Shown in pieces: positions 1-64,000 of a DNA stretch of 64,000 nt. The stretch's first letter is position 1. Each line of letters begins with the position of its first letter. Origin of the DNA: Anseongella ginsenosidimutans. Its GTDB lineage: Bacteria; Bacteroidota; Bacteroidia; Sphingobacteriales; Sphingobacteriaceae. The stretch lies in NCBI RefSeq assembly GCF_008033235.1, contig NZ_CP042432.1:434001-498000 (forward strand). The letters are read 5' to 3'. The notes beneath the pieces are model-generated. The model made no database searches. It was not told the DNA's origin and was given only the letters and a program-made list of their open reading frames with translations. The translations under genes were made by a program, and so were the position numbers.

Positions 1-1167
1 CGGAAGCCATCACCACGTAATCATCGTTGGTAACCAGGTAGCGGGAAGGGCGCAGTCCGTTCCTGTCAAGGGTAGCCCCGATGATCTTTCCATCGGTAAA
101 GGTAATGGAGGCCGGGCCGTCCCAGGGCTCCATCAGGGCCGCATGGAACTCATAAAACGCTTTCTTGGCATCATCCATTTCCTCGTTGCCGGACCAGGCT
201 TCGGGAATCAGCATCATCATTACCTGGGGCAGCGGGCGCCCTGCGAGCGTAAGCAGCTCCACCACATTGTCCAGGCTCGCAGAATCCGAATTCGTCGGAT
301 CGCAAACCGGGAGGATCATATCCAGTTCTTCCTTCGTAAACACGGAAGATTCAAAGGTGGACTCGCCGGCCCTCAGCCAGTTCAGGTTACCCTTTACCGT
401 ATTGATCTCGCCATTATGGGCGATGTACCGGAAGGGCTGCGCCAGTTTCCAGGAAGGGAATGTATTGGTCGAAAAGCGCGAATGCACTACCGCAAGGGCA
501 GAAACCACCCGCTTATCCTGCAGATCGGGAAAGTAGGGAGCCACCTGCTCGGTAAGCAGCTGCCCCTTGTATACGATGGTTTTGTAGGAAGAAGTGGCTA
601 TATAAAAATCTTCCGCTTTGGGAATCGCCTCCCGGATGATATGCGTGGAATGCTTCCGCCAGATAAACAGCTTCCGCTCAAATGCTTCGGGATCGCTGAT
701 ATCGTCCGGAGACTGGATGAAAAGCTGTTCCATTACCGGCTCCCCTTCCAGGGCCATGCTGCCCAGGTCTTCGTTCGCCGTTGGCAGCGAGCGGTAACCC
801 AGCTGCTTCATCCCCAACTCTTCCAGCTTGCGTTCCAGGGTTTCCTTGCATTCTTCACGCACCTTTTCGTTCCTGGGAAAGAACACGACGGCCACTCCGT
901 ATTTCCCGAAAGAAGGGAGTTTAAAGCCCAGCTTCAGGCATTCATCATAAAGGAATTCATGGGGCATTTGTATCAGGATACCCGCACCATCCCCGGTATT
1001 CTCTTCACATCCGCAGGCTCCGCGATGGTTCATACGCTTTAACATATGAAGCGCATCATTCACCAGCTGGTGCGATTTACGTCCCTTTAAATGAGCAATA
1101 AACCCAACACCACACGCGTCATGCTCGAACTGAGGATCGTATAGTCCCCCGGCTGTCCCTTTTTCAT
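1..1167 (-). CDS. gltB: Glutamate synthase large subunit, N-terminal part (runs off left edge; apparent frameshift at start)
   Basis: This is the glutaminase (class II amidotransferase) domain of glutamate synthase, which transfers the amide nitrogen of glutamine to 2-oxoglutarate. The reverse strand reads LYDPQFEHDACGVGF just after the start; the Cys of the CGVGF motif becomes the catalytic N-terminal residue after propeptide removal. Further in are the conserved HRGA, GDGAG, HNGEINT and NGLRPSRY motifs. Only about 380 codons are inside the window. No start codon exists in this frame between an upstream stop and the CGVGF motif. An ATG at 1165-1167 lies one base out of frame and is followed by a run of five A (1160-1164 on the + strand); a sixth A would join it to the conserved frame. 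I therefore place the start there and suspect a one-base contraction. The gene lies downstream of birA on the same strand. Confidence 0.9.
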
Positions 1168-1322
1168 TCTTTCCCTTTCTCTCATATAATCAATATAATC
1201 CTACCTTATTTATACTTTCTGCAACAAAAATTGTTTTAACAAGGTATTTTTTTAATGGAGCGTGAAATTAATTATAAAATTCGTAATTCTGAAATTATTC
1301 CTGAAGCACTTGAAAATCCTTG

Positions 1323-1330
1323 CAAAATTA
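1323..1330 (-). promoter_or_regulatory. Candidate -7 box upstream of gltB
   Basis: The reverse strand reads TAATTTTG, matching the Bacteroidota -7 consensus TAnnTTTG. It lies in the roughly 195-bp AT-rich gap between birA and gltB and would give a leader of about 150 nt. An AACAA-N3-TTGTT inverted repeat at 1223-1235 lies between this box and the start codon. I see no clear -33 element, so the call is tentative. Confidence 0.35.
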
Positions 1331-1362
1331 TTTATTTTCCGCATCAAATACAATATACAGCG

Positions 1363-2229
1363 CTACAGGAACACAATCTCCTTTTTTTCAAACGTCAGCA
1401 GCCCCGTTTCTGTTTCCACCAATAGTTTTCCTTCGTGAGTGATACCGGTGATGACCCCTTCGAAGGGCTCCATCTCACTTGTACCCGGCTTGCTTTCTCC
1501 CGGGCCCGGGAGCGGCCTTTCCACGGCAGACTGGGGCGCTGCCGGCTGACTGCCGGCCACCTGTTGCTCCCGGCCTGGGCCGGACCGGAACAACTGCTTT
1601 TTTCCATAGCCCAGAAGATGCCTGAGATAGCTTTCCTTCAGGTCCTTGCGGCCGCCACCCTTTAATTGAAGAAAGCGGGCCTCGATGCTTTGACAGAGTA
1701 GCCCCAGCAGGGGCTCCAGGGGTAAGGCTGTATTGGTTTCCCGCATTAAAGAAGTAGCGCGGGGCAAGCCGGGGAAGCGTTCCTGGTTCACATTTAGCCC
1801 TATGCCTATCACGGAGGTTTTGAGTGCAGCGCCTGCTAGTAAATTTTCTATAAGTATTCCCCCCAGCTTTTTCTTACCTGCATAAATATCATTCGGCCAC
1901 TTAATATGGCAATCGTTCCCAAGAACCGGCTTCAGGGTGTCGAGAATCCCAAGGCTTACGGCCATGCTCAGGTAGAACTGGTCGGCCGGAAGCAGGAAAC
2001 TGCATCCCAGGACGATGCTGAATGTCAGATTCTTACCAGGTTCGCTAAGCCAGGAATTACCTGCCTGCCCCCGGCCTTGTTCCTGGCCTTCTGCCAAAAT
2101 TACAGTACCATCAGGCAATGGCCCAGAATTTGCCAGTAATAACTTAGCATAGTTATTGGTGGAATCGACCTTCGTTAAAGTAAGAAGATTTTTACCGATA
2201 AACAATGCGTTATTTGTGGAAATTTGCAA
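1363..2229 (-). CDS. birA: Biotin--[acetyl-CoA-carboxylase] ligase (BirA catalytic type, no HTH)
   Basis: The enzyme activates biotin with ATP and attaches it to the biotin carboxyl carrier protein in the cytoplasm. The 288-residue protein shows the biotinyl-AMP loop GRGQAGNSW (residues 52-60) and the KWPND motif (110-114), followed by GGILIE. It lacks the N-terminal helix-turn-helix of E. coli BirA, so it is a group I ligase without repressor function. Just before the C-terminal SH3-like domain is an unusual Pro/Gly/Ser/Gln-rich stretch (about residues 216-253) not typical of the family. The gene is divergent from rsfS with a 67-bp gap. A birA/rsfS/ftsH/LUD order is, from memory, common in Bacteroidota. 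Confidence 0.93.
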   Translation of the reverse strand: MQISTNNALFIGKNLLTLTKVDSTNNYAKLLLANSGPLPDGTVILAEGQEQGRGQAGNSWLSEPGKNLTFSIVLGCSFLLPADQFYLSMAVSLGILDTLKPVLGNDCHIKWPNDIYAGKKKLGGILIENLLAGAALKTSVIGIGLNVNQERFPGLPRATSLMRETNTALPLEPLLGLLCQSIEARFLQLKGGGRKDLKESYLRHLLGYGKKQLFRSGPGREQQVAGSQPAAPQSAVERPLPGPGESKPGTSEMEPFEGVITGITHEGKLLVETETGLLTFEKKEIVFL

Positions 2230-2278
2230 TGTAAAGCTTATTTTAGTGTCCTGTGCAGTATTGACAGGATAGATCTTA

Positions 2279-2286
2279 CAAAACTA
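2279..2286 (-). promoter_or_regulatory. Candidate -7 box for birA
   Basis: The reverse strand reads TAGTTTTG (TAnnTTTG consensus) about 50 nt upstream of the birA ATG, in the divergent birA/rsfS gap. No convincing -33 partner is visible. Confidence 0.4.
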
Positions 2287-2296
2287 AAAGATTTGA

Positions 2297-2668
2297 ATGG
2301 TATTAAAGAAAAGAAAGGATGATCCCGGGTTGATACAGGACATTGCCGTTCAGGGGATCATCGAAAAAAAAGGCCAGGAAATCGTCTGCCTTGACCTTCG
2401 AAATGTTAACACTTCTGTAGCTGATTATTTCATTGTTTGTCATGCCGAGTCGGGGACTCAGGTCCGCGCCATTGCGGATTCGGTCGAAGAAGAGATCTAT
2501 AAGGCATTCAGGGAAGATCCCTGGCAAAAGGAGGGCGTGGAAAACAGCGAATGGATTATTCTGGATTATGTTACTGTAGTAGTACATATATTCAAGAAAG
2601 AAAAACGCTATTTTTACGGCATTGAAGAATTATGGGGCGATGCCGAAGTGATTTATCAAAGCGCCTGA
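2297..2668 (+). CDS. rsfS: Ribosome silencing factor RsfS
   Basis: RsfS binds ribosomal protein uL14 on the 50S subunit and blocks joining to 30S during starvation. At 123 residues the length is typical. The family core is visible: VADYFIVCHAESGTQVRAIA (about 44-63), then a conserved segment ending in DYVTVVVHIF and the YGIEELWGDAE C-terminus. It begins 67 bp from divergent birA and is followed 90 bp later by ftsH on the same strand, so the two are probably co-transcribed with the LUD gene. Confidence 0.94.
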   Translation: MVLKKRKDDPGLIQDIAVQGIIEKKGQEIVCLDLRNVNTSVADYFIVCHAESGTQVRAIADSVEEEIYKAFREDPWQKEGVENSEWIILDYVTVVVHIFKKEKRYFYGIEELWGDAEVIYQSA

Positions 2669-2758
2669 CACCTGGAAGCACCTTTAAAACAAAACAGGTG
2701 GGCACAGGTTATTACAGAAATAATCCCGACAGGGGATAATCGATTGAATAAGAATTAA

Positions 2759-4864
2759 ATGGAAAAACAGCGAGCGAGAAAGGGAGAACAACGAATGCCC
2801 CAGGGAAAGCGAAAAGCGCCTAAACCGCCGAAATTCAATTTCATGTGGATATATGCCATTATTTTCGCAATAATAATTGGCTTTCAACTACTCAATAATT
2901 TTGGCACCAGCCCTGTAAATATACCGAAGCAGCGTTTTATGGCCGAGATGCTGCAATCGGGAGATGTCGATAAGGTACAGGCTTATAAAGAAGGAGACGT
3001 CACCAAGGTGGAGGTCTTCATCAAGAAGGAACGTCTTGCCGATGCTGAATACAAGGATGCCCCTTCTTCTTCATTTGGAAATAATACCGGCCCGCATTAC
3101 TTTTTTAACGTACCGTCCTTTGAAAGCCTGGATGCTGAAATGCAGGAGGCCCAGAAGGAACTGCCTGCCGCCGACCAGGTGGCTCCCAGGCTGCTGACCC
3201 AGCAGAATAATTATTTTACCGATCTCCTTCTTACCTGGCTGCTGCCGGTGGGGATCGTCATTTTAATATGGGTACTCCTCATGCGCCGCCTCGCCGGAGG
3301 CTCAGGCGGCCCCGGTGGCCAGCTATTCAATATCGGGAAATCCAAAGCCACCTTATTCGATAAGGAATCACAGGTAAACATTACCTTCAATGACGTAGCG
3401 GGGCTGGAAGAGGCCAAGCAGGAGGTAATGGAAGTAGTGGACTTTTTGAAAAGCCCGAAAAAATATACCAGCCTGGGCGGAAAGATACCCAAGGGGGTAT
3501 TGCTGGTAGGATCGCCCGGTACCGGTAAGACGCTGCTCGCGAAGGCGGTTGCCGGTGAAGCGCAGGTGCCCTTCTTTTCCCTGTCAGGTTCCGATTTTGT
3601 GGAAATGTTTGTCGGTGTGGGCGCCTCCAGGGTGCGTGACCTCTTTAAGCAGGCACGTGAAAAAGCGCCTTGTATTATTTTTATCGATGAAATTGACGCC
3701 ATTGGCCGGAGCAGGGGCAAAAACCAGATAATGGGCGGGAACGATGAACGCGAGAATACGCTGAATCAGCTGCTGGTGGAAATGGACGGCTTCGGCACGG
3801 ATACCGGTGTAATTATTATGGCGGCCACTAATCGGCCGGATGTACTGGATTCCGCTTTGCTTCGTCCCGGCCGTTTTGACCGGCAGATCTCCATAGACAA
3901 GCCGGACCTGCATGGCCGTGAAGAGATATTCAGGGTACACCTGAAGCCCTTGAAAACTGCCCGTGAAGTAGATCCGAAAAAACTTTCGGCGCAAACCCCC
4001 GGCTTTGCAGGGGCGGAAATTGCCAACGTGTGCAATGAGGCGGCGCTGATTGCCGCGCGCAGGGACAAACTGGAAATCGACATGCAGGATTTCCAGGATG
4101 CGATAGACCGGGTCATCGGCGGCCTGGAAAAGAAGAATAAGATCATTTCTCCCGAAGAAAAACGCATTGTAGCCTACCACGAATCGGGTCACGCCATTGC
4201 CGGCTGGTTCTTTGAACATGCCGATCCGCTCGTGAAGGTTTCCATTGTTCCCCGCGGGGTAGCGGCGCTGGGTTACGCGCAGTACCTGCCCAAGGAACAG
4301 TACCTGTACACGACCGAACAGCTGATTGACGGGATGAGCATGACCATGGGTGGAAGAGCAGCCGAGGAAATTGTATTCGGACGTATCTCAACCGGGGCGC
4401 AGAATGACCTCGAAAGGGTGACCAAACTCGCTTATGCGATGGTTACGATCTATGGCATGAATCCCAAAGTGGGTAATATCTCCTTCAATGATCAGCAAAA
4501 CGAATATGGCTTTGGAAAGCCGTATTCCGAAAAAACGGCCGAACTTATTGATAATGAAGTGCGGGAACTGATCGCGGGCGTATATGAGCGTACCAAGAAC
4601 CTGCTGGTGGAAAAAAGGGAAGGGCTTGAAAAACTTGCAGACGCATTGCTGAAGAAAGAAATACTTTTCCAGTCAGACCTGGAGGAAATATTGGGTAAAC
4701 GTCCGTTTGCGACGCATACCACGTATGACGAGTTTGTCAATGGCGCCTCTTCCGGCACCCCTCCCACCGAGCTGCCGGAAAGTCAGCCTTCCGACAGCCC
4801 CGCCAGTGAAGGAGAGTCAATCGAAAGTGACAACAAGGACGAAAAACCAATATTAAAGGACTGA
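2759..4864 (+). CDS. ftsH: ATP-dependent zinc metalloprotease FtsH
   Basis: FtsH is a membrane-anchored AAA+ protease that degrades damaged or short-lived membrane and cytoplasmic proteins. The 701-residue protein has a first transmembrane helix at about 29-45, an extracytoplasmic domain, and a second helix at about 155-175. The AAA module has Walker A GSPGTGKT (251-258), Walker B IIFIDE (306-311) and the second region of homology around 358-375. The zinc site HESGH is at 474-478. The C-terminal tail (about 675-701) is Ser/Pro/Glu/Asp rich. The start is the ATG closest to the basic N-terminus. The next gene starts 4 nt after the stop, suggesting translational coupling. Confidence 0.97.
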
Positions 4865-4868
4865 CGCT

Positions 4869-5507
4869 TTGAAACCTATTACTACTCCTAAGGAGAGAAT
4901 GCTAAAGAAGATCAGGAAAGCGTTGATCGAAAAAAGAGAGAACCCTTACCCGGAAATTGAACCAACTTCTTTATATCCCGATCCGGAAGACTCCCTGGAC
5001 ATTGTTTTTGCCGAGGAACTCACCAGGGTGAACGGGGAGTTCCTGTATTGCGAGGACCAGATCCAACTGATAGAGAACCTGCTGTCTTTAAGCAGCCAAA
5101 AGAAATGGCGGCATATTTACTGCTGGGAGAATAAGCTCCAGTCCCTGCTCCGCAATTACGAATTTCCTTTCCGTTCCGATGACAAGGATTTTGAGCAGGC
5201 GGAAGTGGGAATCACCTTATGCGAGGCGTTGATTGCCCGGAATGGCAGCGTTCTCGTTTCTTCTGCACAAAACAGCGGCCGCCGCCTGTCCGTGTACCCG
5301 CATGCGCATATTGTGATCGCTTATTCCAGCCAGCTCGTAGCCGATTTAAAGGACGGCTTTGGCTTGCTAAAGGAAAAATACGGGGAAAAGATACCTTCTT
5401 ATACCGGCGTTATCACCGGCCCGAGCCGCACGGCGGATATCGAGAAAACACTGGTGCTGGGAGCCCACGGCCCGCGGGAACTCTACGTGTTTCTTCTCGA
5501 AGAATAA
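4869..5507 (+). CDS. LUD-domain protein (LutC/YkgG-like)
   Basis: The 212-residue cytoplasmic protein ends in LGAHGPRELYVFLLEE, the recognisable C-terminus of LUD-domain proteins, and contains an ITGPSRTADIEKTLVLG segment typical of the family. LUD proteins include LutC of L-lactate utilisation, but stand-alone Bacteroidota members next to ftsH have no assigned substrate, so I do not call it lutC. It follows ftsH by 4 nt and should be in the same operon. Confidence 0.85.
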   Translation: MKPITTPKERMLKKIRKALIEKRENPYPEIEPTSLYPDPEDSLDIVFAEELTRVNGEFLYCEDQIQLIENLLSLSSQKKWRHIYCWENKLQSLLRNYEFPFRSDDKDFEQAEVGITLCEALIARNGSVLVSSAQNSGRRLSVYPHAHIVIAYSSQLVADLKDGFGLLKEKYGEKIPSYTGVITGPSRTADIEKTLVLGAHGPRELYVFLLEE

Positions 5508-5571
5508 AATTTCAGCCTCGCCTTTTGGCAGACTTCTTGCACTTTTTCCCGGAACCAACGCTTTAAAATTT

Positions 5572-5853
5572 ATGAACAACCGGGAAAAGCTTGAATTAAT
5601 GGACAAAGTCCTGCGGGAGCTGGAAGACCTCAAAAACAGTCAGGTAGCCCTTATTAACAAAGCCGCCAAACTGCAGGTGGACAACATGGAGCTGAACGAC
5701 CAGGAACTGGATGAAAAACTGGGAGATGTTCACAACCAGCTATCCGAATCCCTGGACGCCATCACGGAAGTACAGATCCATTTCGAAGAACGGCGCGATA
5801 AATTCGAATCCGACCACGGCCTGATCGAAAACCCCGAAGGCGGCGAGCAGTAA
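5572..5853 (+). CDS. Small coiled-coil hypothetical protein
   Basis: This 93-residue acidic protein (rich in Glu, Asp, Leu and Asn) has heptad-like spacing over most of its length and no signal peptide or cysteine. I do not recognise a family. It lies 64 bp after the LUD gene in the same direction, is preceded by AAAATTT and begins MNNREKLELM. Its composition (low Arg, regular hydrophobic spacing) is protein-like rather than antisense-like, so I think it is real. It is convergent with the gene that follows, 43 bp away. Confidence 0.6.
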   Translation: MNNREKLELMDKVLRELEDLKNSQVALINKAAKLQVDNMELNDQELDEKLGDVHNQLSESLDAITEVQIHFEERRDKFESDHGLIENPEGGEQ

Positions 5854-5896
5854 TTGATCCAGACCGGCGCAATCTTTTCCGCCGCCGCCTTCTATT

Positions 5897-8800
5897 CTAT
5901 TCCACGGTAATAACTCCGTTCATCAAGCGCCAGTGCCCCGGAAAAGTACAAACGAATGGGTATTCTCCGGGCACTTCGGGCACCTTGAAAACCAGTTCAT
6001 ACGTCTCCCGGGGATTTACCAGGGGCGTTGTGAATAGGATTTCCGGCATCTGAGGAATATAATCCCGGCTGGCTCCCTGCGGATCCAGGGCCAGCTTGTC
6101 GGCGGCAGCCCCTACTTTTTCAAGAGAGCCGGGCTCCAGGATGAGCAGGTTATGCTGCATATGATCGGGATTCGTGAATACGATCTTCACGGTAGAACCT
6201 GCCCTAAGGGTAAGTTTCGTTTTGTCGTATTTCATTTCGTTCACGATCGTACTCAGGTTAATTACCTGGTCTGCTTCTTCGGTGCTAACTGCCGCTGTTC
6301 CGGCCTGAAGGAATACAAGCTGGCCATTCTCTATATAGCCTCCAAAGTTAAAATCATCTCCATAATCACCGGCATAGCCGTCTTCTTCCCGGTCATATCC
6401 GACGGAAAGTGAGTTTTCGGGCTGGCTTTCCAGCAAACCTGCCGCGTTTCCGCTTGCTACGGGTTTGCCGTCCAGGAAAAGGCTCATGGCGCCGTCTTTC
6501 GTTAAACTGGCCGTCAGCCGGAACTTGCCCGGCAGATCAGCTGAAGTCGCGATTATTTCGCTGCTGCCGTTCCTGTTTACCTGGAAATTCAGCCGCCCTT
6601 CTTTCATGTACAAAGCATAGCCGTTTTCGGCGTTACCATGGGCCAGGATCACGCCCTGTCTTTCATCCTCTTCCTGGTTCTGGGTGATATCCGCGGTAAT
6701 ACGAATTTCGCGGCCGGCTATATCCGGGAGATCGCGGGAACGGATCGTTGTCCACTTGTTGAAAGGAAATACCTTCATACGATCGCCTGCCGCAATACGG
6801 TCTGTCAGAGATGCTTCGGCGGCGGGGCCGGCCGCTGCCGCCCCCGTACTTTCATAGGCTTCCATAAAGCCCTGCCGGTTTACTTTAGCAGCAATAAGCA
6901 GCGCATGGGACACCCATTTATCTTTTGCGTTCTCAGGCAGGTTTGCCGCCTCATACAAGGCTTTTCCCAACTGGGCGGAGGGAGGCATTTCGGCAAGCGC
7001 CAAAAGTACCGCCAGCCGTACGCGCATATCGGGATCCTTCAGCAGGCCGGAAGCCAGCAGCGACTCCCTGATATCCTCGTTTCTCGGAAGCACCTGAACG
7101 GCCGCTTTCCGGACCCCTGCAGCAGGATGTTTCAGGGCCTGTAGCGCCGCGTCCAATGCTTCCTGGCTGGCACCGTCCATAAGGCCCAGGCCGTGCAGCG
7201 TCCAGAGCGCGTGCATGGCTCCGGCGTTAATTCCTGCTTTATCTACGTTCCGGTTGCTTACCAGGTCGTAAAGGTCGCCGGCAATTTCTTTGTTCCCGGT
7301 TTCCACCAGCAGGCGCTGCGCTGTGAGCCGCCAGAACATATTGTCATGCCGGAGCGCCCGTACCAGTTTCCCAGGTTCCTCCCTGCTTAGTTCAAGGGGA
7401 TCATAATCAGGGGCGTTCTCATAAGAAATACGGTAAATACGCCCGCGGGTATATTCGCGGAGAGAATCAATGTACGCGTTCCCCTTGCCATTTTCAAAAC
7501 CTTCCGGGGTAGGATTATGCTGAATGATAAAGTTGTACCAATCAAGTACCCACAGGGCGCCGTCGGGGCCAACTTCGGCATGCACAGGACCGAACCATTC
7601 ATCGGCGCTGGCCGTAAAGTTCCATCCGTCTTTCTCGTCAAAGCCAGAGCCGTTCTGTTCCAGCACGGCCTGATGGATGACCCTTCCGGTAGGCTCGCAG
7701 ACAAAGGCAATGCGGTTCCAGTATTCCTCCGGGAAGGCGCGGGCCGTATAAAGATTATGCCCGGCGGCGGCGGTAAATCCCCCGTGTACGTCAACCTGAC
7801 GAAGGTTCTTGGTTACCACATGCATGGCATAGTGCCCGTCTATCTTTTCGATTCCTTTTTCCGCCAGCCCGGCCAGCTCATAAAGGCGGTCGGGAATGGC
7901 AAAGTGGTCGCTGTGTTCATTGTTCGCCGTGGAAAGAAAAACGTCGAATTCTTCCGAAAAACCAAGCCCCCAGGTATTATTGGTAGTTGGCGCCATAAAC
8001 TCAAACTCCTTCCCGTCCGGGCTGAAGCGATACAATCCCGAACCGAAGCGCATATTCTTTCCGCCCAGGCTTCCTTCAAATCCTGAATAGCCAACGGTTC
8101 CCCAGACATTGTTGTCCATCCCGTACTTCAGGTTAGAGGGCCCGGCATGGGTATCAAAGGTCCCCCAGCCGTCAAACAGCACTTCCCGGACATCCGCCTT
8201 GTCATCTCCGTCCGTATCTTTCAGGAATAGGAAGTGAGGGGCCTGGGATACGATAAGCCCGCCGTTTGCAAAGACCATGCTGGTAGGGATATTGAGTTTA
8301 TCGGCAAAGACGGTGAACTTATCGGCGCGCCCGTCCCCGTCGGTGTCCTCGCATATTTTGATACGGTCGTCACCCGATCCGGGTGTATCAATAACTGTAT
8401 TGGGATAATCTTCCGTTTCGATCACCCACAGGCGGCCACGTTCATCCCAGGCCATGGCAATCGGGTTAATGATATCCGGTTCGGCGGCAAATAGCTCCAG
8501 CTCAAAACCTGCCGGCACCTGGATCTGGCTCATCGATTCTTCAGGGCTCAGGGGATGCTGGTATTGCGGCGGCGGATCTCTTTTCTCGTAATTCGGCATT
8601 CTGCCCGGTTCATAAACGGGCTCTGCAAGGGTAAACTGTTCCAGCCGTGCTTTTGCTTCATCTCCAACCGCCCAGAGGATACCGCTCCGGACAAGCTGCA
8701 GGAAGCCCGGATTATTGAACGTTCTCGCGTCATGGCCGAAGGCAGTATAAAATACCCGTCCTTTTCCGTAATCCCTTACCCAGGTATAAGGCTCCCGGTG

Positions 8801-9364
8801 ATCGCCTTCCACCCGTTCCATCAGCACCGTGATCTTATCGCTCAGCTTATCGTGTACATAGGTTTCATCCCATTCGGTAGTAAAGGCTTCCACACCGTTC
8901 ATGGACGGATGATCCGGTTTTACAATTTCCGCGGAAAAAGAACCTCCTTCGTGGCTTTTAAACTGCCCGCCTATCAGGTCCACCACTTCCGGGGAATTCC
9001 TGAAACACCAGGAAGCGCTGTGCAACGGAATAAAGCCTTTCCCGGATCTCACGAAGTCAAGCAATCCCTGCTCCTGAGCTTTGGTAATGCTGTCATGATT
9101 GGCATAAAGGATCAGCCCGTCATAAAGACCCAGGTCATCGCGGGTCAGATCATCCGGATCAGTGGTATACGTAATATTGATCCCTTCCTTAAAGTATTCG
9201 CGGGACAATATTTCCGCGAGCTGCTGCGAATTGTGATGCTCGCTTTCATGGCCCAGGAACAGGATCTCGAGTCGCCGCGGAGCATTGTCGTTTTTCCCGG
9301 CACATCCGGAAAACAATAAAAAAGGAATGGTTAAAAGGAGGAATAACTTTCTCATTTCTCGCAT
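5897..9364 (-). CDS. Giant secreted lipoprotein: ThuA + beta-propeller dehydrogenase + HEAT + LamG-like + azurin-type cupredoxin (copy B)
   Basis: Predicted 1155-residue surface or periplasmic oxidoreductase. A lipobox FSGC puts the lipidated Cys at residue 21. Domains in order: ThuA-like (about 31-235); a beta-propeller of the 'putative membrane-bound dehydrogenase' kind (about 275-640) with the acidic, calcium-loop-like EDTDGDGRADKF and KDTDGDDKADV motifs; HEAT-like helices (about 660-830); a LamG/concanavalin-like sandwich (about 860-1010); and a C-terminal cupredoxin (about 1040-1155). The copper ligands are visible as MQHNL and CTFPGHWRLM, i.e. C1139, H1144, M1148, with azurin spacing C-x4-H-x3-M. 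There is no CxxCH haem motif, unlike many planctomycete relatives. The likely role is oxidation of a sugar or polyol with electrons passed to the built-in blue-copper domain (inference). It is the last gene of the long minus-strand block and a full-length paralogue of the gene at 16958-20464. An ATG three codons downstream is an alternative start. Confidence 0.8.
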   Translation of the reverse strand: MREMRKLFLLLTIPFLLFSGCAGKNDNAPRRLEILFLGHESEHHNSQQLAEILSREYFKEGINITYTTDPDDLTRDDLGLYDGLILYANHDSITKAQEQGLLDFVRSGKGFIPLHSASWCFRNSPEVVDLIGGQFKSHEGGSFSAEIVKPDHPSMNGVEAFTTEWDETYVHDKLSDKITVLMERVEGDHREPYTWVRDYGKGRVFYTAFGHDARTFNNPGFLQLVRSGILWAVGDEAKARLEQFTLAEPVYEPGRMPNYEKRDPPPQYQHPLSPEESMSQIQVPAGFELELFAAEPDIINPIAMAWDERGRLWVIETEDYPNTVIDTPGSGDDRIKICEDTDGDGRADKFTVFADKLNIPTSMVFANGGLIVSQAPHFLFLKDTDGDDKADVREVLFDGWGTFDTHAGPSNLKYGMDNNVWGTVGYSGFEGSLGGKNMRFGSGLYRFSPDGKEFEFMAPTTNNTWGLGFSEEFDVFLSTANNEHSDHFAIPDRLYELAGLAEKGIEKIDGHYAMHVVTKNLRQVDVHGGFTAAAGHNLYTARAFPEEYWNRIAFVCEPTGRVIHQAVLEQNGSGFDEKDGWNFTASADEWFGPVHAEVGPDGALWVLDWYNFIIQHNPTPEGFENGKGNAYIDSLREYTRGRIYRISYENAPDYDPLELSREEPGKLVRALRHDNMFWRLTAQRLLVETGNKEIAGDLYDLVSNRNVDKAGINAGAMHALWTLHGLGLMDGASQEALDAALQALKHPAAGVRKAAVQVLPRNEDIRESLLASGLLKDPDMRVRLAVLLALAEMPPSAQLGKALYEAANLPENAKDKWVSHALLIAAKVNRQGFMEAYESTGAAAAGPAAEASLTDRIAAGDRMKVFPFNKWTTIRSRDLPDIAGREIRITADITQNQEEDERQGVILAHGNAENGYALYMKEGRLNFQVNRNGSSEIIATSADLPGKFRLTASLTKDGAMSLFLDGKPVASGNAAGLLESQPENSLSVGYDREEDGYAGDYGDDFNFGGYIENGQLVFLQAGTAAVSTEEADQVINLSTIVNEMKYDKTKLTLRAGSTVKIVFTNPDHMQHNLLILEPGSLEKVGAAADKLALDPQGASRDYIPQMPEILFTTPLVNPRETYELVFKVPEVPGEYPFVCTFPGHWRLMNGVITVE

Positions 9365-9516
9365 GGAATTAGTTCAGATCATCAGTTTAGTGTCAAGTTA
9401 ACACCGCACTGAAACCAAATATGAGAAAAATTCCTCCTTGATTATTGCATAATTATTTCCATTGCTGAGCTTAATTTATCATCAATTATTGCCTAAGCGT
9501 CAGATTCAGGATAAAA

Positions 9517-11361
9517 TTATTGCACTTTGACTTTATACAAAGGTTGGTGCAAGCTTTTCAACCGGGCCGGATCCAGCTTGATCACTTTCCGGTCGTAGGT
9601 CATCAGGCCGTTCACCTCAACTTCCACATCCGTGGTTTGCGTGTAAACGGCGGCCGATAAACCCCCGGCGATAAGGTCTTGCATCTTCTGCATGTATTCT
9701 GCGTAGCGGTCCAATAAGGCTTCCTTGTTGTCAAAGCTGCGGTAGCCCCAGTTGTCCTTTTGCTGCCAGGTATGCCCTTCGAGCGGAAGGCCCAGCCCGC
9801 CGAACTCGCCCAGGACGATGATCTGCTCGCTTCCGAAAAGATCGGGACGCGGCATTACCGGCTCCGGGTAGTTATGTAAGTCGATGATATGGCCTACGGG
9901 GTGAAAATTTCCGCCGCTGGCGCTGTTCACCAGCCTGGTAGGATCGTATTCCATGGTCCAGCGGGTGATCTCTTCCGTTTTGAACTGTCCCCAGGCCTCG
10001 TTGAAAGGCACCCATACCACAATAGAAGGAAAGTTATAGTTGGCATCCATGATCGCTTTCCACTCGGTTCTGAAAATAGCCTCGGATTCGGCCGTCCGAT
10101 CCTTTTCGGTACCCACGCCGGTTACCCCGGGGCGCGGGTTCCATTGGTTGCCCAGATCGCCGCTGGGCATGTCCTGCCATACCAGCATTCCCAGCTGATC
10201 GCAATGATAATACCATCGGGCCGGCTCCACCTTCACATGTTTCCGGATCATGTTAAAGCCCATTTCCTTTGTTTTCTCTATGTCGAAGACGAGCGCTTCA
10301 TCAGTAGGGGCGGTATAAAGCCCGTCCGGCCACCATCCCTGGTCCAGGGGGCCGTACTGGAACAGGAATTCTCCGTTCAGCAGCATACGCTGAATACCGG
10401 CCGCATCCTTTTCCATCGTGATCTTCCGCAGGGCGAAATAACTGTCAACCGCATCCACCACCTTGTTTTTGTGCAGCAGTTCAATCTTCAGATCATACAA
10501 GTAAGGATTGGAAGGGCTCCATAGCGCGGGATCATCCAGTTTAATGGTCGCTTCCGAGCCCGCTGGAATGGTTTCTTCGGCAATTTTATTCCCTTTATCA
10601 TAAACGCTGACCCGCAGCTGGCCGGCTTCGCCGTTTTCCAGTTCCGCGGCCACGTGGATGCTGCTGTTATCCACATCGGGAGTATTCCTGATAGCAGCGA
10701 TATGGGTTTCAGGAACGCCTTCCAGCCATACCGTTTGCCAGATACCGGTTACCGGCGTATACCAGATGCCTTCGGGGTCCTTTACCTGCTTACCGCGCGG
10801 CTGAGGGCCGTCATTGGTAGGATCCCAAACTTTTACTAACAGTTCCTGCTCGCCCCGGCCATCCAGGAGTTCGGTAATATCAAAGCTGAACGGATCGTAA
10901 CCGCCTTTGTGTTCGCCCGCTTTTTTCCCGTTCACAAATACTTCCGCCTGCCAGTCAACGGCGCCGAAATGCAGCAGTACTTGCTGCTTTCGCATGGAGC
11001 GTGGCACGGTAAAGCTGGTCCGGTACCAGAGATCGTTGTCCTTCCCTACCCGTTTCGCCACACCGGATAAAGCCGATTCCACGGCGAAGGGAACCAGGAT
11101 CTTACCATCGTATTCAGCGGGCGCTTCGGCTCCTGAAGCCTTGATGGCATAATCCCATAGTCCGTTCAGGTTTGCCCAGTTTTCCCGGACCATTTGCGGA
11201 CGGGGATATTCCGGCAGGGGAGCCGCCGGATCTACGTCCGCCGCCCATTCCGTAGTGATCTTATCACCGGCAATCTTCCATTGTGCATCCTGTGCCTGCA
11301 GGGCGCCGGCTGACTGGCAGACAAGCGCCGAAACGGCTAACGTGTAAAAACGCTTTCTCAT
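9517..11361 (-). CDS. Glycoside hydrolase family 2 (beta-galactosidase/glucuronidase-like), secreted
   Basis: The 614-residue protein starts with a signal peptide (MRKRFYTLAVSALVCQSAGA). It has the GH2 order: jelly-roll sugar-binding domain (about 55-220), immunoglobulin-like domain (about 225-315) and a TIM barrel (about 320-610). The acid/base Glu is in VPFNEAWGQ (E455) and the nucleophile is in VLGEFGGLG (E519). Family members retain stereochemistry and remove terminal beta-galactosyl, beta-glucuronosyl or beta-mannosyl units, or in some branches alpha-L-arabinosyl units; the specificity here cannot be read from sequence. It lies 20 bp after the GH43 gene at 11382-12437, in the same operon. 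Confidence 0.9.
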   Translation of the reverse strand: MRKRFYTLAVSALVCQSAGALQAQDAQWKIAGDKITTEWAADVDPAAPLPEYPRPQMVRENWANLNGLWDYAIKASGAEAPAEYDGKILVPFAVESALSGVAKRVGKDNDLWYRTSFTVPRSMRKQQVLLHFGAVDWQAEVFVNGKKAGEHKGGYDPFSFDITELLDGRGEQELLVKVWDPTNDGPQPRGKQVKDPEGIWYTPVTGIWQTVWLEGVPETHIAAIRNTPDVDNSSIHVAAELENGEAGQLRVSVYDKGNKIAEETIPAGSEATIKLDDPALWSPSNPYLYDLKIELLHKNKVVDAVDSYFALRKITMEKDAAGIQRMLLNGEFLFQYGPLDQGWWPDGLYTAPTDEALVFDIEKTKEMGFNMIRKHVKVEPARWYYHCDQLGMLVWQDMPSGDLGNQWNPRPGVTGVGTEKDRTAESEAIFRTEWKAIMDANYNFPSIVVWVPFNEAWGQFKTEEITRWTMEYDPTRLVNSASGGNFHPVGHIIDLHNYPEPVMPRPDLFGSEQIIVLGEFGGLGLPLEGHTWQQKDNWGYRSFDNKEALLDRYAEYMQKMQDLIAGGLSAAVYTQTTDVEVEVNGLMTYDRKVIKLDPARLKSLHQPLYKVKVQ

Positions 11362-11381
11362 GTTCCTTCTTAATTTAAAAA

Positions 11382-12437
11382 TTATTTTGTCGGCATCTGT
11401 TTTTTCATCATTCCTTCCGTGTTGCCAGGCGCATTTTGGCGGCTGGTTTCCGCCGCGCCGAGAAGCGGGGTTTGCCTTGGCGGAAGCATTCGCAGAACCG
11501 GGTAAGGCACTCCTTCCTGCTTCACAAACTCGCAGCGGTTAATATAAACTTTTCGCGGGTGTATCTTTTTTCTGCTGTTGTGAGCGTGATAAACATAATT
11601 CAGCCTGCCTTCCTTATCCTTGAAAAAGGCGCCGTGCCCCACGCCCCTAAGGGTGTCCGGCGACTGCAGGATGGGATTTCCGGCGAATTTCTTCCAGGGG
11701 CCCATAGCATTTCCGGCCACGGCAAAGCCTACGCCGTATTCCTGGCTGGTGTAACCGTTCCCCGAATAGAACAGGTAATACTTATCTGCGTGCTTCATCA
11801 CATAGGGGCCTTCATTCACACTCCCTTCCTTCTTTTCCCATGCCTGCTCCGGCCGGACACATTCCTTCATGGTTCCCGTTTTCATGCTGAGCAGGTCTTC
11901 GTTCAGTTCGGCTACCCAGACTGACAAGCCATCGTTAAAATTGACAAAATAAATATAGGGCGTACCGTCCTCATCAAAGAAAAGATGATTGTCAATAGCT
12001 TTCGTCTCCAGCATGGGCTCCTGCTTTTCCTGTACAAAGGGGCCCAGGGGGCTGTCGCTTACGGCCACATTAATATGCTCATCCGCACTGAAGTACATGT
12101 AAAAGCGACCGTTAAGCGCGTATACTTCCGGCGCCCAGAACCAGCGGTCGCCCCATACGTCCTCTTTGTGGAGGGCCAGGCCGTTGCGAAGGCCTGCCGG
12201 GCCTTTCCAGTGCTGCAGGTCATCGGAGGTGTATACTTCAATACCGTCATCCGCGGAGGTGCCGTACATATAATAGGTACCTTCATGCAGCAGGATATAA
12301 GGATCGCCGAACAGCATGTTCCGCTGGCCGGCAGTGTCCGGCGCAGAAGCGGTTAAACCTGTGTTTGCCGCAGCGGGATACGAAAAACCGGCCGTAAGCA
12401 GCAGGAATGCGATGATTGCATGGTTCCGCTTCGTCAT
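11382..12437 (-). CDS. Glycoside hydrolase family 43 (secreted, single domain)
   Basis: A signal peptide (about residues 1-24) precedes a five-bladed propeller. The three GH43 acids can be placed: the base in FGDPYILL (D45), the pKa modulator in KAIDNHLFFDEDG (D149) and the acid in SVNEGPYV (E209). GH43 enzymes invert and usually release arabinofuranose, xylose or galactose from plant polysaccharides. At 351 residues it carries no accessory domain. The C-terminus beyond about 320 is a poorly structured tail rich in Pro, Gln and Lys. It sits 6 bp after the preceding GH43 gene, so the two are surely co-transcribed. Confidence 0.9.
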   Translation of the reverse strand: MTKRNHAIIAFLLLTAGFSYPAAANTGLTASAPDTAGQRNMLFGDPYILLHEGTYYMYGTSADDGIEVYTSDDLQHWKGPAGLRNGLALHKEDVWGDRWFWAPEVYALNGRFYMYFSADEHINVAVSDSPLGPFVQEKQEPMLETKAIDNHLFFDEDGTPYIYFVNFNDGLSVWVAELNEDLLSMKTGTMKECVRPEQAWEKKEGSVNEGPYVMKHADKYYLFYSGNGYTSQEYGVGFAVAGNAMGPWKKFAGNPILQSPDTLRGVGHGAFFKDKEGRLNYVYHAHNSRKKIHPRKVYINRCEFVKQEGVPYPVLRMLPPRQTPLLGAAETSRQNAPGNTEGMMKKQMPTK

Positions 12438-12443
12438 AGAGCG

Positions 12444-14048
12444 CTATTCATTTACGAGTTCAAATTTTTTAAAGTTCAGGGTTTGAGAGGGGTTTCCCTT
12501 CGCTACCAGCCCCAACCGGAATCCCATTCCCCAGGGGACAAACGGAGCAGCGTCTATCCCGGTTGCCAGGCTTTCCCATGCTCCGTCCTTTTCGATGGAA
12601 AAGCTTAACAGATGGCCTTCCGCAACTTCCATCCTGAGCGGAATGTTCGAAAGATCTTCCGGAAGGGGGGCCCCGGCAATAAGGCTCGTTTCGCCCTGCG
12701 TGGTTTTCCAGACCTTTACTCCGTCTTTGCCTGCGGAAATGCCAATGGCTGCCAGCGGCGCTCCAAAGCCGTTATTATCGGCGCCCACGAGGGCAAGCCC
12801 TCCTTCCGCCCCGGTTCCGGCAGCGGTCAGGTCAAGCGTGGCGGTTGCCTGGTAATCGAGTGTTTTGGTTAGCTGGACCAGCACCGTTCCAAGCTGTTGA
12901 TTTTCTTCCGAAGCGCCAAGCTTCAATCCTTCCGGCCCGGTTTCATAGCTGATATCCTGGGTAACGCGCCATTGCCAGATTGGCTGCAGGCTGGCGCCGC
13001 TGAAATCATCGGTAAAATCAAGCGACCCTGTTTCCCTGCTGAATACCGCGTCATTCGCCACCACGGGCCAGCCGTCTTCGGTCCAGCTGATCTTTTCAAG
13101 CACGCCCTGGCGGCCTACGTATACATCGCTCTTAGTGCTGTAGGCATGGTAAAGGTAATAAAGGTCGCCGTCCTTTTCCACCACCGTGCCGTGGCCCGGG
13201 CAGCGGAAACTTTCATTGTCTTTAAGAATGGGGTTCTTTTCATATTTTTCCCAGGGGCCCAGCAGGTTTTTGGCGCGCGCCACCCCTGCTTTGTAATTAC
13301 ACTCCTTGTTACAGCAGGCGCCTGCGGAATAGGTGGCGTAGAAATAATCATCTTTGCGGAAAATAGCCACACCTTCTACTAGCTGGCCTTCCCAGGGTTT
13401 ATCATTGCGAAATAATTCTTTTGGCTCGCCCAAAAGTTCGGTACGGCTTTCATTGATCTCCTGGGCCCAGATGGGCGTAGGCTGATCGCGGCTGTTTCCG
13501 TCTTCCTTCCAGAGCAGGTACAGCTTCCCGTTCTCGTCCCGGGCCTCAAAGGCATCGATAGACCCCAGTTCCTGGGCAACCAGGGGCCCGTGATCAAGGT
13601 AAGGGCCTTCGGGGCTGTCAGCGCTGGCCACGGCGCAGCTTAAGCGCCCGGTTTCTTTGTCGCGGGCCGTGTAGTAGATATAGACTTTCCCCTGTTCTTC
13701 GTCATAAGCCAGCTCGGGAGCCCAGAAATTATTCCTGGCCCAATCCGGCGCGCCTTCCGGGAAGACATAGGTTACCAGCTCCCAGTTTACCAGGTCAGTT
13801 GATTTAAAAATAGGAAATAAGGGCGACCACTCGTTGGAAGTGGCCGAAGCCCAATAGGTATCGCCGATCTTTACCACCGTAGGGTCGGGCCGGTCGCCGG
13901 CAAGCACCGGGTTGACAATTCCCTGTGCCTGTTCGTCCTGCGCCAGTCCGGACCGGGATTTTTCTTCCTTGTTCCCGCCGCCGGGGCTGCATGAATAAAT
14001 GCCGCAGGCCGCTAAAGCGGCCAGCAGAAGTAGTCGGGTATTTTTCAT
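12444..14048 (-). CDS. Glycoside hydrolase family 43 lipoprotein with C-terminal beta-sandwich
   Basis: The 534-residue lipoprotein has a lipobox ending in Cys20 (GIYSC). The GH43 propeller spans about 45-345, with the base in GDRPDPTVV (D55), the modulator in GSIDAFEA (D165) and the acid in LVEGVAIF (E225). A C-terminal concanavalin-like sandwich (about 348-534) follows, as in beta-xylosidase/arabinofuranosidase-type GH43 enzymes. A Cys-rich segment AGACCNKEC (about 240-250) is unusual within the propeller. It is 138 bp downstream of the epimerase gene and 6 bp upstream of the second GH43 gene. Confidence 0.9.
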   Translation of the reverse strand: MKNTRLLLLAALAACGIYSCSPGGGNKEEKSRSGLAQDEQAQGIVNPVLAGDRPDPTVVKIGDTYWASATSNEWSPLFPIFKSTDLVNWELVTYVFPEGAPDWARNNFWAPELAYDEEQGKVYIYYTARDKETGRLSCAVASADSPEGPYLDHGPLVAQELGSIDAFEARDENGKLYLLWKEDGNSRDQPTPIWAQEINESRTELLGEPKELFRNDKPWEGQLVEGVAIFRKDDYFYATYSAGACCNKECNYKAGVARAKNLLGPWEKYEKNPILKDNESFRCPGHGTVVEKDGDLYYLYHAYSTKSDVYVGRQGVLEKISWTEDGWPVVANDAVFSRETGSLDFTDDFSGASLQPIWQWRVTQDISYETGPEGLKLGASEENQQLGTVLVQLTKTLDYQATATLDLTAAGTGAEGGLALVGADNNGFGAPLAAIGISAGKDGVKVWKTTQGETSLIAGAPLPEDLSNIPLRMEVAEGHLLSFSIEKDGAWESLATGIDAAPFVPWGMGFRLGLVAKGNPSQTLNFKKFELVNE

Positions 14049-14186
14049 TCCATTTATTTTTTCCGCGTTTATTTCTTTATCCGGAACGTCCCGGAGCCGC
14101 TTGCCGAAAAACGGCCTGCCGCGCCGTTAGCGCCTATTGTACGCTGTGGAAAGCCCTCCAGGACAGCAGGCGCTGGTTAAACCTTC

Positions 14187-15050
14187 TCAGCTGAATAATT
14201 CCTTATAAAAGGCCAGGCCCTCGCGGGCAAGTTCGTCGGGGCTGCCCGCAAGCGGCCGCCAGATACAGGCCGCCCGGGCGAGTTCCTTTGAAGGCGCGCC
14301 GAAGGTTTCAATAACCACAGCGCCCTCATACCCGATCTCATCCAGCGCTTCCTTTATGCCAGGCCAGTCAAGGTGCCCGGTTCCCGGTGTGCCGCGGTCG
14401 CTCTCATTTCCCTGGATATGGCAAAGCAGGTCTTTACCCACTTTCCGAATAGCAGCCGGGATATTCTTCTCCTCGATATTACAATGAAATGTATCAAGTG
14501 CAATTTTAACAAAAGGATCGGAAACTTCCTTTACGATGGATAACGCCTGGTCCGTAGTATTTACCATATCGCTCTCGAAACGGTTCAGCGGCTCCAGGCC
14601 AATAACCACCCCGCAGTCCGCCGCCACGCTGGCAGCCTTGCGAAGGTTTTCCACGCACCAGTCCCGCTCGCGCTTTTTTTGTTCTTCCGGAACCGGCCTT
14701 GTCTTGCCCACCGCGGAATAGACGGGCCCGCAGAAAACAGGACTTTCCATCTTTTCGGCGATGCGGACGCAATCGGTTATATAACTGAGGCCCTGTTCGC
14801 GAATACGGGGATCTTCGCTGGAGATATCCCTTTCGGCGCCGAATGCCCCGCTGATGGTCACTTTCAGGCCGGTTTCCCGCATAAGTTCCCTGAGCTTTTC
14901 CCAATTGATCAGTTCCTGCTGTTCCACGGCTACCTCCAGGATATCAAAACCCATGTCTTTGACCTTGTAAGCCAGGTCAAAGGCAGCCGTATCAAAAGGA
15001 GACACCCAAACAAAGGTGCTTACGCCGAACTGTATGCTGCGTTTATTCAA
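14187..15050 (-). CDS. Sugar isomerase/ketose 3-epimerase-family TIM barrel (copy A)
   Basis: A 287-residue cytoplasmic xylose-isomerase-like TIM barrel. The metal-site motifs of the D-tagatose/D-psicose 3-epimerase group are visible: Glu in GLEPLNRFE, Asp and His in LDTFHCNIEE, the loop HIQGNESDRGTPGTGH and Glu in VVIETFG. This group epimerises ketoses at C3 using Mn2+ or Co2+; the substrate here is unknown. The start overlaps the end of the upstream oxidoreductase by 8 nt, so the two are translationally coupled and probably act in one pathway. A similar pair lies at 55898-57937 in the reverse gene order. Confidence 0.85.
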   Translation of the reverse strand: MNKRSIQFGVSTFVWVSPFDTAAFDLAYKVKDMGFDILEVAVEQQELINWEKLRELMRETGLKVTISGAFGAERDISSEDPRIREQGLSYITDCVRIAEKMESPVFCGPVYSAVGKTRPVPEEQKKRERDWCVENLRKAASVAADCGVVIGLEPLNRFESDMVNTTDQALSIVKEVSDPFVKIALDTFHCNIEEKNIPAAIRKVGKDLLCHIQGNESDRGTPGTGHLDWPGIKEALDEIGYEGAVVIETFGAPSKELARAACIWRPLAGSPDELAREGLAFYKELFS

Positions 15051-16158
15051 AATCAGGTATGCTTATTCTCTTACCATTATTCATTGCCGACTCATGCGCG
15101 CAGATCCCGGCGCAGGTATAATTCGCCGCAAGATCCGCGTCCACGGCTGAATTCCGGTTTTCCACGATGGCCGCCACGAATTCCTGGACCAGGTGGGGAT
15201 GTGAACCTCCGTGACCGGCGCCCTGCAGGAAAGACACATGGTTAGGATCATCGATCTTTTCCCTTTTGGTGAAGTTCGCGATCTCGTTTATCAGCAGCTG
15301 ATCGGTATCCGGCACGGCTATTCGCCTGGCGTTCTCGCCTCCGTCAAATATCACATGGTCTTCATCTTGCAGCTGCTCCCATTCGAAGGACATTTTAGTA
15401 CCGTAAACATCGTAGCTTTCGCGGTACTGCCTGACCACGTCAAACAGGGAGCGGGTAGCTTCAGCGATAACGTCCGAATTCTTCAGGGTGAAGGTGGCTG
15501 TTTCCACAGCAAAGGGAGATCCGTACCTGCTGGCCAGGTCTTCGCTCAGCCTGCCTGATCCGTGGCAAACTACTGTTTCCGCCTTTGTATTATTAATACG
15601 CAGCAGGGGAGAAATAGCGTGCGTACCGTTGTGCATGGGCGGGAAGCCTTTCCAGTACTCCGCCCAGCCTTCCATGCTCATATCCTGTATATGGGATCCC
15701 CTTACAAACTGGATACGCCCGAGCTGCCCGCTGTTGGCCAGTTCCAGCCCGTACAGGAATTCACGGGTGTACAGGGCGGTTTCCATCATCATATATACTT
15801 TCCCGGTCCTTCTTTTTGCCTCCACGATGGCCCGGCAGTCTTCCACGCTTGTAGCCATGGGAATGGTGCAAGCCGTATGCTTGTTCGCATTGAGCGAAGC
15901 CAGCGTCATCTGGGCATGCTCAGGAACGGGGGTCACAATATGGATGGCATCCACGTCTTCCCTTCCCGGCACGTCCTCGAAATTGGTAAAGCAAAGGTTG
16001 CGGTCCAGGTTAAATTTCGTGACGAGTTCGTCAATCGTCTTCTCATTGCGGGTGCAAATGCCAACCGCCTTAATATTGGGATGTTGCTGGTAAATAGGGA
16101 TAAATTCCTTGCCAAAACCCATTCCTACAATTACCACAGTGATTTTCTTCTGATCCAT
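15043..16158 (-). CDS. Gfo/Idh/MocA-family oxidoreductase (copy A), EKP lysine absent
   Basis: The 371-residue cytoplasmic protein has an N-terminal Rossmann fold with VIVGMGFGKEF for NAD(P) binding and the C-terminal alpha/beta domain of the family. The usual catalytic CEKP motif is replaced by CTIPMATS, so the conserved Lys is missing. Near the C-terminus is the QGAGHGGSHPHLVQEF segment shared with copy B. The enzyme probably oxidises or reduces a hydroxyl or keto group on a sugar or inositol-like substrate, but loss of the Lys makes the chemistry uncertain. It overlaps the epimerase by 8 nt and follows the small ThuA gene by 93 bp. Confidence 0.85.
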   Translation of the reverse strand: MDQKKITVVIVGMGFGKEFIPIYQQHPNIKAVGICTRNEKTIDELVTKFNLDRNLCFTNFEDVPGREDVDAIHIVTPVPEHAQMTLASLNANKHTACTIPMATSVEDCRAIVEAKRRTGKVYMMMETALYTREFLYGLELANSGQLGRIQFVRGSHIQDMSMEGWAEYWKGFPPMHNGTHAISPLLRINNTKAETVVCHGSGRLSEDLASRYGSPFAVETATFTLKNSDVIAEATRSLFDVVRQYRESYDVYGTKMSFEWEQLQDEDHVIFDGGENARRIAVPDTDQLLINEIANFTKREKIDDPNHVSFLQGAGHGGSHPHLVQEFVAAIVENRNSAVDADLAANYTCAGICAHESAMNNGKRISIPDFE

Positions 16159-16251
16159 GCTATTTTCTTGTTTTTATACTGAAATTTCAAAATTAATTTC
16201 TGCCGGCGTGCCAGCGGCCAGCGCAGGCATGCCGAAAACCGGATGCTCCGT

Positions 16252-16965
16252 TTATTTACCGGCCGCCCAGGTCACCGCATTTCGCAGGATCGTCTGGTAA
16301 GCGGGCAGATCATGCGATTTGCTGTCATGGCCAAGGGTAAAGCCAACGATCCTTGCATCCGGATTAGGCGTCACCCAAAGCACCGGAAAAATGTCTTCGG
16401 AACCCTCCGCCTTCCCGGTAGCCAGCACGTCCATGCCAGGCCCTTCCGCATCCGTCTTTATATAGTAAAGCTCGTCTTCAAGCGAGAATTTCTCCGGCAC
16501 ATTCTCTGTAACAGGATGGCCGGCAGTCACGCTTACCTCGAATGGCCCATAGGGATTATGGCCGCGGGACCCGCCTCCTACCAGTTGTTTATTGTATTCG
16601 GGCCAGTCTTCCCAGTTGTACCAGGTGGCCGCATGCGCCAATACCAATCCTTTTCCGGATCCTACAAAATCAAAGATCGCTTTGCGAAGGGCGGGATCTT
16701 CCATCGGCTGATTATTGGTCAGCAGCAGCACGTCAATCCCGGGCAGGTAAGAAAGGATGGAATCCACCTGGTCGGTATAGGTTACCTCGGCAAGGCCTTC
16801 TTTTTCCAGCGTAGCCACGTCTGCCCCGCGGTACCAGCGGTCAAAATCATGCGAGGCCCCGCCGCCAACAATAAGCGTCCGGATAGGTTCATCAGGCTGG
16901 CTGCAGGCGGAAAATGCGCCCAATGCCATTAAAAAGAAAAACAATTTTATTCTCATATTATTCAA
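16252..16965 (-). CDS. ThuA-domain lipoprotein
   Basis: The 237-residue protein has a lipobox FSAC (Cys20) and then a single ThuA domain (about 28-235), a class I glutamine-amidotransferase-like fold. Visible features are VGGGASHDFDRWY, LLLTNNQ and VLAHAATWYNW. ThuA was named from a trehalose/sucrose utilisation operon and its biochemical role is still debated. This single-domain copy sits directly after the giant protein that has its own ThuA domain. The start at 16965 overlaps that gene by 8 nt; the ATG at 16956 (MRIKLFF) would avoid the overlap and equally begins a good signal. Confidence 0.85.
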   Translation of the reverse strand: MNNMRIKLFFFLMALGAFSACSQPDEPIRTLIVGGGASHDFDRWYRGADVATLEKEGLAEVTYTDQVDSILSYLPGIDVLLLTNNQPMEDPALRKAIFDFVGSGKGLVLAHAATWYNWEDWPEYNKQLVGGGSRGHNPYGPFEVSVTAGHPVTENVPEKFSLEDELYYIKTDAEGPGMDVLATGKAEGSEDIFPVLWVTPNPDARIVGFTLGHDSKSHDLPAYQTILRNAVTWAAGK

Positions 16966-19900
16966 CTTTCATTATTCCGTTCATGCCGCGCCAGTGTCCC
17001 GGGAACGTGCATACAAAGGGGTAATCACCGGGTTTTTCCGGCGCTGTAAACTCTAAAGTAGCCATTTCGCCGGGATTTAGCAGGTCCGTGGCATACATTA
17101 CTTCCGGTATTTCCGGAACATATTGTTTCTTCGTATCCTTAGGGTTCCGGGCCAGGTCATCGGCTGCCGCGCCCACTTTTTCAAGCGTGCCGGGCTTTAT
17201 GATCAGCATATTGTGCTGCATGGCATCATTGTTCTCAAATTCAATGATCACCCGCTGCCCTGCCTTTACCGTAAACGCCTTCTTGTTGTACTGCATCAGG
17301 TCCGGAACAACGCCCATGCTGATAATAACGGCTTCGCCGCCGGCTGCTGCCGCTTCTTTATCACCGGCTTTAGCGGCGCCGGCCGTAAATTTCAGGGAAA
17401 GATCCTGCAGGCCGCCCGAAAAATCAAAGGCGCCTTCGTAATCTGCTATCCCCGCACTTTCATCCGGTTCACGCCCTGTGCGAACAGGGTTCTGTAAGTC
17501 CGAAGTAAACAGGGAAGGCGCTTTCCCGGAAGCCACTTCCCGGCCGTTTACCAGGATGCTCATTGCGCCCCCTTCATCCAGCCGTGCTACCAATTCAAAG
17601 CGGTCCGGCAGGGAACGGGAAGAAGTTGCTGTATAGGCTTTTCCGTCCTGGTTCACCACCAGGCTAAGCTTTCCATCGCTGACGAACAAGCCATAGCCGT
17701 CCGTTTTATTACCCTGAGCCAGGATCAGTCCCTCCAGCGGCTTATTATCCCGGCGGCTCACGGTAGCGCTGACCGAAATCGCTTTCCCCGCAACATGCGG
17801 CGGGTGGCGCAGCACGTCCCTTCCGTTCAGCCGGTATTCTTCATTGGACAGGGACGAGGCGATCCGCCGGGAGAGGCTTGCCTCCGAACCTGCGGCCTGG
17901 CCTCCGGCGCTCCCGCCGGAAGAAGCTGAAAGGAATCCGTCCTGGTGCGCGGCGGCGGCAGCCAGCATTGCGCTTGGGAGCCATTTATCGTTCGCGTTTA
18001 TTGTGTCCTGCGTGGCCTGGTATATTTCCCGGCCGAGTTCTTCCGAAGCAGGGAGTGCGGCAATAGCCAGGAAGGCCGAAACCCTTGTGTTGAGGTCGGG
18101 ATCATTCAGGATCCCGCTTTCAAGCACAGCTTTGGCGGTTTCCGCATTTTTTGGCAGTACTTCCACCGCCGCTTTCCGCACCCCGGCAGCCGGATGAGAC
18201 AATGCCTTCACCGCCACCTGCAGAGCGGCTCCGCCGGGCTGTTCAAAAGCGCCGAGGCCGTGAAGTGTCCATAAGGCATGTACCGCCGGGCTGTTCAAGC
18301 CTATTTCGTCAACGTCCTGGCTGGCTACCAGGCTGAATAAATCTTCCTGCACCGCTGAAAGGTCCGCGGACCCTACCAGCAAGCGCTGGGCAGTCATTCG
18401 CCAGAACATATTGTCATTCTTCAGCGCATTCACCAGTCCGGCAGGATCATCCACGGATAATTCGGGATAAGAAGGTTTATCCGCTTCCTTGTAGACCACG
18501 CGATATATACGTCCGTGATTAATATCCCGAAGAGGGCTTTCAAAGGCGTTTCCCTGCCCGTGCGGCTGCTCGGTAAAGGGCAATACCAGTTCAGAAGGCG
18601 CCTGCGCCGGAACAAATACATTATGCTGAATAATAAAGTTATACCAGTCGGCCACCCAAACAGCGCCGTCCGGGCCAACCTGGGCCTGCACCGGTCCAAA
18701 CCATTCGTCCGAGCCCGCCATCAGGTTCCAGCCGTCTTTTTCGGTAAAGCCCGAGCCGTCCGGCTCAATAATGGCGCTATGTACCAGCCTTACCGTGGGC
18801 TCCGATACAAAGGCGATCCGGTTCCAGTATTCCTTCGGATAGTTCCTGGCTGTATAAAAATGATGGCCCGCCGCTGCGGTAAAACCTCCTACCACATCCA
18901 CCTGCCGCAGGTTCGGGGTCAGGGCGTGGACATCATAATGGCCGTCGATCTTTTGCACGGCCTGCACCTGCCTTCCGCCGGGCAGCTCCCTTGCCATGTA
19001 TTTTTGAGGCATGGAGTACCAGGCGCTGTGCGTGTTATTCGCTGTAGAAATAAATACGTTGTTCTCTTCGGTAAAGCCCAGGCCCCAGGTATTATTACTG
19101 GTAGAAGCCAGGTATTCGAAATCGCTGCCATCGGGATTGAAGCGGTAAACCCCCTGCCCGAAGCTCATATGCCTGCCGTCCACAGTACCGTTAAAGCCCG
19201 AAAAGCCCAGTACGCCCCATACCTTGTTATCAAAGCCGTATACCAGGTTGGAGGGCCCTGCATGGGTATCATTCTTACCCCAGCCGGTAATGATATTCTC
19301 GCGCACATCCGCCTTATCATCCCCGTCCGTATCTTTCATAAAAACGAAATGCGGCGCCTGGGATACAATAATGCCGCCGCCGGCAAATACAATGCTGGTT
19401 GGAATATTCAGGCTGTCGGCAAATACGGTGAATTTATCAGCTTTGCCGTCGCCGTCGGTATCTTCGCAGATCTTGATCCGGTCATTGGCTTCCCCGTCCG
19501 TTTCAAGGAAGGTATTCGGGTAATCTACTGACTCCACGATCCACAGCCGTCCCCGCTCGTCCCAGGACATGGCAATGGGATTCGTTATATCGGGTTCCGC
19601 AGCAAACAGTTCCACCTTGAAATCTACCGGCACCTGCACCAGCTTCATGGATTCTTCCGGCGTCAGCGCCTTCTGCATTTCAGGCACCAGGTAGCGCCTG
19701 GTAAAATCAGACATGGTATCCAGGTCATAAATGGACACCTCCGGGATGTTCAGTGCAGTAATTTGTTCCTGCACCTGGCCGCCCAGCGCCCAAAGCACGC
19801 CGTTGGTCACCAGGTCCAGGAACCCGTCATTGGTCCAGGTACTGTCATTATGGCCATAGGCGGTGTAAAATATCCGGCCTTTCCCCTGTTCCCTGACCCA

Positions 19901-20464
19901 GGTATAAGGCTCGCGGTGATCTCCTTCCACCCTTTCAGTCAGCACCGTCATATCCGGGTTCAACCGCTGATGCACATAGGTTTCGTCCCAGGTGGTAAAC
20001 TCCGGGATTCCCTGCATGACCGCATGCGCGGTATCCACGATCGTTGCCTTGAACCGGCCGGTCTCATGAGAGGCAAACTGTCCTCCGATAGCTTCTATAT
20101 ACCAGTCCGAATTCTTAAAGCAGCCGGTGGCACAATGAAGCGGGATCAGGCCCTTTCCTCCTTCCACGAAATTCTTCAGCGCGCTTTCCTGGGAAGACGA
20201 GATACTGTCATGGTTCGCGTAGATGATCAGCCCGTCATACTTAGCCAGGTTTTCCTCGTTGAGGTCATCCAGGCTGGTGGTATAGGTCATGTTGATCCCA
20301 TCCTGGAACAACCTGACGGCGAGCCAGGGCGCATACTTATCAGAATGATGGTGTTCACTCTTATGCCCAAGAAAAAGAACTTCCGCCCTGCGGGGCGAAT
20401 TGTCGGTGCAGCTGCTGAAGAACAAGCAACATAGAAGAAAAATACAGGATATCCCTTTCATCAA
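16958..20464 (-). CDS. Giant secreted lipoprotein: ThuA + beta-propeller dehydrogenase + HEAT + LamG-like + azurin-type cupredoxin (copy A)
   Basis: A 1168-residue paralogue of the gene at 5897-9364 with the same five-part layout. The signal region is Cys-rich (IFLLCCLFFSSC) and ends in a lipobox. The ThuA domain is at about 30-240, the dehydrogenase propeller at about 280-650 with KICEDTDGDGKADKF and KDTDGDDKADV, then HEAT-like helices, a LamG-like domain and a cupredoxin. The copper site is MQHNM plus CTFPGHWRGM (C1152, H1157, M1161). No CxxCH is present. The linker before the cupredoxin is Ala/Gly-rich (about 1040-1065). It follows the DUF3823 gene by 32 bp and overlaps the small ThuA gene, so it is expressed with the SusC/D set. 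A role as extracellular sugar dehydrogenase with an attached blue-copper electron carrier is inference. Confidence 0.8.
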   Translation of the reverse strand: MMKGISCIFLLCCLFFSSCTDNSPRRAEVLFLGHKSEHHHSDKYAPWLAVRLFQDGINMTYTTSLDDLNEENLAKYDGLIIYANHDSISSSQESALKNFVEGGKGLIPLHCATGCFKNSDWYIEAIGGQFASHETGRFKATIVDTAHAVMQGIPEFTTWDETYVHQRLNPDMTVLTERVEGDHREPYTWVREQGKGRIFYTAYGHNDSTWTNDGFLDLVTNGVLWALGGQVQEQITALNIPEVSIYDLDTMSDFTRRYLVPEMQKALTPEESMKLVQVPVDFKVELFAAEPDITNPIAMSWDERGRLWIVESVDYPNTFLETDGEANDRIKICEDTDGDGKADKFTVFADSLNIPTSIVFAGGGIIVSQAPHFVFMKDTDGDDKADVRENIITGWGKNDTHAGPSNLVYGFDNKVWGVLGFSGFNGTVDGRHMSFGQGVYRFNPDGSDFEYLASTSNNTWGLGFTEENNVFISTANNTHSAWYSMPQKYMARELPGGRQVQAVQKIDGHYDVHALTPNLRQVDVVGGFTAAAGHHFYTARNYPKEYWNRIAFVSEPTVRLVHSAIIEPDGSGFTEKDGWNLMAGSDEWFGPVQAQVGPDGAVWVADWYNFIIQHNVFVPAQAPSELVLPFTEQPHGQGNAFESPLRDINHGRIYRVVYKEADKPSYPELSVDDPAGLVNALKNDNMFWRMTAQRLLVGSADLSAVQEDLFSLVASQDVDEIGLNSPAVHALWTLHGLGAFEQPGGAALQVAVKALSHPAAGVRKAAVEVLPKNAETAKAVLESGILNDPDLNTRVSAFLAIAALPASEELGREIYQATQDTINANDKWLPSAMLAAAAAHQDGFLSASSGGSAGGQAAGSEASLSRRIASSLSNEEYRLNGRDVLRHPPHVAGKAISVSATVSRRDNKPLEGLILAQGNKTDGYGLFVSDGKLSLVVNQDGKAYTATSSRSLPDRFELVARLDEGGAMSILVNGREVASGKAPSLFTSDLQNPVRTGREPDESAGIADYEGAFDFSGGLQDLSLKFTAGAAKAGDKEAAAAGGEAVIISMGVVPDLMQYNKKAFTVKAGQRVIIEFENNDAMQHNMLIIKPGTLEKVGAAADDLARNPKDTKKQYVPEIPEVMYATDLLNPGEMATLEFTAPEKPGDYPFVCTFPGHWRGMNGIMKVE

Positions 20465-20496
20465 TATGCGGTATATTTATTTTATGATCATTTTGC

Positions 20497-21171
20497 CTAA
20501 CGCAGGCGTACAACTTGTGAATAAATGGCCTGGTCAGCACCTACGGTACGAAGGCCAACACGGGCGAACAAGGGCTTTCCGGCTTTGAATCCCTCGTTTT
20601 CGGAAAGATCCACGGATATTTCCATTGCGCTCCCCACCGTAACGTCTCTCAGATCTTCCCGGGCGCTGTAGGTGATATCGTCTACAAACGAGGTATTGCT
20701 TAGCAGTACCATGGCGTATTCAATCGTTGCATTTTCAACTACCTCGTTCACGGTAAAGGTGGCATTCAGGCTCTCTCCGTCCAGGGAAAGGGACACATCA
20801 GAAAGCGTGAAATAAGGCGTAACTTCCAGCGCTACCTCCGTACTTCCGCTCACGTTTACTACCGTTGTATCGCGGTCATTGACCCAGGGCCCGTTATTAT
20901 CCCGGGTAACCAGTTTATACTGGCCGTCAAACAAGGTCGCTTCAAACGAACCATCCTGAGCCACATAGACTGGTATGGGTGCGCGCAGCTCGTATCCGTC
21001 CTGGTACAACTGCAACTGCACGGCTTCGCCCGTGCCGCGAAGGCCTAAAGGTTCCCCGTTATACGTGATCTGTCCCAATAATTTAGACTTAGGTTCAGCA
21101 TAATTGTCAAGTCCGCAGCCGCCTGCAACCAGCAGAGACAGCCCCAGCGTCGCTAATATAAATCGTTTCAT
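20497..21171 (-). CDS. DUF3823 SusD-accessory lipoprotein
   Basis: The 224-residue lipoprotein (lipobox AGGC, Cys19) begins its mature part with GLDNYAEPKSKLLGQITYNG, characteristic of DUF3823 proteins encoded right after SusD. QLQLYQDGYELRAPIPVYV and FDGQYKLVTRDNNGPWV are also family-typical. The fold is expected to be a carboxypeptidase-regulatory-like beta-sandwich followed by a second sandwich. It is probably a surface glycan-binding or SusCD-associated subunit. It follows SusD by 11 bp. Confidence 0.9.
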   Translation of the reverse strand: MKRFILATLGLSLLVAGGCGLDNYAEPKSKLLGQITYNGEPLGLRGTGEAVQLQLYQDGYELRAPIPVYVAQDGSFEATLFDGQYKLVTRDNNGPWVNDRDTTVVNVSGSTEVALEVTPYFTLSDVSLSLDGESLNATFTVNEVVENATIEYAMVLLSNTSFVDDITYSAREDLRDVTVGSAMEISVDLSENEGFKAGKPLFARVGLRTVGADQAIYSQVVRLR

Positions 21172-21182
21172 CGTATTTAAGC

Positions 21183-23030
21183 TTATTGATATGGATTTCT
21201 TACCAATTTTGGATTATTATTTATCCAAGCCTGGTCAATGAAGTTATAATAATTCCTCATCTGGAAATTCCGCGGGTGAGGGGAATTGGTAAAGGGCTGC
21301 TTGTCAAATACCCATTGGCCGTCATTGGGAGTGCCTGGGGCTACCACCAGGTACGGGAATAAAGCATACTGCTGCGCGGTAGGGCTGTTCTGTACACCAT
21401 TCCAAACCTCGTGGGCCAGCCGCCACCTCTTCAGATCCCAGTAGCGATGGTCCTCGAATGCAAATTCAACCCGGTATTCCCGGACGATGTCTTCAAAGGT
21501 GATTGTTTGCAATTCCTGGATACCGGCCCGTTCGCGGATTTGGTTGATGTAGTTCAATGCATCGGCGGTTTGTCCCAGTTCGAACGAAGCCTCGCAGGCG
21601 ATCATTAAAGCCTCGGCATACCGGAAGCGGGGAAACCACATATCGCTGTTCCTTCCGCGGGTGGATGCACCCCTGGTTTCGTCCATGAATTTGCGGAAAA
21701 AGAAGCCGGTCTTATTGATAAATTGTTGATTCGAGGTAACTGGCCCGTTCACCGAAGTCAGCAGCCGGCCATCATCATCGGTTTCCCCCGGCTGCCCGGT
21801 TCTGGTTCTCCAGGTACCGTTTTCCAGGTATTTCTGGCCCGCCTGCAATACAACCGGGCTCCCTTTGAACACCGCGCCGGGATAAATCACCGATCCCCAT
21901 AACCGCGCATCCTTGTTCGCGAAAGCGTCTTCAGGACTGTCATAGAAGATATAATTCCCCTGGGCGTCCCTGGTGCGAATGCTTCCGTCCCGGTTATCGG
22001 TATACTCAAAGTCTTCCACCAGGTTGAGGATCGGACCGGCGTAGGCCCGATCGATATCCTCGGCATGGGAGGCCGGAATATTCTCCCTTGTAAAGCCCAC
22101 CGTCTGTCCGGGATATTTATAATCCCGGGCCCAGATCACTTCGTTATTACTGTTCTTCACACTGGTGGCCTCGTAAAAACTGCGTCCCAGATCATCCGGA
22201 TTGGTCATATTCAGCCTGTAGACGCCGCTGTTGATGACTTCTTCCGCCGCTTCCAGGGCCTGTTGATAATAGCCTTCGGCGCGATCGGCCGGAATGCCTA
22301 CTTCCCCGCCCGGCGTGCTGATCGGGTTGGGCATTTTGTTATTATAGTTAGCAATTGAACCTGCATAAACGGCGGCTCGTGCCTTGAGCATCTGAGCGGC
22401 CCATTTGGTAGCTCTTGCGGCATTGACAGAAGGTTCTTCCGGCAGATACTCCGTAACCGCTTCGCATTCGGCGATGATATAATCGTAGAGTTCCGCTTCC
22501 GTGGACCGGGGATATTGCAAGGCGGTAATATCCGTGGTGGTACCGTTGAATTCAAACACTTCGTCGCCCACGATAGGCATTCCTCCCATTCCCCGAACCA
22601 TATTGAAATACAACCATGCCCGGAGAAACCGTAGTTCCCCTTCGTAGGCCAGCCTTGCCTCTTCACCGATAACCGTTGTGGTGCGCAACCCTTCCAGGAA
22701 CTGGTTCATATTCCGGATCAGCGTATAATCGTAAACGCGCCATAATTCGTTGCTGTAGTCCTGGATATTATCGGGCCCGCTGTCGGACTTTCCCGCCTCA
22801 TCCAGAATGGTATAAGAATAGGAATCGCTTATGTTCTGCGCCCAGGTAACCCTGCCGTAAAAATTGGCCAGGACGGATTTGATCATCCCTTCATCTTCAA
22901 AAACCTGTTCTTCATCGATGATCGCATCCGGCTCCTGCTCAAGGAAATCCGAACAAGCGCTGAAGAAGGATATAAACCCGATCAGCACCGTAGTACGTAT
23001 TATTGATATATGCTTTTTCATAAAATTCAT
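21183..23030 (-). CDS. SusD/RagB family nutrient-binding outer-membrane lipoprotein
   Basis: This is the lid component that captures oligosaccharide and delivers it to SusC. The 615-residue protein has a lipobox FSAC followed by SDFLEQEPDAIIDEEQVF, tetratricopeptide-like helices, and a typical C-terminal half with RYAEALMIACEASFELGQ and a final YWDLKRW region. MNFMKKHIS offers two possible starts; MKKHIS (three codons in) is as likely. The gene is between SusC (18 bp upstream) and DUF3823 (11 bp downstream). Confidence 0.95.
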   Translation of the reverse strand: MNFMKKHISIIRTTVLIGFISFFSACSDFLEQEPDAIIDEEQVFEDEGMIKSVLANFYGRVTWAQNISDSYSYTILDEAGKSDSGPDNIQDYSNELWRVYDYTLIRNMNQFLEGLRTTTVIGEEARLAYEGELRFLRAWLYFNMVRGMGGMPIVGDEVFEFNGTTTDITALQYPRSTEAELYDYIIAECEAVTEYLPEEPSVNAARATKWAAQMLKARAAVYAGSIANYNNKMPNPISTPGGEVGIPADRAEGYYQQALEAAEEVINSGVYRLNMTNPDDLGRSFYEATSVKNSNNEVIWARDYKYPGQTVGFTRENIPASHAEDIDRAYAGPILNLVEDFEYTDNRDGSIRTRDAQGNYIFYDSPEDAFANKDARLWGSVIYPGAVFKGSPVVLQAGQKYLENGTWRTRTGQPGETDDDGRLLTSVNGPVTSNQQFINKTGFFFRKFMDETRGASTRGRNSDMWFPRFRYAEALMIACEASFELGQTADALNYINQIRERAGIQELQTITFEDIVREYRVEFAFEDHRYWDLKRWRLAHEVWNGVQNSPTAQQYALFPYLVVAPGTPNDGQWVFDKQPFTNSPHPRNFQMRNYYNFIDQAWINNNPKLVRNPYQ

Positions 23031-23048
23031 TTTTTATCTCCCGGATTC

Positions 23049-26000
23049 TTAGAATTGTACGTTTAGCCCGAAGTTCATGATCCTGATGGTCGGATACCCC
23101 AGCCCGTTGGTAGCATCTCCCTCCGGATCAACTCCCTCCAGGTTAGAGATGGTGAATAAGTTCTGGCCGGCCAGGTAGAACCGGACGTTGGAAAGTGACA
23201 AGGGAGTTAACAATTTCTGGGGAAGCGAGTACCCGAGTTCCAGGTTACGCAGCTTGATATAACGCACATTGGTTTTCCAGAACGTACTGTTCCAGTAATT
23301 GCTGTGGGAGCTGTTTCCGATCAGCAGCATGGGATAGTCACCCGGAATAAGTTCGCTGTTAGGGTCCCAGATATCGGAAAGCCGCCAGGCGTTCTCCATG
23401 TAGTACTGCGGGTTATTTCCGCCGTCATGGAAGGGATTGCGCTGTTCCCACTCCTGGTAGAAGGTGAACATACCTCCACCGGTCAGGTCAAAAGACAGGT
23501 CAAAACCTTTCCAGCCGAAGCCAAAGTTCAAACCGAAGTTCAGCGCCGGAGTTTCGTTCTGCCGGTAGCCGATAGGCCGTTCATCCATGCCGTTGATCAC
23601 TCCGTCTCCGTTCTGGTCCACGTATTTTATGTCGCCGGGACGCAGCGTTTTATTCCCCTGCCGGTCATTATCGATCTCCCAGCTGGCTATTTCCTCCCAG
23701 CTGCTGAATTGCCCGTCCGCCTCCAGGCCCCAGTTCAGGTAGCCGTAGCGCTGAACAAGCGAATTCCGGTACTCATCCCAGGAATTACTGAAACGGGGTT
23801 TATACTGCTCCCAGTCATAAAAACGGGAGTAGGTCACGTTTCCGCCAATGGAATAGGTCAGGTCGCCCGCTTTGTCGTTCCAGATAACCGAGGCGTCATA
23901 GCCTTTGTGCGCATCTGAATTCAGGTTTTCGTTCGGAAGCCCGAATCCCACCTCGGAAGGAATCAGGATATCATAACGGGCGGCTGGCAGGCCGGTACGT
24001 TTACGCTGGAAGTAATCCACGGTAACCGTCAGGCGGCTGTTCAGGAAGCTTGCGTCTATCCCCACGTCAAAGATCCTGGCCTTTATCCAGGAAAGCGTAT
24101 TTACCGGCAGGCCTCTGGGAACGGTTCCCACCACGTACTCTCCGTCAATAACGGCGCCGCTCACATTATAATCATAGCCGCCCAGGTAGTCGAAAGGCGA
24201 ATAGATAGGATCTCCGTCGATTTCTCCAAGATCATCATCACCCAGCAAGCCATAGGACGCGCGCAGCTTCAGGTCATTAAAGACATTGGAGATGCTTCCG
24301 TCTTTCCAGAAACTTTCTTCGGAAATCCTCCATCCAGCGGAAGCCGAAGGGAAGAAGCCCCAACGGTCACCGGGAGGAAATTTCCAGGAGCCGTCATACC
24401 TCGCGGAAAGCTCCACCAGGTATTTATTGGCATAATCGTAATTGATCCGCCCTACGAATCCCAGCCGGGCCTGTGTTCTGTCTCCAAAGTCGTCGTAGGT
24501 ATCTAGGGTTTCAAAGTGGATCAGGTCAAGCGCGTTGGCGGCGGGAATGGAATGCACCCAGGTACGGGGCTCATCGCGTTTTATGGTTTCCATTCCGCCG
24601 ATAACCGTCAGGTTATGATCCGCTATATTTTTAGTATAAGCCAGCTGCAGATTGGAAGTCAGCTCTTCCACGTGCCGCATATCCCGTTCCCGCCAGGGAT
24701 TGTTGTTTTCAAAGATCACCGGATAGGTATCGGTGTCTTCATCATACCCGTATAATTTATAGGTATATTCATGATTGTCCATCTTCCGGTTAGCGTAGTA
24801 ATAACTTACCAACCCTTTGGCGGTCAGACCATCCATGATCTCGTATTCCGCGTTGAAATTCAACTGGCCCACGCGCCAGGTATCCTCCAATTTACCCGAA
24901 AGCTCGTAATTCAGCCAGGCAAAATTCGTCCCCGGGTCGGTCGAGGTCAGGGTGGGATAATCAGGGTTGTCATTGGCAAATGGCCGGACGGTGGGCAGGT
25001 TCCGGTATGTTGCAAAACGGGGCAGCCAAAGGTCATCGCCGCCGGGGACGCCGGGGTTTACCCGCTTTTCAACACGGCCGTTAAGGCCCGCGCCTACCTT
25101 AAACCGTTCTGAAATGTTCGCTTCTACGTTCATCTGCACATTGGTCCTGGTGAACCCGCCATAGTTTACAATATTCGCCTCCTGATCCAGGTGTCCGACG
25201 CTGAAGTAGTAATTGATATTTTCCGATCCGCCCGATGCACTGGCGTTTACATTATACTGAGGTGCAGTTTCCCAGATATAATCGTACCAGTCAAAAGGAA
25301 CATATCCCTTTTCCGTGCCCTGCCGCCACTTTTCGAGGTCTTCCTTCGAATAGGTATAATTGCTGGCTCCCTGCACCGTTTCCGATTGAATGAAACTTCG
25401 TATATAAGTGAGCGCATCTGCCGGTTTAGGAAAGGCGGACAAGTCCTGTAAGCCATAATTGGCCGTAATACTTACCGTGTTCTTGGAATTGCGCCTTCCC
25501 TTTTTTGTAGTTACCACGATAACGCCGTTTGCAGCGCGGACCCCGTAGATAGATGCGGAAGCATCCTTCAGTACGGAAATAGAGGCGATGTCAGCTGGAT
25601 TCAGGTTATTGAACTGACCGGCATCCTTCTGCACCCCGTCGATTACATAGAGAGGATCACCCATGTTCCGTATCTGAAGCGCCGTACTCGCACCCGGACG
25701 GCCATCGGTTTGCCGCGAATTCAATCCGGGAATCTTTCCAACCAGGGCGCCTGAAGTGGTTGAGGATAATGAACGACTGATATCCTCCGCGCCAATGGTT
25801 GATATGGCACTGGTGAGGGATTCCTTTTTCTGCGATAAACCGAAGCCGGTAACAACGACCTGTTCCAGGGATTCGGCATCCGTTTCAAGGGCGACGTTCA
25901 GTTCGCTGCGTCCGTTTACCGCTTGTTCCAGGGTTTGAAACCCAAGAAATGTGAACACCAGTATCGCGTCTTCGGGAACATTCTGTAGCTGATAACGGCC

Positions 26001-26603
26001 ATTCATATCTGTGGAAGCGCCGTTCTGAGTACCTTTTACCAACACGCTTACCCCGGGCAGGGCGGTACTGTCGCTTGCCGAAGTAACCGTTCCGGTAACA
26101 CTGTTCTGCTGATAATAGTCAGCGGCTTGCAAGCGGCCGGAGCTAAAATCAGGATTTGTTCCGGAAATCCCCTTTGAACCGCCAATATCGCTGATGATCT
26201 TCCGGAACTTAACCGCGCTGATTTTTTCTTCCTTTTTGCCTGGAATGATCACATACAGGTTATCTCCGGCCGTTTTATACACCAAGCCGTGCTGTCTTAA
26301 CAGCTCGTTCAGGTCCTTTTCAAAGCCGCCCGTGCCGGAAACAGCATTTCCGTCAACACGAAGGCCTTCTATCAGCTCCGTTTTATAAAAGAAACTCACC
26401 TTGTACCGCTCCTGGAGTTCGGCGAGCGCCTTTTCAAGGGTTTTGATCCCGTATCTCTGATCCCTGGGCTCCCCGGGCGGGACGGTGGAAGCCGCTGCTA
26501 AAATCTGGCTGAATGCAGGCGCAGAAGCGCAACATGCCAGTACTAGCAACATTCCGTAATAATACAATTTTCGACTCATAGCGATTAGGGTTTTATTTAA
26601 CAT
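23049..26603 (-). CDS. SusC/RagA TonB-dependent transporter with N-terminal STN domain
   Basis: Outer-membrane TonB-dependent importer of about 1184 residues. After the signal peptide (YYYGMLLVLACCASAPAFSQ) comes an STN domain with ALAELQERYKVSFFYKTEL, the part that signals to FecR. A carboxypeptidase-like beta-sandwich follows (SVTGTVTSASDSTALPGVSV), then a plug domain with VVTGFGLSQKKESLTSAIS and VLKDASASIYGVRAANGVI, and a C-terminal barrel ending in a hydrophobic-aromatic strand (IMNFGLNVQF). I choose the ATG at 26603 (MLNKTLIAMSRK), which overlaps the fecR stop by 11 nt; the ATG at 26579 (MSRKLYYYG) is the other reasonable start. Confidence 0.95.
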   Translation of the reverse strand: MLNKTLIAMSRKLYYYGMLLVLACCASAPAFSQILAAASTVPPGEPRDQRYGIKTLEKALAELQERYKVSFFYKTELIEGLRVDGNAVSGTGGFEKDLNELLRQHGLVYKTAGDNLYVIIPGKKEEKISAVKFRKIISDIGGSKGISGTNPDFSSGRLQAADYYQQNSVTGTVTSASDSTALPGVSVLVKGTQNGASTDMNGRYQLQNVPEDAILVFTFLGFQTLEQAVNGRSELNVALETDAESLEQVVVTGFGLSQKKESLTSAISTIGAEDISRSLSSTTSGALVGKIPGLNSRQTDGRPGASTALQIRNMGDPLYVIDGVQKDAGQFNNLNPADIASISVLKDASASIYGVRAANGVIVVTTKKGRRNSKNTVSITANYGLQDLSAFPKPADALTYIRSFIQSETVQGASNYTYSKEDLEKWRQGTEKGYVPFDWYDYIWETAPQYNVNASASGGSENINYYFSVGHLDQEANIVNYGGFTRTNVQMNVEANISERFKVGAGLNGRVEKRVNPGVPGGDDLWLPRFATYRNLPTVRPFANDNPDYPTLTSTDPGTNFAWLNYELSGKLEDTWRVGQLNFNAEYEIMDGLTAKGLVSYYYANRKMDNHEYTYKLYGYDEDTDTYPVIFENNNPWRERDMRHVEELTSNLQLAYTKNIADHNLTVIGGMETIKRDEPRTWVHSIPAANALDLIHFETLDTYDDFGDRTQARLGFVGRINYDYANKYLVELSARYDGSWKFPPGDRWGFFPSASAGWRISEESFWKDGSISNVFNDLKLRASYGLLGDDDLGEIDGDPIYSPFDYLGGYDYNVSGAVIDGEYVVGTVPRGLPVNTLSWIKARIFDVGIDASFLNSRLTVTVDYFQRKRTGLPAARYDILIPSEVGFGLPNENLNSDAHKGYDASVIWNDKAGDLTYSIGGNVTYSRFYDWEQYKPRFSNSWDEYRNSLVQRYGYLNWGLEADGQFSSWEEIASWEIDNDRQGNKTLRPGDIKYVDQNGDGVINGMDERPIGYRQNETPALNFGLNFGFGWKGFDLSFDLTGGGMFTFYQEWEQRNPFHDGGNNPQYYMENAWRLSDIWDPNSELIPGDYPMLLIGNSSHSNYWNSTFWKTNVRYIKLRNLELGYSLPQKLLTPLSLSNVRFYLAGQNLFTISNLEGVDPEGDATNGLGYPTIRIMNFGLNVQF

Positions 26604-27615
26604 TGAATGTGACGTTATTACCATTGGTCTTAATACTCAGGTTAAAAGAAAGGGCCAAAGCTTTCAGCAAGGCTTCCACATTTTCACTGGGAACGGCCCC
26701 GGAAAATCGTTCGTTGTATAAAGCTGTATCAGGAACAGTCACAGATAAACCATAGGTTTCTTCCAGGAGGAGGGCAATTTCCCTGAAACTTGTGTTATCC
26801 AATACTACTTTTCCGGTGATCCAGGAAGTGTATAGCTCAGGGTTTACATCCCGCTTTTCATATTTCAGATTTTCATCTAACTCCACCAATTCTCCCGGCC
26901 GCATATCCACCTGCCTGGGCGTTTCGTTGTCTTTTCGTATGTTCAGCTTTACCTTTCCCGAATTGAGGACAACTCTTGTTGCATGCGGGCGGTCGTATAC
27001 ATTAAACTCCGTCCCCAGAACTTCTACATCCAGCTGCTCCGAAGAATGCACCACAAGTTTCCGGTCATCGTGCGTATGCCTGACCGAGAAGAAGGCTTCC
27101 CCTTCTATCCAGACTTCCCTCACGCCCTGATCCCATTCCCGGCCAAAACTGATTTGCGAGTTCCCGTTTAAAACGACGGTCGAGCTGTCGGGAAGAACGA
27201 TGGTTGCTATCTCGCCGTAAACAGTAGCATGGGTGACCATCGGTTTATAAATCAACAACCGGTAAGCGGCTCCCGCCAGCAACAGGATACCCGCGAACGC
27301 GGCAGCTATTCCCCAGAAAAAACGTCCTGTTGACCTGGCCCTGGCTTGCGGAATAGTTGCCGTCAACGGCATTGAAGGACCGCCGTTCGCTATCTGTTCA
27401 AAGATTCTCCGGCGTATGCCTTCGGATATTTCCGGATCGATCCGGCTTCCTGAGCTGGCTGTCTGTTGAAATTCCTGGGTGATAAGGGGATAAATTAACG
27501 ATTTAGCGTTTTCATGTAATTTCAGATAGGCCAATACCTGTTCAATCTCTTCCGGGCTGCACCGGTTAGCTATGAACTTTCTGAAAAGCGCTTCCTTGTC
27601 GTTTTCTTTTTCCAC
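26593..27615 (-). CDS. FecR-family anti-sigma factor
   Basis: An inner-membrane anti-sigma factor that relays a signal from the STN domain of SusC to an ECF sigma factor. The N-terminal cytoplasmic part reads ALFRKFIANRCSPEEIEQVL. One transmembrane helix lies around FFWGIAAAFAGILLLAGAAY. The periplasmic FecR domain follows with ATVYGEIATIVLPDSSTVVL and a C-terminal DUF4974-like segment. I prefer a GTG start at 27615 giving MEKENDKEALF; the reading frame is open to an ATG at 27672, but that extension is Cys/Arg-rich and unlike the family. No sigma factor gene adjoins it: the gene upstream is a GH43. The nearest ECF sigma gene on this strand starts at 38638. Confidence 0.92.
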   Translation of the reverse strand: MEKENDKEALFRKFIANRCSPEEIEQVLAYLKLHENAKSLIYPLITQEFQQTASSGSRIDPEISEGIRRRIFEQIANGGPSMPLTATIPQARARSTGRFFWGIAAAFAGILLLAGAAYRLLIYKPMVTHATVYGEIATIVLPDSSTVVLNGNSQISFGREWDQGVREVWIEGEAFFSVRHTHDDRKLVVHSSEQLDVEVLGTEFNVYDRPHATRVVLNSGKVKLNIRKDNETPRQVDMRPGELVELDENLKYEKRDVNPELYTSWITGKVVLDNTSFREIALLLEETYGLSVTVPDTALYNERFSGAVPSENVEALLKALALSFNLSIKTNGNNVTFNVK

Positions 27616-27775
27616 CGTTATAAAGGTTAGCCTGGCAGCGGGGCACATTACCCTGCGTACAACTATATACAACGGGAAGCGTTGGGAGGTCTGCTCCTGC
27701 TGAAAAATTTCCGCTTTTATTTAAAAGTCCGCGTAAGGGGCATCTGAAATGATCTCGACACTGGTATTGCGATCA

Positions 27776-30742
27776 TTAGCGGGATTTAAGTCGGAAAAAG
27801 GTGATCCCATTGAACCTTGCCAGGGCATTGACGGCAGTAAGGCCAACCCGGGACGCAGGAAAGTCATGGCTCATGCGGAATATTTCTTCTCCATTCACCA
27901 GGAAAATAAGGCTGTCGCTGAGTTTGACCACACGCACATGAGAGGATTCCCTGAACAACTCCCGTGTCCATAATTTATAGGTATAAAAATGATGATCGCC
28001 GGCTTGTTTGTTCACGAGTTTCAGAGCGGTGGCCCTGACAGGTTCAAAGCCGATCTCCTCAAAGCCGGGATGGGTAGAAGGTATTTCCCGGTAGCCGTCC
28101 AGGGGGTACCATCTGCCGCCCTGCCGGAAAAAAATATCCATTTTTCTATGAATATCTTCGATCAGGGTGTCCGGCTGCCCGTGCGGAGTTTTGCTAAATC
28201 GCAGGGCATTGATCCAGGCAGGCGAGTCAAAAGTAAAATGTTTTTCAATAAAGTCGGAATACTTCATGTCGGCGTAAAGGGGCCGGCTGGTTTCCAGGGA
28301 GAGCCGGTGTGTTTTTAAGGGCTTTCCGTTCTTCCTGCCTGAAATAAGCAGCTGCCTTGCCTTTGCATCGAAAAGGGCTTTAATATAATTGGCGTCGTCT
28401 ACGTAAACGGCATAAATGCCGGCCTTTCCGGCTGCACCGGCATCCGGGTTTGCGCCGGCATTCGGGTTTTGCGCCGGGTTTTCAGCCGCCTCCGCATGCG
28501 CATCTAGGCCTTCTTTGCCACCCGCGAAGGTTACCTGCAGGCTAAACTCATACAGGTTTACCGGGTCACCCTTAAATACGGAATGCCGGCCTTCCTTCCT
28601 TGCGGGGCCAATCCCTTCTTCCGACAGGTGCCAGCTATCCGCTTCCGCGATGGTACCGGAGGCCGTTTTCCAGCCCGTGATCTGCGTATCAAACTCGTCC
28701 CAGCCTATCGTATAAAGTATGCCGTCAAAAGCTGCCGCAGCTTCGGCGTAAAGGCCGGGAAGCCCTTTTTCGAAAAGCCCTTTGCCTGGAAACTCCGTTC
28801 CCGGCTGACCGGAAGGGTTGAAAAGATATTGTCCCGGCGCGGGAAGCCCGTCTATCAGAACCCGGAATTCGCCGGCATTTTTAAATACCGTCAGTTTGTG
28901 ATAAGCCTCATAATTAAAATTATCCGGCAAGGGGTAGGAAGCGGTTTGGGTTTCGCCTGCTTTCCGAAGCTCAAGGGCCCATTTCCGGGCTTTACGGTCT
29001 AATAGGATCTTCATCCAGTTATCTTCATCCTTCCGCCATGCATATATCCCTGCCCGGCCATGATCAGCGATTATTTTTACGCCGGCTTCGAAAAGATAGT
29101 GCGTGGAAGGCTGGCTAAGGGGCAGCGCTGTTGCAGGGTCCGCGCTCAGTAGTACCAATTCTTTATTTTCCTGTTTCCAGCTACCGCTGAGTATTTTCCA
29201 TTTTTCCTTTACAGCCTTCCCGGCGCCATTGAAAAGGTCGCCGAAAGTGGGTGCGGCCGGTACGGCATGATAACCAGGTGTTCCTCCGGCGGTAATGCCG
29301 TCCACCACCAGTTTTTTGTCAAAGAAATGAACCCGGTTAATGTATTGCCCTCTTCGCTCTGCGTTCTTATTGGCCATGTAAATAAGCCACCACTCAAAGC
29401 CGTTGGGCCCGCGGAGGATATTGGGCTGGCCGGGAGAAAACAGGATGTCGTCTGCCCGCCGGTCTTTCATATCGAAGAGGGAAACGTCCAGGAAGCCGGA
29501 ACGGTGGCCGGCGCTGCTTTCAATGGCCAGGAGATTTTTCCCATCCTTCAGCAGTGCAGTAGCTTCCCGGTCGAAATTCCAGTGCCGGTACTGCCGGCCT
29601 TCATCGCTATAGATCAATGTTCCGTTCAGAAAGACCCTGGTTGCCCCATCATGGTGGATGCGCAATGATAAATTGCCCGTCTTTTCCTTTTCGACGGAAA
29701 ATGTTTTCCTGAGCCACAACTTTTCTGTTTTCCAGGCGGTTCTCACTTGCCGCGTTGTGGAGTTTTTAACCGGGGCAGAGCCAAGCCCGGGCATTCCTTT
29801 TAACCAGGCGGAGTCGTCAAAACTTAGCTGGTTCCAGTTTTCCCCGGGAGCGTCAGCGGTATAAAGAAAGAGGCCGACGGAAACACGGGTTGGCCCCTGA
29901 CTGCTTCCTTCGGTTTCCGGGTCGGATCTCAGTAGATCAGGATAAATATCCTCCAGGTCTTCCTGGTTGGATTGCACGACCGGGTGCGGGTACTTGCTCC
30001 CATGATTAAATTCCATAGGGCCGTCTGCCTGGGCAACGCCAAGGGTATAGTTCCCCCAATCCGGTGAAGTATGATTGGCGTTATACATCAGGTAGTACTG
30101 GCCGCGGTAGCGGACCACCCAGGGGCCTTCCGCCACCCGGTTATCCCGCGTTTCCCAGGTGCCGGGAAGGGAGGCGAACAAATACCGGGGGGCTCCTGAA
30201 AAGCTTGCCGGGTCTTTCATGGGCCTGGCCCAGATGGTATTGCCATCGGTAAACTTGACCATATAGAGATAAAGCTTTCCGTCCTTGTCCCTGAACAGAT
30301 GCGGATCAATGCGGTTAGCCAGCCAGGTTTCCTTTACCGGCTCCTTGTAAGGCCCCAGCACGTCCGGGGAAACGGCATGACCGATATGGACAACATGATG
30401 GTCCTTGCCCCAGTAATTTACGGACCAGTAATGATGAAATACGCCGTTCAGGTAGTGAATATCGCTGGCATGGATCTGGCTGTCATCAGCCGAAGGCCCT
30501 TCCGTCCAATCATTATCCATGGAAAACACGTGATAAGGGCCTTCCCAGTTTACCAGGTCAGGTGATACGTAAAAGCTGCCCTTCGTGGAAACGCCGCCGA
30601 TATAATATTCGCCATTGTAATGCAGCACACCTGCGTCTGCCACGCCGGGCAGTACCGGGTTGGGAATATTCGCTGTATCCTGAGCCAGGCTATTGTAAAC
30701 AGTCAAAAAAAGTGCGGATATAATAAGGTACGGCACACGCAT
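27776..30742 (-). CDS. Large composite GH43-like secreted protein with inserted sugar-binding domain and LamG-like domains
   Basis: The 988-residue protein has a signal peptide (about 1-20) and a GH43 propeller with its three acids: D36 in VADAGV, D146 in RIDPHLF and E205 in VAEGPWVV. After about residue 275 the propeller appears interrupted by a galactose-binding-like jelly roll of the GH2 N-terminal kind (about 285-445, with WNQLSFDDSAW, LRKTFSV and VFLNGTLIY). Propeller-like sequence resumes with DDILFSPGQPNILRGPNG and GFEWWLIYMANKN. Two LamG-like sandwiches follow (about 500-650 and 670-800), then a C-terminal region to 988. A Pro/Ala/Asn-rich linker (AENPAQNPNAGANPDAGAAG) lies inside the second sandwich. 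It starts 1 bp after the sulfatase stop, so the genes are in one operon. Confidence 0.82.
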   Translation of the reverse strand: MRVPYLIISALFLTVYNSLAQDTANIPNPVLPGVADAGVLHYNGEYYIGGVSTKGSFYVSPDLVNWEGPYHVFSMDNDWTEGPSADDSQIHASDIHYLNGVFHHYWSVNYWGKDHHVVHIGHAVSPDVLGPYKEPVKETWLANRIDPHLFRDKDGKLYLYMVKFTDGNTIWARPMKDPASFSGAPRYLFASLPGTWETRDNRVAEGPWVVRYRGQYYLMYNANHTSPDWGNYTLGVAQADGPMEFNHGSKYPHPVVQSNQEDLEDIYPDLLRSDPETEGSSQGPTRVSVGLFLYTADAPGENWNQLSFDDSAWLKGMPGLGSAPVKNSTTRQVRTAWKTEKLWLRKTFSVEKEKTGNLSLRIHHDGATRVFLNGTLIYSDEGRQYRHWNFDREATALLKDGKNLLAIESSAGHRSGFLDVSLFDMKDRRADDILFSPGQPNILRGPNGFEWWLIYMANKNAERRGQYINRVHFFDKKLVVDGITAGGTPGYHAVPAAPTFGDLFNGAGKAVKEKWKILSGSWKQENKELVLLSADPATALPLSQPSTHYLFEAGVKIIADHGRAGIYAWRKDEDNWMKILLDRKARKWALELRKAGETQTASYPLPDNFNYEAYHKLTVFKNAGEFRVLIDGLPAPGQYLFNPSGQPGTEFPGKGLFEKGLPGLYAEAAAAFDGILYTIGWDEFDTQITGWKTASGTIAEADSWHLSEEGIGPARKEGRHSVFKGDPVNLYEFSLQVTFAGGKEGLDAHAEAAENPAQNPNAGANPDAGAAGKAGIYAVYVDDANYIKALFDAKARQLLISGRKNGKPLKTHRLSLETSRPLYADMKYSDFIEKHFTFDSPAWINALRFSKTPHGQPDTLIEDIHRKMDIFFRQGGRWYPLDGYREIPSTHPGFEEIGFEPVRATALKLVNKQAGDHHFYTYKLWTRELFRESSHVRVVKLSDSLIFLVNGEEIFRMSHDFPASRVGLTAVNALARFNGITFFRLKSR

Positions 30743-30743
30743 A

Positions 30744-32204
30744 CTAAGGCATCGATCTTTTCCAGGTTAATAATTCAGCGGCCATTTTCCGGGCTGTTTC
30801 CGGCTGCGTCTCTGCGAGATTGTGATTTTCAGCCTGGTCTTCCGAAAGGTTATACAAAGCGATATCCGTACTGTCCGCGTTGATCAGCAGTTTCATATTT
30901 CCTTTCCGCATGGCCAGCTGCGGGCTGATAAAACGGGGGTTGCCGGGCTTTAAATTCACCCCTTCCCGGCCGTATTCCCAGAAAAGAGCTTCTTTCCGCT
31001 GAACGGGGCTGCCTTTCAGGGCCGGAAGCATGTCCCTGCCATCCCTTTCTGCCGGGGGTTGCAGCCCCGCGGCGCGGCAGAAGGTGAGAAAGAGATCGGT
31101 ACTATGCATCACCGTGGTACTATCGGTAAGGCCGGAAGGGATGCCGGCGGGCCAGCGCGCCAGGAAGGGCACACGGATGCCGCCCTCGTAAAGGCTCCAC
31201 TTGCGGCCGCGAAAAGGATCCGCGCTCCCCGGCGGCTGAAAATATTCTTTATAATAAAAGTGCCAGTCGGTAGGGCCGTTGTCACTCGTGAGGACCACGA
31301 GCGTGTTCTCCCTCAGCCCCATCGCGTCCAGGGAATCGAGCAGGCGCCCGATCTCCCGGTCCAGCTGGTACAGCACCGCGTAGAAATCACGGGCGTAGTG
31401 ATTATTCGCGAACCGGTTGAACTTTTCGCGGTGTCCGGGCTTAGGCTGATGCGGATCGTGTACGTCGTTTGTCCAGAGATCGATATAAAACGGTTCTCCC
31501 GGGTGCCTTTTTATAAAATCAATCGTACGGTCCACGTAAATGGGCGTCATTTCATGCTTTTCTACCCAGGTGATCTTGCCGCGGCCGAGTTTGGCGCTGG
31601 CTTCCGACAGCTTATCTCCTTTGATCAAAAGACGGTCTCCAAGCCCTTCGAAGGATACCAGCGATTCATCGAAACCGTATTCCGATGGCAGCGGCGCATC
31701 TCCCACATCCCTGCCGCCGCCCATATGCCATTTGCCGAAGTGAGCGGTGGCATAACCGGCTTCCTTCATCGTTCGCGCCAGCGTTGTCACATCCGGATCC
31801 AGGTAATCAGGCATTTTCCGCCGGGCGTTTTTTTCCCGGCTGTCAAGATAAGAATGAAAGCCATGCCGCACGGGATATTGCCCTGTCATCAGCGCCACCC
31901 TGGATGGCGAACAAATGGGAGACGCCACATAAAAGTTGGTGAAACGGATCCCTTCTTCGGCCAGACGGTCAATATTAGGCGTGTTCACCGGCCCGTTCCC
32001 AAAGGCGCTCAGGTCCGCATAGCCCATATCATCGATAAGTATAAAAATGATATTTGGCCGGCCTTTGCCCGCAATCGCCTGCGCGGAAGCGGCGCTATTA
32101 AAGATAACAAACAGCAGCGCGCAGCCCGGTACAACCAGGCGCCGGGCGACGCGGCTGAAAACCAGCGATACTTGCTGAGAACGTTTGTGATAAAACTTTA
32201 TCAT
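30744..32204 (-). CDS. Secreted sulfatase (formylglycine-type, family S1)
   Basis: The 486-residue protein has a signal peptide (cleavage near AQA, about 40-43), then the sulfatase core. IIFILIDDMGYAD supplies the calcium-binding Asp pair (D58, D59). CSPSRVALMTGQYP holds the cysteine (C98) that a formylglycine-generating enzyme would convert to the catalytic aldehyde. HFGKWHMGG and LTSDNGPT are also family motifs. It would remove sulfate esters from a polysaccharide, or act as an anti-shielding step for the glycosidases nearby. The maturation enzyme is not encoded here. The start overlaps the GH5-like gene by 4 nt (ATGA-type coupling). Confidence 0.94.
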   Translation of the reverse strand: MIKFYHKRSQQVSLVFSRVARRLVVPGCALLFVIFNSAASAQAIAGKGRPNIIFILIDDMGYADLSAFGNGPVNTPNIDRLAEEGIRFTNFYVASPICSPSRVALMTGQYPVRHGFHSYLDSREKNARRKMPDYLDPDVTTLARTMKEAGYATAHFGKWHMGGGRDVGDAPLPSEYGFDESLVSFEGLGDRLLIKGDKLSEASAKLGRGKITWVEKHEMTPIYVDRTIDFIKRHPGEPFYIDLWTNDVHDPHQPKPGHREKFNRFANNHYARDFYAVLYQLDREIGRLLDSLDAMGLRENTLVVLTSDNGPTDWHFYYKEYFQPPGSADPFRGRKWSLYEGGIRVPFLARWPAGIPSGLTDSTTVMHSTDLFLTFCRAAGLQPPAERDGRDMLPALKGSPVQRKEALFWEYGREGVNLKPGNPRFISPQLAMRKGNMKLLINADSTDIALYNLSEDQAENHNLAETQPETARKMAAELLTWKRSMP

Positions 32205-33382
32205 TTTCCCTGTTCCGCGGCCGCGGTAAGTTCGCGGATCAGGTCAACTTCTTCCTGCCGGTAAGGCGTACCGTCTTTCCTGATTATATCGTGGAACCAA
32301 ACTTCCGGTTCTCCTGTGTACTGCTTGTCCCAGCTGTCCCAGGGGTATATTGTCTGGCTTTTCCCGTCTACCAGCCCCCAGTTGTACATAGCGATGTTAT
32401 ACTTTTTGCCAAGGGGCAGGATGTCCTCGAATGTACTGCCATTGGGCCTGGCCATGTATTCCGTACATAGTAGCGGCCGTTCGTACCGCTGCAGCCATTT
32501 TACCCGTTTTTCGAATTCTTCGGGGCCGTCGTAGTTGTGAAAGGAAATAATATCTGATTGTTCGATCTGCAGCTGCTGCAGCGGGGTCATTTTTTCATGA
32601 GAAGACCAGTCATCCAGCCATACACCTGAAGTAACAGGCTGGGACGGATTAGCTGAGCGGACCCATTCAAAGGACTTTTCCAGCAAGGGAAGCACGTACT
32701 TCTCCTTTTCTTCAAGTTCCACCTTTCCGTAAGCCCGGTCATTGGTATTGTCGGGCTCATTCCAGACATCCCAGCCCAAAACGCGGTCATCATTAGCGAA
32801 ATGGCTGGTGACACCTTTTACATAGCGTTCCAACCGGGGGTATTGAGTGGAATCTTTGAGCGCATTTGCCCCCGGGCTTTGCACCCATCCTGAATTATGC
32901 ACGTGAGGTTTCGGCTCCCGTTGTTTGCCCGGCTCCGGAAAGGGGTCCCAAACCGAGTCAAAGAAAACAAAAAGCGGGAGGATCCCATGACTGTCGGCTA
33001 TTGCAAGGAACGTATCCATTCTTTGGAGAAAACCGGTGGAATCCTGTTCCCACAGCAGGTCATGCAGGTACACCCTGGCCGTATTCATCCCAATGGATGC
33101 CGCCCAGCCCAGCTCGCGGTTGATCGTGGCCGTATCAAAAGTTTCGGCCTGCCACATCTCCAGCTGGTTGATAGCCGTGCTGGGGGTAAAATTGCTTCCT
33201 ACCAGCCAGCCCTGCTTTTCATACCACTGGTTGGCTTTTTCTTTGCTCCAAATTTCAGCAACCTGGCCCGGGCCTGTTTTATGGCCGGCAGTTTCATTTT
33301 CTTTCCTGTCCGGTGAATTCGTGCATTGCTGAAATGCCATGCATATTGCGAGCAGGCATAGGCTTAATCTGAGTTGTTTCAT
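32201..33382 (-). CDS. GH5/clan GH-A-like glycosidase lipoprotein
   Basis: The 393-residue lipoprotein (lipobox FQQC, Cys20) folds as a TIM barrel. Clan GH-A catalytic residues are visible: the acid/base Glu in WDVWNEPD (E209) and the nucleophile in PLLCTEYMAR (E308). The N-terminal part GMNTARVYLHDLLWEQDS resembles cellulase/mannanase-like proteins often annotated as 1,4-beta-xylanases. The substrate is not assignable. It is 29 bp downstream of the broken SusD and overlaps the sulfatase by 4 nt, so it may once have been expressed with the damaged SusC/D pair. Confidence 0.85.
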   Translation of the reverse strand: MKQLRLSLCLLAICMAFQQCTNSPDRKENETAGHKTGPGQVAEIWSKEKANQWYEKQGWLVGSNFTPSTAINQLEMWQAETFDTATINRELGWAASIGMNTARVYLHDLLWEQDSTGFLQRMDTFLAIADSHGILPLFVFFDSVWDPFPEPGKQREPKPHVHNSGWVQSPGANALKDSTQYPRLERYVKGVTSHFANDDRVLGWDVWNEPDNTNDRAYGKVELEEKEKYVLPLLEKSFEWVRSANPSQPVTSGVWLDDWSSHEKMTPLQQLQIEQSDIISFHNYDGPEEFEKRVKWLQRYERPLLCTEYMARPNGSTFEDILPLGKKYNIAMYNWGLVDGKSQTIYPWDSWDKQYTGEPEVWFHDIIRKDGTPYRQEEVDLIRELTAAAEQGK

Positions 33383-33411
33383 TCGTTTCTTTTGTTTGCT
33401 TTATATAATTA

Positions 33412-34880
33412 TCAATAACCGTCGTTTTGTTCCAGGTTAGGGTTATTATCCACGTCGCTTTGCGGGATCGGCAGGCGGATATGCACGCCCACGTCAAAGT
33501 TATTAAAATCCGGGTCACGCGCGGCAACGGCATCAACACCTTCCTGGGTATCCAAATCGCCCCAGCGTTTCAGGTCGGCCCATCTGACGCTTTCTCCGCA
33601 CAGTTCCAGCACCCTTTCCCTTTTCAGCCTTTCCAGGAACAGGTCGGGGTTATTCCCGATGGCCGGGTAAGCTGCAGCCAGGGGGCCATACCAACGCGGG
33701 CCCGCACCATGTCCACATATTCATACGCTTCGGAAGTTCTTCCCAGTTCATTGAGCGCCTCTGCATACATCAGCAACACATCTGCGAAGCGGATCATCCT
33801 GAAATTTACGGGGGAAAAATAATCTTCGCCAGTGCGCATATGGTCCCGGGCGTATTTACTGAACCAGGCTTCGTTCTCTCTCCATTGCCATTCTCTTCCG
33901 TAGACCAGCATCCCGAAGTCTTCTTTTAGTGCCGGGTAGAATAAGGTATGCTGTAGACGCGGGTCAATTTCCCCGCCTGTCGTTTTCTCTTCTTTAAATG
34001 CCTCTACGAGCCAGAACCGGGCCTGCCCGTCCGACCATCCGATGTCCCGCGGAGCGAAAAATTGCGGACGGTGCGTGCCCATGTTCTGGTTAGGGCCGTC
34101 GCCTTCTCCGCCGCCTATGTTTGCGTCTGAAAATTGCACTTCGAAAACCGATTCTTCATTATTTTCGTTTTCCGCGCGGAAATTATCCTCATAATTGTCC
34201 ACCAGGCCGTAAAGGCCGGCTCCTTCCCCGTTAATATGGTAATCAAAAGCATCCAGGGCCTTCTGCCATTCATGTTTTTGCATATATAATTTGCCCAGCA
34301 TGGCCATAGCGGCGCCTTTCGTGGGCCGGCCCACATTGGCGGCATCCCATTCCCCCGGAAGCACCTGGGCAGCCTCGGTCAGGTCCTTTTCCACCTGGGC
34401 CCAGACTTCTTCCAGCGTGTTTTGCTGCGGCTGGTCGTTCGGTTTGGAAGGCTCCAGTACCAGGGGTACGTTTTCCCACAGGATGGCGGCATAGTAATAA
34501 TGCAGGCCACGAAGGAATTTTGCCTGGGCCAGGATCCTGTCTTTGGCTGCCTGGTCGGTAAATTCTATTCCCGGAACATTAGCCAGTACCTGGTTGCAGC
34601 GATAAACGGCTTTGTACGTATCACTCCAGGTATTTACATTCCCTTCCCAGAAATTATAGTTTACATATTGAAAACGGGTCCAGTCTCCGAGTTCAATCCA
34701 GGGGCTGTTGCTGAAGCCCTCATCAGAAGTGAGGTCCAGCCGGAAATAGATCCACCGTGACCAGAGGCCGGTCTTATAAAACATATTGTAGATCGAATTA
34801 ACAGCTTTGCGGGCATCCTCTTCCGTTTTCCAGAACTGTTCTTCCGTCAGATTATTGGGATTCTCCTGTTGCAGGTGTGA
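33412..34880 (-). pseudogene. SusD/RagB family protein, truncated at the N-terminus and frameshifted
   Basis: Recognisable SusD sequence begins at about 34874 with LQQENPNNLTEEQFW and runs through MFYKTGLWSRWIYF, LAQAKFLRGLHYYYAAILWE and MIRFADVLLMYAEALNELG. The signal peptide and lipobox are missing; upstream sequence is unrelated. Near the C-terminus the frame breaks at a G5 run (33681-33685). Adding one C on the coding strand gives the normal VRARVGMAPLAAAYPAIGNN and joins to LELCGESVRWADLKRWGDL and the standard ending IPQSDVDNNPNLEQNDGY. The frameshift may be a base-call contraction, but the missing N-terminus is structural. The matching SusC survives only as a stub at 37859-37984. Confidence 0.88.
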
Positions 34881-35180
34881 GTGTCCTTGATAGCTGACTC
34901 TCGCACCTTGCCCGTTTCTCAGTGGAAGACTGGATCGAATTTGGCCACTTTAAGACAAGCTTCCCACTTCGCTCAGGCAGATAGAATGTCCTTGCTGCCT
35001 CACAGCTTGAGTCCGGGAAGTGCGGTAATCACACTTCAATATTATGCGTCTTCTATCGTTCCTTCACAATTCTTCATGATGTTTGGAAACCCATGCCTTC
35101 TAAGGGTTCGTAAACAATACTTGTCTTTTCTCCACCCGATTCTCTGACAACCTATTAATAATCGTTTTCTTATATTACCA
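34881..35180. other. Non-coding stretch of unknown origin at the SusD break
   Basis: This 300-bp segment separates the truncated susD from the unknown secreted-protein gene. It differs in texture from its surroundings and contains two small inverted repeats: AGGCAG/CTGCCT at 34975-35000 and GAAGTG/CACTTC at 35017-35037. On the minus strand the sequence looks like structured RNA rather than protein, perhaps a fragment of an intron or mobile element. I could not identify a transposase or intron core. An 88-codon plus-strand reading frame here is not convincing. Confidence 0.4.
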
Positions 35181-35903
35181 TTATTCGCAATACCGTTCAA
35201 CATAAGAACTCACAAGAATGTATTGACATTGGCTGTTATAGCTTGGATGGCCGCAAGGATATGCATATGGATATGGAGAACGTGCACTTGTGGTTGTTAC
35301 ATATTGGGCACAAGATAGGGGGCCACCGCCACCACGTACATAAGTACAAACAGTCCAAAAAACACATTCCCAGGCAGTATTGCTCTTTTCTATAAGTTTT
35401 CCATTGTTGTAATTACGTAAAGTGGCGTTATCGTTATCTAGATTTTTAACCAAAATCATTCCAGTAAAGTTATTATCCAAAAAGTCATCAGCTGAAAGAG
35501 TTCCAGAATCGGCCTTCTTGGAACTTTTTAAGACATAAGTTTTTAAAGAATATTTAATTCCAGAAGTTTCCTTTTCTACAAATAAGTATCTTTTAGTTAA
35601 CGGCATCTCAAAATCTGATTCCAGGCAACTATTCTGAGCGTTGGTTAGTACAGGAGATAATGGAACAAGAGCCTTGGTTATTGGATTGCCTTCATTAACA
35701 AAATAGATTTTCTCCCAGTTGGGGCGCCAAATGATTTTGAGTTTTGTATTTACCTCTGTAACTAATTTTGACTCGAAACTTTTTTCGGTAAAATCATCTT
35801 TAATAACTGCACTTATATCCGTTTTGTCCGCCCAGCTACCGAATAATATTACAAGAAAAATAATGGAGATAGGTCTTTTTAACAGTTTACTTAGCATATT
35901 CAT
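35181..35903 (-). CDS. Secreted protein of unknown function, Cys-containing C-terminus
   Basis: About 240 residues, starting MNMLSKLLKRPISIIFLVIL, a good signal peptide. I do not recognise the family. The middle is Lys/Asn/Ser-rich and basic. The C-terminal 60 residues contain five Cys, a Gly4 run (VRGGGGPLSC) and many Tyr/Ser/Pro, ending SSYVERYCE. That is compatible with a small disulfide-stabilised or cell-surface module. The gene is markedly more AT-rich than the PUL genes and lies in the island that replaced part of the SusC/D genes. Upstream in-frame ATG at 35957 is possible but would spoil the signal peptide. Confidence 0.6.
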   Translation of the reverse strand: MNMLSKLLKRPISIIFLVILFGSWADKTDISAVIKDDFTEKSFESKLVTEVNTKLKIIWRPNWEKIYFVNEGNPITKALVPLSPVLTNAQNSCLESDFEMPLTKRYLFVEKETSGIKYSLKTYVLKSSKKADSGTLSADDFLDNNFTGMILVKNLDNDNATLRNYNNGKLIEKSNTAWECVFWTVCTYVRGGGGPLSCAQYVTTTSARSPYPYAYPCGHPSYNSQCQYILVSSYVERYCE

Positions 35904-36358
35904 AATAAGAAGGGTTAGATTTGAAACACTATTTGGTTCTCCGAACAAATGAAACAATTATTTTTTTAGATGGGCAACACTTTCGTTTCAAAATTTCCTC
36001 AATTTGTCTCAAGTAAATGTTTCTTTTTTAGCGTTTTTTGCAACATTACCGTACAAAGAGTTACCTTTATACTAGAACTGGGTGGTTGACTCCTTAAGGT
36101 AATTGCCTTTCGCGGTATCTTAAAATCAGCCCCTTCCATAAGCGAATAGCGGTTAACATTCAACACCTGCGCCGCCTAAGACCGGACAGGAAGTTTAAAG
36201 TCAATCTGAATCGATGTGAAAAGGCTCTTATTGTCAGCTTAGACACTTTTCAATTCATTCGCATCAATGGGGGGAGTTAATAGAAGTGACGAAAACTGTT
36301 GCCCTAAGCAATGTAACTAGGTCATTTATTACCTGCCGAAGGGCATTGAAGCTTATAA
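35904..36358. other. AT-rich intergenic stretch
   Basis: About 450 bp between divergent genes of the island. I see no gene, no TAnnTTTG box with partner, and no clear terminator. It should hold the promoters for both flanking genes. Confidence 0.4.
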
Positions 36359-36388
36359 CCGCTTTAGTTCGAACTCACGCTAAAGCGG
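36359..36388. repeat. Inverted repeat upstream of the 36401 gene
   Basis: CCGCTTTAG and CTAAAGCGG form perfect 9-bp arms (36359-36367 and 36380-36388) around a 12-nt loop, ending 12 bp before the next ORF. It could be a regulator-binding site or a leader hairpin. It has no T-run after it, so a terminator is less likely. Confidence 0.5.
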
Positions 36389-36400
36389 CAATTTTACAAT

Positions 36401-36847
36401 ATGCACTATTCTAAACCCGGAATGGGAGCAACAATTTTCGAAAGGGTGAAAGGGGTGGTTCGTTTTAACCCGGATGAGTTTGTACGAAATGCTTATGCAG
36501 CTTATATCACTTATTTTCAGACGAACAATCAGGAGTCGAAAACTGGTTTTTTCGATTACCCGCTGAGAAGCTCCACTACCTTCGATGCCCTTATCCGGAA
36601 ACGAAACCAGTCTTCGTGCGGTATTGATTTTGATATTCTGAGCTATACATTCTTTTTGATGACGGGTTATGTCTACAAAATGCAGAAGCTTAATAAGGCG
36701 CGAATTTTCCAGAAAGGCAATAGAAAGAATGCTTTTACCGCGCTGCCTTCTTGGAATTCTATGTTAATAGTAAATACCCGAGTAAGCGGTGCCGGGCCTG
36801 GTGCTACGCCTGCTACAATAGGTGATATACATGACTATTTAAAATGA
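36401..36847 (+). CDS. Hypothetical protein overlapping the response-regulator gene
   Basis: A 148-codon frame with no recognised family and no signal peptide; it contains aromatic-rich segments such as DILSYTFFLMTGYVYKM. Its stop overlaps the start of the response-regulator gene (ATGA at 36844-36847), typical of coupled genes, and this is the main reason to list it. It might be a degenerate remnant or a novel partner of the regulator. Confidence is low. Confidence 0.35.
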   Translation: MHYSKPGMGATIFERVKGVVRFNPDEFVRNAYAAYITYFQTNNQESKTGFFDYPLRSSTTFDALIRKRNQSSCGIDFDILSYTFFLMTGYVYKMQKLNKARIFQKGNRKNAFTALPSWNSMLIVNTRVSGAGPGATPATIGDIHDYLK

Positions 36848-37650
36848 GTGGACATAATACAAATATCGGGAAGCCAGTTATTTTACTTGTAGATGACCAG
36901 TGGGAGATATTCGATTCAATATCAGATGGTCTGGACGAGCAATATATCGTACTCAAAGCAGTAAACGGGCGAGATGCCCTGGATATTTTAAAGGAAGAGC
37001 CGGTGCAACTGATCGTGAGCGATATCGTAATGCCGGTTATGGATGGTTACGAATTATGCAAAACTATTAAATCTAATTTTGAACATTGCCATGTTCCGGT
37101 CATTCTCTTAACTGCGAAAAGCACCCTGCAATCCAAGATCAAAGGCCTTGAACTCGGTGCCGATGCCTATATTGAAAAACCCTTTTCCCCCGAATACCTG
37201 AAGGCACAGATTGCCAACCTGCTCGCCAACCGTAATAAGATCCGGGAATACTTTGCCGGTTCCCCACTCGTGCATATCAAAACTATGGCGCATTCCAAAT
37301 CAGATGAAATTTTCCTGGAAAAGCTCCAAGAAATTATTCTGGAAAACCTCTTCAACATCAATCTCAATGTGGGCCATCTGGCTAATATGATGAACATGAG
37401 CCGACCTACCCTGTACCGCAAGATCAAGTCCATTTCCGACCTCACTCCGGCCGACTTGATCAATATCTCGCGGCTGAAAAAAGCAGCCGAGTTGCTGGCG
37501 GAGGGGAGTTATAAAATATACGAGATCGCTAACTGGATGGGTTACAGTTCCCAAACCCATTTCGCCCGAAATTTCCAAAAACAGTTCGGGATGCTACCGT
37601 CCGAATATGTTTTTAAACGGCAAGACAATTCTGCATCACGCCACGACTAA
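36844..37650 (+). CDS. Response regulator with receiver domain and AraC-type DNA-binding domain
   Basis: The 268-residue protein has a receiver domain (about 10-125) with acidic pocket LVDDQ, phospho-acceptor D60 in LIVSDIVMPVMDGYE and K112 in YIEKPFSPEY. A short linker leads to an AraC HTH pair (about 160-262) with MNMSRPTLYRKIK and IANWMGYSSQTHFARNFQKQ. The layout is that of the C-terminal half of the hybrid two-component systems that control Bacteroidota PULs, but here it is free-standing and no histidine kinase is encoded nearby. It lies in the AT-rich island, on the strand opposite to the PUL. Confidence 0.88.
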   Translation: MSGHNTNIGKPVILLVDDQWEIFDSISDGLDEQYIVLKAVNGRDALDILKEEPVQLIVSDIVMPVMDGYELCKTIKSNFEHCHVPVILLTAKSTLQSKIKGLELGADAYIEKPFSPEYLKAQIANLLANRNKIREYFAGSPLVHIKTMAHSKSDEIFLEKLQEIILENLFNINLNVGHLANMMNMSRPTLYRKIKSISDLTPADLINISRLKKAAELLAEGSYKIYEIANWMGYSSQTHFARNFQKQFGMLPSEYVFKRQDNSASRHD

Positions 37651-37858
37651 CAGTTGTAAACCTCCTTAAAATTTCTTTTTACTATTTGCACTAGAGCTTA
37701 TATTCTTCCTAAAGTCTTCTTTAGTAGGGCACCTTAGCCAATATGATGCCGTGAACCGAATAGTATAGCGCATCCATAACCACACAACCAACCAGAAAAC
37801 GGATATTCATGCCTTACAAATGCATGACTGGGGTCGCGAAATGCAAAAATACATGGAA

Positions 37859-37984
37859 TTAGAAAATGGAAGTGACCTTACCCGTAATAGTTGTCGCCTC
37901 CTGGGAAAAAGCGACCGTACCGGTAAACAGGCAAAACAGCAGCGGGCCCATGCTTGTCATGAACTGTCGGATCTTTGTCTTCAT
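37859..37984 (-). pseudogene. SusC N-terminal stub (signal peptide and first strand only)
   Basis: The reverse strand encodes 41 residues starting MKTKIRQFMTSMGPLLFCLF, ending its signal peptide at VAFSQ, then reading EATTITGKVTS before a stop. That is the start of a SusC without STN domain: signal peptide followed at once by the carboxypeptidase-like beta-sandwich. The similarity stops around 37866 and the sequence becomes unrelated and AT-rich. The stub sits 12 bp after the ECF sigma gene. Together with the truncated susD at 33412-34880 it marks a SusC/D pair that lost about 3 kb. Confidence 0.85.
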
Positions 37985-37996
37985 AATATATTGGTT

Positions 37997-38638
37997 TTAG
38001 TGGAAAATCGCGATCAGCCAGCCAAAGACCATTGAAATACCTGTTTTCAGGTACAGATGCTCCCGGACCGACTTTAGTGCCTTGACCATATGGTCCCGGA
38101 CGGTACTTTTGGATATCCCGAACGTACCGGCAACTTCTTCATAACTTCTGCCCTCCTGCCTGCACATAATAAAAATGCGTTTCCGCTGAGGCGGAAGCTG
38201 TGCTATCGCCGTATTCATGACGGCATGGTATTCCGAAAAAAGAAGGTTGTCTTCCGTGGAATTACTGGCCGTTGCAGCATGCATTCTTATTTGCTCCCTG
38301 ATCCTGCTTTCACGTGCGCTTCGCTTGAGCATATTGAAGATGTGGTTACGGGCCATTGTATAAAGGTAAGCGGCAAAAGAAAGGTCTTCATTGAGGTTTT
38401 GCCTGTTTTCCCACAGCTTAACAAATACTTCCTGGACAATTTCGCCGGCAAGCTCTTCCGATTTAATGAATTTAAGGGAAGTACGGAACAAGACTCCATG
38501 GTATTTATTGTAAAGCTGCTCAAACGCACTCATGCAGCTTTGCATATCCCCTTCTTCGCGAAGTGATTTTACCAGGTGCCTATCGTCGGATGACAAGTTG
38601 GTTAAGTTAAGTTTTAAACAATCGATTACGTAAAACAT
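37997..38638 (-). CDS. ECF RNA polymerase sigma factor (Bacteroidota expansion family)
   Basis: About 213 residues from the ATG at 38638 (MFYVIDCLKLNLTNL); the frame is open further upstream but that part is not sigma-like. Region 2 is AFEQLYNKYHGVLFRTSLKF through EIVQEVFVKLWENRQ, and region 4 is QLPPQRKRIFIMCRQEGRSY followed by the HTH FGISKSTVRDHMVKALK. Such factors normally pair with FecR and a SusC/D. Here no fecR follows: the next frame is the SusC stub. It is divergent from a LacI-family gene with a 66-bp gap carrying two operator-like palindromes, one of which lies inside its own first codons. Confidence 0.93.
   Translation of the reverse strand: MFYVIDCLKLNLTNLSSDDRHLVKSLREEGDMQSCMSAFEQLYNKYHGVLFRTSLKFIKSEELAGEIVQEVFVKLWENRQNLNEDLSFAAYLYTMARNHIFNMLKRSARESRIREQIRMHAATASNSTEDNLLFSEYHAVMNTAIAQLPPQRKRIFIMCRQEGRSYEEVAGTFGISKSTVRDHMVKALKSVREHLYLKTGISMVFGWLIAIFH
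38616..38636. promoter_or_regulatory. Operator-like site A (LacI-type)
   Basis: AAACAATCGATTACGTAAAAC contains the core CAATCGATTACG with a central CG, as bound by LacI-family repressors, inside longer GTTTT/AAAAC flanks. It overlaps the start of the sigma gene. Related sites lie at 38682-38704 and 39760-39778. Confidence 0.55.
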
Positions 38639-38681
38639 AGTTACGCAAAAAAATTGAATAAGCAAAAAATGTCCTATATAT

Positions 38682-38704
38682 TTACGCAACCGATAACGTA
38701 AAAT
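38682..38704. promoter_or_regulatory. Operator-like site B (LacI-type)
   Basis: TTTACG and CGTAAA form 6-bp arms around CAACCGATAA, immediately before the TTG start of the LacI gene. This position is suited to autorepression and to repression of the divergent sigma gene. Confidence 0.55.
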
Positions 38705-39733
38705 TTGGAGAGAAAAACTACCATACACGATATAGCCAGGGAGCTTAATACCACTGCCGCCACAGTCTCCAGGGCTTTGAATAACCATCCTTCCATTAGC
38801 GCAGCCACTAAGGAAATGGTGCGGGAAACTGCCGCACGCCTGAATTACCGGCAAAACAAACTAGCTTCTTCCCTGCGTTCCGGGCGTACGCACACCATAG
38901 GGGTGATCATTCCCAGTGCAGAGATCAGTTTTTTCGGCTCCGTCGTACACGGCATAGAGCGGGTGGCTCGCAGCAAGGGCTACAGAGTACTACTGTTCCA
39001 GTCCAATGAAGACCCCTCCTGCGAGGCGGAAGGGATCGAAGCGCTCCTCCAGTCGAAAGTAGACGGCATTATCGCCTCGGTGGCCAAGGAAACGACCCGG
39101 TACCAGCACTACCTGGAAGTCAAGGAACGAAATATTCCCCTGGTATTATTTGACCGGGTGGACGATTCCCTGCAGGTGCCTTCTGTAGTGATCGATGATT
39201 ACAAAGGTGCGTATATGGCTACCATGCATCTGATTGAACAGGGTTATACACGGATTGCACATATCTCCGGGCAGCAGCATATAAAGATATTCAATGACCG
39301 CTTACGAGGATATGCCGATGCATTGCGGGTTCGGGGGCTTCCTGTGGAGGATGATCTAATCGCTTACGGGAAGGTGTCCGTGGATTCCGGCCGTGATTGT
39401 ACGGACAAGCTGCTGAGCAGCGCCGTGCCTCCGGATGCCATTGTCGCCGTTGAGGACTTTACCGCCCTTGGCGCCATGCAGTCGATAAAAAGAATCGGGC
39501 TGCACATTCCCCGCGAGATTGGCCTGATCGGCTTTGCCAATGAAGCCTTCAGTTCCTACATAACTCCGTCCTTGTCTACTATTGATCAGCAAACCATTAA
39601 AATGGGAGAAGAAGCCGCCTTGCTTTTCCTGGACCTCCGGAAGAAAAAAGAGAACGGGCAGACGAACGCGGAAAAGATTGTCCTGGATCCGGTGCTGCTC
39701 ATCCGCGAATCTTCGCAGAGAATAAATGTCTGA
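38705..39733 (+). CDS. LacI-family transcriptional regulator
   Basis: The 342-residue protein has an N-terminal LacI HTH (TIHDIARELNTTAATVSRAL) with hinge helix, then a periplasmic-binding-protein-like effector domain with HTIGVIIPSAEISFFGSVVH and the C-terminal GLIGFANEAFSSYITPSLST. The start is TTG at 38705; no ATG precedes the HTH. Neighbours suggest the ligand is a sugar released by the PUL or galactose: galK follows by 48 bp, and operator-like sites flank both promoters. Confidence 0.93.
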   Translation: MERKTTIHDIARELNTTAATVSRALNNHPSISAATKEMVRETAARLNYRQNKLASSLRSGRTHTIGVIIPSAEISFFGSVVHGIERVARSKGYRVLLFQSNEDPSCEAEGIEALLQSKVDGIIASVAKETTRYQHYLEVKERNIPLVLFDRVDDSLQVPSVVIDDYKGAYMATMHLIEQGYTRIAHISGQQHIKIFNDRLRGYADALRVRGLPVEDDLIAYGKVSVDSGRDCTDKLLSSAVPPDAIVAVEDFTALGAMQSIKRIGLHIPREIGLIGFANEAFSSYITPSLSTIDQQTIKMGEEAALLFLDLRKKKENGQTNAEKIVLDPVLLIRESSQRINV

Positions 39734-39759
39734 GCATGATGAAAAAAATTTGTTTCTTT

Positions 39760-39778
39760 GTGCAATCGATTACGGAAA
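39760..39778. promoter_or_regulatory. Operator-like site C upstream of galK
   Basis: GTGCAATCGATTACGGAAA repeats the core CAATCGATTACG of site A exactly and ends 3 bp before the galK ATG. This is a likely place for repression of galK by the adjacent LacI-family protein. Confidence 0.55.
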
Positions 39779-39781
39779 GGA

Positions 39782-40947
39782 ATGGAACAAACCCAAAAAA
39801 TCAAAAGAACTTTTAGAGAGCTATTTGGCGCCAGCCCCCTCATTTTCCGGGCTCCCGGAAGGATCAACCTGATCGGGGAACACACAGATTATAACCAGGG
39901 CTGGGTGCTGCCTGCGGCAATTGACAAAGCGATCTACCTTGCCATAGAGCGTCGGGAAGACGACAGCATCCACCTTTTTTCAGATGACTATAGCGAACAT
40001 TTTGAAACCAGGGCTGGAGAACTGCGGCGCTCCGGGAAGCTTTGGCCGGACTATATTCTGGGGGTAGTGGAACAGTTCCTGAAAGACGGGCATTCCCTGG
40101 GCGGATTCAATATTGCATTCGGCGGCGATATCCCCTGGGAGCCGGGCTGTCGTCCTCCGCCGCCCTGGAATGCGCTACCGCCACCGCTCTAAGCAGTCTT
40201 TTCGATCTTCCTTACAGCCGCCTTGACCTGGCTTTAAAGGCGCAGGCGGCGGAAAACGAATTCGTTGGGGTTAAATGCGGCCTGATGGACCAATATGCAA
40301 GCATTTTTGGAAAAAAGGGGCACCTGATTAAACTGGATTGCGCCAGCCGGGAACACGATTATGTTCCCTTTGCTGCCAGCGATCTCCGTATTGTACTTTT
40401 TGATACCCAGGTAAAACATTCATTAGCCTCTTCCGCATACAACAGACGCCGGGAAGAATGCGAAGCAGGCGTCGGCCTTGTAAAAGAACATCACCCTGGT
40501 GTAAGCAGCCTGAGAGATGTCAGCGAAACCATGCTGCGTCAATATGTAAAACCGCATGACGAAACCGTTTACCAGCGATGCAGCTACGTCGTTGGCGAAA
40601 TGAACCGCCTGCAAGAAGCCTGTGAACATCTGGAAGAAAATAATTTCCGGCAATTCGGGCAATGTATGTTTGAAACACATTACGGATTGAAGAACCAATA
40701 TGAAGTCAGCTGCTTTGAGCTGGATCTCCTGGTAGAAATGGTAGAAACCCGGCCTGACGTATTCGGAGCCCGTATGATGGGAGGAGGCTTCGGCGGCTGT
40801 ACCATTAACCTGGTCCGGGCAGAGGCTGCGGAATCCCTTGCAGCAGAAATAGCCGGCATCTATCACGAGGCAACCGGCATGCGGCTTGCCGCTTATTTTG
40901 TAAGCATTGAAGACGGCGCCGGCTGTGTTACGGCCTCTCACGCGTGA
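39782..40947 (+). CDS. galK: Galactokinase, interrupted by an apparent one-base frameshift
   Basis: Galactokinase phosphorylates alpha-D-galactose in the first step of the Leloir pathway. The GHMP signature regions are visible: RAPGRINLIGEHTDYNQGWV near the start, the ATP-binding LGAGLSSSAALE loop, and the C-terminal MMGGGFGGCTINL. The frame breaks at a C4 run (40142-40145): one more C turns WEPGCRPP into LGAGLSSSAALE and restores a full kinase of about 388 residues. With the lesion as read, the protein would stop after about 136 residues. The start MEQTQKIKRTF at 39782 is chosen over the in-frame TTG at 39758. It is co-directional with the LacI gene. Confidence 0.9.
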
Positions 40948-41417
40948 ACCACCAACCATCTGAGATGGCTTCAGGAAACGGACATAGCGCCAGCGACCCG
41001 CACCAGGGCTGACTTGTACCGGGATTGGCCTTTACCGGGATAGCCTGTACCCGGGGATTGGGCCTGCTTTCCTTTCCTGCAATTGGCTTATCAGAGTATT
41101 CCTAAAAGCTCTACGAATTTTCTTGGCCTTGACGAATTTGCTCCCTACCTTTACCCTTACAATCATTTAACCGGCGTTACTATCGCTGATCTACATTTTC
41201 CGGCGATTAACGCTTAAACAAAACCTGTAAGAACATGTATCCATTGAAGAACACCGGGTTGTTTTGTCGTTTAACCGTCGGGATTATCCCCTGCCCCCGG
41301 GAAGAAAGAAAAAGCCTCCGGCAAGCCAGCATGCAGGGACCGGACCTGCGGGCGCCGGGAGAAAACAAGTATTATCCTTGCCTTGAAGAGCAATCTGCCT
41401 TGAACGATCTACAGGTA
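40948..41417. other. Intergenic region with degenerate repeats
   Basis: After galK there is a small hairpin (CCATC/GATGG, 40956-40968) without a T-run. Between about 41013 and 41083 three degenerate copies of a TACCGGGATTGGCCT-like unit occur in tandem. No other gene is visible, although the Rpn frame is open from an ATG at 41235. Confidence 0.45.
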
Positions 41418-42425
41418 ATGGAGCCGCCTGCCGACTATCAGCCTTCTTACCTGGATCTCCGATCCGACTTTGCCTTTAAGCATATTTTTGGCAGGGAAGC
41501 AAATAAACACCTGTTGCTCCATTTTCTAAACAGCCTTTTCGAGGGCCGGAAAATCATTAGTGATCTCCAACTCGGTCCTACAGAGCGGCAGGGAGAATTA
41601 AAGGAAACGAGGAAAGTGCTTTTCGATCTGCAATGTAAGGGTGATAAAGGTGAACAATTCCTGATAGAAATGCAGCGCGAGCGCCAGGACAATTTTTTAG
41701 CCCGTCTCATGCATTATTTGTTCCGTTTAGGGAGCGAGCAGGTCCCGGCCGGAAAAAATGGCGATAATTATCCTCTCCCGGAAATCAATGGAATCGCCAT
41801 TGTGGATTTTAATCCCTGGGAGGGCATCGATGTGCCTTCTGGAATACAGAACGAGTATGTTAATTCTTATGGATTCCGCCATATCAAAACCTGCGACCCC
41901 TATCCGGTTATGGTTGAACTAATGCTCGTTGAACTCCCTAAGTTCAAAAAAGGAATTGCTGACCTGCAGACCAATCTGGATAACTGGCTGTATGTCATAA
42001 AAAACCCGGGTCCTGTAAAGAACGCATCTCCCTTGTTGGATGAACCATGGTTCCGGAATCTATTACAAATCACAGAAATAAAAAAAATAAAAAAGGAGGA
42101 TAGAACAATGTTAATCGACTATGAACGCGACCAGAGAAACATTCGAAAGGTGTGGAAACGCGAAGCCAGGAAAGAAGGCCTGGCGGAAGGACGAATAGAA
42201 GGGCGGCAGGAAGGACTAAAGGAAGGACTAAAGGAAGGACTAAAGGAAGGGCTAAAGGAAGGGATAGCTAAAGGTGAACAAAGAATGAAAGAACTCAAGG
42301 ACCTTGCCTTTGTGCAAGCCCTGGTTAAAAAAAGCGGCTTCGGCGATCAGGAAATCGCCGACCTCGCAGGCGTAGAAGAAGACTTCGTTAGAAAGGTGCG
42401 GGCGGAATCAGCTATTGCAGTCTGA
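41418..42425 (+). CDS. Rpn-family PD-(D/E)XK nuclease/putative transposase
   Basis: About 335 residues. The family start YLDLRSDFAFKHIFG is followed by a PD-(D/E)XK core with VLFDLQCKGDKGEQFLIEMQ, where Asp and Glu-x-Gln would hold the metal. Rpn proteins are nucleases that promote recombination in E. coli. The C-terminal part has a run of EGLK repeats (about 42208-42266, a 12-bp unit) ending in a short helical tail. I choose the ATG at 41418 because upstream codons from 41235 look unlike the family; that upstream ATG is possible. A strong terminator follows. Confidence 0.85.
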   Translation: MEPPADYQPSYLDLRSDFAFKHIFGREANKHLLLHFLNSLFEGRKIISDLQLGPTERQGELKETRKVLFDLQCKGDKGEQFLIEMQRERQDNFLARLMHYLFRLGSEQVPAGKNGDNYPLPEINGIAIVDFNPWEGIDVPSGIQNEYVNSYGFRHIKTCDPYPVMVELMLVELPKFKKGIADLQTNLDNWLYVIKNPGPVKNASPLLDEPWFRNLLQITEIKKIKKEDRTMLIDYERDQRNIRKVWKREARKEGLAEGRIEGRQEGLKEGLKEGLKEGLKEGIAKGEQRMKELKDLAFVQALVKKSGFGDQEIADLAGVEEDFVRKVRAESAIAV

Positions 42426-42439
42426 GGTGTATGTTTGGC

Positions 42440-42467
42440 AAAGCCGGGGTCGCATGGCCCCGGCTTT
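42440..42467. terminator. Rho-independent terminator, probably bidirectional
   Basis: AAAGCCGGGG and CCCCGGCTTT form perfect 10-bp arms around TCGCATGG, followed by TTGC and a T-rich tract. It lies between the convergent Rpn gene and SusD gene and can serve both. Confidence 0.85.
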
Positions 42468-42494
42468 TGCTTCCTCTTTTTTCCTGAATTACCG

Positions 42495-44093
42495 TCAATA
42501 CCCTGGATTTTGGACCAGGTTGGGGTTTTTATTGAGTTCTGCTTCAGGAATGGGAAATATCGTTTTGTCCGCTGAGGAGGGACGATGCTGAAACCAGGTC
42601 TTGGTAGCGAATACTCCGAAACGGATCAGGTCCCGCCGGCGGCGACCTTCAGCGGCGAATTCCCAGCCCAGCTCATCGAGGAATCTTCCGTACTGTATGT
42701 CTTCTCCTCCCTCGGGTTCGGTGACACTTCCGTTTTCCCAATAACCGTATTGATAGGTACTGCCCTGTTCAAGCATTGCCCCGGTAACAAGGGCTTTCTC
42801 CGGAACAGTACCATTAAAGGCTCTTTCCCTTACCCGGGTGACTAATAGGGCCGCTTCTTCTGCGTGACCGGTTCTTAACAGGCATTCAGCTTTCATCATG
42901 AGAATGTCCGCATAGCGGAAAACAGGAAAGTCATTGCTCAGCCCTCCCCTGGTATCGGGCCGGATTTCGTATTTACCGATCCGGTATCCCTGATTACTTT
43001 CGCTGGATTCGATGCTGTTCACTGTTTTTACATAATTGATCAGCTCCTCGCCTGTGACGGCATCATACTGAGGGCCCATGATCCAGGTATCTTTTAAGCG
43101 GGTATCATCAGGGTCATAGGTATCAATAAACTGGGGAACGGCGCAGTTTCCGCCCCAGGGCTGTACCTGCATCGGATAGACTCTTTGCATAATGGGATCA
43201 AGTGTTTTCATGTGGATAATGTTTTGGGTGGCAAAAATATCGTCGTAAGGAATGGCAAAGATCAGCTCGGAAGAACCTTCATTATCAGTTTTAAAAATAT
43301 CGCTGTACCTGGCCTCAAGGGCATAAGCGCCCTGTTCTGCGGCGGCGATAACATCATTGCAGGCTTCTATGCATTTATCCCATTCCGCCGTGCCGGTATA
43401 AACTTCAGCGTTCAGATAAACTTTGGCCAGCAGGGCTTTGCCGGCCCACTTATTAAATCGCCCGTACATGGATAAGCCGGCCTCTTCCGGAAGCTGGGGA
43501 ATATTTTCCGTCAGCTCCTTGATAACAAAGTCATACACTTCCTTCCTGGTATTTTGCGTAGGCGGTTCCGTCGCAGCAAAATCGGTAACAATGGGTACAT
43601 TGCCGTGACTGTCACATAGGAGCCAATAGTAAAAGGCGCGCGTCGTCTTCAGCTCTGCAATGATGGCTTCCTTCCCGGAGGCGACGGGAATAGTTCCTGT
43701 TTCCAGCTGCATAAGCACCCTGTTGGCCGCATTGATCCCGCTGTAACAGCTATTCCAGAGATTCGTTGGCGGCCACTCCTGGATAGTCCACTTATGCCAG
43801 TGCATTCGCTGGTAAATACCTCCGTCATACCAGCCGTTAGGCCTCACAGGGGTAATGATATGGTCGGCGCTTTCTTCCTGAAGGTCAAAATAACCTTGCC
43901 AGCCGGCAAACATCCTCAGCGGGGTATAAACCGGGGCAATTAAAGAGATCAGGTCATCTTCGGTAGGGGTAAACTCGCTTTCAATGACTTCATCGAATAC
44001 TTCCACTTCCAGATCAGTACAGCTATTCAGGTTTATTAAGAGCAGAATCGACAGGATACCTGCTATTCCGGGTGTTATCGTTAAATATTTCAT
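42495..44093 (-). CDS. SusD/RagB family lipoprotein (hydroxyproline/peptide locus)
   Basis: The 532-residue lipoprotein has a lipobox LNSC (Cys25), then the SusD helical body with LLAKVYLNAEVYTGTAEW, FRYADILMMKAECLLRTGHA and the normal C-terminal IPEAELNKNPNLVQNPGY. It probably captures peptides or glycopeptides for the SusC encoded 19 bp upstream, given the peptidase and hydroxyproline genes in the same run. It is the last gene before the terminator at 42440-42467. Confidence 0.94.
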   Translation of the reverse strand: MKYLTITPGIAGILSILLLINLNSCTDLEVEVFDEVIESEFTPTEDDLISLIAPVYTPLRMFAGWQGYFDLQEESADHIITPVRPNGWYDGGIYQRMHWHKWTIQEWPPTNLWNSCYSGINAANRVLMQLETGTIPVASGKEAIIAELKTTRAFYYWLLCDSHGNVPIVTDFAATEPPTQNTRKEVYDFVIKELTENIPQLPEEAGLSMYGRFNKWAGKALLAKVYLNAEVYTGTAEWDKCIEACNDVIAAAEQGAYALEARYSDIFKTDNEGSSELIFAIPYDDIFATQNIIHMKTLDPIMQRVYPMQVQPWGGNCAVPQFIDTYDPDDTRLKDTWIMGPQYDAVTGEELINYVKTVNSIESSESNQGYRIGKYEIRPDTRGGLSNDFPVFRYADILMMKAECLLRTGHAEEAALLVTRVRERAFNGTVPEKALVTGAMLEQGSTYQYGYWENGSVTEPEGGEDIQYGRFLDELGWEFAAEGRRRRDLIRFGVFATKTWFQHRPSSADKTIFPIPEAELNKNPNLVQNPGY

Positions 44094-44112
44094 GACGTAT
44101 TGCTTTAGGATC

Positions 44113-47046
44113 TTACAATGTAAAATTCAGGCCCAGGGTAAACGTAGTGGTAGTGGGGTACTTATCGCGATGATCGCTCCCCGGAGCGGTCCCGTTGAAA
44201 TTCACTTCCGGGTCAATTCCCTTGTACCCGGTTAGGGTAACCAGGTTCAGGGCAGAGAGATAGAGGCGCAGGTTCCGCACTCCCTTAATGCTGCCTGCGG
44301 GGAGCGTATATCCCAGGGTGATATTGTCAATTTTCCAATAGTCGCCGTCTTCAATATAATAACTTACATAGGCGAGGTCATTATTTAGCACGGTTTTTCC
44401 GTAAACAGGATCAAAGGCCGATTTCAGCATATTATACTGGGTAATCTTCGGATTTTCATAATACATTCGCTGAAAATTGAGTATCTGAAAGCCGAACGCG
44501 CCCCTCATTCCAACTGTCAGGTCCAGATTTTTATAGCGGAGGTCATGATGCCATCCCAGAATATGTTTCGGAACGCCGTTGCCCAGGATCTTTTTATCTT
44601 CCTGAACGGCTTCGGAAATAGGTTTGGGGGCACCGTCAGCTCCTTCGATGATCCAGTGCCCTTCTTCGTCGATATCAACGGATTTATACCCGTAAAAACT
44701 ACCGATCTCCTCGCCAATCCATACCCTGTGGGTACTTTGCTGAATAGGTTCACCGGTATGGCCGGCGTCAAAGAAATCATTGGTAGTCTGAAATTGCTCA
44801 TTCGATAAGGATACGAGCTTGTTCGAATTAGTAGAATACGTGACCCCGGTACTCCAGTAAAAGGAGGGCTTCCGTATGGCCTCCACGTTCAGAAGCACTT
44901 CAATCCCCTCATTTTTCATTTCCCCGACGTTTGCGAAGATGCTGCTGAAGAGATAGGGGGGTACGGGAACCTGGTAGTTATAAAGCATGTCTTTAGTGGC
45001 ACGCCGGTAAAGGTCCAAAGATCCGCTCAGGCGGCGGCCGAAGAATGCGAAATCAAGGCCCAGGTTGTATTCTTCCTTTCTTTCCCAGCGAAGGTTCGGG
45101 TTAGGGTTGCGGTTGGGCGCCAGCGACTGGATCCAGGTGCCGTTATCAAAAAACCTGTCGCCGTAATTAAGGCTCACAAGCGATTCGTAATCCGCATCCG
45201 GCGCGGTTCCCGTCACGCCGAATCCCGCCCGGAATTTCAGATCGTCCACCACGCTCCAATTGCTCATGAAGGGCTCATTGCTGATCCGCCACCCCAGGGA
45301 AACCGCGGGGAAAGTACCCCAGCGGTAATTGACGCCGAACTTGGAAGAGCCTTCATGCCTGACACTTGCCATGAACAGGTATTTATCCTGCCAGTTATAG
45401 TTGAGCCGGCCGAAAAAACCTATGAGCTTGCTCATGCTGGCCGAACTGTTCATCGGCGCTTCTCCCCTTCCAAGGGCATTTCCGCTTTGCATGCGGTTGT
45501 AGGAATATTCGTCGGTAGGGAAATCCCAGTTCTGCATCCAGAAGCCTTCTGATTTTTCGTCCTGATAACTATATCCTCCCAGGAGGGAAAGGCGGTGTTT
45601 GCCCAGATCCCTGGAATAGCTGCTCGTAAATTCCAGCAAGTTATCTACGCGGGAGGAAGTACCCCGTGAAGCATAGCCGTTCCGCCCGTTCTTTACCGTG
45701 GAAACGTGCTGCTTTGTTTCAGAATAGCCTCTCACTTCCGTCCACTTATTCCCGGATACCAGCAGCTTCATGTCCAGGCCTTCGACCGGGTTAAGCATGA
45801 CGCTGCCGTTCAGCCGGTATTCCCTGCTGCTGTTAAGGCCTGTCGATTCATTCAAAAAGGCTACCGGGTTATCATAAAAGTAAATACTGCGTTCCATCCA
45901 GTCGCCCCGCCAGTTCCGGATGCTATCGGTAGGATTACGTATTACCGACTGGCGGTACACATAGTCGTTGAAGCTGGAACCGTCGCCGCCGGTCCAGTAT
46001 TCCTGCGTCCCCACAATGGCATTCAGGTTGAACTTTAGCTTGCCCTCAAACATGGAATGATTCAGGTCTGCCCTGCCCGTGATCCGCTGATCGTCAGAAT
46101 TGATGAATAACCCTTGCCATGAACGATAATTTATGGAGGCAGTATAATTTGTCTGGCTCCCTCCCCCTGAGAAGCTGAGATGGTGGGTGTGGCTTACAGG
46201 GGTCCGGCTGATTTCATCAAACCAATCGGTAGAAGCTCCGTAATCCGTAAAATCATATCCTTCTCCTATCAGCCTGCGATAATCCTCCGCTGTCAGGAAT
46301 TCCGGCCGGTTCGCAATTCGCTGGACGCTCAGGTATCCGTTGTAGCTGATCGTCGCCGGCCTGTCCCCGCCTGCCCGCCGGGTAGTGATCAGGATCACGC
46401 CGTTGGTTCCCCGGGTTCCGTAAATAGCGGCCGCCGAACCATCTTTCAATACATCAACCGCAGCAATATCCTCAGGAGCCACTGTGCTAAGGTCTCCCGG
46501 GATGCCGTCAATCAATACAAGGGGTGCGGTTGAAGAGGCTAAAGTGGTCATTCCCCGCATCCGGATTTGTGTGCCGGCGGTTGGGTCGCCGGAGGTGGTG
46601 GCCACGGATAAGCCGGCAACTTTTCCCTGGATAAGCTGGGCGGCATCCCTTACCGCACCCTTTACAAAGTCCTCTGCCTTTACGCTGGCAACAGCGCTGG
46701 TGACGTCTCCCGCGCGCTGCGTTCCGTAACCGATCACGACTACTTCTTCCAGCTGCTGCTGATCCGTTTCCAGACTCAGGTTGATCGTACTCCTTGCGCC
46801 GCGCGGGACTTCGCGGCTAACATACCCCAGGAGTTGAAACACGATCACCGCATTTTCCGGAGTGCTAAGTGTATAAATGCCTTCGGTATTTGTTTGAGTG
46901 CCGCCGCCGCTTTCTTTTATCAGAACGGAAACTCCCGGGAGAGGATTGCCTTCCTCATCCGTAACCTTTCCCGTCAGCGGGGATTCCTGCCCGTAAAGGA
47001 CCGCAGTAACTATCATACCGCAAGTGATCAAACAAATTGTTTTCAT
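44113..47046 (-). CDS. SusC/RagA TonB-dependent transporter without STN domain (hydroxyproline/peptide locus)
   Basis: The 977-residue outer-membrane importer has signal peptide MKTICLITCGMIVTAVLYGQ, a carboxypeptidase-like sandwich (PLTGKVTDEEGNPLPGVSV), a plug with VVVIGYGTQRAGDVTSAVAS and DVLKDGSAAAIYGTRGTNGV, and a barrel ending TTFTLGLNFTL. Lacking STN, it should not signal through FecR. It lies 257 bp downstream of the DUF885 gene, a gap large enough for its own promoter. Confidence 0.95.
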   Translation of the reverse strand: MKTICLITCGMIVTAVLYGQESPLTGKVTDEEGNPLPGVSVLIKESGGGTQTNTEGIYTLSTPENAVIVFQLLGYVSREVPRGARSTINLSLETDQQQLEEVVVIGYGTQRAGDVTSAVASVKAEDFVKGAVRDAAQLIQGKVAGLSVATTSGDPTAGTQIRMRGMTTLASSTAPLVLIDGIPGDLSTVAPEDIAAVDVLKDGSAAAIYGTRGTNGVILITTRRAGGDRPATISYNGYLSVQRIANRPEFLTAEDYRRLIGEGYDFTDYGASTDWFDEISRTPVSHTHHLSFSGGGSQTNYTASINYRSWQGLFINSDDQRITGRADLNHSMFEGKLKFNLNAIVGTQEYWTGGDGSSFNDYVYRQSVIRNPTDSIRNWRGDWMERSIYFYDNPVAFLNESTGLNSSREYRLNGSVMLNPVEGLDMKLLVSGNKWTEVRGYSETKQHVSTVKNGRNGYASRGTSSRVDNLLEFTSSYSRDLGKHRLSLLGGYSYQDEKSEGFWMQNWDFPTDEYSYNRMQSGNALGRGEAPMNSSASMSKLIGFFGRLNYNWQDKYLFMASVRHEGSSKFGVNYRWGTFPAVSLGWRISNEPFMSNWSVVDDLKFRAGFGVTGTAPDADYESLVSLNYGDRFFDNGTWIQSLAPNRNPNPNLRWERKEEYNLGLDFAFFGRRLSGSLDLYRRATKDMLYNYQVPVPPYLFSSIFANVGEMKNEGIEVLLNVEAIRKPSFYWSTGVTYSTNSNKLVSLSNEQFQTTNDFFDAGHTGEPIQQSTHRVWIGEEIGSFYGYKSVDIDEEGHWIIEGADGAPKPISEAVQEDKKILGNGVPKHILGWHHDLRYKNLDLTVGMRGAFGFQILNFQRMYYENPKITQYNMLKSAFDPVYGKTVLNNDLAYVSYYIEDGDYWKIDNITLGYTLPAGSIKGVRNLRLYLSALNLVTLTGYKGIDPEVNFNGTAPGSDHRDKYPTTTTFTLGLNFTL

Positions 47047-47056
47047 AACTCATTAG

Positions 47057-47215
47057 CTTTAGGTTCCAGTATTCTTTACCTAAAGGTACGCGCGAAAGGC
47101 AGGAATATCTATTTGTATTTTTGCTATTAATGACTTTATATTATCATAAATTAAAATCATCGGCCGAATAATAAGATATAATAATATTTTGAAGATAATT
47201 TTATTATACCTAAAG
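47057..47215. promoter_or_regulatory. Three copies of ACCTAAAG in the SusC upstream region
   Basis: The 8-mer ACCTAAAG occurs at 47078-47085 and 47208-47215, with its inverse CTTTAGGT at 47057-47064. The first two form an inverted pair spaced by 13 bp just upstream of the SusC start. They may be binding sites for a regulator, for example the AraC-type protein at 54817. Confidence 0.4.
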
Positions 47216-47231
47216 ATCAAAAGAATTCCAC

Positions 47232-47248
47232 GCCGGAGGATATCCGGC
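47232..47248 (-). terminator. Weak hairpin after the DUF885 gene
   Basis: GCCGGA and TCCGGC form 6-bp arms around a 5-nt loop, followed on the minus strand by a short T-rich stretch. It may attenuate transcription between the DUF885 gene and SusC. Confidence 0.35.
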
Positions 47249-47303
47249 TTTCAGGCAGAAGGTAAGATTGGAAAGAAACAGCGAAGGCTTGCCTGACCTG
47301 CTG

Positions 47304-49036
47304 TTATTTATTATAAAATCTCCAGTTGGTTTTGAAATCGCGGGCGGGTGCCTGATCGGTTAAAATAAACCTTAGCATTTCAACCGGGATGTTATTTTCC
47401 TGCAGCACCGCGTCATGATACTCCCGGAAGGTCATCTTTCCGCTCTCCACCAGTTCTTCTTTTAACGAATAAAATTGCAGGCCTCCGATCATATAGGCGA
47501 GCTGGTACAAAGGGCTGTAGCCGCCGGTGAACGAACGCCTTACTTCCCCTTCGGCATTCGCATATTCATGTCCGACACGCTCCACCAGGAAATCGATGCA
47601 TTGCTGGGGGCTCCATTTGCCCAGATGATAATTAAGGGAGAAAATGATACGGGCACAGCGGTGCATCCTCCAGAAGAGCATACCAATGCGGTCTTCGGGC
47701 GACTCCGGGAAACCCTGGTCCCACAGGAGCATTTCCCAGTATAATGACCAGCCTTCCGTCCAGAACGGGGTATCAAAATCACGGTACACCTTGTACCGCC
47801 GGTTCATAAATTGCTGCAGATGATGACCGGCGATCAGCTCGTGATGAACCGTGGCTCTTGAAAAATGTGGGTTATTTCCGCGCATACTCATGAGCTTGGC
47901 GGACTGCTCCATGGTATTTGCCGGGTAGGAAATGCTGATGACTTCCCCGCCTGTAAAAAAAGGATTGACCAATTGCCGTTCAGGGCTCATCATGATCATC
48001 CTCCATGATTCTTCGGCAATGGGGGAATGCTGACCAGGTCCTTTTCTTTGAGGAACGAGACGGATGCGTTGTAAAGCTGCAAGATCAGCTCCGGCTGCCT
48101 GCCGGGGGCCACGTAGGTGTTCTTCACCTTTTCAAGGGCTTTTTTCCAATCCTGCCCAAAGCCCATCTCCGCCGAGGCTTTCAGCATTTCACGGTCGCAC
48201 CAGGCAAATTCCTTGTTCGCAATTTCAACCAGCTCTTCCGGAGAATAGGGGATCATTTCATATTCGAGTTGCCGGATAATCTCTTCCCGGCCAATGGGAT
48301 TTCCGCGGATTCCGCTGCCATCCTCCTTTTGAGAGCTGATCACTTTGCTTTTACTTTTGAACAGCTTGTCGTATCCGGCCAGGAGCGTATCCAGTTCCTT
48401 GTAAGGCGCAGGCGCCCACCAGGTGAAAGCAGGATCATACCCGTTATAAAAATCATACACGCTTTTGAGGGCTTCCCGCAATCCTTCAATGGTTTCCGTG
48501 GCAAAAGCAGCTACCCGGCTGTCAATAGCATCTGCTTTGCCGAGAGAAGCGCTTGCCGCCCTGACATCTTTCGCCAGGCCGGAAAGCAAGGCTCCCGTTT
48601 CCTGACCCTCCAGGGAAGCTCCTCTCCGACGCTGCTTTTCCAGGTCATAAACCGCGGCTGCAAATCCAAACCATTGCTTTGTTTCGCGGAATTTTTCCTC
48701 CTCCAGCCCGAGTATGTGCAATTGTTCTTCCAGGTCCCGCCGGAACAGGACGAAATCTACTTTTCCGTTAATGCTAAAACGTCCGAACTGCTCTTTTTCC
48801 AATTTTTCCAGGTAATCTCCTGCAAGCTGCCTCAGGCGCTCCCGCCGCTCCGGAGAATGCTTGATGAAATAAAAACGGCTCAGGCTCCTGTAGTCAGCCT
48901 CGTACTGCTGCATGAGGTGATGCATTTCGCTTGTCTGCAAATAGTGCCCCGCCGAAAGCGTTTGCGCCTGCAGCGCAGGATAAAAAGCCCATGAGAGCAA
49001 AATAAAGGCTGTTAGCCGGAAGTAGTAGAAACTCAT
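47304..49036 (-). CDS. Secreted DUF885-family (putative metallopeptidase) protein, interrupted by an apparent frameshift
   Basis: A signal peptide starts at 49036 (MSFYYFRLTAFILLSWAFYP). The DUF885 body includes FAWCDREMLKASAEMGFGQDW and, after the break, ERQLVNPFFTGGEVISISYP, VHHELIAGHHLQQF and FWTEGWSLYWEMLLWDQGF; the His/Glu motifs resemble a zinc site. The frame breaks at a G5 run (48021-48025): adding one C on the coding strand joins VSIPP to IAEESWRMIMMSPER, giving about 577 residues, the usual family length. As read, the two halves would be 346 and 231 residues. It lies after the S9 peptidase gene in the probable peptide-degradation operon. Confidence 0.85.
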
Positions 49037-49082
49037 AAGTCGTTCATTTATTTCTTGATTTTTCCACAATTGCTTCTGATGC

Positions 49083-51347
49083 TCACGGCAGGGCTTGCTT
49101 CCCGAGAAGGTGTTCAATAAAGTAATTCCACCTTTTACGCGTAAAGTATTCGCCGTAATGGCCGGTATATCCGTGCCCGCTGCCAGGAATTATAAGCATG
49201 TCAAAATTCTTTCCGGCCCTGATGAGGGCTTCGGCAAGCTTAAAGGTTGCCGAGGGATTTACATTTTCGTCTATTCCGCCATGTACCAGTAAAAGCTTTC
49301 CCTGCATTTTATCGGCCATGGTAATATTGGACTGAAGATGATACGCGGAATCAACCGGCCAACCCATATACATTTCCGGCCACCAGGCTTTTTCCATGCG
49401 ATGGTCATGATCTCCTGAGGATGCCACGGCGACCTTATAAAATCCAGAAAAAAGCATCAGGGCATGTGCGGCATCATAGCCGCCGGCTGAATGCCCAAAA
49501 ATGCCTATACGCGTGGTATCAAGCCAGGAATACTTCGCCGCCAGCTGCCGGATAGCCACTACATGGTCGGTAAGGCCATAACCCAGGCGTTTATAGGACC
49601 AGTCATGAAAGGCTTTTGACCGCCCCGCTGATCCCAGGCCGTCAACAGCCATCACCGCGAACCCGAATTCAGCCAGGGGCTGCGCGGCACTGAAAACGGC
49701 GCTGCGAAAGCTTTCCGGAAATACATTTGCCTGGGGCCCGGTATAGCTGTTATCTATCAAGGGGTACCGGTCGCTTTCGCTAAAACCGGAAGGTTTCCAG
49801 ATCGCTCCGTAAATATCGGTAAGCCCGTCGCGGGCCTTGACCTTGAAAATTTCAGGAAAATCCCAGCCGGCGGCTAAGAGTTCCGAAATATCTGCCTTGC
49901 CGAGTTCCTTGATCATCTTGCCATCCGGGAGGCTGCGCAGCACCGAGATCGTGGGCTGCCGGGCCGTGGAGTAATTATCTACGAAATACTGGTTGCCGGG
50001 TGAAAGATGGACTTCATGATGGGCATTTTCCGGTGTCAGCAGCTGCAGCCCTGAGCCGTCAAAGCCAATGCGGTAGAGGTGGTTGAAATAAGGGTTGCGC
50101 CCCTCTTCTTTTCCGCTGGCAGTAAAATACAGCAGCTCTTTTTCTTCATCAATCGCCACAAACTTTTTGACAACAAAATCTCCCCTGGTGAGGGCCGTGA
50201 CGGAACCGCTTGCCCAGTCAAGCCGGTAAACCTGGTTCCAGCCGCTTCGCTCGGAAGTGATAAAAGCAATACCCTTGTCTTCCAGCAGCCTGAACTCCGT
50301 CGTATTCTCCACATTGGTGCGGCTGCTATCGCTGAATTTGACGTCCACCTTACCGGTCCGGGGGTCCACGCAGATCAGGTCCATCCGCTGGTAACCACGG
50401 TGCCGGTAAAGGCCGTAAAGAAAAGAGCCGTCTTTGTTCCAGCGCAGCGGATTACCGATAAAATGCGGGAGCGGAGGAAGATCAACCTTGATCATTTTCC
50501 GGGTATTGATATCGAATATGACCGGTATATAACAGACAATGTTGGTATCGCCTGGTCCCCCGCGGTAATAGGAAAGCAGCTTTGGGCGATACAGGCTGTC
50601 AATGGACCAGTCCAGCAGGTACATTTTCCTCCCTTTTCGTAAGTCTGCTATTTGGGTAAGTATCCTGGAGCCGTCCGCGGACCATACCGCGGTAAAATTT
50701 TCAGGCCTCTCCCCGTTCTCACCTTCCATGATATCGCTCCAGCCCAGGTAGCTGGCATACGCATAATCTGGCTTGCCGTCGGTGCTAAGAGCGATCTCCT
50801 GTGCCTGGCTGCGGACATACAGATTATGATCCCTGCTGAAGGCGACCCATTTCCCGTCCGGAGACCTTACCTCCCTTACCGATACTTCTTCCGCGGGCAA
50901 GACGCCGGTCTTATTTACTGTATAGTCCTTCAGGTTGGCCTGGTACGTTACCCGGTCGGTAATAAAGGAGATAGCACGGTCATTTTCCCACTCAATCTGG
51001 CCAAAGGGCAGATTTTTCCGTTCAATTGGTTTTCCCAAAGCGTCCGATAAGGCCCTGGCAAGCCGCTCATGGTCGAATGCTTCCTTAATTGTTCCGGAGG
51101 GTATATGGACCTTGTAGAAGGTCTTCCCCCGGGGAGTATTAGTAGCGTATGTGAATTCGGGAACATCTTTCAGCCAATTCGGATTCACTTCCAGGTGATA
51201 GATCTTCCGGCTGATATTATTCGCCAAAAAGCTTTCAGCCCGGCGGTAATCTTCCGGCGATATTCCGCTGCCTGGCGCCGGGGACTGACCGGAACATATG
51301 CCCCCGGTAAAGAATAGCAATAAAAACAGGTATATTCGTTTCATCAT
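49083..51347 (-). CDS. Secreted prolyl-oligopeptidase/DPP-IV-type serine peptidase (S9)
   Basis: About 754 residues from the ATG at 51347 (MMKRIYLFLLLFFTGGICSG, signal peptide). The N-terminal two-thirds is the DPP-IV-type propeller (for example SPDGKWVAFSRDHNLYV and VWSADGSRILTQ). The C-terminal alpha/beta hydrolase has the nucleophile in GIFGHSAGGYDAA, the Asp in HGGIDENVNPSAT and the His in PGSGHGYTGHYG. DPP-IV-type enzymes release dipeptides with proline (or alanine/hydroxyproline) in second position. That fits the hydroxyproline-catabolic genes just upstream. The upstream in-frame TTG at 51365 is not needed. Confidence 0.93.
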   Translation of the reverse strand: MMKRIYLFLLLFFTGGICSGQSPAPGSGISPEDYRRAESFLANNISRKIYHLEVNPNWLKDVPEFTYATNTPRGKTFYKVHIPSGTIKEAFDHERLARALSDALGKPIERKNLPFGQIEWENDRAISFITDRVTYQANLKDYTVNKTGVLPAEEVSVREVRSPDGKWVAFSRDHNLYVRSQAQEIALSTDGKPDYAYASYLGWSDIMEGENGERPENFTAVWSADGSRILTQIADLRKGRKMYLLDWSIDSLYRPKLLSYYRGGPGDTNIVCYIPVIFDINTRKMIKVDLPPLPHFIGNPLRWNKDGSFLYGLYRHRGYQRMDLICVDPRTGKVDVKFSDSSRTNVENTTEFRLLEDKGIAFITSERSGWNQVYRLDWASGSVTALTRGDFVVKKFVAIDEEKELLYFTASGKEEGRNPYFNHLYRIGFDGSGLQLLTPENAHHEVHLSPGNQYFVDNYSTARQPTISVLRSLPDGKMIKELGKADISELLAAGWDFPEIFKVKARDGLTDIYGAIWKPSGFSESDRYPLIDNSYTGPQANVFPESFRSAVFSAAQPLAEFGFAVMAVDGLGSAGRSKAFHDWSYKRLGYGLTDHVVAIRQLAAKYSWLDTTRIGIFGHSAGGYDAAHALMLFSGFYKVAVASSGDHDHRMEKAWWPEMYMGWPVDSAYHLQSNITMADKMQGKLLLVHGGIDENVNPSATFKLAEALIRAGKNFDMLIIPGSGHGYTGHYGEYFTRKRWNYFIEHLLGKQALP

Positions 51348-51354
51348 TTTAATA

Positions 51355-52590
51355 TCAGGTGTCAAACCTGTCGGGCCGGAATGCTTCCAGCCCCAGGGAA
51401 GGAGCCTTTCCCTCCGCTATTTCCGCCACGAGCCTGCCGGTGGCCGGAGCCGCTCCCAGCCCCAGCATGGAATGACCTGTGGCGATGATCAAATTGCCAT
51501 AACGCCGCGTTTTCCCGATATAAGGTAAACCATCCGCCGAAACGGGCCGCAGCCCGGCCCATATATTTTCCCTGGCAGGGACCTCCGCATGCAGGGCGGG
51601 GAAGTACGTGTTCACCGCGTCCGTAATGCCTTTTACTCTTTTCATATTTATCCCGCCGGCGGCTGACCCTATTTCCATGGTGCCGCCGAAACGGAGGCTC
51701 CTGTTCATTGGCGTAAGGGCGACCCTGGCTTCGCAAAGAATGGCCGGGTGCCGCAGCTGAGCCCCCGGCATTTCCAGCGTTACCGAATATCCTTTGCCCG
51801 CTACCAGGGGCATGCGAATCCCCAGGCTGGCGGCAAGCGCTGCAGACCAGGAGCCGCCAGAGAGAATGAACAGGTCGCCGGTAATTAATTGCCCGCCGGC
51901 CCGGACGCCGGCAATGCTTCCGTTCTTTTTCTCAAAGGTCCCGGCGGTGTTGCGGATCCACCTTACTTCATCTTTAAGCTGCTGCAGTAACTGTTTCATC
52001 AGCTCTGCAGGATGAAGGTGGGCGTCGCACTTATAATGCACCCCGCCAAGGGCTTGCACGTCCATTGCCGGTTCCATCATTCTCAATTGAGACAGGTCGT
52101 ACACCTGGGTTTCCAGGCCAAGTTCTTTTGCTTTTACAGCCAGTTTAATCTCTTCCCTGGCTGCTTCTTCCGATCTGTAGTACATGATAATCCCTTTTTT
52201 CTGAAGCGAAAATGATAATTCCGGTTCCAGCTCTTCATAAAGGGAGCGGCCCATCAGCAAAAGATCTCGCAGCGGCGCCGCCGACCTTTCGGCATGACTT
52301 TCCGATGCATTCCGGATAAAATGACGGCTCCAGCTGATCATATTCCGGTTAAGGCGGGGACGGATATGAAAAGGGCTGCTTGTACTGAACAGCCATTTAA
52401 AAGCCTGGCTAAGCACGCCCGGCGCCGCCAGCGGCACAAAATGGCTGGGTGTGATCATGCCGGCATTACCGTAGGAGCAGCCGTTAAGCAGATCGCCTTT
52501 GTCCACCAGCGTTACTTCCCAGCCGGCTTTGCGAAGGTACCAGGCTGAAAAAAGCCCTATTATTCCGCCTCCTATAATTACTGCCTGCAT
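51355..52590 (-). CDS. FAD-dependent D-amino-acid dehydrogenase-like protein (probable D-hydroxyproline dehydrogenase)
   Basis: The 411-residue flavoprotein starts with the dinucleotide motif IIGGGIIGLFSAWYLRKAGW and has the DAO-fold C-terminal segment WAGLRPVSADGLPYIGKTRR with NLIIATGHSMLGLGAAPATG. It resembles DadA. Its position between an S9 peptidase gene and a 4-hydroxyproline epimerase gene points to oxidation of cis-4-hydroxy-D-proline to pyrroline-4-hydroxy-2-carboxylate. The family also includes other D-amino-acid and glycine/sarcosine-type oxidases, so the substrate is inferred from context. Confidence 0.85.
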   Translation of the reverse strand: MQAVIIGGGIIGLFSAWYLRKAGWEVTLVDKGDLLNGCSYGNAGMITPSHFVPLAAPGVLSQAFKWLFSTSSPFHIRPRLNRNMISWSRHFIRNASESHAERSAAPLRDLLLMGRSLYEELEPELSFSLQKKGIIMYYRSEEAAREEIKLAVKAKELGLETQVYDLSQLRMMEPAMDVQALGGVHYKCDAHLHPAELMKQLLQQLKDEVRWIRNTAGTFEKKNGSIAGVRAGGQLITGDLFILSGGSWSAALAASLGIRMPLVAGKGYSVTLEMPGAQLRHPAILCEARVALTPMNRSLRFGGTMEIGSAAGGINMKRVKGITDAVNTYFPALHAEVPARENIWAGLRPVSADGLPYIGKTRRYGNLIIATGHSMLGLGAAPATGRLVAEIAEGKAPSLGLEAFRPDRFDT

Positions 52591-52605
52591 CCTGTATTGC
52601 GTGAT

Positions 52606-53607
52606 CTATATTACCTGGAATCCGCCGGCATAGGGGTCATCTTCATCTACCAGGATAGTATTGAACCCTGTGACCATAGCCCATCCTTCAATGGAAGGTA
52701 TAATGGCCGCCTTTCCGCCTACGGACGTTTCCTCCTCGATGGTCCCGGTAAACCTGGAACCAATGAAACTCTCGTGGATAAAGGAATCGCCTTTTTTTAA
52801 CTTCCCCTGGGAATACCATTGCGCCATGCGGGCGGAAGTGCCTGTACCGCAAGGTGAACGGTCTATGGCTTTATCCCCGTAAAAAACGGCATTACGTACA
52901 GGCGCCGATACAGAAGAGGATTCCCCTCCCCAGAGCAAATGGCTTACTCCGCGGATATTACCGTTTTCGGGATGAATGAACTCTTGCTCTTCATTGATGC
53001 GCCGCCGGCACTCGCGACTCCAGGAGATAAGCTGCTCCGCCTTCACATGCTCAATGCCCGGGAAGTTTTCCTGCCGGTCAATGATGGCGTAAAAATTCCC
53101 TCCGTAGGCCACGTCCGCCGTTAATTTTCCCAGGCCGGGGCAGTCTATTATTATATTTTCAGCGGCAAGATAAGAGGGCACATTAGTGATCCTTACCGAA
53201 GTCACCTTTTTCCCCTCCTGCTTATACGTTGCAATAACTAACCCGGCCGGTGTTTCCAGGCGAAGCATGCCTGGAACTTTAGCTTGAATAAGCCCATGTT
53301 CAATGGCAATGGTTACCGTACCGATCGTGCCGTGCCCGCACATAGGAAGGCAGCCGCTCGTTTCAATGAACAATATCCCCATATCATTTTCCCGGTTCTG
53401 CGGCGGATAAAGTATGCTGCCTGACATCATATCATGGCCGCGGGGCTCGAACATCAGGGCTTTGCGGATCCAATCGTATTCCTTTAAAAAATGTAGCCGC
53501 TTTTCCATCATATCGTTTCCTTCAAGTACCGGGGCTCCTCCCGTCACCAGCCTCACCGGGTTTCCGCAGGTATGCGCGTCAATACAGAAAAAAGTCTTTG
53601 CTGACAT
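52606..53607 (-). CDS. 4-hydroxyproline 2-epimerase (proline racemase family)
   Basis: The 333-residue enzyme interconverts trans-4-hydroxy-L-proline and cis-4-hydroxy-D-proline without cofactor, using two catalytic cysteines. Both are visible: C90 in LPMCGHGTIG and C253 in DRSPCGTGTSAR. The Cys/Cys pair fits racemases/epimerases rather than the trans-3-hydroxyproline dehydratases, which have Cys/Thr. The N-terminal FFCIDAHTCGNPVRLV is typical of the hydroxyproline epimerases. It follows the DapA-like gene by 10 bp and precedes the flavoprotein by 15 bp. Confidence 0.92.
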   Translation of the reverse strand: MSAKTFFCIDAHTCGNPVRLVTGGAPVLEGNDMMEKRLHFLKEYDWIRKALMFEPRGHDMMSGSILYPPQNRENDMGILFIETSGCLPMCGHGTIGTVTIAIEHGLIQAKVPGMLRLETPAGLVIATYKQEGKKVTSVRITNVPSYLAAENIIIDCPGLGKLTADVAYGGNFYAIIDRQENFPGIEHVKAEQLISWSRECRRRINEEQEFIHPENGNIRGVSHLLWGGESSSVSAPVRNAVFYGDKAIDRSPCGTGTSARMAQWYSQGKLKKGDSFIHESFIGSRFTGTIEEETSVGGKAAIIPSIEGWAMVTGFNTILVDEDDPYAGGFQVI

Positions 53608-53617
53608 GAATGTGCGC

Positions 53618-54562
53618 TTATGCTTCTTTGGACAACGGGTTCCCGTTTAAAGGCACATCGGACGGCAGTACAGGCCGGATCTCATTCGCCTGATGAACAA
53701 TTCCCAGGATACGTTCCCTTTCTTCGCCTTCGAGCGGAAGGCGCGGCGGGCGTACCGCTTCGCTGCCGATGCCTGCGACGGCTCCGGCCAGCTTGATATA
53801 TTGCACCAGCTTCGGATGAATATCCAGCTCCAGCAAGGGCATGAACCAGCGGTTCAGCTTTCGCGCTTCTTCCAGCCTGCCGGCCTTTGCCAGTTCGTAA
53901 AGCACGACCGTCTCACGGGGATACGCATCCACCAGCCCGGCCACCCAGCCGTCTGCCCCCAGAAGGAGGCTTTCCATCGCAAGGGTATCCACTCCGCAGA
54001 AAAGGCGGAAACGATCTCCGAAGCGGTTAATCATGCGGGTTATGTTGGTCAGGTCGCGCGTAGATTCCTTCACCGCCTTTATATTTGACAGCCTGGCCAA
54101 TTCCCCGAACATATCCAGGGTTACCAGGATCTTATAGTCAACCGGGTTATTGTAGATCATTAAGGGCAATGGGGTGCTTTGGGCAACCTCCCTGAAAAAG
54201 GCGAGGGTTTCCCGGCTATCGGCATAGTAACGCATGGGAGGCAGCAGCATTAAGCCGTCGGCGCCCCCCTTCTCCGCTTTCCGTGCCGCCTCAATGGCCG
54301 CGCGCGTCGTTTGTTCGGCGATATTCATGATCACCGGGACTTTCCCGTTTACCAGCTCCATCACAAAGCGCAGCAATTCCTCTTTTTCTTCCTGGAGCAA
54401 ACTTGATGCTTCACCAAGGCTTCCCCCGAGTACCAGACCATGTACACCTGCGTCCAGCTGGGCCCGGATGTTCAGGGCAAGCATCTCAAAATCCAGTTCA
54501 TCATTCTCTGTAAACTGGGTTGTTAATGCGGGAAAGACTCCCTTCCATTCAAATTCCATCAT
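53618..54562 (-). CDS. DapA-family lyase (probable pyrroline-4-hydroxy-2-carboxylate deaminase)
   Basis: The 314-residue TIM barrel belongs to the dihydrodipicolinate synthase/N-acetylneuraminate lyase superfamily. The Schiff-base Lys is in IKAVKESTRD, the Tyr in LMIYNNPVDY, and the glycine-rich loop is GLVLGGSLGEASSL. In hydroxyproline degradation, a family member converts pyrroline-4-hydroxy-2-carboxylate to 2-oxoglutarate semialdehyde; the gene neighbours make that the best guess. It is first in the operon, 17 nt downstream of a candidate promoter. The 2-oxoglutarate semialdehyde dehydrogenase that would finish the pathway is not in this window. Confidence 0.88.
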   Translation of the reverse strand: MMEFEWKGVFPALTTQFTENDELDFEMLALNIRAQLDAGVHGLVLGGSLGEASSLLQEEKEELLRFVMELVNGKVPVIMNIAEQTTRAAIEAARKAEKGGADGLMLLPPMRYYADSRETLAFFREVAQSTPLPLMIYNNPVDYKILVTLDMFGELARLSNIKAVKESTRDLTNITRMINRFGDRFRLFCGVDTLAMESLLLGADGWVAGLVDAYPRETVVLYELAKAGRLEEARKLNRWFMPLLELDIHPKLVQYIKLAGAVAGIGSEAVRPPRLPLEGEERERILGIVHQANEIRPVLPSDVPLNGNPLSKEA

Positions 54563-54578
54563 AAAGGCTTCTTTTTAA

Positions 54579-54586
54579 CAAAGTTA
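54579..54586 (-). promoter_or_regulatory. Candidate -7 box for the hydroxyproline operon
   Basis: The reverse strand reads TAACTTTG (TAnnTTTG) 17 nt upstream of the first gene of the operon. A -33 TTG at the usual distance is absent, which suits an activator-dependent promoter. Confidence 0.5.
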
Positions 54587-54691
54587 GGGCGCCGGAGCCC
54601 CGGCATTTTACAGGTTTTAACCATCTTTTTACAGAAATTAACCAATTAACCTTTCCGCTTAGGTCAAACACGTTAATCCTTGATAAAATCT

Positions 54692-54699
54692 TATATTTG
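54692..54699 (+). promoter_or_regulatory. Candidate -7 box for the AraC gene at 54817
   Basis: TATATTTG followed by AAT matches TAnnTTTG and is nearly identical to the box before the other AraC gene (58086-58093). It lies about 118 nt upstream of the start codon. Confidence 0.5.
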
Positions 54700-54816
54700 A
54701 ATGAGGGCTAGTATTCTGTTAAACCTGAAATTGCAGTACCACAAGCCTGGGTCTTTTTGCCCCAGGCCGCTTTGGGCGCAGCCGACGTCTGCAAGATAAT
54801 AAGCGGTATCAGCGAA

Positions 54817-55695
54817 ATGAAAGCTTTAGTATTTAAAATACCGGTAATTGAAGACTGTTCTGTGTACACACAGGAAGATGATCTGCCCTATTTCTACGAT
54901 CACCTGCACCTCCATCCGGAAATCCAGCTAACCCTTATCCTAAAAGGGACAGGTACGGTGTTTGCCGGTAATTTCATAGGTAATTTCGCCCCGGGAGATA
55001 TTTACTGGATCGCCTCTGATCAGCCACACTTATTTAAATGCGACCCGGCTTATTTTGCGCCGAAAAGCTTGCTGAAAGCACATTCCCTTTCTATTTATTT
55101 TCTGAAAACCGGCATCCTTGGTCAGCTCTTCAGGCTTCCGGAGCTTGGAAAGGCCAGCGACTTCATCTGGAAAAGCAAAGGCGTTTACCGCCTGCGGTGC
55201 GCGCCGGGCGCGGGTGTGGAAAGGGCATTCAGGGAGGTACAAGCATCCAATGGCAGTGAACGCATCATCCAGTTTCTCCGGCTGCTGCAGGAATTCATTT
55301 CAAATACGACGAAAGAAACCTTATCCGGGGAGGCATCCCAAACGCTGAACGAGCAGGAATGCCTCCGGATGAACGAGATTTACCAGTTTACCATGAAACA
55401 TTTCCATGAGCATATAAGTCTTGAAAAAGCAGCCGCCATTGCCCATATGACCCCTCCGGCCTTTTGCAGGTATTTCAAACACAGCACCCGGAAAACCTAT
55501 ATGCACTTTCTGAACGAAGTGCGGATAGACCATGCACGCAAAATGATACGCAGCAATAAAGATATTCCCTTGTCGGGAGTAGCGGCGGCCTGCGGCTTTG
55601 AAAATGCATCCGGCTTCACCCGCGTCTTCCGGCGGATCACCGGAATAGCGCCCATGAGTTACCGCAAAGAACTTTTAAAAGGAGCAGCCGGGTAA
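54817..55695 (+). CDS. AraC-family transcriptional regulator with cupin sensor (hydroxyproline locus)
   Basis: About 292 residues from MKALVFKIPVIEDCS; the in-frame start at 54757 adds an Ala-rich stretch unlike the family. The N-terminal cupin domain has HLHLHPEIQLTLILKGTGTV and a GDIYWIASDQPH loop. The C-terminal AraC HTH pair has AAAIAHMTPPAFCRYFKHST and VAAACGFENASGFTRVFRRI. Divergent from the hydroxyproline operon, it is its likely regulator, and it is closely similar to the AraC gene at 58110. Confidence 0.92.
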   Translation: MKALVFKIPVIEDCSVYTQEDDLPYFYDHLHLHPEIQLTLILKGTGTVFAGNFIGNFAPGDIYWIASDQPHLFKCDPAYFAPKSLLKAHSLSIYFLKTGILGQLFRLPELGKASDFIWKSKGVYRLRCAPGAGVERAFREVQASNGSERIIQFLRLLQEFISNTTKETLSGEASQTLNEQECLRMNEIYQFTMKHFHEHISLEKAAAIAHMTPPAFCRYFKHSTRKTYMHFLNEVRIDHARKMIRSNKDIPLSGVAAACGFENASGFTRVFRRITGIAPMSYRKELLKGAAG

Positions 55696-55880
55696 CCGGT
55701 TCGTTCCCGCGGAGGTTCGTTCCCACAGAAGGTTCACGCTCGCGCGAAATTTGTACCCGCGCAGGATTCGTACCGGGAGAGATTCGCTCCCGCGGAAGGT
55801 AAGTCCCCCACGGGGGATACGCCCCCCGCGGAAGACTCACGCTTGCGCGGGGGGCGTACCCGCGCGGTATTCGTTATTGC
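55695..55880. repeat. Degenerate GC-rich tandem repeats
   Basis: Between the convergent AraC and oxidoreductase genes lie about eight degenerate copies of a 20-24-bp unit resembling GGTTCGTTCCCGCGGAA (variants TTCACGCTCGCGCG, ATTCGTACCGGGAG, TACGCCCCCCGCGG). Many copies contain short self-complementary cores such as CCGCGG and CGCGCG. I see no coding potential. Confidence 0.65.
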
Positions 55881-55897
55881 AGAGCCTCCCTGGATTG

Positions 55898-57034
55898 CTA
55901 ATCCTTTAAAAAAGTGAAATCCGGCAGCTGCACGATTTCCCCGCCTTTCATGGCCGATTCATGTGCCAGAATTCCTACGCAGGTGATATTTGCAGACTGG
56001 CGGGCGTTCGGGAAAGGCTGGCGGTTTTCAACAAGCGAGCTAACGAATTCATGAACGAGGTGAGGGTGGGAACCTCCGTGACCGGCGCCCTGGGTAAAAG
56101 AAAGGTGCTGGTGTTCATCTTCGTCATATACGCCTTTCGTCGTGAACCGCTGGATGGCTTCGGGGAGCAGATGCGCGTAATCAGGGCATTCCATTTCTTC
56201 GGGAATTTCCGGCTCGGGGCGCTTGGCGGTATGGACCACCAGGGGGCGGCCCTCGATTAAGGGCCATTCAACAGCCTTCTTCGAGCCGTATACTTCAAAA
56301 CTTTCGCGGTACTGACGCGCGGTATCAAAAAGGGAGCGGTATACATGCGCGCTGAGGTCGGAATTCCTGAACTTGATATGGGCGGTTTCCACGGCGAAGG
56401 GAGAGTTATAGTGTGCATGCAGCTCTTGACGGATGGTACCTGAACCGAAACAGGAAACGTATTCCGCTTCTCCGCGGGTGATACCCAAAACGGGCCCTAC
56501 GCAGTGGGTGGCATAATGCATTGGAGGAAGCCCCGGCCAGTAATTGGGCCACCCGTCCATGTCCTGCTGGTGGCTGGCCTTGATAAACTGCAGCTTACCC
56601 AGTTCTCCCTTATCGTAAAGTTCTTTCATGAACAGGAACTCCCGTGCATAAACGACGGTTTCCATCATCATATAGGTGAGGCCAGTTTCCTGTACTGCCT
56701 CCACTATCCTGCGGCAATCTTCCACGGAAGTGGCCATTGGCACCGTGCAGGCCACGTGCTTGCCCGCACGCAGAGCTTTGAGCGCCTGGCCGGCATGATC
56801 CGGAATGGGTGTATTTATATGAACGGCGTCAACCGCCGGGTCATTCAGCAGCTCATCGTAATCGGTATACCTTTTTTCTATGCCAAAGGCATCTCCTACC
56901 TGGTTCAGTTTCTCCGCGTTCCGCTGGCAAATAGCATACATATTCGCGTTCGGGTGACGCTGGTAAATAGGAATGAACTCCGCTCCGAAGCCCAGGCCGA
57001 TAATTGCGATATTAACTTTTTTATCTTCCATCAT
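55898..57034 (-). CDS. Gfo/Idh/MocA-family oxidoreductase (copy B), EKP lysine absent
   Basis: The 378-residue cytoplasmic protein is closely related to copy A at 15043-16158. The Rossmann motif is IIGLGFGAEFIPIYQRHPN, the usual CEKP is replaced by CTVPMATSVEDC, and the FTQGAGHGGSHPHLVHEFV segment is shared. It is the second gene of the pair, 15 bp after the epimerase, the reverse of the order in copy A. Reaction and substrate are unknown; sugar or keto-sugar redox chemistry is inferred from the partner. Confidence 0.85.
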   Translation of the reverse strand: MMEDKKVNIAIIGLGFGAEFIPIYQRHPNANMYAICQRNAEKLNQVGDAFGIEKRYTDYDELLNDPAVDAVHINTPIPDHAGQALKALRAGKHVACTVPMATSVEDCRRIVEAVQETGLTYMMMETVVYAREFLFMKELYDKGELGKLQFIKASHQQDMDGWPNYWPGLPPMHYATHCVGPVLGITRGEAEYVSCFGSGTIRQELHAHYNSPFAVETAHIKFRNSDLSAHVYRSLFDTARQYRESFEVYGSKKAVEWPLIEGRPLVVHTAKRPEPEIPEEMECPDYAHLLPEAIQRFTTKGVYDEDEHQHLSFTQGAGHGGSHPHLVHEFVSSLVENRQPFPNARQSANITCVGILAHESAMKGGEIVQLPDFTFLKD

Positions 57035-57049
57035 TATTGATTTTATTCT

Positions 57050-57937
57050 TTAATCCGTGTTCATTTCCGGAATAATTCCGGAGGCCCATTGCTTCAGAAA
57101 GGCAAGCCCTTCCCTTGCAAACTGATCCTGGCTGCGCGCCAGGGGTTTCCACACGCAAACGGCCGCCGCCAGTTCCTGGTTGTCAGGAGTAAAACTTTCT
57201 ATTGAAACAGTACCGGTGTAGCCGATCGCTTCAAGGCCCTGGTACCAGGCTCTCCAGTTTGTCTGCCCGGTTCCGGGAGTCCCCCGGTAGTTCTCGGCTA
57301 CCTGCACATGGATCAGGTGTTTTCCCGCGGCGCTTATCGCATTCTGAATACTTGGCTCTTCGATATTCATATGGAAACCGTCCAGTATCATTTTGGCGGC
57401 CGGATGATCAATATCGGCAATCAACCTGGCAGCGTCGGCCGCTGTATTGACCAGATCGGATTCAAAGCGGTTCAAAGGCTCCAATGCAATCTCCAGGCCG
57501 CGCGCTTCCGCCATCCGGCAAACTTTCTGCAGGTTGCTTACCGCCAGCTCCCATTCCTTTGTTCTTTGCCCGGGGCTGACCATCCTGGCTTTTCCCACAG
57601 CCGCATACATGGGCCCCGCAAAAAAGCGGGCTCCAAGGCCAACACAAATATCGAGACATTCTTCAATGTAATGAAGGCCGTTTTCCCGGAGGCTGCGGTC
57701 ATCAGCGGTCAGATCCCTGGACGGGCCAAAAGCGCCGCAGACGATTACCTCCAGGGAGTACCTGTTTAACAGCTCTCTTATCTTCGCGCTTTCAATCAAG
57801 GCAGGGTCTTCCACGGCTATCTCTACCGCATCGTAACCCATGGAACTGATCTTCGCGAAAAGCGGTTCCGCCAGCGTTGTGCCGAAAGGAGATGTCCAGA
57901 GCCAGGTACTCACGCCAAATTTTATATCCAGTGCCAT
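57050..57937 (-). CDS. Sugar isomerase/ketose 3-epimerase-family TIM barrel (copy B)
   Basis: About 295 residues from MALDIKFGVSTWLW at 57937; the upstream ATG at 57982 adds 15 residues with no homology. Metal-site motifs match the 3-epimerase group: ALEPLNRFESD, MILDGFHMNIEEPS, HVQVAENYRGTPGTG and VSIESFTPD. Note that the usual LDTFH is LDGFH here, with the Asp and His kept. It is the first gene of a two-gene operon with the oxidoreductase and is divergent from an AraC gene. Confidence 0.85.
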   Translation of the reverse strand: MALDIKFGVSTWLWTSPFGTTLAEPLFAKISSMGYDAVEIAVEDPALIESAKIRELLNRYSLEVIVCGAFGPSRDLTADDRSLRENGLHYIEECLDICVGLGARFFAGPMYAAVGKARMVSPGQRTKEWELAVSNLQKVCRMAEARGLEIALEPLNRFESDLVNTAADAARLIADIDHPAAKMILDGFHMNIEEPSIQNAISAAGKHLIHVQVAENYRGTPGTGQTNWRAWYQGLEAIGYTGTVSIESFTPDNQELAAAVCVWKPLARSQDQFAREGLAFLKQWASGIIPEMNTD

Positions 57938-58085
57938 AAATATTTCCGGTTCAAATGCACCTAAGATAAGCGAAACAGCCAATATGTCTCTTATCCGATT
58001 TTACCAAATAATGACTGTATTTTGTTGAAAAAAGATATTAAACAGCCCGAAAGGAGTAAAAAGACAGTAATACATTCAATTTTAG

Positions 58086-58093
58086 TATATTTG
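58086..58093 (+). promoter_or_regulatory. Candidate -7 box for the AraC gene at 58110
   Basis: TATATTTG (TAnnTTTG) followed by AAT lies 16 nt upstream of the ATG, in the 172-bp divergent gap with the epimerase gene. It resembles the box at 54692-54699. Confidence 0.45.
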
Positions 58094-58109
58094 AATAAGT
58101 GTGGTTGTT

Positions 58110-58979
58110 ATGAAATCGGCAGTACAAAAATCATCCATTCCCGAATCCAAGATCTTCGTCGTCAGGGACCTTACAGAAAAGCATTTCGATCCCGAATGGC
58201 ATGCCCACCAGGAATACCAGATATTCTTGGTGCTGAAAGGAACCGGTACGAGATTCATCGGAAACACCGTAAAATCTTTCAGTAAGGGCGACCTTACCTT
58301 CCTGGGCCCTAATATCCCGCATCTTTGGCGAAGCGATGAGTGCTACTTCGAAAAGCACAGCAACCGGGAGACGCATGGCATCGTCATTTATTTCAAAGAG
58401 AATTTTCTTGGAAACCTGCTTCAAAAGGAAGAGATGAGCCAGGTGAACGCCCTGTTCAGTAAAGCCAGAAAAGGATTGGAATTTTACGGAAAAACCGGAA
58501 AAGAGATCAGCCGGTTAATGTCGGAACTTGCCTCCCACCACGGCATTGACAGCCTGGTTCAGCTACTACGCATTCTTGATATCCTGGCCCATACCAGGGA
58601 ATACAACCAGCTGCATAATGAGAATTACATCTATAAACTGAAAGAGGCGGAAACCAGCCGGATCAATATTGTTTACAATTACGCCGCCCGGTATTTTAAA
58701 CGGAGGATCACCCTCGAAGAAGTTGCAAACCTGCTAAACATGACGCCCACCTCCTTCAGCAGATACTTCACGATGAAAACAAGCAAGTCCTTCTCCAATT
58801 TCCTGATAGAACTGCGAATCAAGCACGCCTGCAAACTCCTCTCAGAACAAGAACAAAAAAACATTGCCCAAATCTGCTACGAATGCGGCTTCAACACCCT
58901 TTCCAACTTCAACCGCCAATTCCGCGACTACATGAAAATGACCCCCAAAGAATACAGAAAAGAATTCATGACCCTATAG
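58110..58979 (+). CDS. AraC-family transcriptional regulator with cupin sensor (epimerase/oxidoreductase locus)
   Basis: About 289 residues from MKSAVQKSSIPESKIF. The cupin part has HAHQEYQIFLVLKGTGTRFI and GDLTFLGPNIPHLW; the HTH part has VANLLNMTPTSFSRYFTMKT and IAQICYECGFNTLSNFNRQF. It probably controls the divergent epimerase/oxidoreductase pair. It is a paralogue of the regulator at 54817-55695, with the same cupin motif order. Its stop is directly followed by the tandem repeat block. Confidence 0.92.
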   Translation: MKSAVQKSSIPESKIFVVRDLTEKHFDPEWHAHQEYQIFLVLKGTGTRFIGNTVKSFSKGDLTFLGPNIPHLWRSDECYFEKHSNRETHGIVIYFKENFLGNLLQKEEMSQVNALFSKARKGLEFYGKTGKEISRLMSELASHHGIDSLVQLLRILDILAHTREYNQLHNENYIYKLKEAETSRINIVYNYAARYFKRRITLEEVANLLNMTPTSFSRYFTMKTSKSFSNFLIELRIKHACKLLSEQEQKNIAQICYECGFNTLSNFNRQFRDYMKMTPKEYRKEFMTL

Positions 58980-58980
58980 C

Positions 58981-59240
58981 ACAAGCAAAGCGAAGTGCAA
59001 TAGCCGCGGCGAAGCAAGCGCAGGAGCGCGAGCGAAGCAAAGCGCCGAAAAAACGCACAAGCGAAGCGAAGTGCTAAAAGCGCCCCGCCGAAGCAAGCGC
59101 AGGAGCGCGAGCGAAGCAAAGCGCCGAAAAAACGCACAAGCAAAGCGAAGTGCTATAGCCGCGGCGAAGCAAGCGCAGGAGCGCGAGCGAAGTAAAGCGC
59201 CGAAAAAACGCACAAGCGAAGCGAAGTGCTAAAAGCGCCC
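58981..59240. repeat. Tandem repeat, about 76-79-bp unit (155-bp dimer)
   Basis: Four starts of an ACAAGCRAAGCGAAGTGC unit occur at 58981, 59057, 59136 and 59212 (spacings 76, 79, 76), each but the last continuing with GAAGCAAGCGCAGGAGCGCG and GCGCCGAAAAAACGC. Copies 1 and 3 share a TAGCCGCG segment, while copies 2 and 4 share TAAAAGCGCCCC, so the block is a duplicated dimer. Reading frames over it give only Ala/Arg/Leu/Phe-rich nonsense. The array begins one base after the AraC stop. Confidence 0.88.
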
Positions 59241-59269
59241 CCGCCGTCCGGTCTGAGTGCAAACCCTCG

Positions 59270-59374
59270 CTTAAACCTTTTTATTTTGTTCCTGGCAATG
59301 CGAAAAATGTGAGCGTAGCAGAGCTACGTGACCATTTTTCAAAGCAGTCCAGGGGCAAAATAAAAAGGTTTAAG
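59270..59374. repeat. 105-bp inverted repeat overlapping the end of the zinc-ribbon gene
   Basis: Perfect 19-bp outer arms CTTAAACCTTTTTATTTTG and CAAAATAAAAAGGTTTAAG flank further complementary blocks (CCTGG/CCAGG, GAAAAATG/CATTTTTC) and a central GTAGC-AGA-GCTAC. Folded, it would be a long imperfect hairpin. Its right end contains the stop codon of the gene at 59370. It could terminate transcription or be a small non-autonomous palindromic element. Confidence 0.85.
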
Positions 59375-60107
59375 CAGTTTCGGGGATGAAACCTTCGTCC
59401 ACCAGTATCCTCCCACAATGCTCACAAACAATCACCTTCTTGCGCTGACGGATATCCATCTGACGTTGAGGGGGAATCTTATTAAAACAGCCCGAGCAGG
59501 AATCGCGGTCAATGGTAACCACCGCAAGGCCGTTCTTTGAATTATTTCTAAGGCGTTTATAGGCTGTAAGCAAGCGTTCGTCAATTTTCTTTTCCTGCTT
59601 TTCAGCCTTGGCGAGCAGCTCGTCCTCTTCCTTCCGGGTTTCAGAGGTGATACTTTCCAGCTCACTTTTCTTCACTTCCAGATCCTTGATGCGCCCTTCG
59701 TAATCGGCTTTAGCCTTTTCCAGCGCCTGCTCTTTTGACTTGATCTCGAATTCGTATTCCTTGATCTTCTTTTCGCTCACCTTGATATCAAGTTCCTGGA
59801 TCTCCACTTCTTTGGAAAGTGCATCAAACTCCCGGTTATTCTTGACATTATCAAGCTGCCCCTTATATTTCTTTATCAAGGCGTTGGATTCCTTGATATT
59901 GTTTTTCCGGGCCGTGATCGTATCTTCCAGCTCGTCCATCTCATCCTTGAACTTACCAATCCTTGTTTCCAGGCCGGCTACTTCGTCTTCCAGGTCGGTA
60001 ACCTCAATCGGTAATTCTCCCCTGACGACCCTGATATTATCTATTTTGGTGTGGATGGTTTGTAATTCGTAAAGCGCCTTCAGTTTTTGTTCTACTGTTT
60101 GTTCCAT
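59370..60107 (-). CDS. C4-type zinc-ribbon protein with long coiled coil
   Basis: The 245-residue cytoplasmic protein has a coiled coil over about residues 10-180 and a C-terminal zinc ribbon with CSGC and CEHC pairs (SCSGCFNKIPPQR and VIVCEHCGRILVDEG). It belongs to the family once called DUF164; a role in RNA or protein binding is assumed, not shown. It follows the Nif3 gene by 14 bp, a pairing I recall as common in Bacteroidota. Its stop codon lies inside the 105-bp inverted repeat. Confidence 0.9.
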   Translation of the reverse strand: MEQTVEQKLKALYELQTIHTKIDNIRVVRGELPIEVTDLEDEVAGLETRIGKFKDEMDELEDTITARKNNIKESNALIKKYKGQLDNVKNNREFDALSKEVEIQELDIKVSEKKIKEYEFEIKSKEQALEKAKADYEGRIKDLEVKKSELESITSETRKEEDELLAKAEKQEKKIDERLLTAYKRLRNNSKNGLAVVTIDRDSCSGCFNKIPPQRQMDIRQRKKVIVCEHCGRILVDEGFIPETA

Positions 60108-60121
60108 TCGTTCGTTTACGT

Positions 60122-61216
60122 TTATAAGTAATTGACTGGATTGGTATTAACTTTAGTCAACAGGGCTGCAAAGTTAGGAAATTGTTTTGATATATTCTCA
60201 CGTAATAATTCCCCGGTAAACTGTTCGCTTTCATAATGCCCTATATCGGCTATTACGATCTTTCCGTCGGCATCAAAAAACTCATGGTATTTATAATCAG
60301 CGGTGATAAACACATCGGCTTCCACCCTGACAGCGTCGCGCAGCAGAAATCCGCCGGCCCCGCCGCATACCGCAATACGCTGCACCGTCTCCTTCACGGG
60401 ACGCGTGTAGCGAATGCATCCCGTTCTCATTTTGCCCTTTACTTCTTCTAAAAAATGACGCAGCGGAACTTCCTCCGGAAGCGTTCCGATCATTCCGGCT
60501 CCCGCCTGTCCCCAGGTATTGGCAAGAGGATAGATATCGTAAGCCGGTTCTTCATAAGGATGCAGCCGGAACAAAGCCGCCAGAAGTTTATTTTCGAGAA
60601 AAACGGGGTAAATGGTTTCTATCCTGGTCTCCGGCTCCCGGTGCTGCCTGCCCTGCCCGCCGGCAAAGGGTTGCGTACCCGGTCCCGCCCGGAAGGTCCC
60701 ATATCCTTCGAGGTTATAGCTGCACTGGTCATAATTACCGATATGGCCCGCTCCCGCCTCAAACAGGCCCGCCCGCAGCGCCTCCGCCTGTGCATGCGGG
60801 CAAAAAGTAACCAGCTTTTTTAGCATTCCCGTTTTGGGAGACAGGATACGGGTTTCCCGCAAACCCAGTTTCTCACATATCTTCGCATTCACCCCGCCCG
60901 GGACATGATCCAGGTTAGTATGAATGGCGTAAATGGCAATATTGTTCCGGATAGCGCTTAAAACCGTGCGTTCTACATAGGTACTTTCCGTCAGCTTCTT
61001 CAGCCCCCGGAATACCACCGGGTGGTGGGCGATCACCATTTCAGCGCCTTCTGAAACAGCTTCTTCAATTACTGCTTCTGTACAGTCCAGGCTGATAATG
61101 GCCTTGCTCACTTCCTGTCCGGGATGCCCCGTGATCAACCCCGCGTTATCGTAATCCTCCTGCAGCGAAAGCGGCGCCAGCGATTCCAAAAATCCAGTCA
61201 GTTCCTGAAGCAGCAT
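60122..61216 (-). CDS. Nif3-like dinuclear metal-centre protein
   Basis: The 364-residue protein of the Nif3/YbgI/YqfO family shows the metal-site motifs VIAHHPVVFRG, AIHTNLDHVPGG and DIGHYESEQ. The middle insertion (about residues 130-240) is the YqfO-type (PII/CutA-like) domain typical of longer members. The biochemical role of the family is not settled; some members have been called GTP cyclohydrolase type 2. It is the second gene of a three-gene operon with Dabb and zinc-ribbon genes. A Pro/Gly/Gln-rich segment around residues 175-195 is unusual. Confidence 0.9.
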   Translation of the reverse strand: MLLQELTGFLESLAPLSLQEDYDNAGLITGHPGQEVSKAIISLDCTEAVIEEAVSEGAEMVIAHHPVVFRGLKKLTESTYVERTVLSAIRNNIAIYAIHTNLDHVPGGVNAKICEKLGLRETRILSPKTGMLKKLVTFCPHAQAEALRAGLFEAGAGHIGNYDQCSYNLEGYGTFRAGPGTQPFAGGQGRQHREPETRIETIYPVFLENKLLAALFRLHPYEEPAYDIYPLANTWGQAGAGMIGTLPEEVPLRHFLEEVKGKMRTGCIRYTRPVKETVQRIAVCGGAGGFLLRDAVRVEADVFITADYKYHEFFDADGKIVIADIGHYESEQFTGELLRENISKQFPNFAALLTKVNTNPVNYL

Positions 61217-61231
61217 GTTGATTGAACCTGT

Positions 61232-61546
61232 TTAAATTACAAGCATGTCATGCACCACCACCTTGGTCCAGTACTTCGAATATTTTTCTATGGCCCGGTG
61301 ATGAAGATCATCTTCCTGGTAACTATCGTGGTCCTCGAGACTCGCGAAAGTAGCCACCATGGAATAAGTAAAACTATTGTCAACAACTGCCCGTTCCCCG
61401 GTAGACGCCGCCCGGCCAAACTGTAATTTCTTAACGGTCGGGATCTTCTCCAGCTCTTCAAAAAACCCCTTAAAGTTTTCAACCTCTTCAGCCGGCAGCG
61501 CAGGGTCTAGCCAGAATAAAACGGAGTGCAGCAGTTCTTTGTTCAT
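61232..61546 (-). CDS. Dabb (stress-responsive alpha/beta barrel) family protein
   Basis: The 104-residue ferredoxin-like protein starts MNKELLHSVLFWLDP and contains FEELEKIPTVKKLQFG and FASLEDHDSYQEDDLHHRAI, all typical of Dabb proteins, which form dimeric barrels. The function in bacteria is not known. It is the first gene of the operon, 28 nt downstream of a good promoter. Confidence 0.88.
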   Translation of the reverse strand: MNKELLHSVLFWLDPALPAEEVENFKGFFEELEKIPTVKKLQFGRAASTGERAVVDNSFTYSMVATFASLEDHDSYQEDDLHHRAIEKYSKYWTKVVVHDMLVI

Positions 61547-61573
61547 GTGAATTTTTTAAACGTTAATTTTTTT

Positions 61574-61603
61574 CAAACCTAACCAAAAAGGAGCAATATT
61601 CAA
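61574..61603 (-). promoter_or_regulatory. Promoter of the Dabb/Nif3/zinc-ribbon operon
   Basis: The reverse strand reads TTG, 19 nt, then TAGGTTTG: the Bacteroidota -33/-7 arrangement with correct spacing. The -7 box is 28 nt upstream of the Dabb start. Confidence 0.6.
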
Positions 61604-62064
61604 GGGAGCTATTCCGGATGAAAAGCCGAAAAATCATCTCAAAAATGCTTAAACAGTAGTTATTTTTAAAATATAACTTCCTTTTTAAGAGTGCAATATG
61701 AAGATTATTAATACCTATGATTTAACATTATAAATCTAAACACCGCGCCGCGCCGGCTTCCCTGAGACGCACTTAAAAGCCCTTCCGGGAAGGAAATAAG
61801 CGGAATTCCGGGCTCCCTGCGGCGTATTTATCAATGTCCCGAACCGGTAAAATCCTGATATTCAATTCCAAATTAAATTTTGCGAGCCTAAAAATGAATT
61901 CATATATAGCATTATTTCTTGTATTTACAATTGTTATCTAAACAATTAGTTCACATTTGGAAAATAATTACTTTATCAGCTGATTTCCAGCCGGAAAAAA
62001 ATTGCGCTACCCCGTTGGACAATAATTTAGTACCGTTAATTAACCGAAAAATTAAGCTCACTCC
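61604..62064. other. AT-rich intergenic region, no gene seen
   Basis: About 460 bp between the Dabb promoter and the sigma/SusD relic. It contains a short palindrome (CCTTCC-G-GGAAGG, 61781-61793) and AT-rich stretches that may include the old promoter of the lost sigma gene. Nothing else is recognisable. Confidence 0.4.
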
Positions 62065-62643
62065 ATGTCGCTGAAAGGCACCTTTGTTGCAAAAGAACTC
62101 GCCTTATTCAGGGAAGTAAAAGCAGGTAGCGCCCCGGCTTTTAAACTTCTTTTCCTGCGGTATCACGAGAAGTTACATGCCTTTGTCCTGGCTCTTTCTT
62201 CCGATCCTTTCCTGGCCGAAAAGTATTCGCAGGTCACGGGCCCCGACAAGGGAGTGATCCTTGAGATACGGAGGGAAAGAAGTATTGAGCTGGTCATGGA
62301 GGGCTTCCGCTGGGATGATATTATGCGCTGGAAAGCCGGTCAGCTATTAGTCCGGCCCTTCAATGGCGAATATTTCCCCGGGCCGGGTTCTTACGACCTG
62401 GACGGCGACGCGAATAACGACCTGGTACTTTATACCGGGGACAAACCCGCCGGAACCCCTGGTGTACAATACCTGGAACTGGGAAGCGACATAACGCTAG
62501 AAAACGGGACAAGCGGAGGAAAGATCATTGTGAATCCGAATATAACCAAGGTGTTTAATGAAGACAGGGATTACCTGTACCCTATTCCCACTGAGGAGCT
62601 TTTGCTGAACCCGAACCTCGATCAGAACCCCGGCTGGCAATAG
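62065..62643 (+). pseudogene. Relic: ECF sigma N-terminus joined in frame to SusD C-terminus
   Basis: The 192-codon frame is chimeric. Residues 1 to about 52 are sigma region 2 start: ELALFREVKAGSAPAFKLLF and ALSSDPFLAE. From about residue 53 it is the C-terminal third of a SusD: RRERSIELVMEGFRWDDIMR and the usual ending IPTEELLLNPNLDQNPGW. The join is near 62220. This is what remains if a sigma/fecR/susC/susD locus loses everything between the first 50 sigma codons and the last 140 SusD codons. The frame is intact, so a product could be made, but neither domain is complete. Confidence 0.85.
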
Positions 62644-62668
62644 TGCTGTAAAAACCGGGTTTTTTCCG

Positions 62669-62676
62669 TAATTTTG
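62669..62676 (+). promoter_or_regulatory. Candidate -7 box for mfd
   Basis: TAATTTTG (TAnnTTTG) lies 8 nt upstream of the mfd ATG. No TTG is present at the usual -33 distance, and the implied leader is very short. Confidence 0.45.
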
Positions 62677-62684
62677 CATCCGAA

Positions 62685-64000
62685 ATGCAGGACATTTCCG
62701 GAATGCTAAAAGCCTATACCGCCGACAGGCGGACAGGCGAACTTTCATCGGCCCTGTCTAAGGCAAGGGCACGCGTTCATCTGAAAGGCCTTATCGGCTC
62801 TTCAGATGCATGGGTAGCGTCTGCCCTTTTTCAGAGCGCCCCTTATACCGGGGTGTTCGTGCTGGCCGACCGCGAAGAAGCTACTTATTTTTTAAACGAC
62901 CTGGAAAACATCGCGGGCAAAAAAGCCCTGTTCTTCCCGGCATCCTGCAGGAAGCCCTTTGATTTCAGCCTGCCTGACAGCTACGGCATTTTGCAGCGTA
63001 CCGACGCATTGAATGAGCTGCAGCAGGGCAATGCCCACCGGCTCATTGTGACCTACCCCGAAGCCCTGGGCGAAAAGGTGATCAGCCACCAGGCCCTCGA
63101 ACAAAACACCCTGGAAATTCGCCTGGGCGACAAGCTGGATATTGCTTTTGTGAATGAATTTCTTAGCGAATACGGCTTTGAGCGGGTTGATTTTGTCTAC
63201 GAAGCCGGCCAGTTTTCCATTCGGGGAGGGATCGTGGATGTCTTTTCTTTTTCACACGACCTGCCTTACCGGGTGGAATTCTTCGGCGATCAGGTGGAAA
63301 GCATCCGCAGTTTTGATATTGAGAGCCAGCTTTCGGAAAAAAAACTGGCCCGGATCACCATCGTGCCCAATATCCAGTCAGACCTGCTTAAAAACAATAA
63401 TACCTGCTTTACCGATTTTTTGGAACAGGAAGCTTTCTTCTGGTTCAAAGACGTGGAATTTTGCTTCGAGAGCCTTGAAAAGGGCACGAAAAAGGCCCGG
63501 GAAGCCTATAAAAAAACCGGTGCAGATGAAATAGCCGTTCATCCCGAATGGCTCGACCCTGATTCCCTTTATGAAGAAGCTAAGATCCTGCGGGGATTTA
63601 CGGAGCAATTCCGAACGGTCGAATTCGGGAAGCAATTCCATTATAAACCGAACGAGGTGCTGCAGTACCAGATGCAGCCCCAGCCCTCCTTCAACAAGGA
63701 TTTCGAATTTTTACGTCATACGCTGGTGAAAAACCAGGAGGCCGGGATCAGGAACCTGATCTTTACCGACAGCCCGCGCCAGAGCGAACGGCTTTATTCT
63801 ATCTTTAACGACCTGCCGGGAACGGAGAAAGATGCGCCTGTCCCGTTCAGCACGGTGCAGCTGGCTATGCGGGAAGGCTTTGTTGACCTGGACCTGCAGG
63901 TAGCCTGTTATACGGATCACCAGATCTTTGACCGTTATTATAAATACCGCCTGCGAAAAGGTTATTCACGCTCTCAGGCCATCACGCTGAAAGAACTCAG
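62685..64000 (+). CDS. mfd: Transcription-repair coupling factor Mfd, N-terminal part (runs off right edge)
   Basis: Mfd removes RNA polymerase stalled at DNA lesions and recruits UvrA. About 438 codons are inside the window, covering the UvrB-like N-terminal module. Family-typical sequence includes LGDKLDIAFVNEFLSEYGFE, then RGGIVDVFSFSHDLPYRVEF and EFFGDQVESIRSFDIESQLS. The start ATG at 62685 (MQDISGMLKAYTAD) follows the TAATTTTG box by 8 nt; an internal Met at residue 7 is the alternative. The RNA-polymerase-interaction and helicase domains lie beyond the edge. The frame is open throughout. Confidence 0.92.
   Translation, partial: MQDISGMLKAYTADRRTGELSSALSKARARVHLKGLIGSSDAWVASALFQSAPYTGVFVLADREEATYFLNDLENIAGKKALFFPASCRKPFDFSLPDSYGILQRTDALNELQQGNAHRLIVTYPEALGEKVISHQALEQNTLEIRLGDKLDIAFVNEFLSEYGFERVDFVYEAGQFSIRGGIVDVFSFSHDLPYRVEFFGDQVESIRSFDIESQLSEKKLARITIVPNIQSDLLKNNNTCFTDFLEQEAFFWFKDVEFCFESLEKGTKKAREAYKKTGADEIAVHPEWLDPDSLYEEAKILRGFTEQFRTVEFGKQFHYKPNEVLQYQMQPQPSFNKDFEFLRHTLVKNQEAGIRNLIFTDSPRQSERLYSIFNDLPGTEKDAPVPFSTVQLAMREGFVDLDLQVACYTDHQIFDRYYKYRLRKGYSRSQAITLKEL

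Follow-up and report, generated by a model that had tools for sequence, protein, structure and literature searches.

The 64,000-nucleotide stretch of Anseongella ginsenosidimutans DNA analysed here (the window) contains a gene cluster that probably serves to scavenge peptides or glycopeptides with hydroxyproline in them, which are most likely imported by its SusC/SusD pair. ORF and family profile searches showed that the cluster (42495-54562, minus strand) runs from a lyase through a 4-hydroxyproline epimerase, a flavoprotein, an S9 peptidase and a DUF885 protein to SusC and SusD. A preliminary description of this DNA had reported seven minus-strand genes with a divergent AraC gene, and gaps of 7-50 bp with 257 bp before SusC. 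ORFs and family matches confirmed the genes, and from the ATG starts judged likely the gaps measure 10, 15, 7, 46, 257 and 19 bp from the lyase to SusD. All families that had been named were found, but the DUF885 gene consists of two ORFs by frameshift, which had been overlooked, and the operon is less complete than was implied, as the cluster contains no aldehyde dehydrogenase and no permease and its DUF885 gene is broken. A tRNA scan of the window found none. The families, the gene order, their recurrence and co-occurrence in relatives and the SusD phylogeny are established here, and the grouping of hydroxyproline genes, peptidases and SusC/D is not due to chance.

The enzymes for hydroxyproline catabolism belong to an already known system. 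The epimerase (52606..53607, minus strand) scored 577.8 bits against NF010578 (cut-off 376) and is adjoined by DAAO-type and DHDPS-type partner genes. These are an FAD oxidoreductase (51355..52590, minus strand; PF01266, 211.5 bits), the putative cis-4-hydroxy-D-proline dehydrogenase/oxidase, and a DHDPS/NAL-superfamily lyase (53618..54562, minus strand; PF00701, 199.8 bits), the putative Pyr4H2C deaminase of the hydroxyproline pathway. The residues Cys90 and Cys253, which had been pointed out before, proved invariant in all 99 rows of an epimerase alignment in which one genome (G065) is present twice. The same Cys-Cys epimerase with DAAO- and DHDPS-superfamily partners is described for the trans-4-hydroxy-L-proline catabolic cluster of 4HypE, cHyp oxidase, Pyr4H2C deaminase and KGSA dehydrogenase (eLife 2014, PMC4113996). 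In contrast to that cluster, as described there, the one in the window has no dehydrogenase and adds SusC/D and two peptidases; the word 'TonB' is absent from the main text available for that paper.

Epimerase loci of relatives were compared in fetched stretches of up to ~20 kb around the epimerase, using bit thresholds of our own choice. The epimerase has a wide distribution (a plasmid search matched it in 556 of 72,556 records) and is carried by 52 of the 151 genomes analysed from the window's family. The 51 family loci represent one locus per epimerase-positive family genome, excluding the window's own and a second paralogue in G029 (L091, 34% identical), and two of the stretches (L075, L082) are short owing to contig ends. 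Outside the family, 40 phylum loci were obtained of 69 matches, 9 of which were dropped as near-duplicates of a genus; the epimerase ORF was not recovered in two of the 40 (L223, L226). A lyase-(dehydrogenase)-epimerase-flavoprotein core is conserved among the relatives' loci, with a lyase homologue near the epimerase in 51/51 family, 37/40 phylum and 8/8 named loci and a flavoprotein homologue in 51/51, 38/40 and 7/8, respectively. The AraC-family regulator, which is divergent from the cluster in the window (54757..55695, plus strand, likely ATG 54817; PF12833 and PF02311) and is the candidate regulator of the operon, has homologues near the epimerase in 44/51, 26/40 and 4/8 of these loci. 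A KGSA (aldehyde) dehydrogenase is present in related clusters and was not found in the window's cluster; an unlinked dehydrogenase gene of the same genome is 42-48% identical to the related-cluster dehydrogenases shown. This unlinked gene adjoins a galactarate-dehydratase-like gene. An amino-acid permease is likewise present in related clusters and absent from the window's, and no close permease match was found (best 30% identity).

The S9 (prolyl oligopeptidase/DPP-IV-like) serine peptidase (49083..51365, minus strand, likely ATG 51347; PF00326 and PF00930) has the catalytic triad in the aligned motifs GHSAGG, GGIDENV and GSGHGY. In dipeptidyl peptidase IV a Glu pair binds the peptide N-terminus. 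The Glu motif of BtDPP4 (DWVYEEEF) is not conserved in the window's protein (DYAYASYL), in a region where the alignment is weak. Among related clusters, most S9 peptidases of this set share 32-37% identity with the window's enzyme and two share 56% and 43%; the N-terminus of the window's enzyme, read by eye, indicates that it is apparently exported. The DUF885 gene (47304..49117, minus strand, likely ATG 49036) matches PF05960 on both halves, which lie in different frames (ORFs 47996-49117 and 47304-47999). All 22 DUF885 relatives, which had been selected as single ORFs of >500 aa and include one genome twice, match the window's gene in two frames, and all 55 other matches of its C-terminal half in the 151 family genomes are in open frames of 566-641 aa. 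The motif HELIAGHHLQ, a HExxxGH-type metal motif, is present in the frameshift-split gene, whose product, a member of the Peptidase_MA clan, is apparently an exported, putative zinc metallopeptidase. The split may be a real mutation or an assembly error.

The SusC-type TonB-dependent outer-membrane transporter (44113..47046, minus strand) exceeds the cut-offs of both TIGR04056 (725.2 bits, cut-off 368) and TIGR04057 (54.5 bits), and the SusD-type surface lipoprotein (42495..44093, minus strand; PF07980, 101.9 bits) adjoins it across the 19-bp gap. Cys25 of SusD, at a lipobox read by eye, is present in all four aligned SusD proteins. A SusD structure prediction from four rows was set aside as too poor (mean pLDDT 46). 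Behind SusD, the 'strong terminator' reported earlier was upheld only in part. A strong hairpin (42438..42470; -21.2 kcal/mol, z -2.1, an energy reached by 7 of 200 shuffles) separates SusD from a convergent PD-(D/E)XK gene and may be a shared terminator, but it has only a short T-tail on the operon strand and was not listed by a terminator scan. The Bacteroidota promoter element TAnnTTTG was not found on the operon strand in the 257-bp gap region, and neither a -7 element scan nor sigma-70-like matches around this region were above chance.

The DUF885 subfamily was found in 41 of the 151 family genomes, 39 of them epimerase-positive (Fisher 2e-22), and in 45 genomes of the phylum sample, 30 with and 15 without the epimerase (Fisher 1e-13); DUF885 co-location counts include the window's own genome, and the Fisher values treat related species as independent. 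Both the epimerase and the DUF885 subfamily are absent from G007, the second genome of the window's genus. S9 and/or DUF885 homologues lie near the epimerase in 18/51 family, 7/40 phylum and 2/8 named loci, compared to 0/20 control SusD loci, a non-random set of the closest SusD homologues with no epimerase in their stretch, three of which are <20 kb. SusC (at least 900 bits) was found near the epimerase in only 1/51 family, 3/40 phylum and 3/8 named loci, counts in which the SusC of G095 and G126 is truncated at the stretch boundary. In these two genomes SusC/D come after DUF885, permease and S9 genes with one unidentified gene between, and in Chitinophaga (L032) and two Salegentibacter (L034, L035) SusC/D are directly downstream of the flavoprotein gene. 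The recurrence of the grouping in some relatives suggests a dedicated use of hydroxyproline-rich proteins, perhaps those of plant cell walls.

SusC/D could instead be a separate nutrient locus that lies downstream of the hydroxyproline operon by chance, which we consider unlikely. The 257-bp gap before SusC would fit such a locus, most epimerase loci are without SusC/D inside the fetched stretch, and the window's genome probably holds many SusD proteins (73 first-look candidates, 9 scored). However, the direct adjacency in Chitinophaga and Salegentibacter argues against it, and so does the SusD tree. The window's SusD falls into an 11-row group (support 90/75), and all 11 rows are within 40 kb of an epimerase or a DUF5695 gene. 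In the neighbouring groups (12 and 5 rows) 1/17 lies within that distance, most of these rows being on other contigs or in epimerase-free genomes, where the distance is unmeasurable; outside the group, row L133 (G031) is 15.7 kb from DUF5695 and 32.8 kb from the epimerase. The 18 rows labelled as linked require 5 changes on the tree and do not form one clade (shuffled mean 14.1; 0/500 as low). This label was assigned manually, by inspection of the neighbourhoods and ahead of tree building; as it was given to whole loci, four further SusD rows at those loci carry it as well. It includes L127, whose nearest DUF5695 is 19.9 kb away and outside its stretch, and leaves out L137, with DUF5695 within its stretch, and likewise L133.

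With regard to the cargo, a glycopeptide or glycan of hydroxyproline-rich glycoproteins is the alternative to a plain peptide, because in 5/8 family genomes the gene of the closest SusD orthologue has DUF5695 at a shorter distance than the epimerase (5-39 kb to DUF5695 in all eight, 8-138 kb to the epimerase). DUF5695, a family of unknown function, is present in 34 of the 151 family genomes, 33 of these with the epimerase; it had no match among solved structures up to E 1, and profile comparison found no relation to GH127 or an M1-like family. It is conceivable, if rather doubtful, that SusC/D import the glycan part (e.g. beta-L-arabinofuranosyl oligosaccharides) or intact hydroxyproline-arabinosides and that the peptide is handled separately, which overlaps with the glycopeptide form of our preferred reading. 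GH127 acts on hydroxyproline-linked arabinosides according to PMC4454575 and PMC6085000, and 17/51 family loci have GH127-type genes close to the epimerase, where ~1 would be expected from the copy numbers found under uniform spread in a 5.1 Mb genome. Such genes also occur in 7/20 control SusD loci and 91/151 genomes pass the cut-off, and GH127 was therefore rejected as a hydroxyproline-specific marker. Against import of the glycan stand the eight ORFs of the cluster, which include no carbohydrate-active enzyme or glycosidase as a polysaccharide utilisation locus would, the window's genome, with no DUF5695 match and only two GH127-family matches (best E 6.6e-26), and Salegentibacter, where an S9 peptidase comes after SusC/D.

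Collagen is rich in hydroxyproline, and Gly-Pro-Hyp peptides of collagen or gelatin from animal matter had been hinted at as the cargo; we regard this as improbable. A collagen-utilisation cluster of Colwellia BB5 likewise joins the same hydroxyproline enzymes and peptidases to a TonB-dependent receptor, but it is gammaproteobacterial, contains an M9 collagenase and PPIases, and the text available does not present its receptor as part of a SusC/SusD pair (PMC7883544). For the M9 family, which the search for collagenases covered, the window's genome had no match at E 0.001, and 4 of the 151 family genomes barely reached the cut-off at ~26 bits. The weak M9 matches, which score no more than ~26 bits and mostly lie in open frames of ~1050 aa, were rejected as collagenases. 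Plant hydroxyproline-rich glycoproteins are favoured over collagen because the relatives' neighbouring genes encode plant-glycan enzymes (beta-arabinofuranosidases), DUF5695 and prolyl peptidases, and no convincing M9 collagenase was found.

The proposal of an uptake system for hydroxyproline-containing peptides is supported in its tie to hydroxyproline use, through the recurrence and the SusD tree, and a plain peptide is one candidate cargo. In the scavenging system that we propose, SusC/SusD would move oligopeptides, possibly still glycosylated, over the outer membrane, and the S9 and DUF885 peptidases, if exported and specific as predicted, would trim them. Free trans-4-hydroxy-L-proline would enter the cytoplasm via a transporter encoded outside the cluster and be converted by the epimerase to cis-4-hydroxy-D-proline, which the flavoprotein would oxidise to Pyr4H2C. 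The DapA-like lyase would deaminate Pyr4H2C to alpha-ketoglutarate semialdehyde, the unlinked aldehyde dehydrogenase might carry out the last step, and control of the system probably lies with the AraC protein.

The putative import of peptides resembles that by RagAB of Porphyromonas gingivalis, a SusC/D-type pair for which the text available describes no tie to hydroxyproline enzymes (PMC11817032); the window's proteins are likened to it by sequence family. HypBA/HypAA of Bifidobacterium and Xanthomonas act on Hyp-linked arabinosides (PMC6085000, PMC7263609), and GH127 genes also recur near the hydroxyproline loci of the window's relatives. As described there, the Xanthomonas cluster adjoins a (broken) prolyl oligopeptidase gene and Bifidobacterium imports via an ABC transporter, whereas the window's cluster has no glycosidase. 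In the literature searched we found neither a coupling of the hydroxyproline pathway to SusC/D and DUF885 nor an outer-membrane importer for products of hydroxyproline-rich glycoproteins.

More tentatively, with somewhat less than even confidence, we suggest that many Bacteroidota have a dedicated system for plant (extensin-like) hydroxyproline-rich glycoproteins. In such a system one SusC/D lineage would import the glycopeptide, the DUF885 subfamily would be a Pro/Hyp-peptide metallopeptidase, DUF5695 would be an unrecognised deglycosylase and the hydroxyproline pathway would burn the backbone; the window would then hold a reduced, peptide-only version. Hydroxyproline-rich glycoproteins are a sizeable, little-studied nutrient pool. 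The association makes DUF885 and DUF5695, both families of unknown function, testable with defined substrates, and it adds a case of a SusC/D pair that may serve a protein-derived nutrient.

ORF and family searches placed the seven genes of the minus-strand hydroxyproline cluster (42495-54562) where, and in the order in which, the preliminary description had read them, and the intergenic gaps matched its values. The epimerase scored 577.8 bits against the curated 4-hydroxyproline epimerase model (cut-off 376) and stayed under the cut-offs of the models for proline racemase (323.9 versus 556 bits) and trans-3-hydroxyproline dehydratase (276.9 versus 540 bits). The two-cysteine pair already recognised by eye was invariant in 99/99 aligned rows. 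Together, lyase, flavoprotein and epimerase form the set described for trans-4-hydroxy-L-proline catabolism in the available passages of PMC4113996. The fourth enzyme of this pathway, alpha-ketoglutarate semialdehyde dehydrogenase, is absent from the window's cluster, a point that the preliminary description had missed. The dehydrogenase of related clusters has its best match in this genome outside the cluster, at 1.79 Mb. Identity of this match to the cluster dehydrogenases compared is 42-48%, within the range of the latter among themselves (median 50.5%, lowest 1% at 41.9%), and the gene adjoins a galactarate-dehydratase-like gene (294 bits; the model cut-off of 731 is not reached). According to one earlier paper, such dehydrogenases are reportedly known from a galactarate-dehydratase-type setting. 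A permease family present within the stretch at 13/51 family epimerase loci has no close match in the window's genome (best 30% identity).

Of 151 genomes sampled from the Sphingobacteriaceae, 52 carry the epimerase, as do 77/395 sampled Bacteroidota genomes; the window's genus is represented by one further genome, in which the epimerase was not found. Epimerase-containing stretches (up to about 20 kb) were compared for 51 genomes of the family, 40 of the phylum and 8 named contigs. The lyase was present in 51/51, 37/40 and 8/8 of these, respectively, the flavoprotein in 51/51, 38/40 and 7/8, and the dehydrogenase in 48/51, 32/40 and 8/8. Homologues of S9 and/or DUF885 occurred in 18/51, 7/40 and 2/8, and in none of 20 control stretches around related SusD genes without epimerase. 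SusC of at least 900 bits was found in 1/51, 3/40 and 3/8; two family genomes beyond that count (G095 and G126) have a SusC cut by the stretch edge, and their second stretches hold DUF885, permease, S9, one unidentified gene and then SusC/D. In one Chitinophaga and two Salegentibacter loci, SusC/D directly follows the flavoprotein gene. Because of these counts and adjacencies, SusC/D is a recurrent yet minority partner of epimerase loci.

SusD proteins at least 58% identical to that of the window were found in 9/151 family genomes (the window's own counted), all of them epimerase-positive. In the SusD tree, the window's protein clusters with eight proteins from the family and two from Salegentibacter (moderate support, 90/75), and for each of these 11 rows the epimerase or DUF5695 is no more than 40 kb away. 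Four more rows (one Chitinophaga, two of family f4 and locus L137) form a second group, also near one of these genes. Within the same 40 kb limit, 1/17 rows of the two neighbouring groups (12 and 5 rows) had such a gene (L133 of genome G031, at 15.7 kb for DUF5695 and 32.8 kb for the epimerase); the others mostly belong to epimerase-free genomes or lie on a different contig. On the whole tree, the label set by hand for such neighbourhoods needed five changes, in part owing to additional, unrelated SusD copies at labelled loci.

Further SusD-like sequences were observed in the window. The end of an ORF at 62065-62643 (plus strand) is the C-terminal part of a SusD (PF07980), and its start, which has no Pfam match, resembles an ECF sigma factor when read by eye; this ORF is perhaps the relic of a deleted SusC/D locus. 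A SusD-family ORF at 33624-34784 (minus strand) does not extend to the profile ends and is perhaps a degraded locus. A pair of Gfo/Idh oxidoreductase and xylose-isomerase-like genes occurs twice, at 14187-16158 (read by eye) and, with a divergent AraC gene and adjoining the hydroxyproline cluster, at 55898-58979. The pair was also seen near two SusD relatives (L124, L127), and the xylose-isomerase-like gene alone near a third (L149). Convergent with the SusD end is a PD-(D/E)XK (Rpn-type) transposase-like gene (41235-42425, plus strand), with a hairpin between the two.

A frameshift near 48.0 kb, previously unnoticed, divides the DUF885 gene in two. All 22 long relatives matched it in two frames, and the other family-sample matches to its C-terminal half all lie inside open frames of 566-641 aa (55/55). 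Since galK (39758-40947, plus strand), about 8 kb away, seems to be broken in the same way, as two ORFs that overlap in different reading frames, assembly error may account for both breaks.

When the C-terminal half of DUF885 was used as query (E 1e-30), the subfamily was found in 41/151 family genomes, 39 of which carry the epimerase. The two genes are at most 10 kb apart in 17/39 (window's genome counted), at most 50 kb apart in 27/39 and on different contigs in 7/39. In the phylum sample, 30/45 carriers have the epimerase (24/39 outside the family); with 15 carriers lacking the epimerase, the subfamily also occurs beyond hydroxyproline users. DUF5695 (PF18951) was found in 34/151 family genomes, 33 of them epimerase-positive and 26/33 with both genes within 50 kb; the sole exception, G054, has stops inside its match. 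The p-values for co-occurrence overstate the association, as the tests treat species as independent. The window's genome gave no DUF5695 match. This family without known function, met at loci L153-L182 and others, might be a glycosidase; no solved relatives were found.

Among the open-access matches listed, no title or abstract start presented the arrangement of hydroxyproline genes with SusC/D; for hydroxyproline with TonB-dependent receptors, DUF885, and peptidases with collagen, these were the top 12-15 of more. Passages of two papers listed for hydroxyproline with SusC and SusD do not link the two subjects. The closest precedent, going by passages of PMC7883544, is a Colwellia collagen cluster that has a TonB-dependent receptor. 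The association of these known enzymes is real and recurrent, and their combination was not seen among the matches listed.

The window's S9 peptidase shares 56% and 43% identity with its counterparts at the phylum loci L194 and L227, and 32-37% with the remaining S9 of that set. Its catalytic triad is present, but since the alignment shows no Glu motif of the dipeptidyl peptidase IV type, we refrain from naming it a dipeptidyl peptidase. DUF885 carries an HExxxGH-type motif; its solved relatives are named only as lipoprotein or uncharacterised, and passages of PMC12572635 put it in the Peptidase_MA clan. Judged by eye from their N-termini, both peptidases appear to be exported, which would argue for a peptide cargo. 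Neighbours in relatives include M24 Xaa-Pro aminopeptidases, DPP-IV-like S9 with the Glu motif, DUF5695 and GH127 beta-L-arabinofuranosidases, whose substrate is, in the passages seen of PMC4454575 and PMC6085000, hydroxyproline-linked arabinose in extensins. GH127 lies near the epimerase at 17/51 family loci versus about 1 expected. It is not specific to them, since epimerase-free stretches around related SusD genes often have it too (7/20; L132-L151), and the wider SusC/D lineage may serve arabinofuranosyl glycans. A search of the window's genome for M9 collagenase gave no match. Taken together, peptidases, neighbours, GH127 and the M9 result favour plant hydroxyproline-rich glycoproteins over collagen for the group, with the window's own cluster having equipment for just the peptide portion. 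The SusC/D cargo is an inference.
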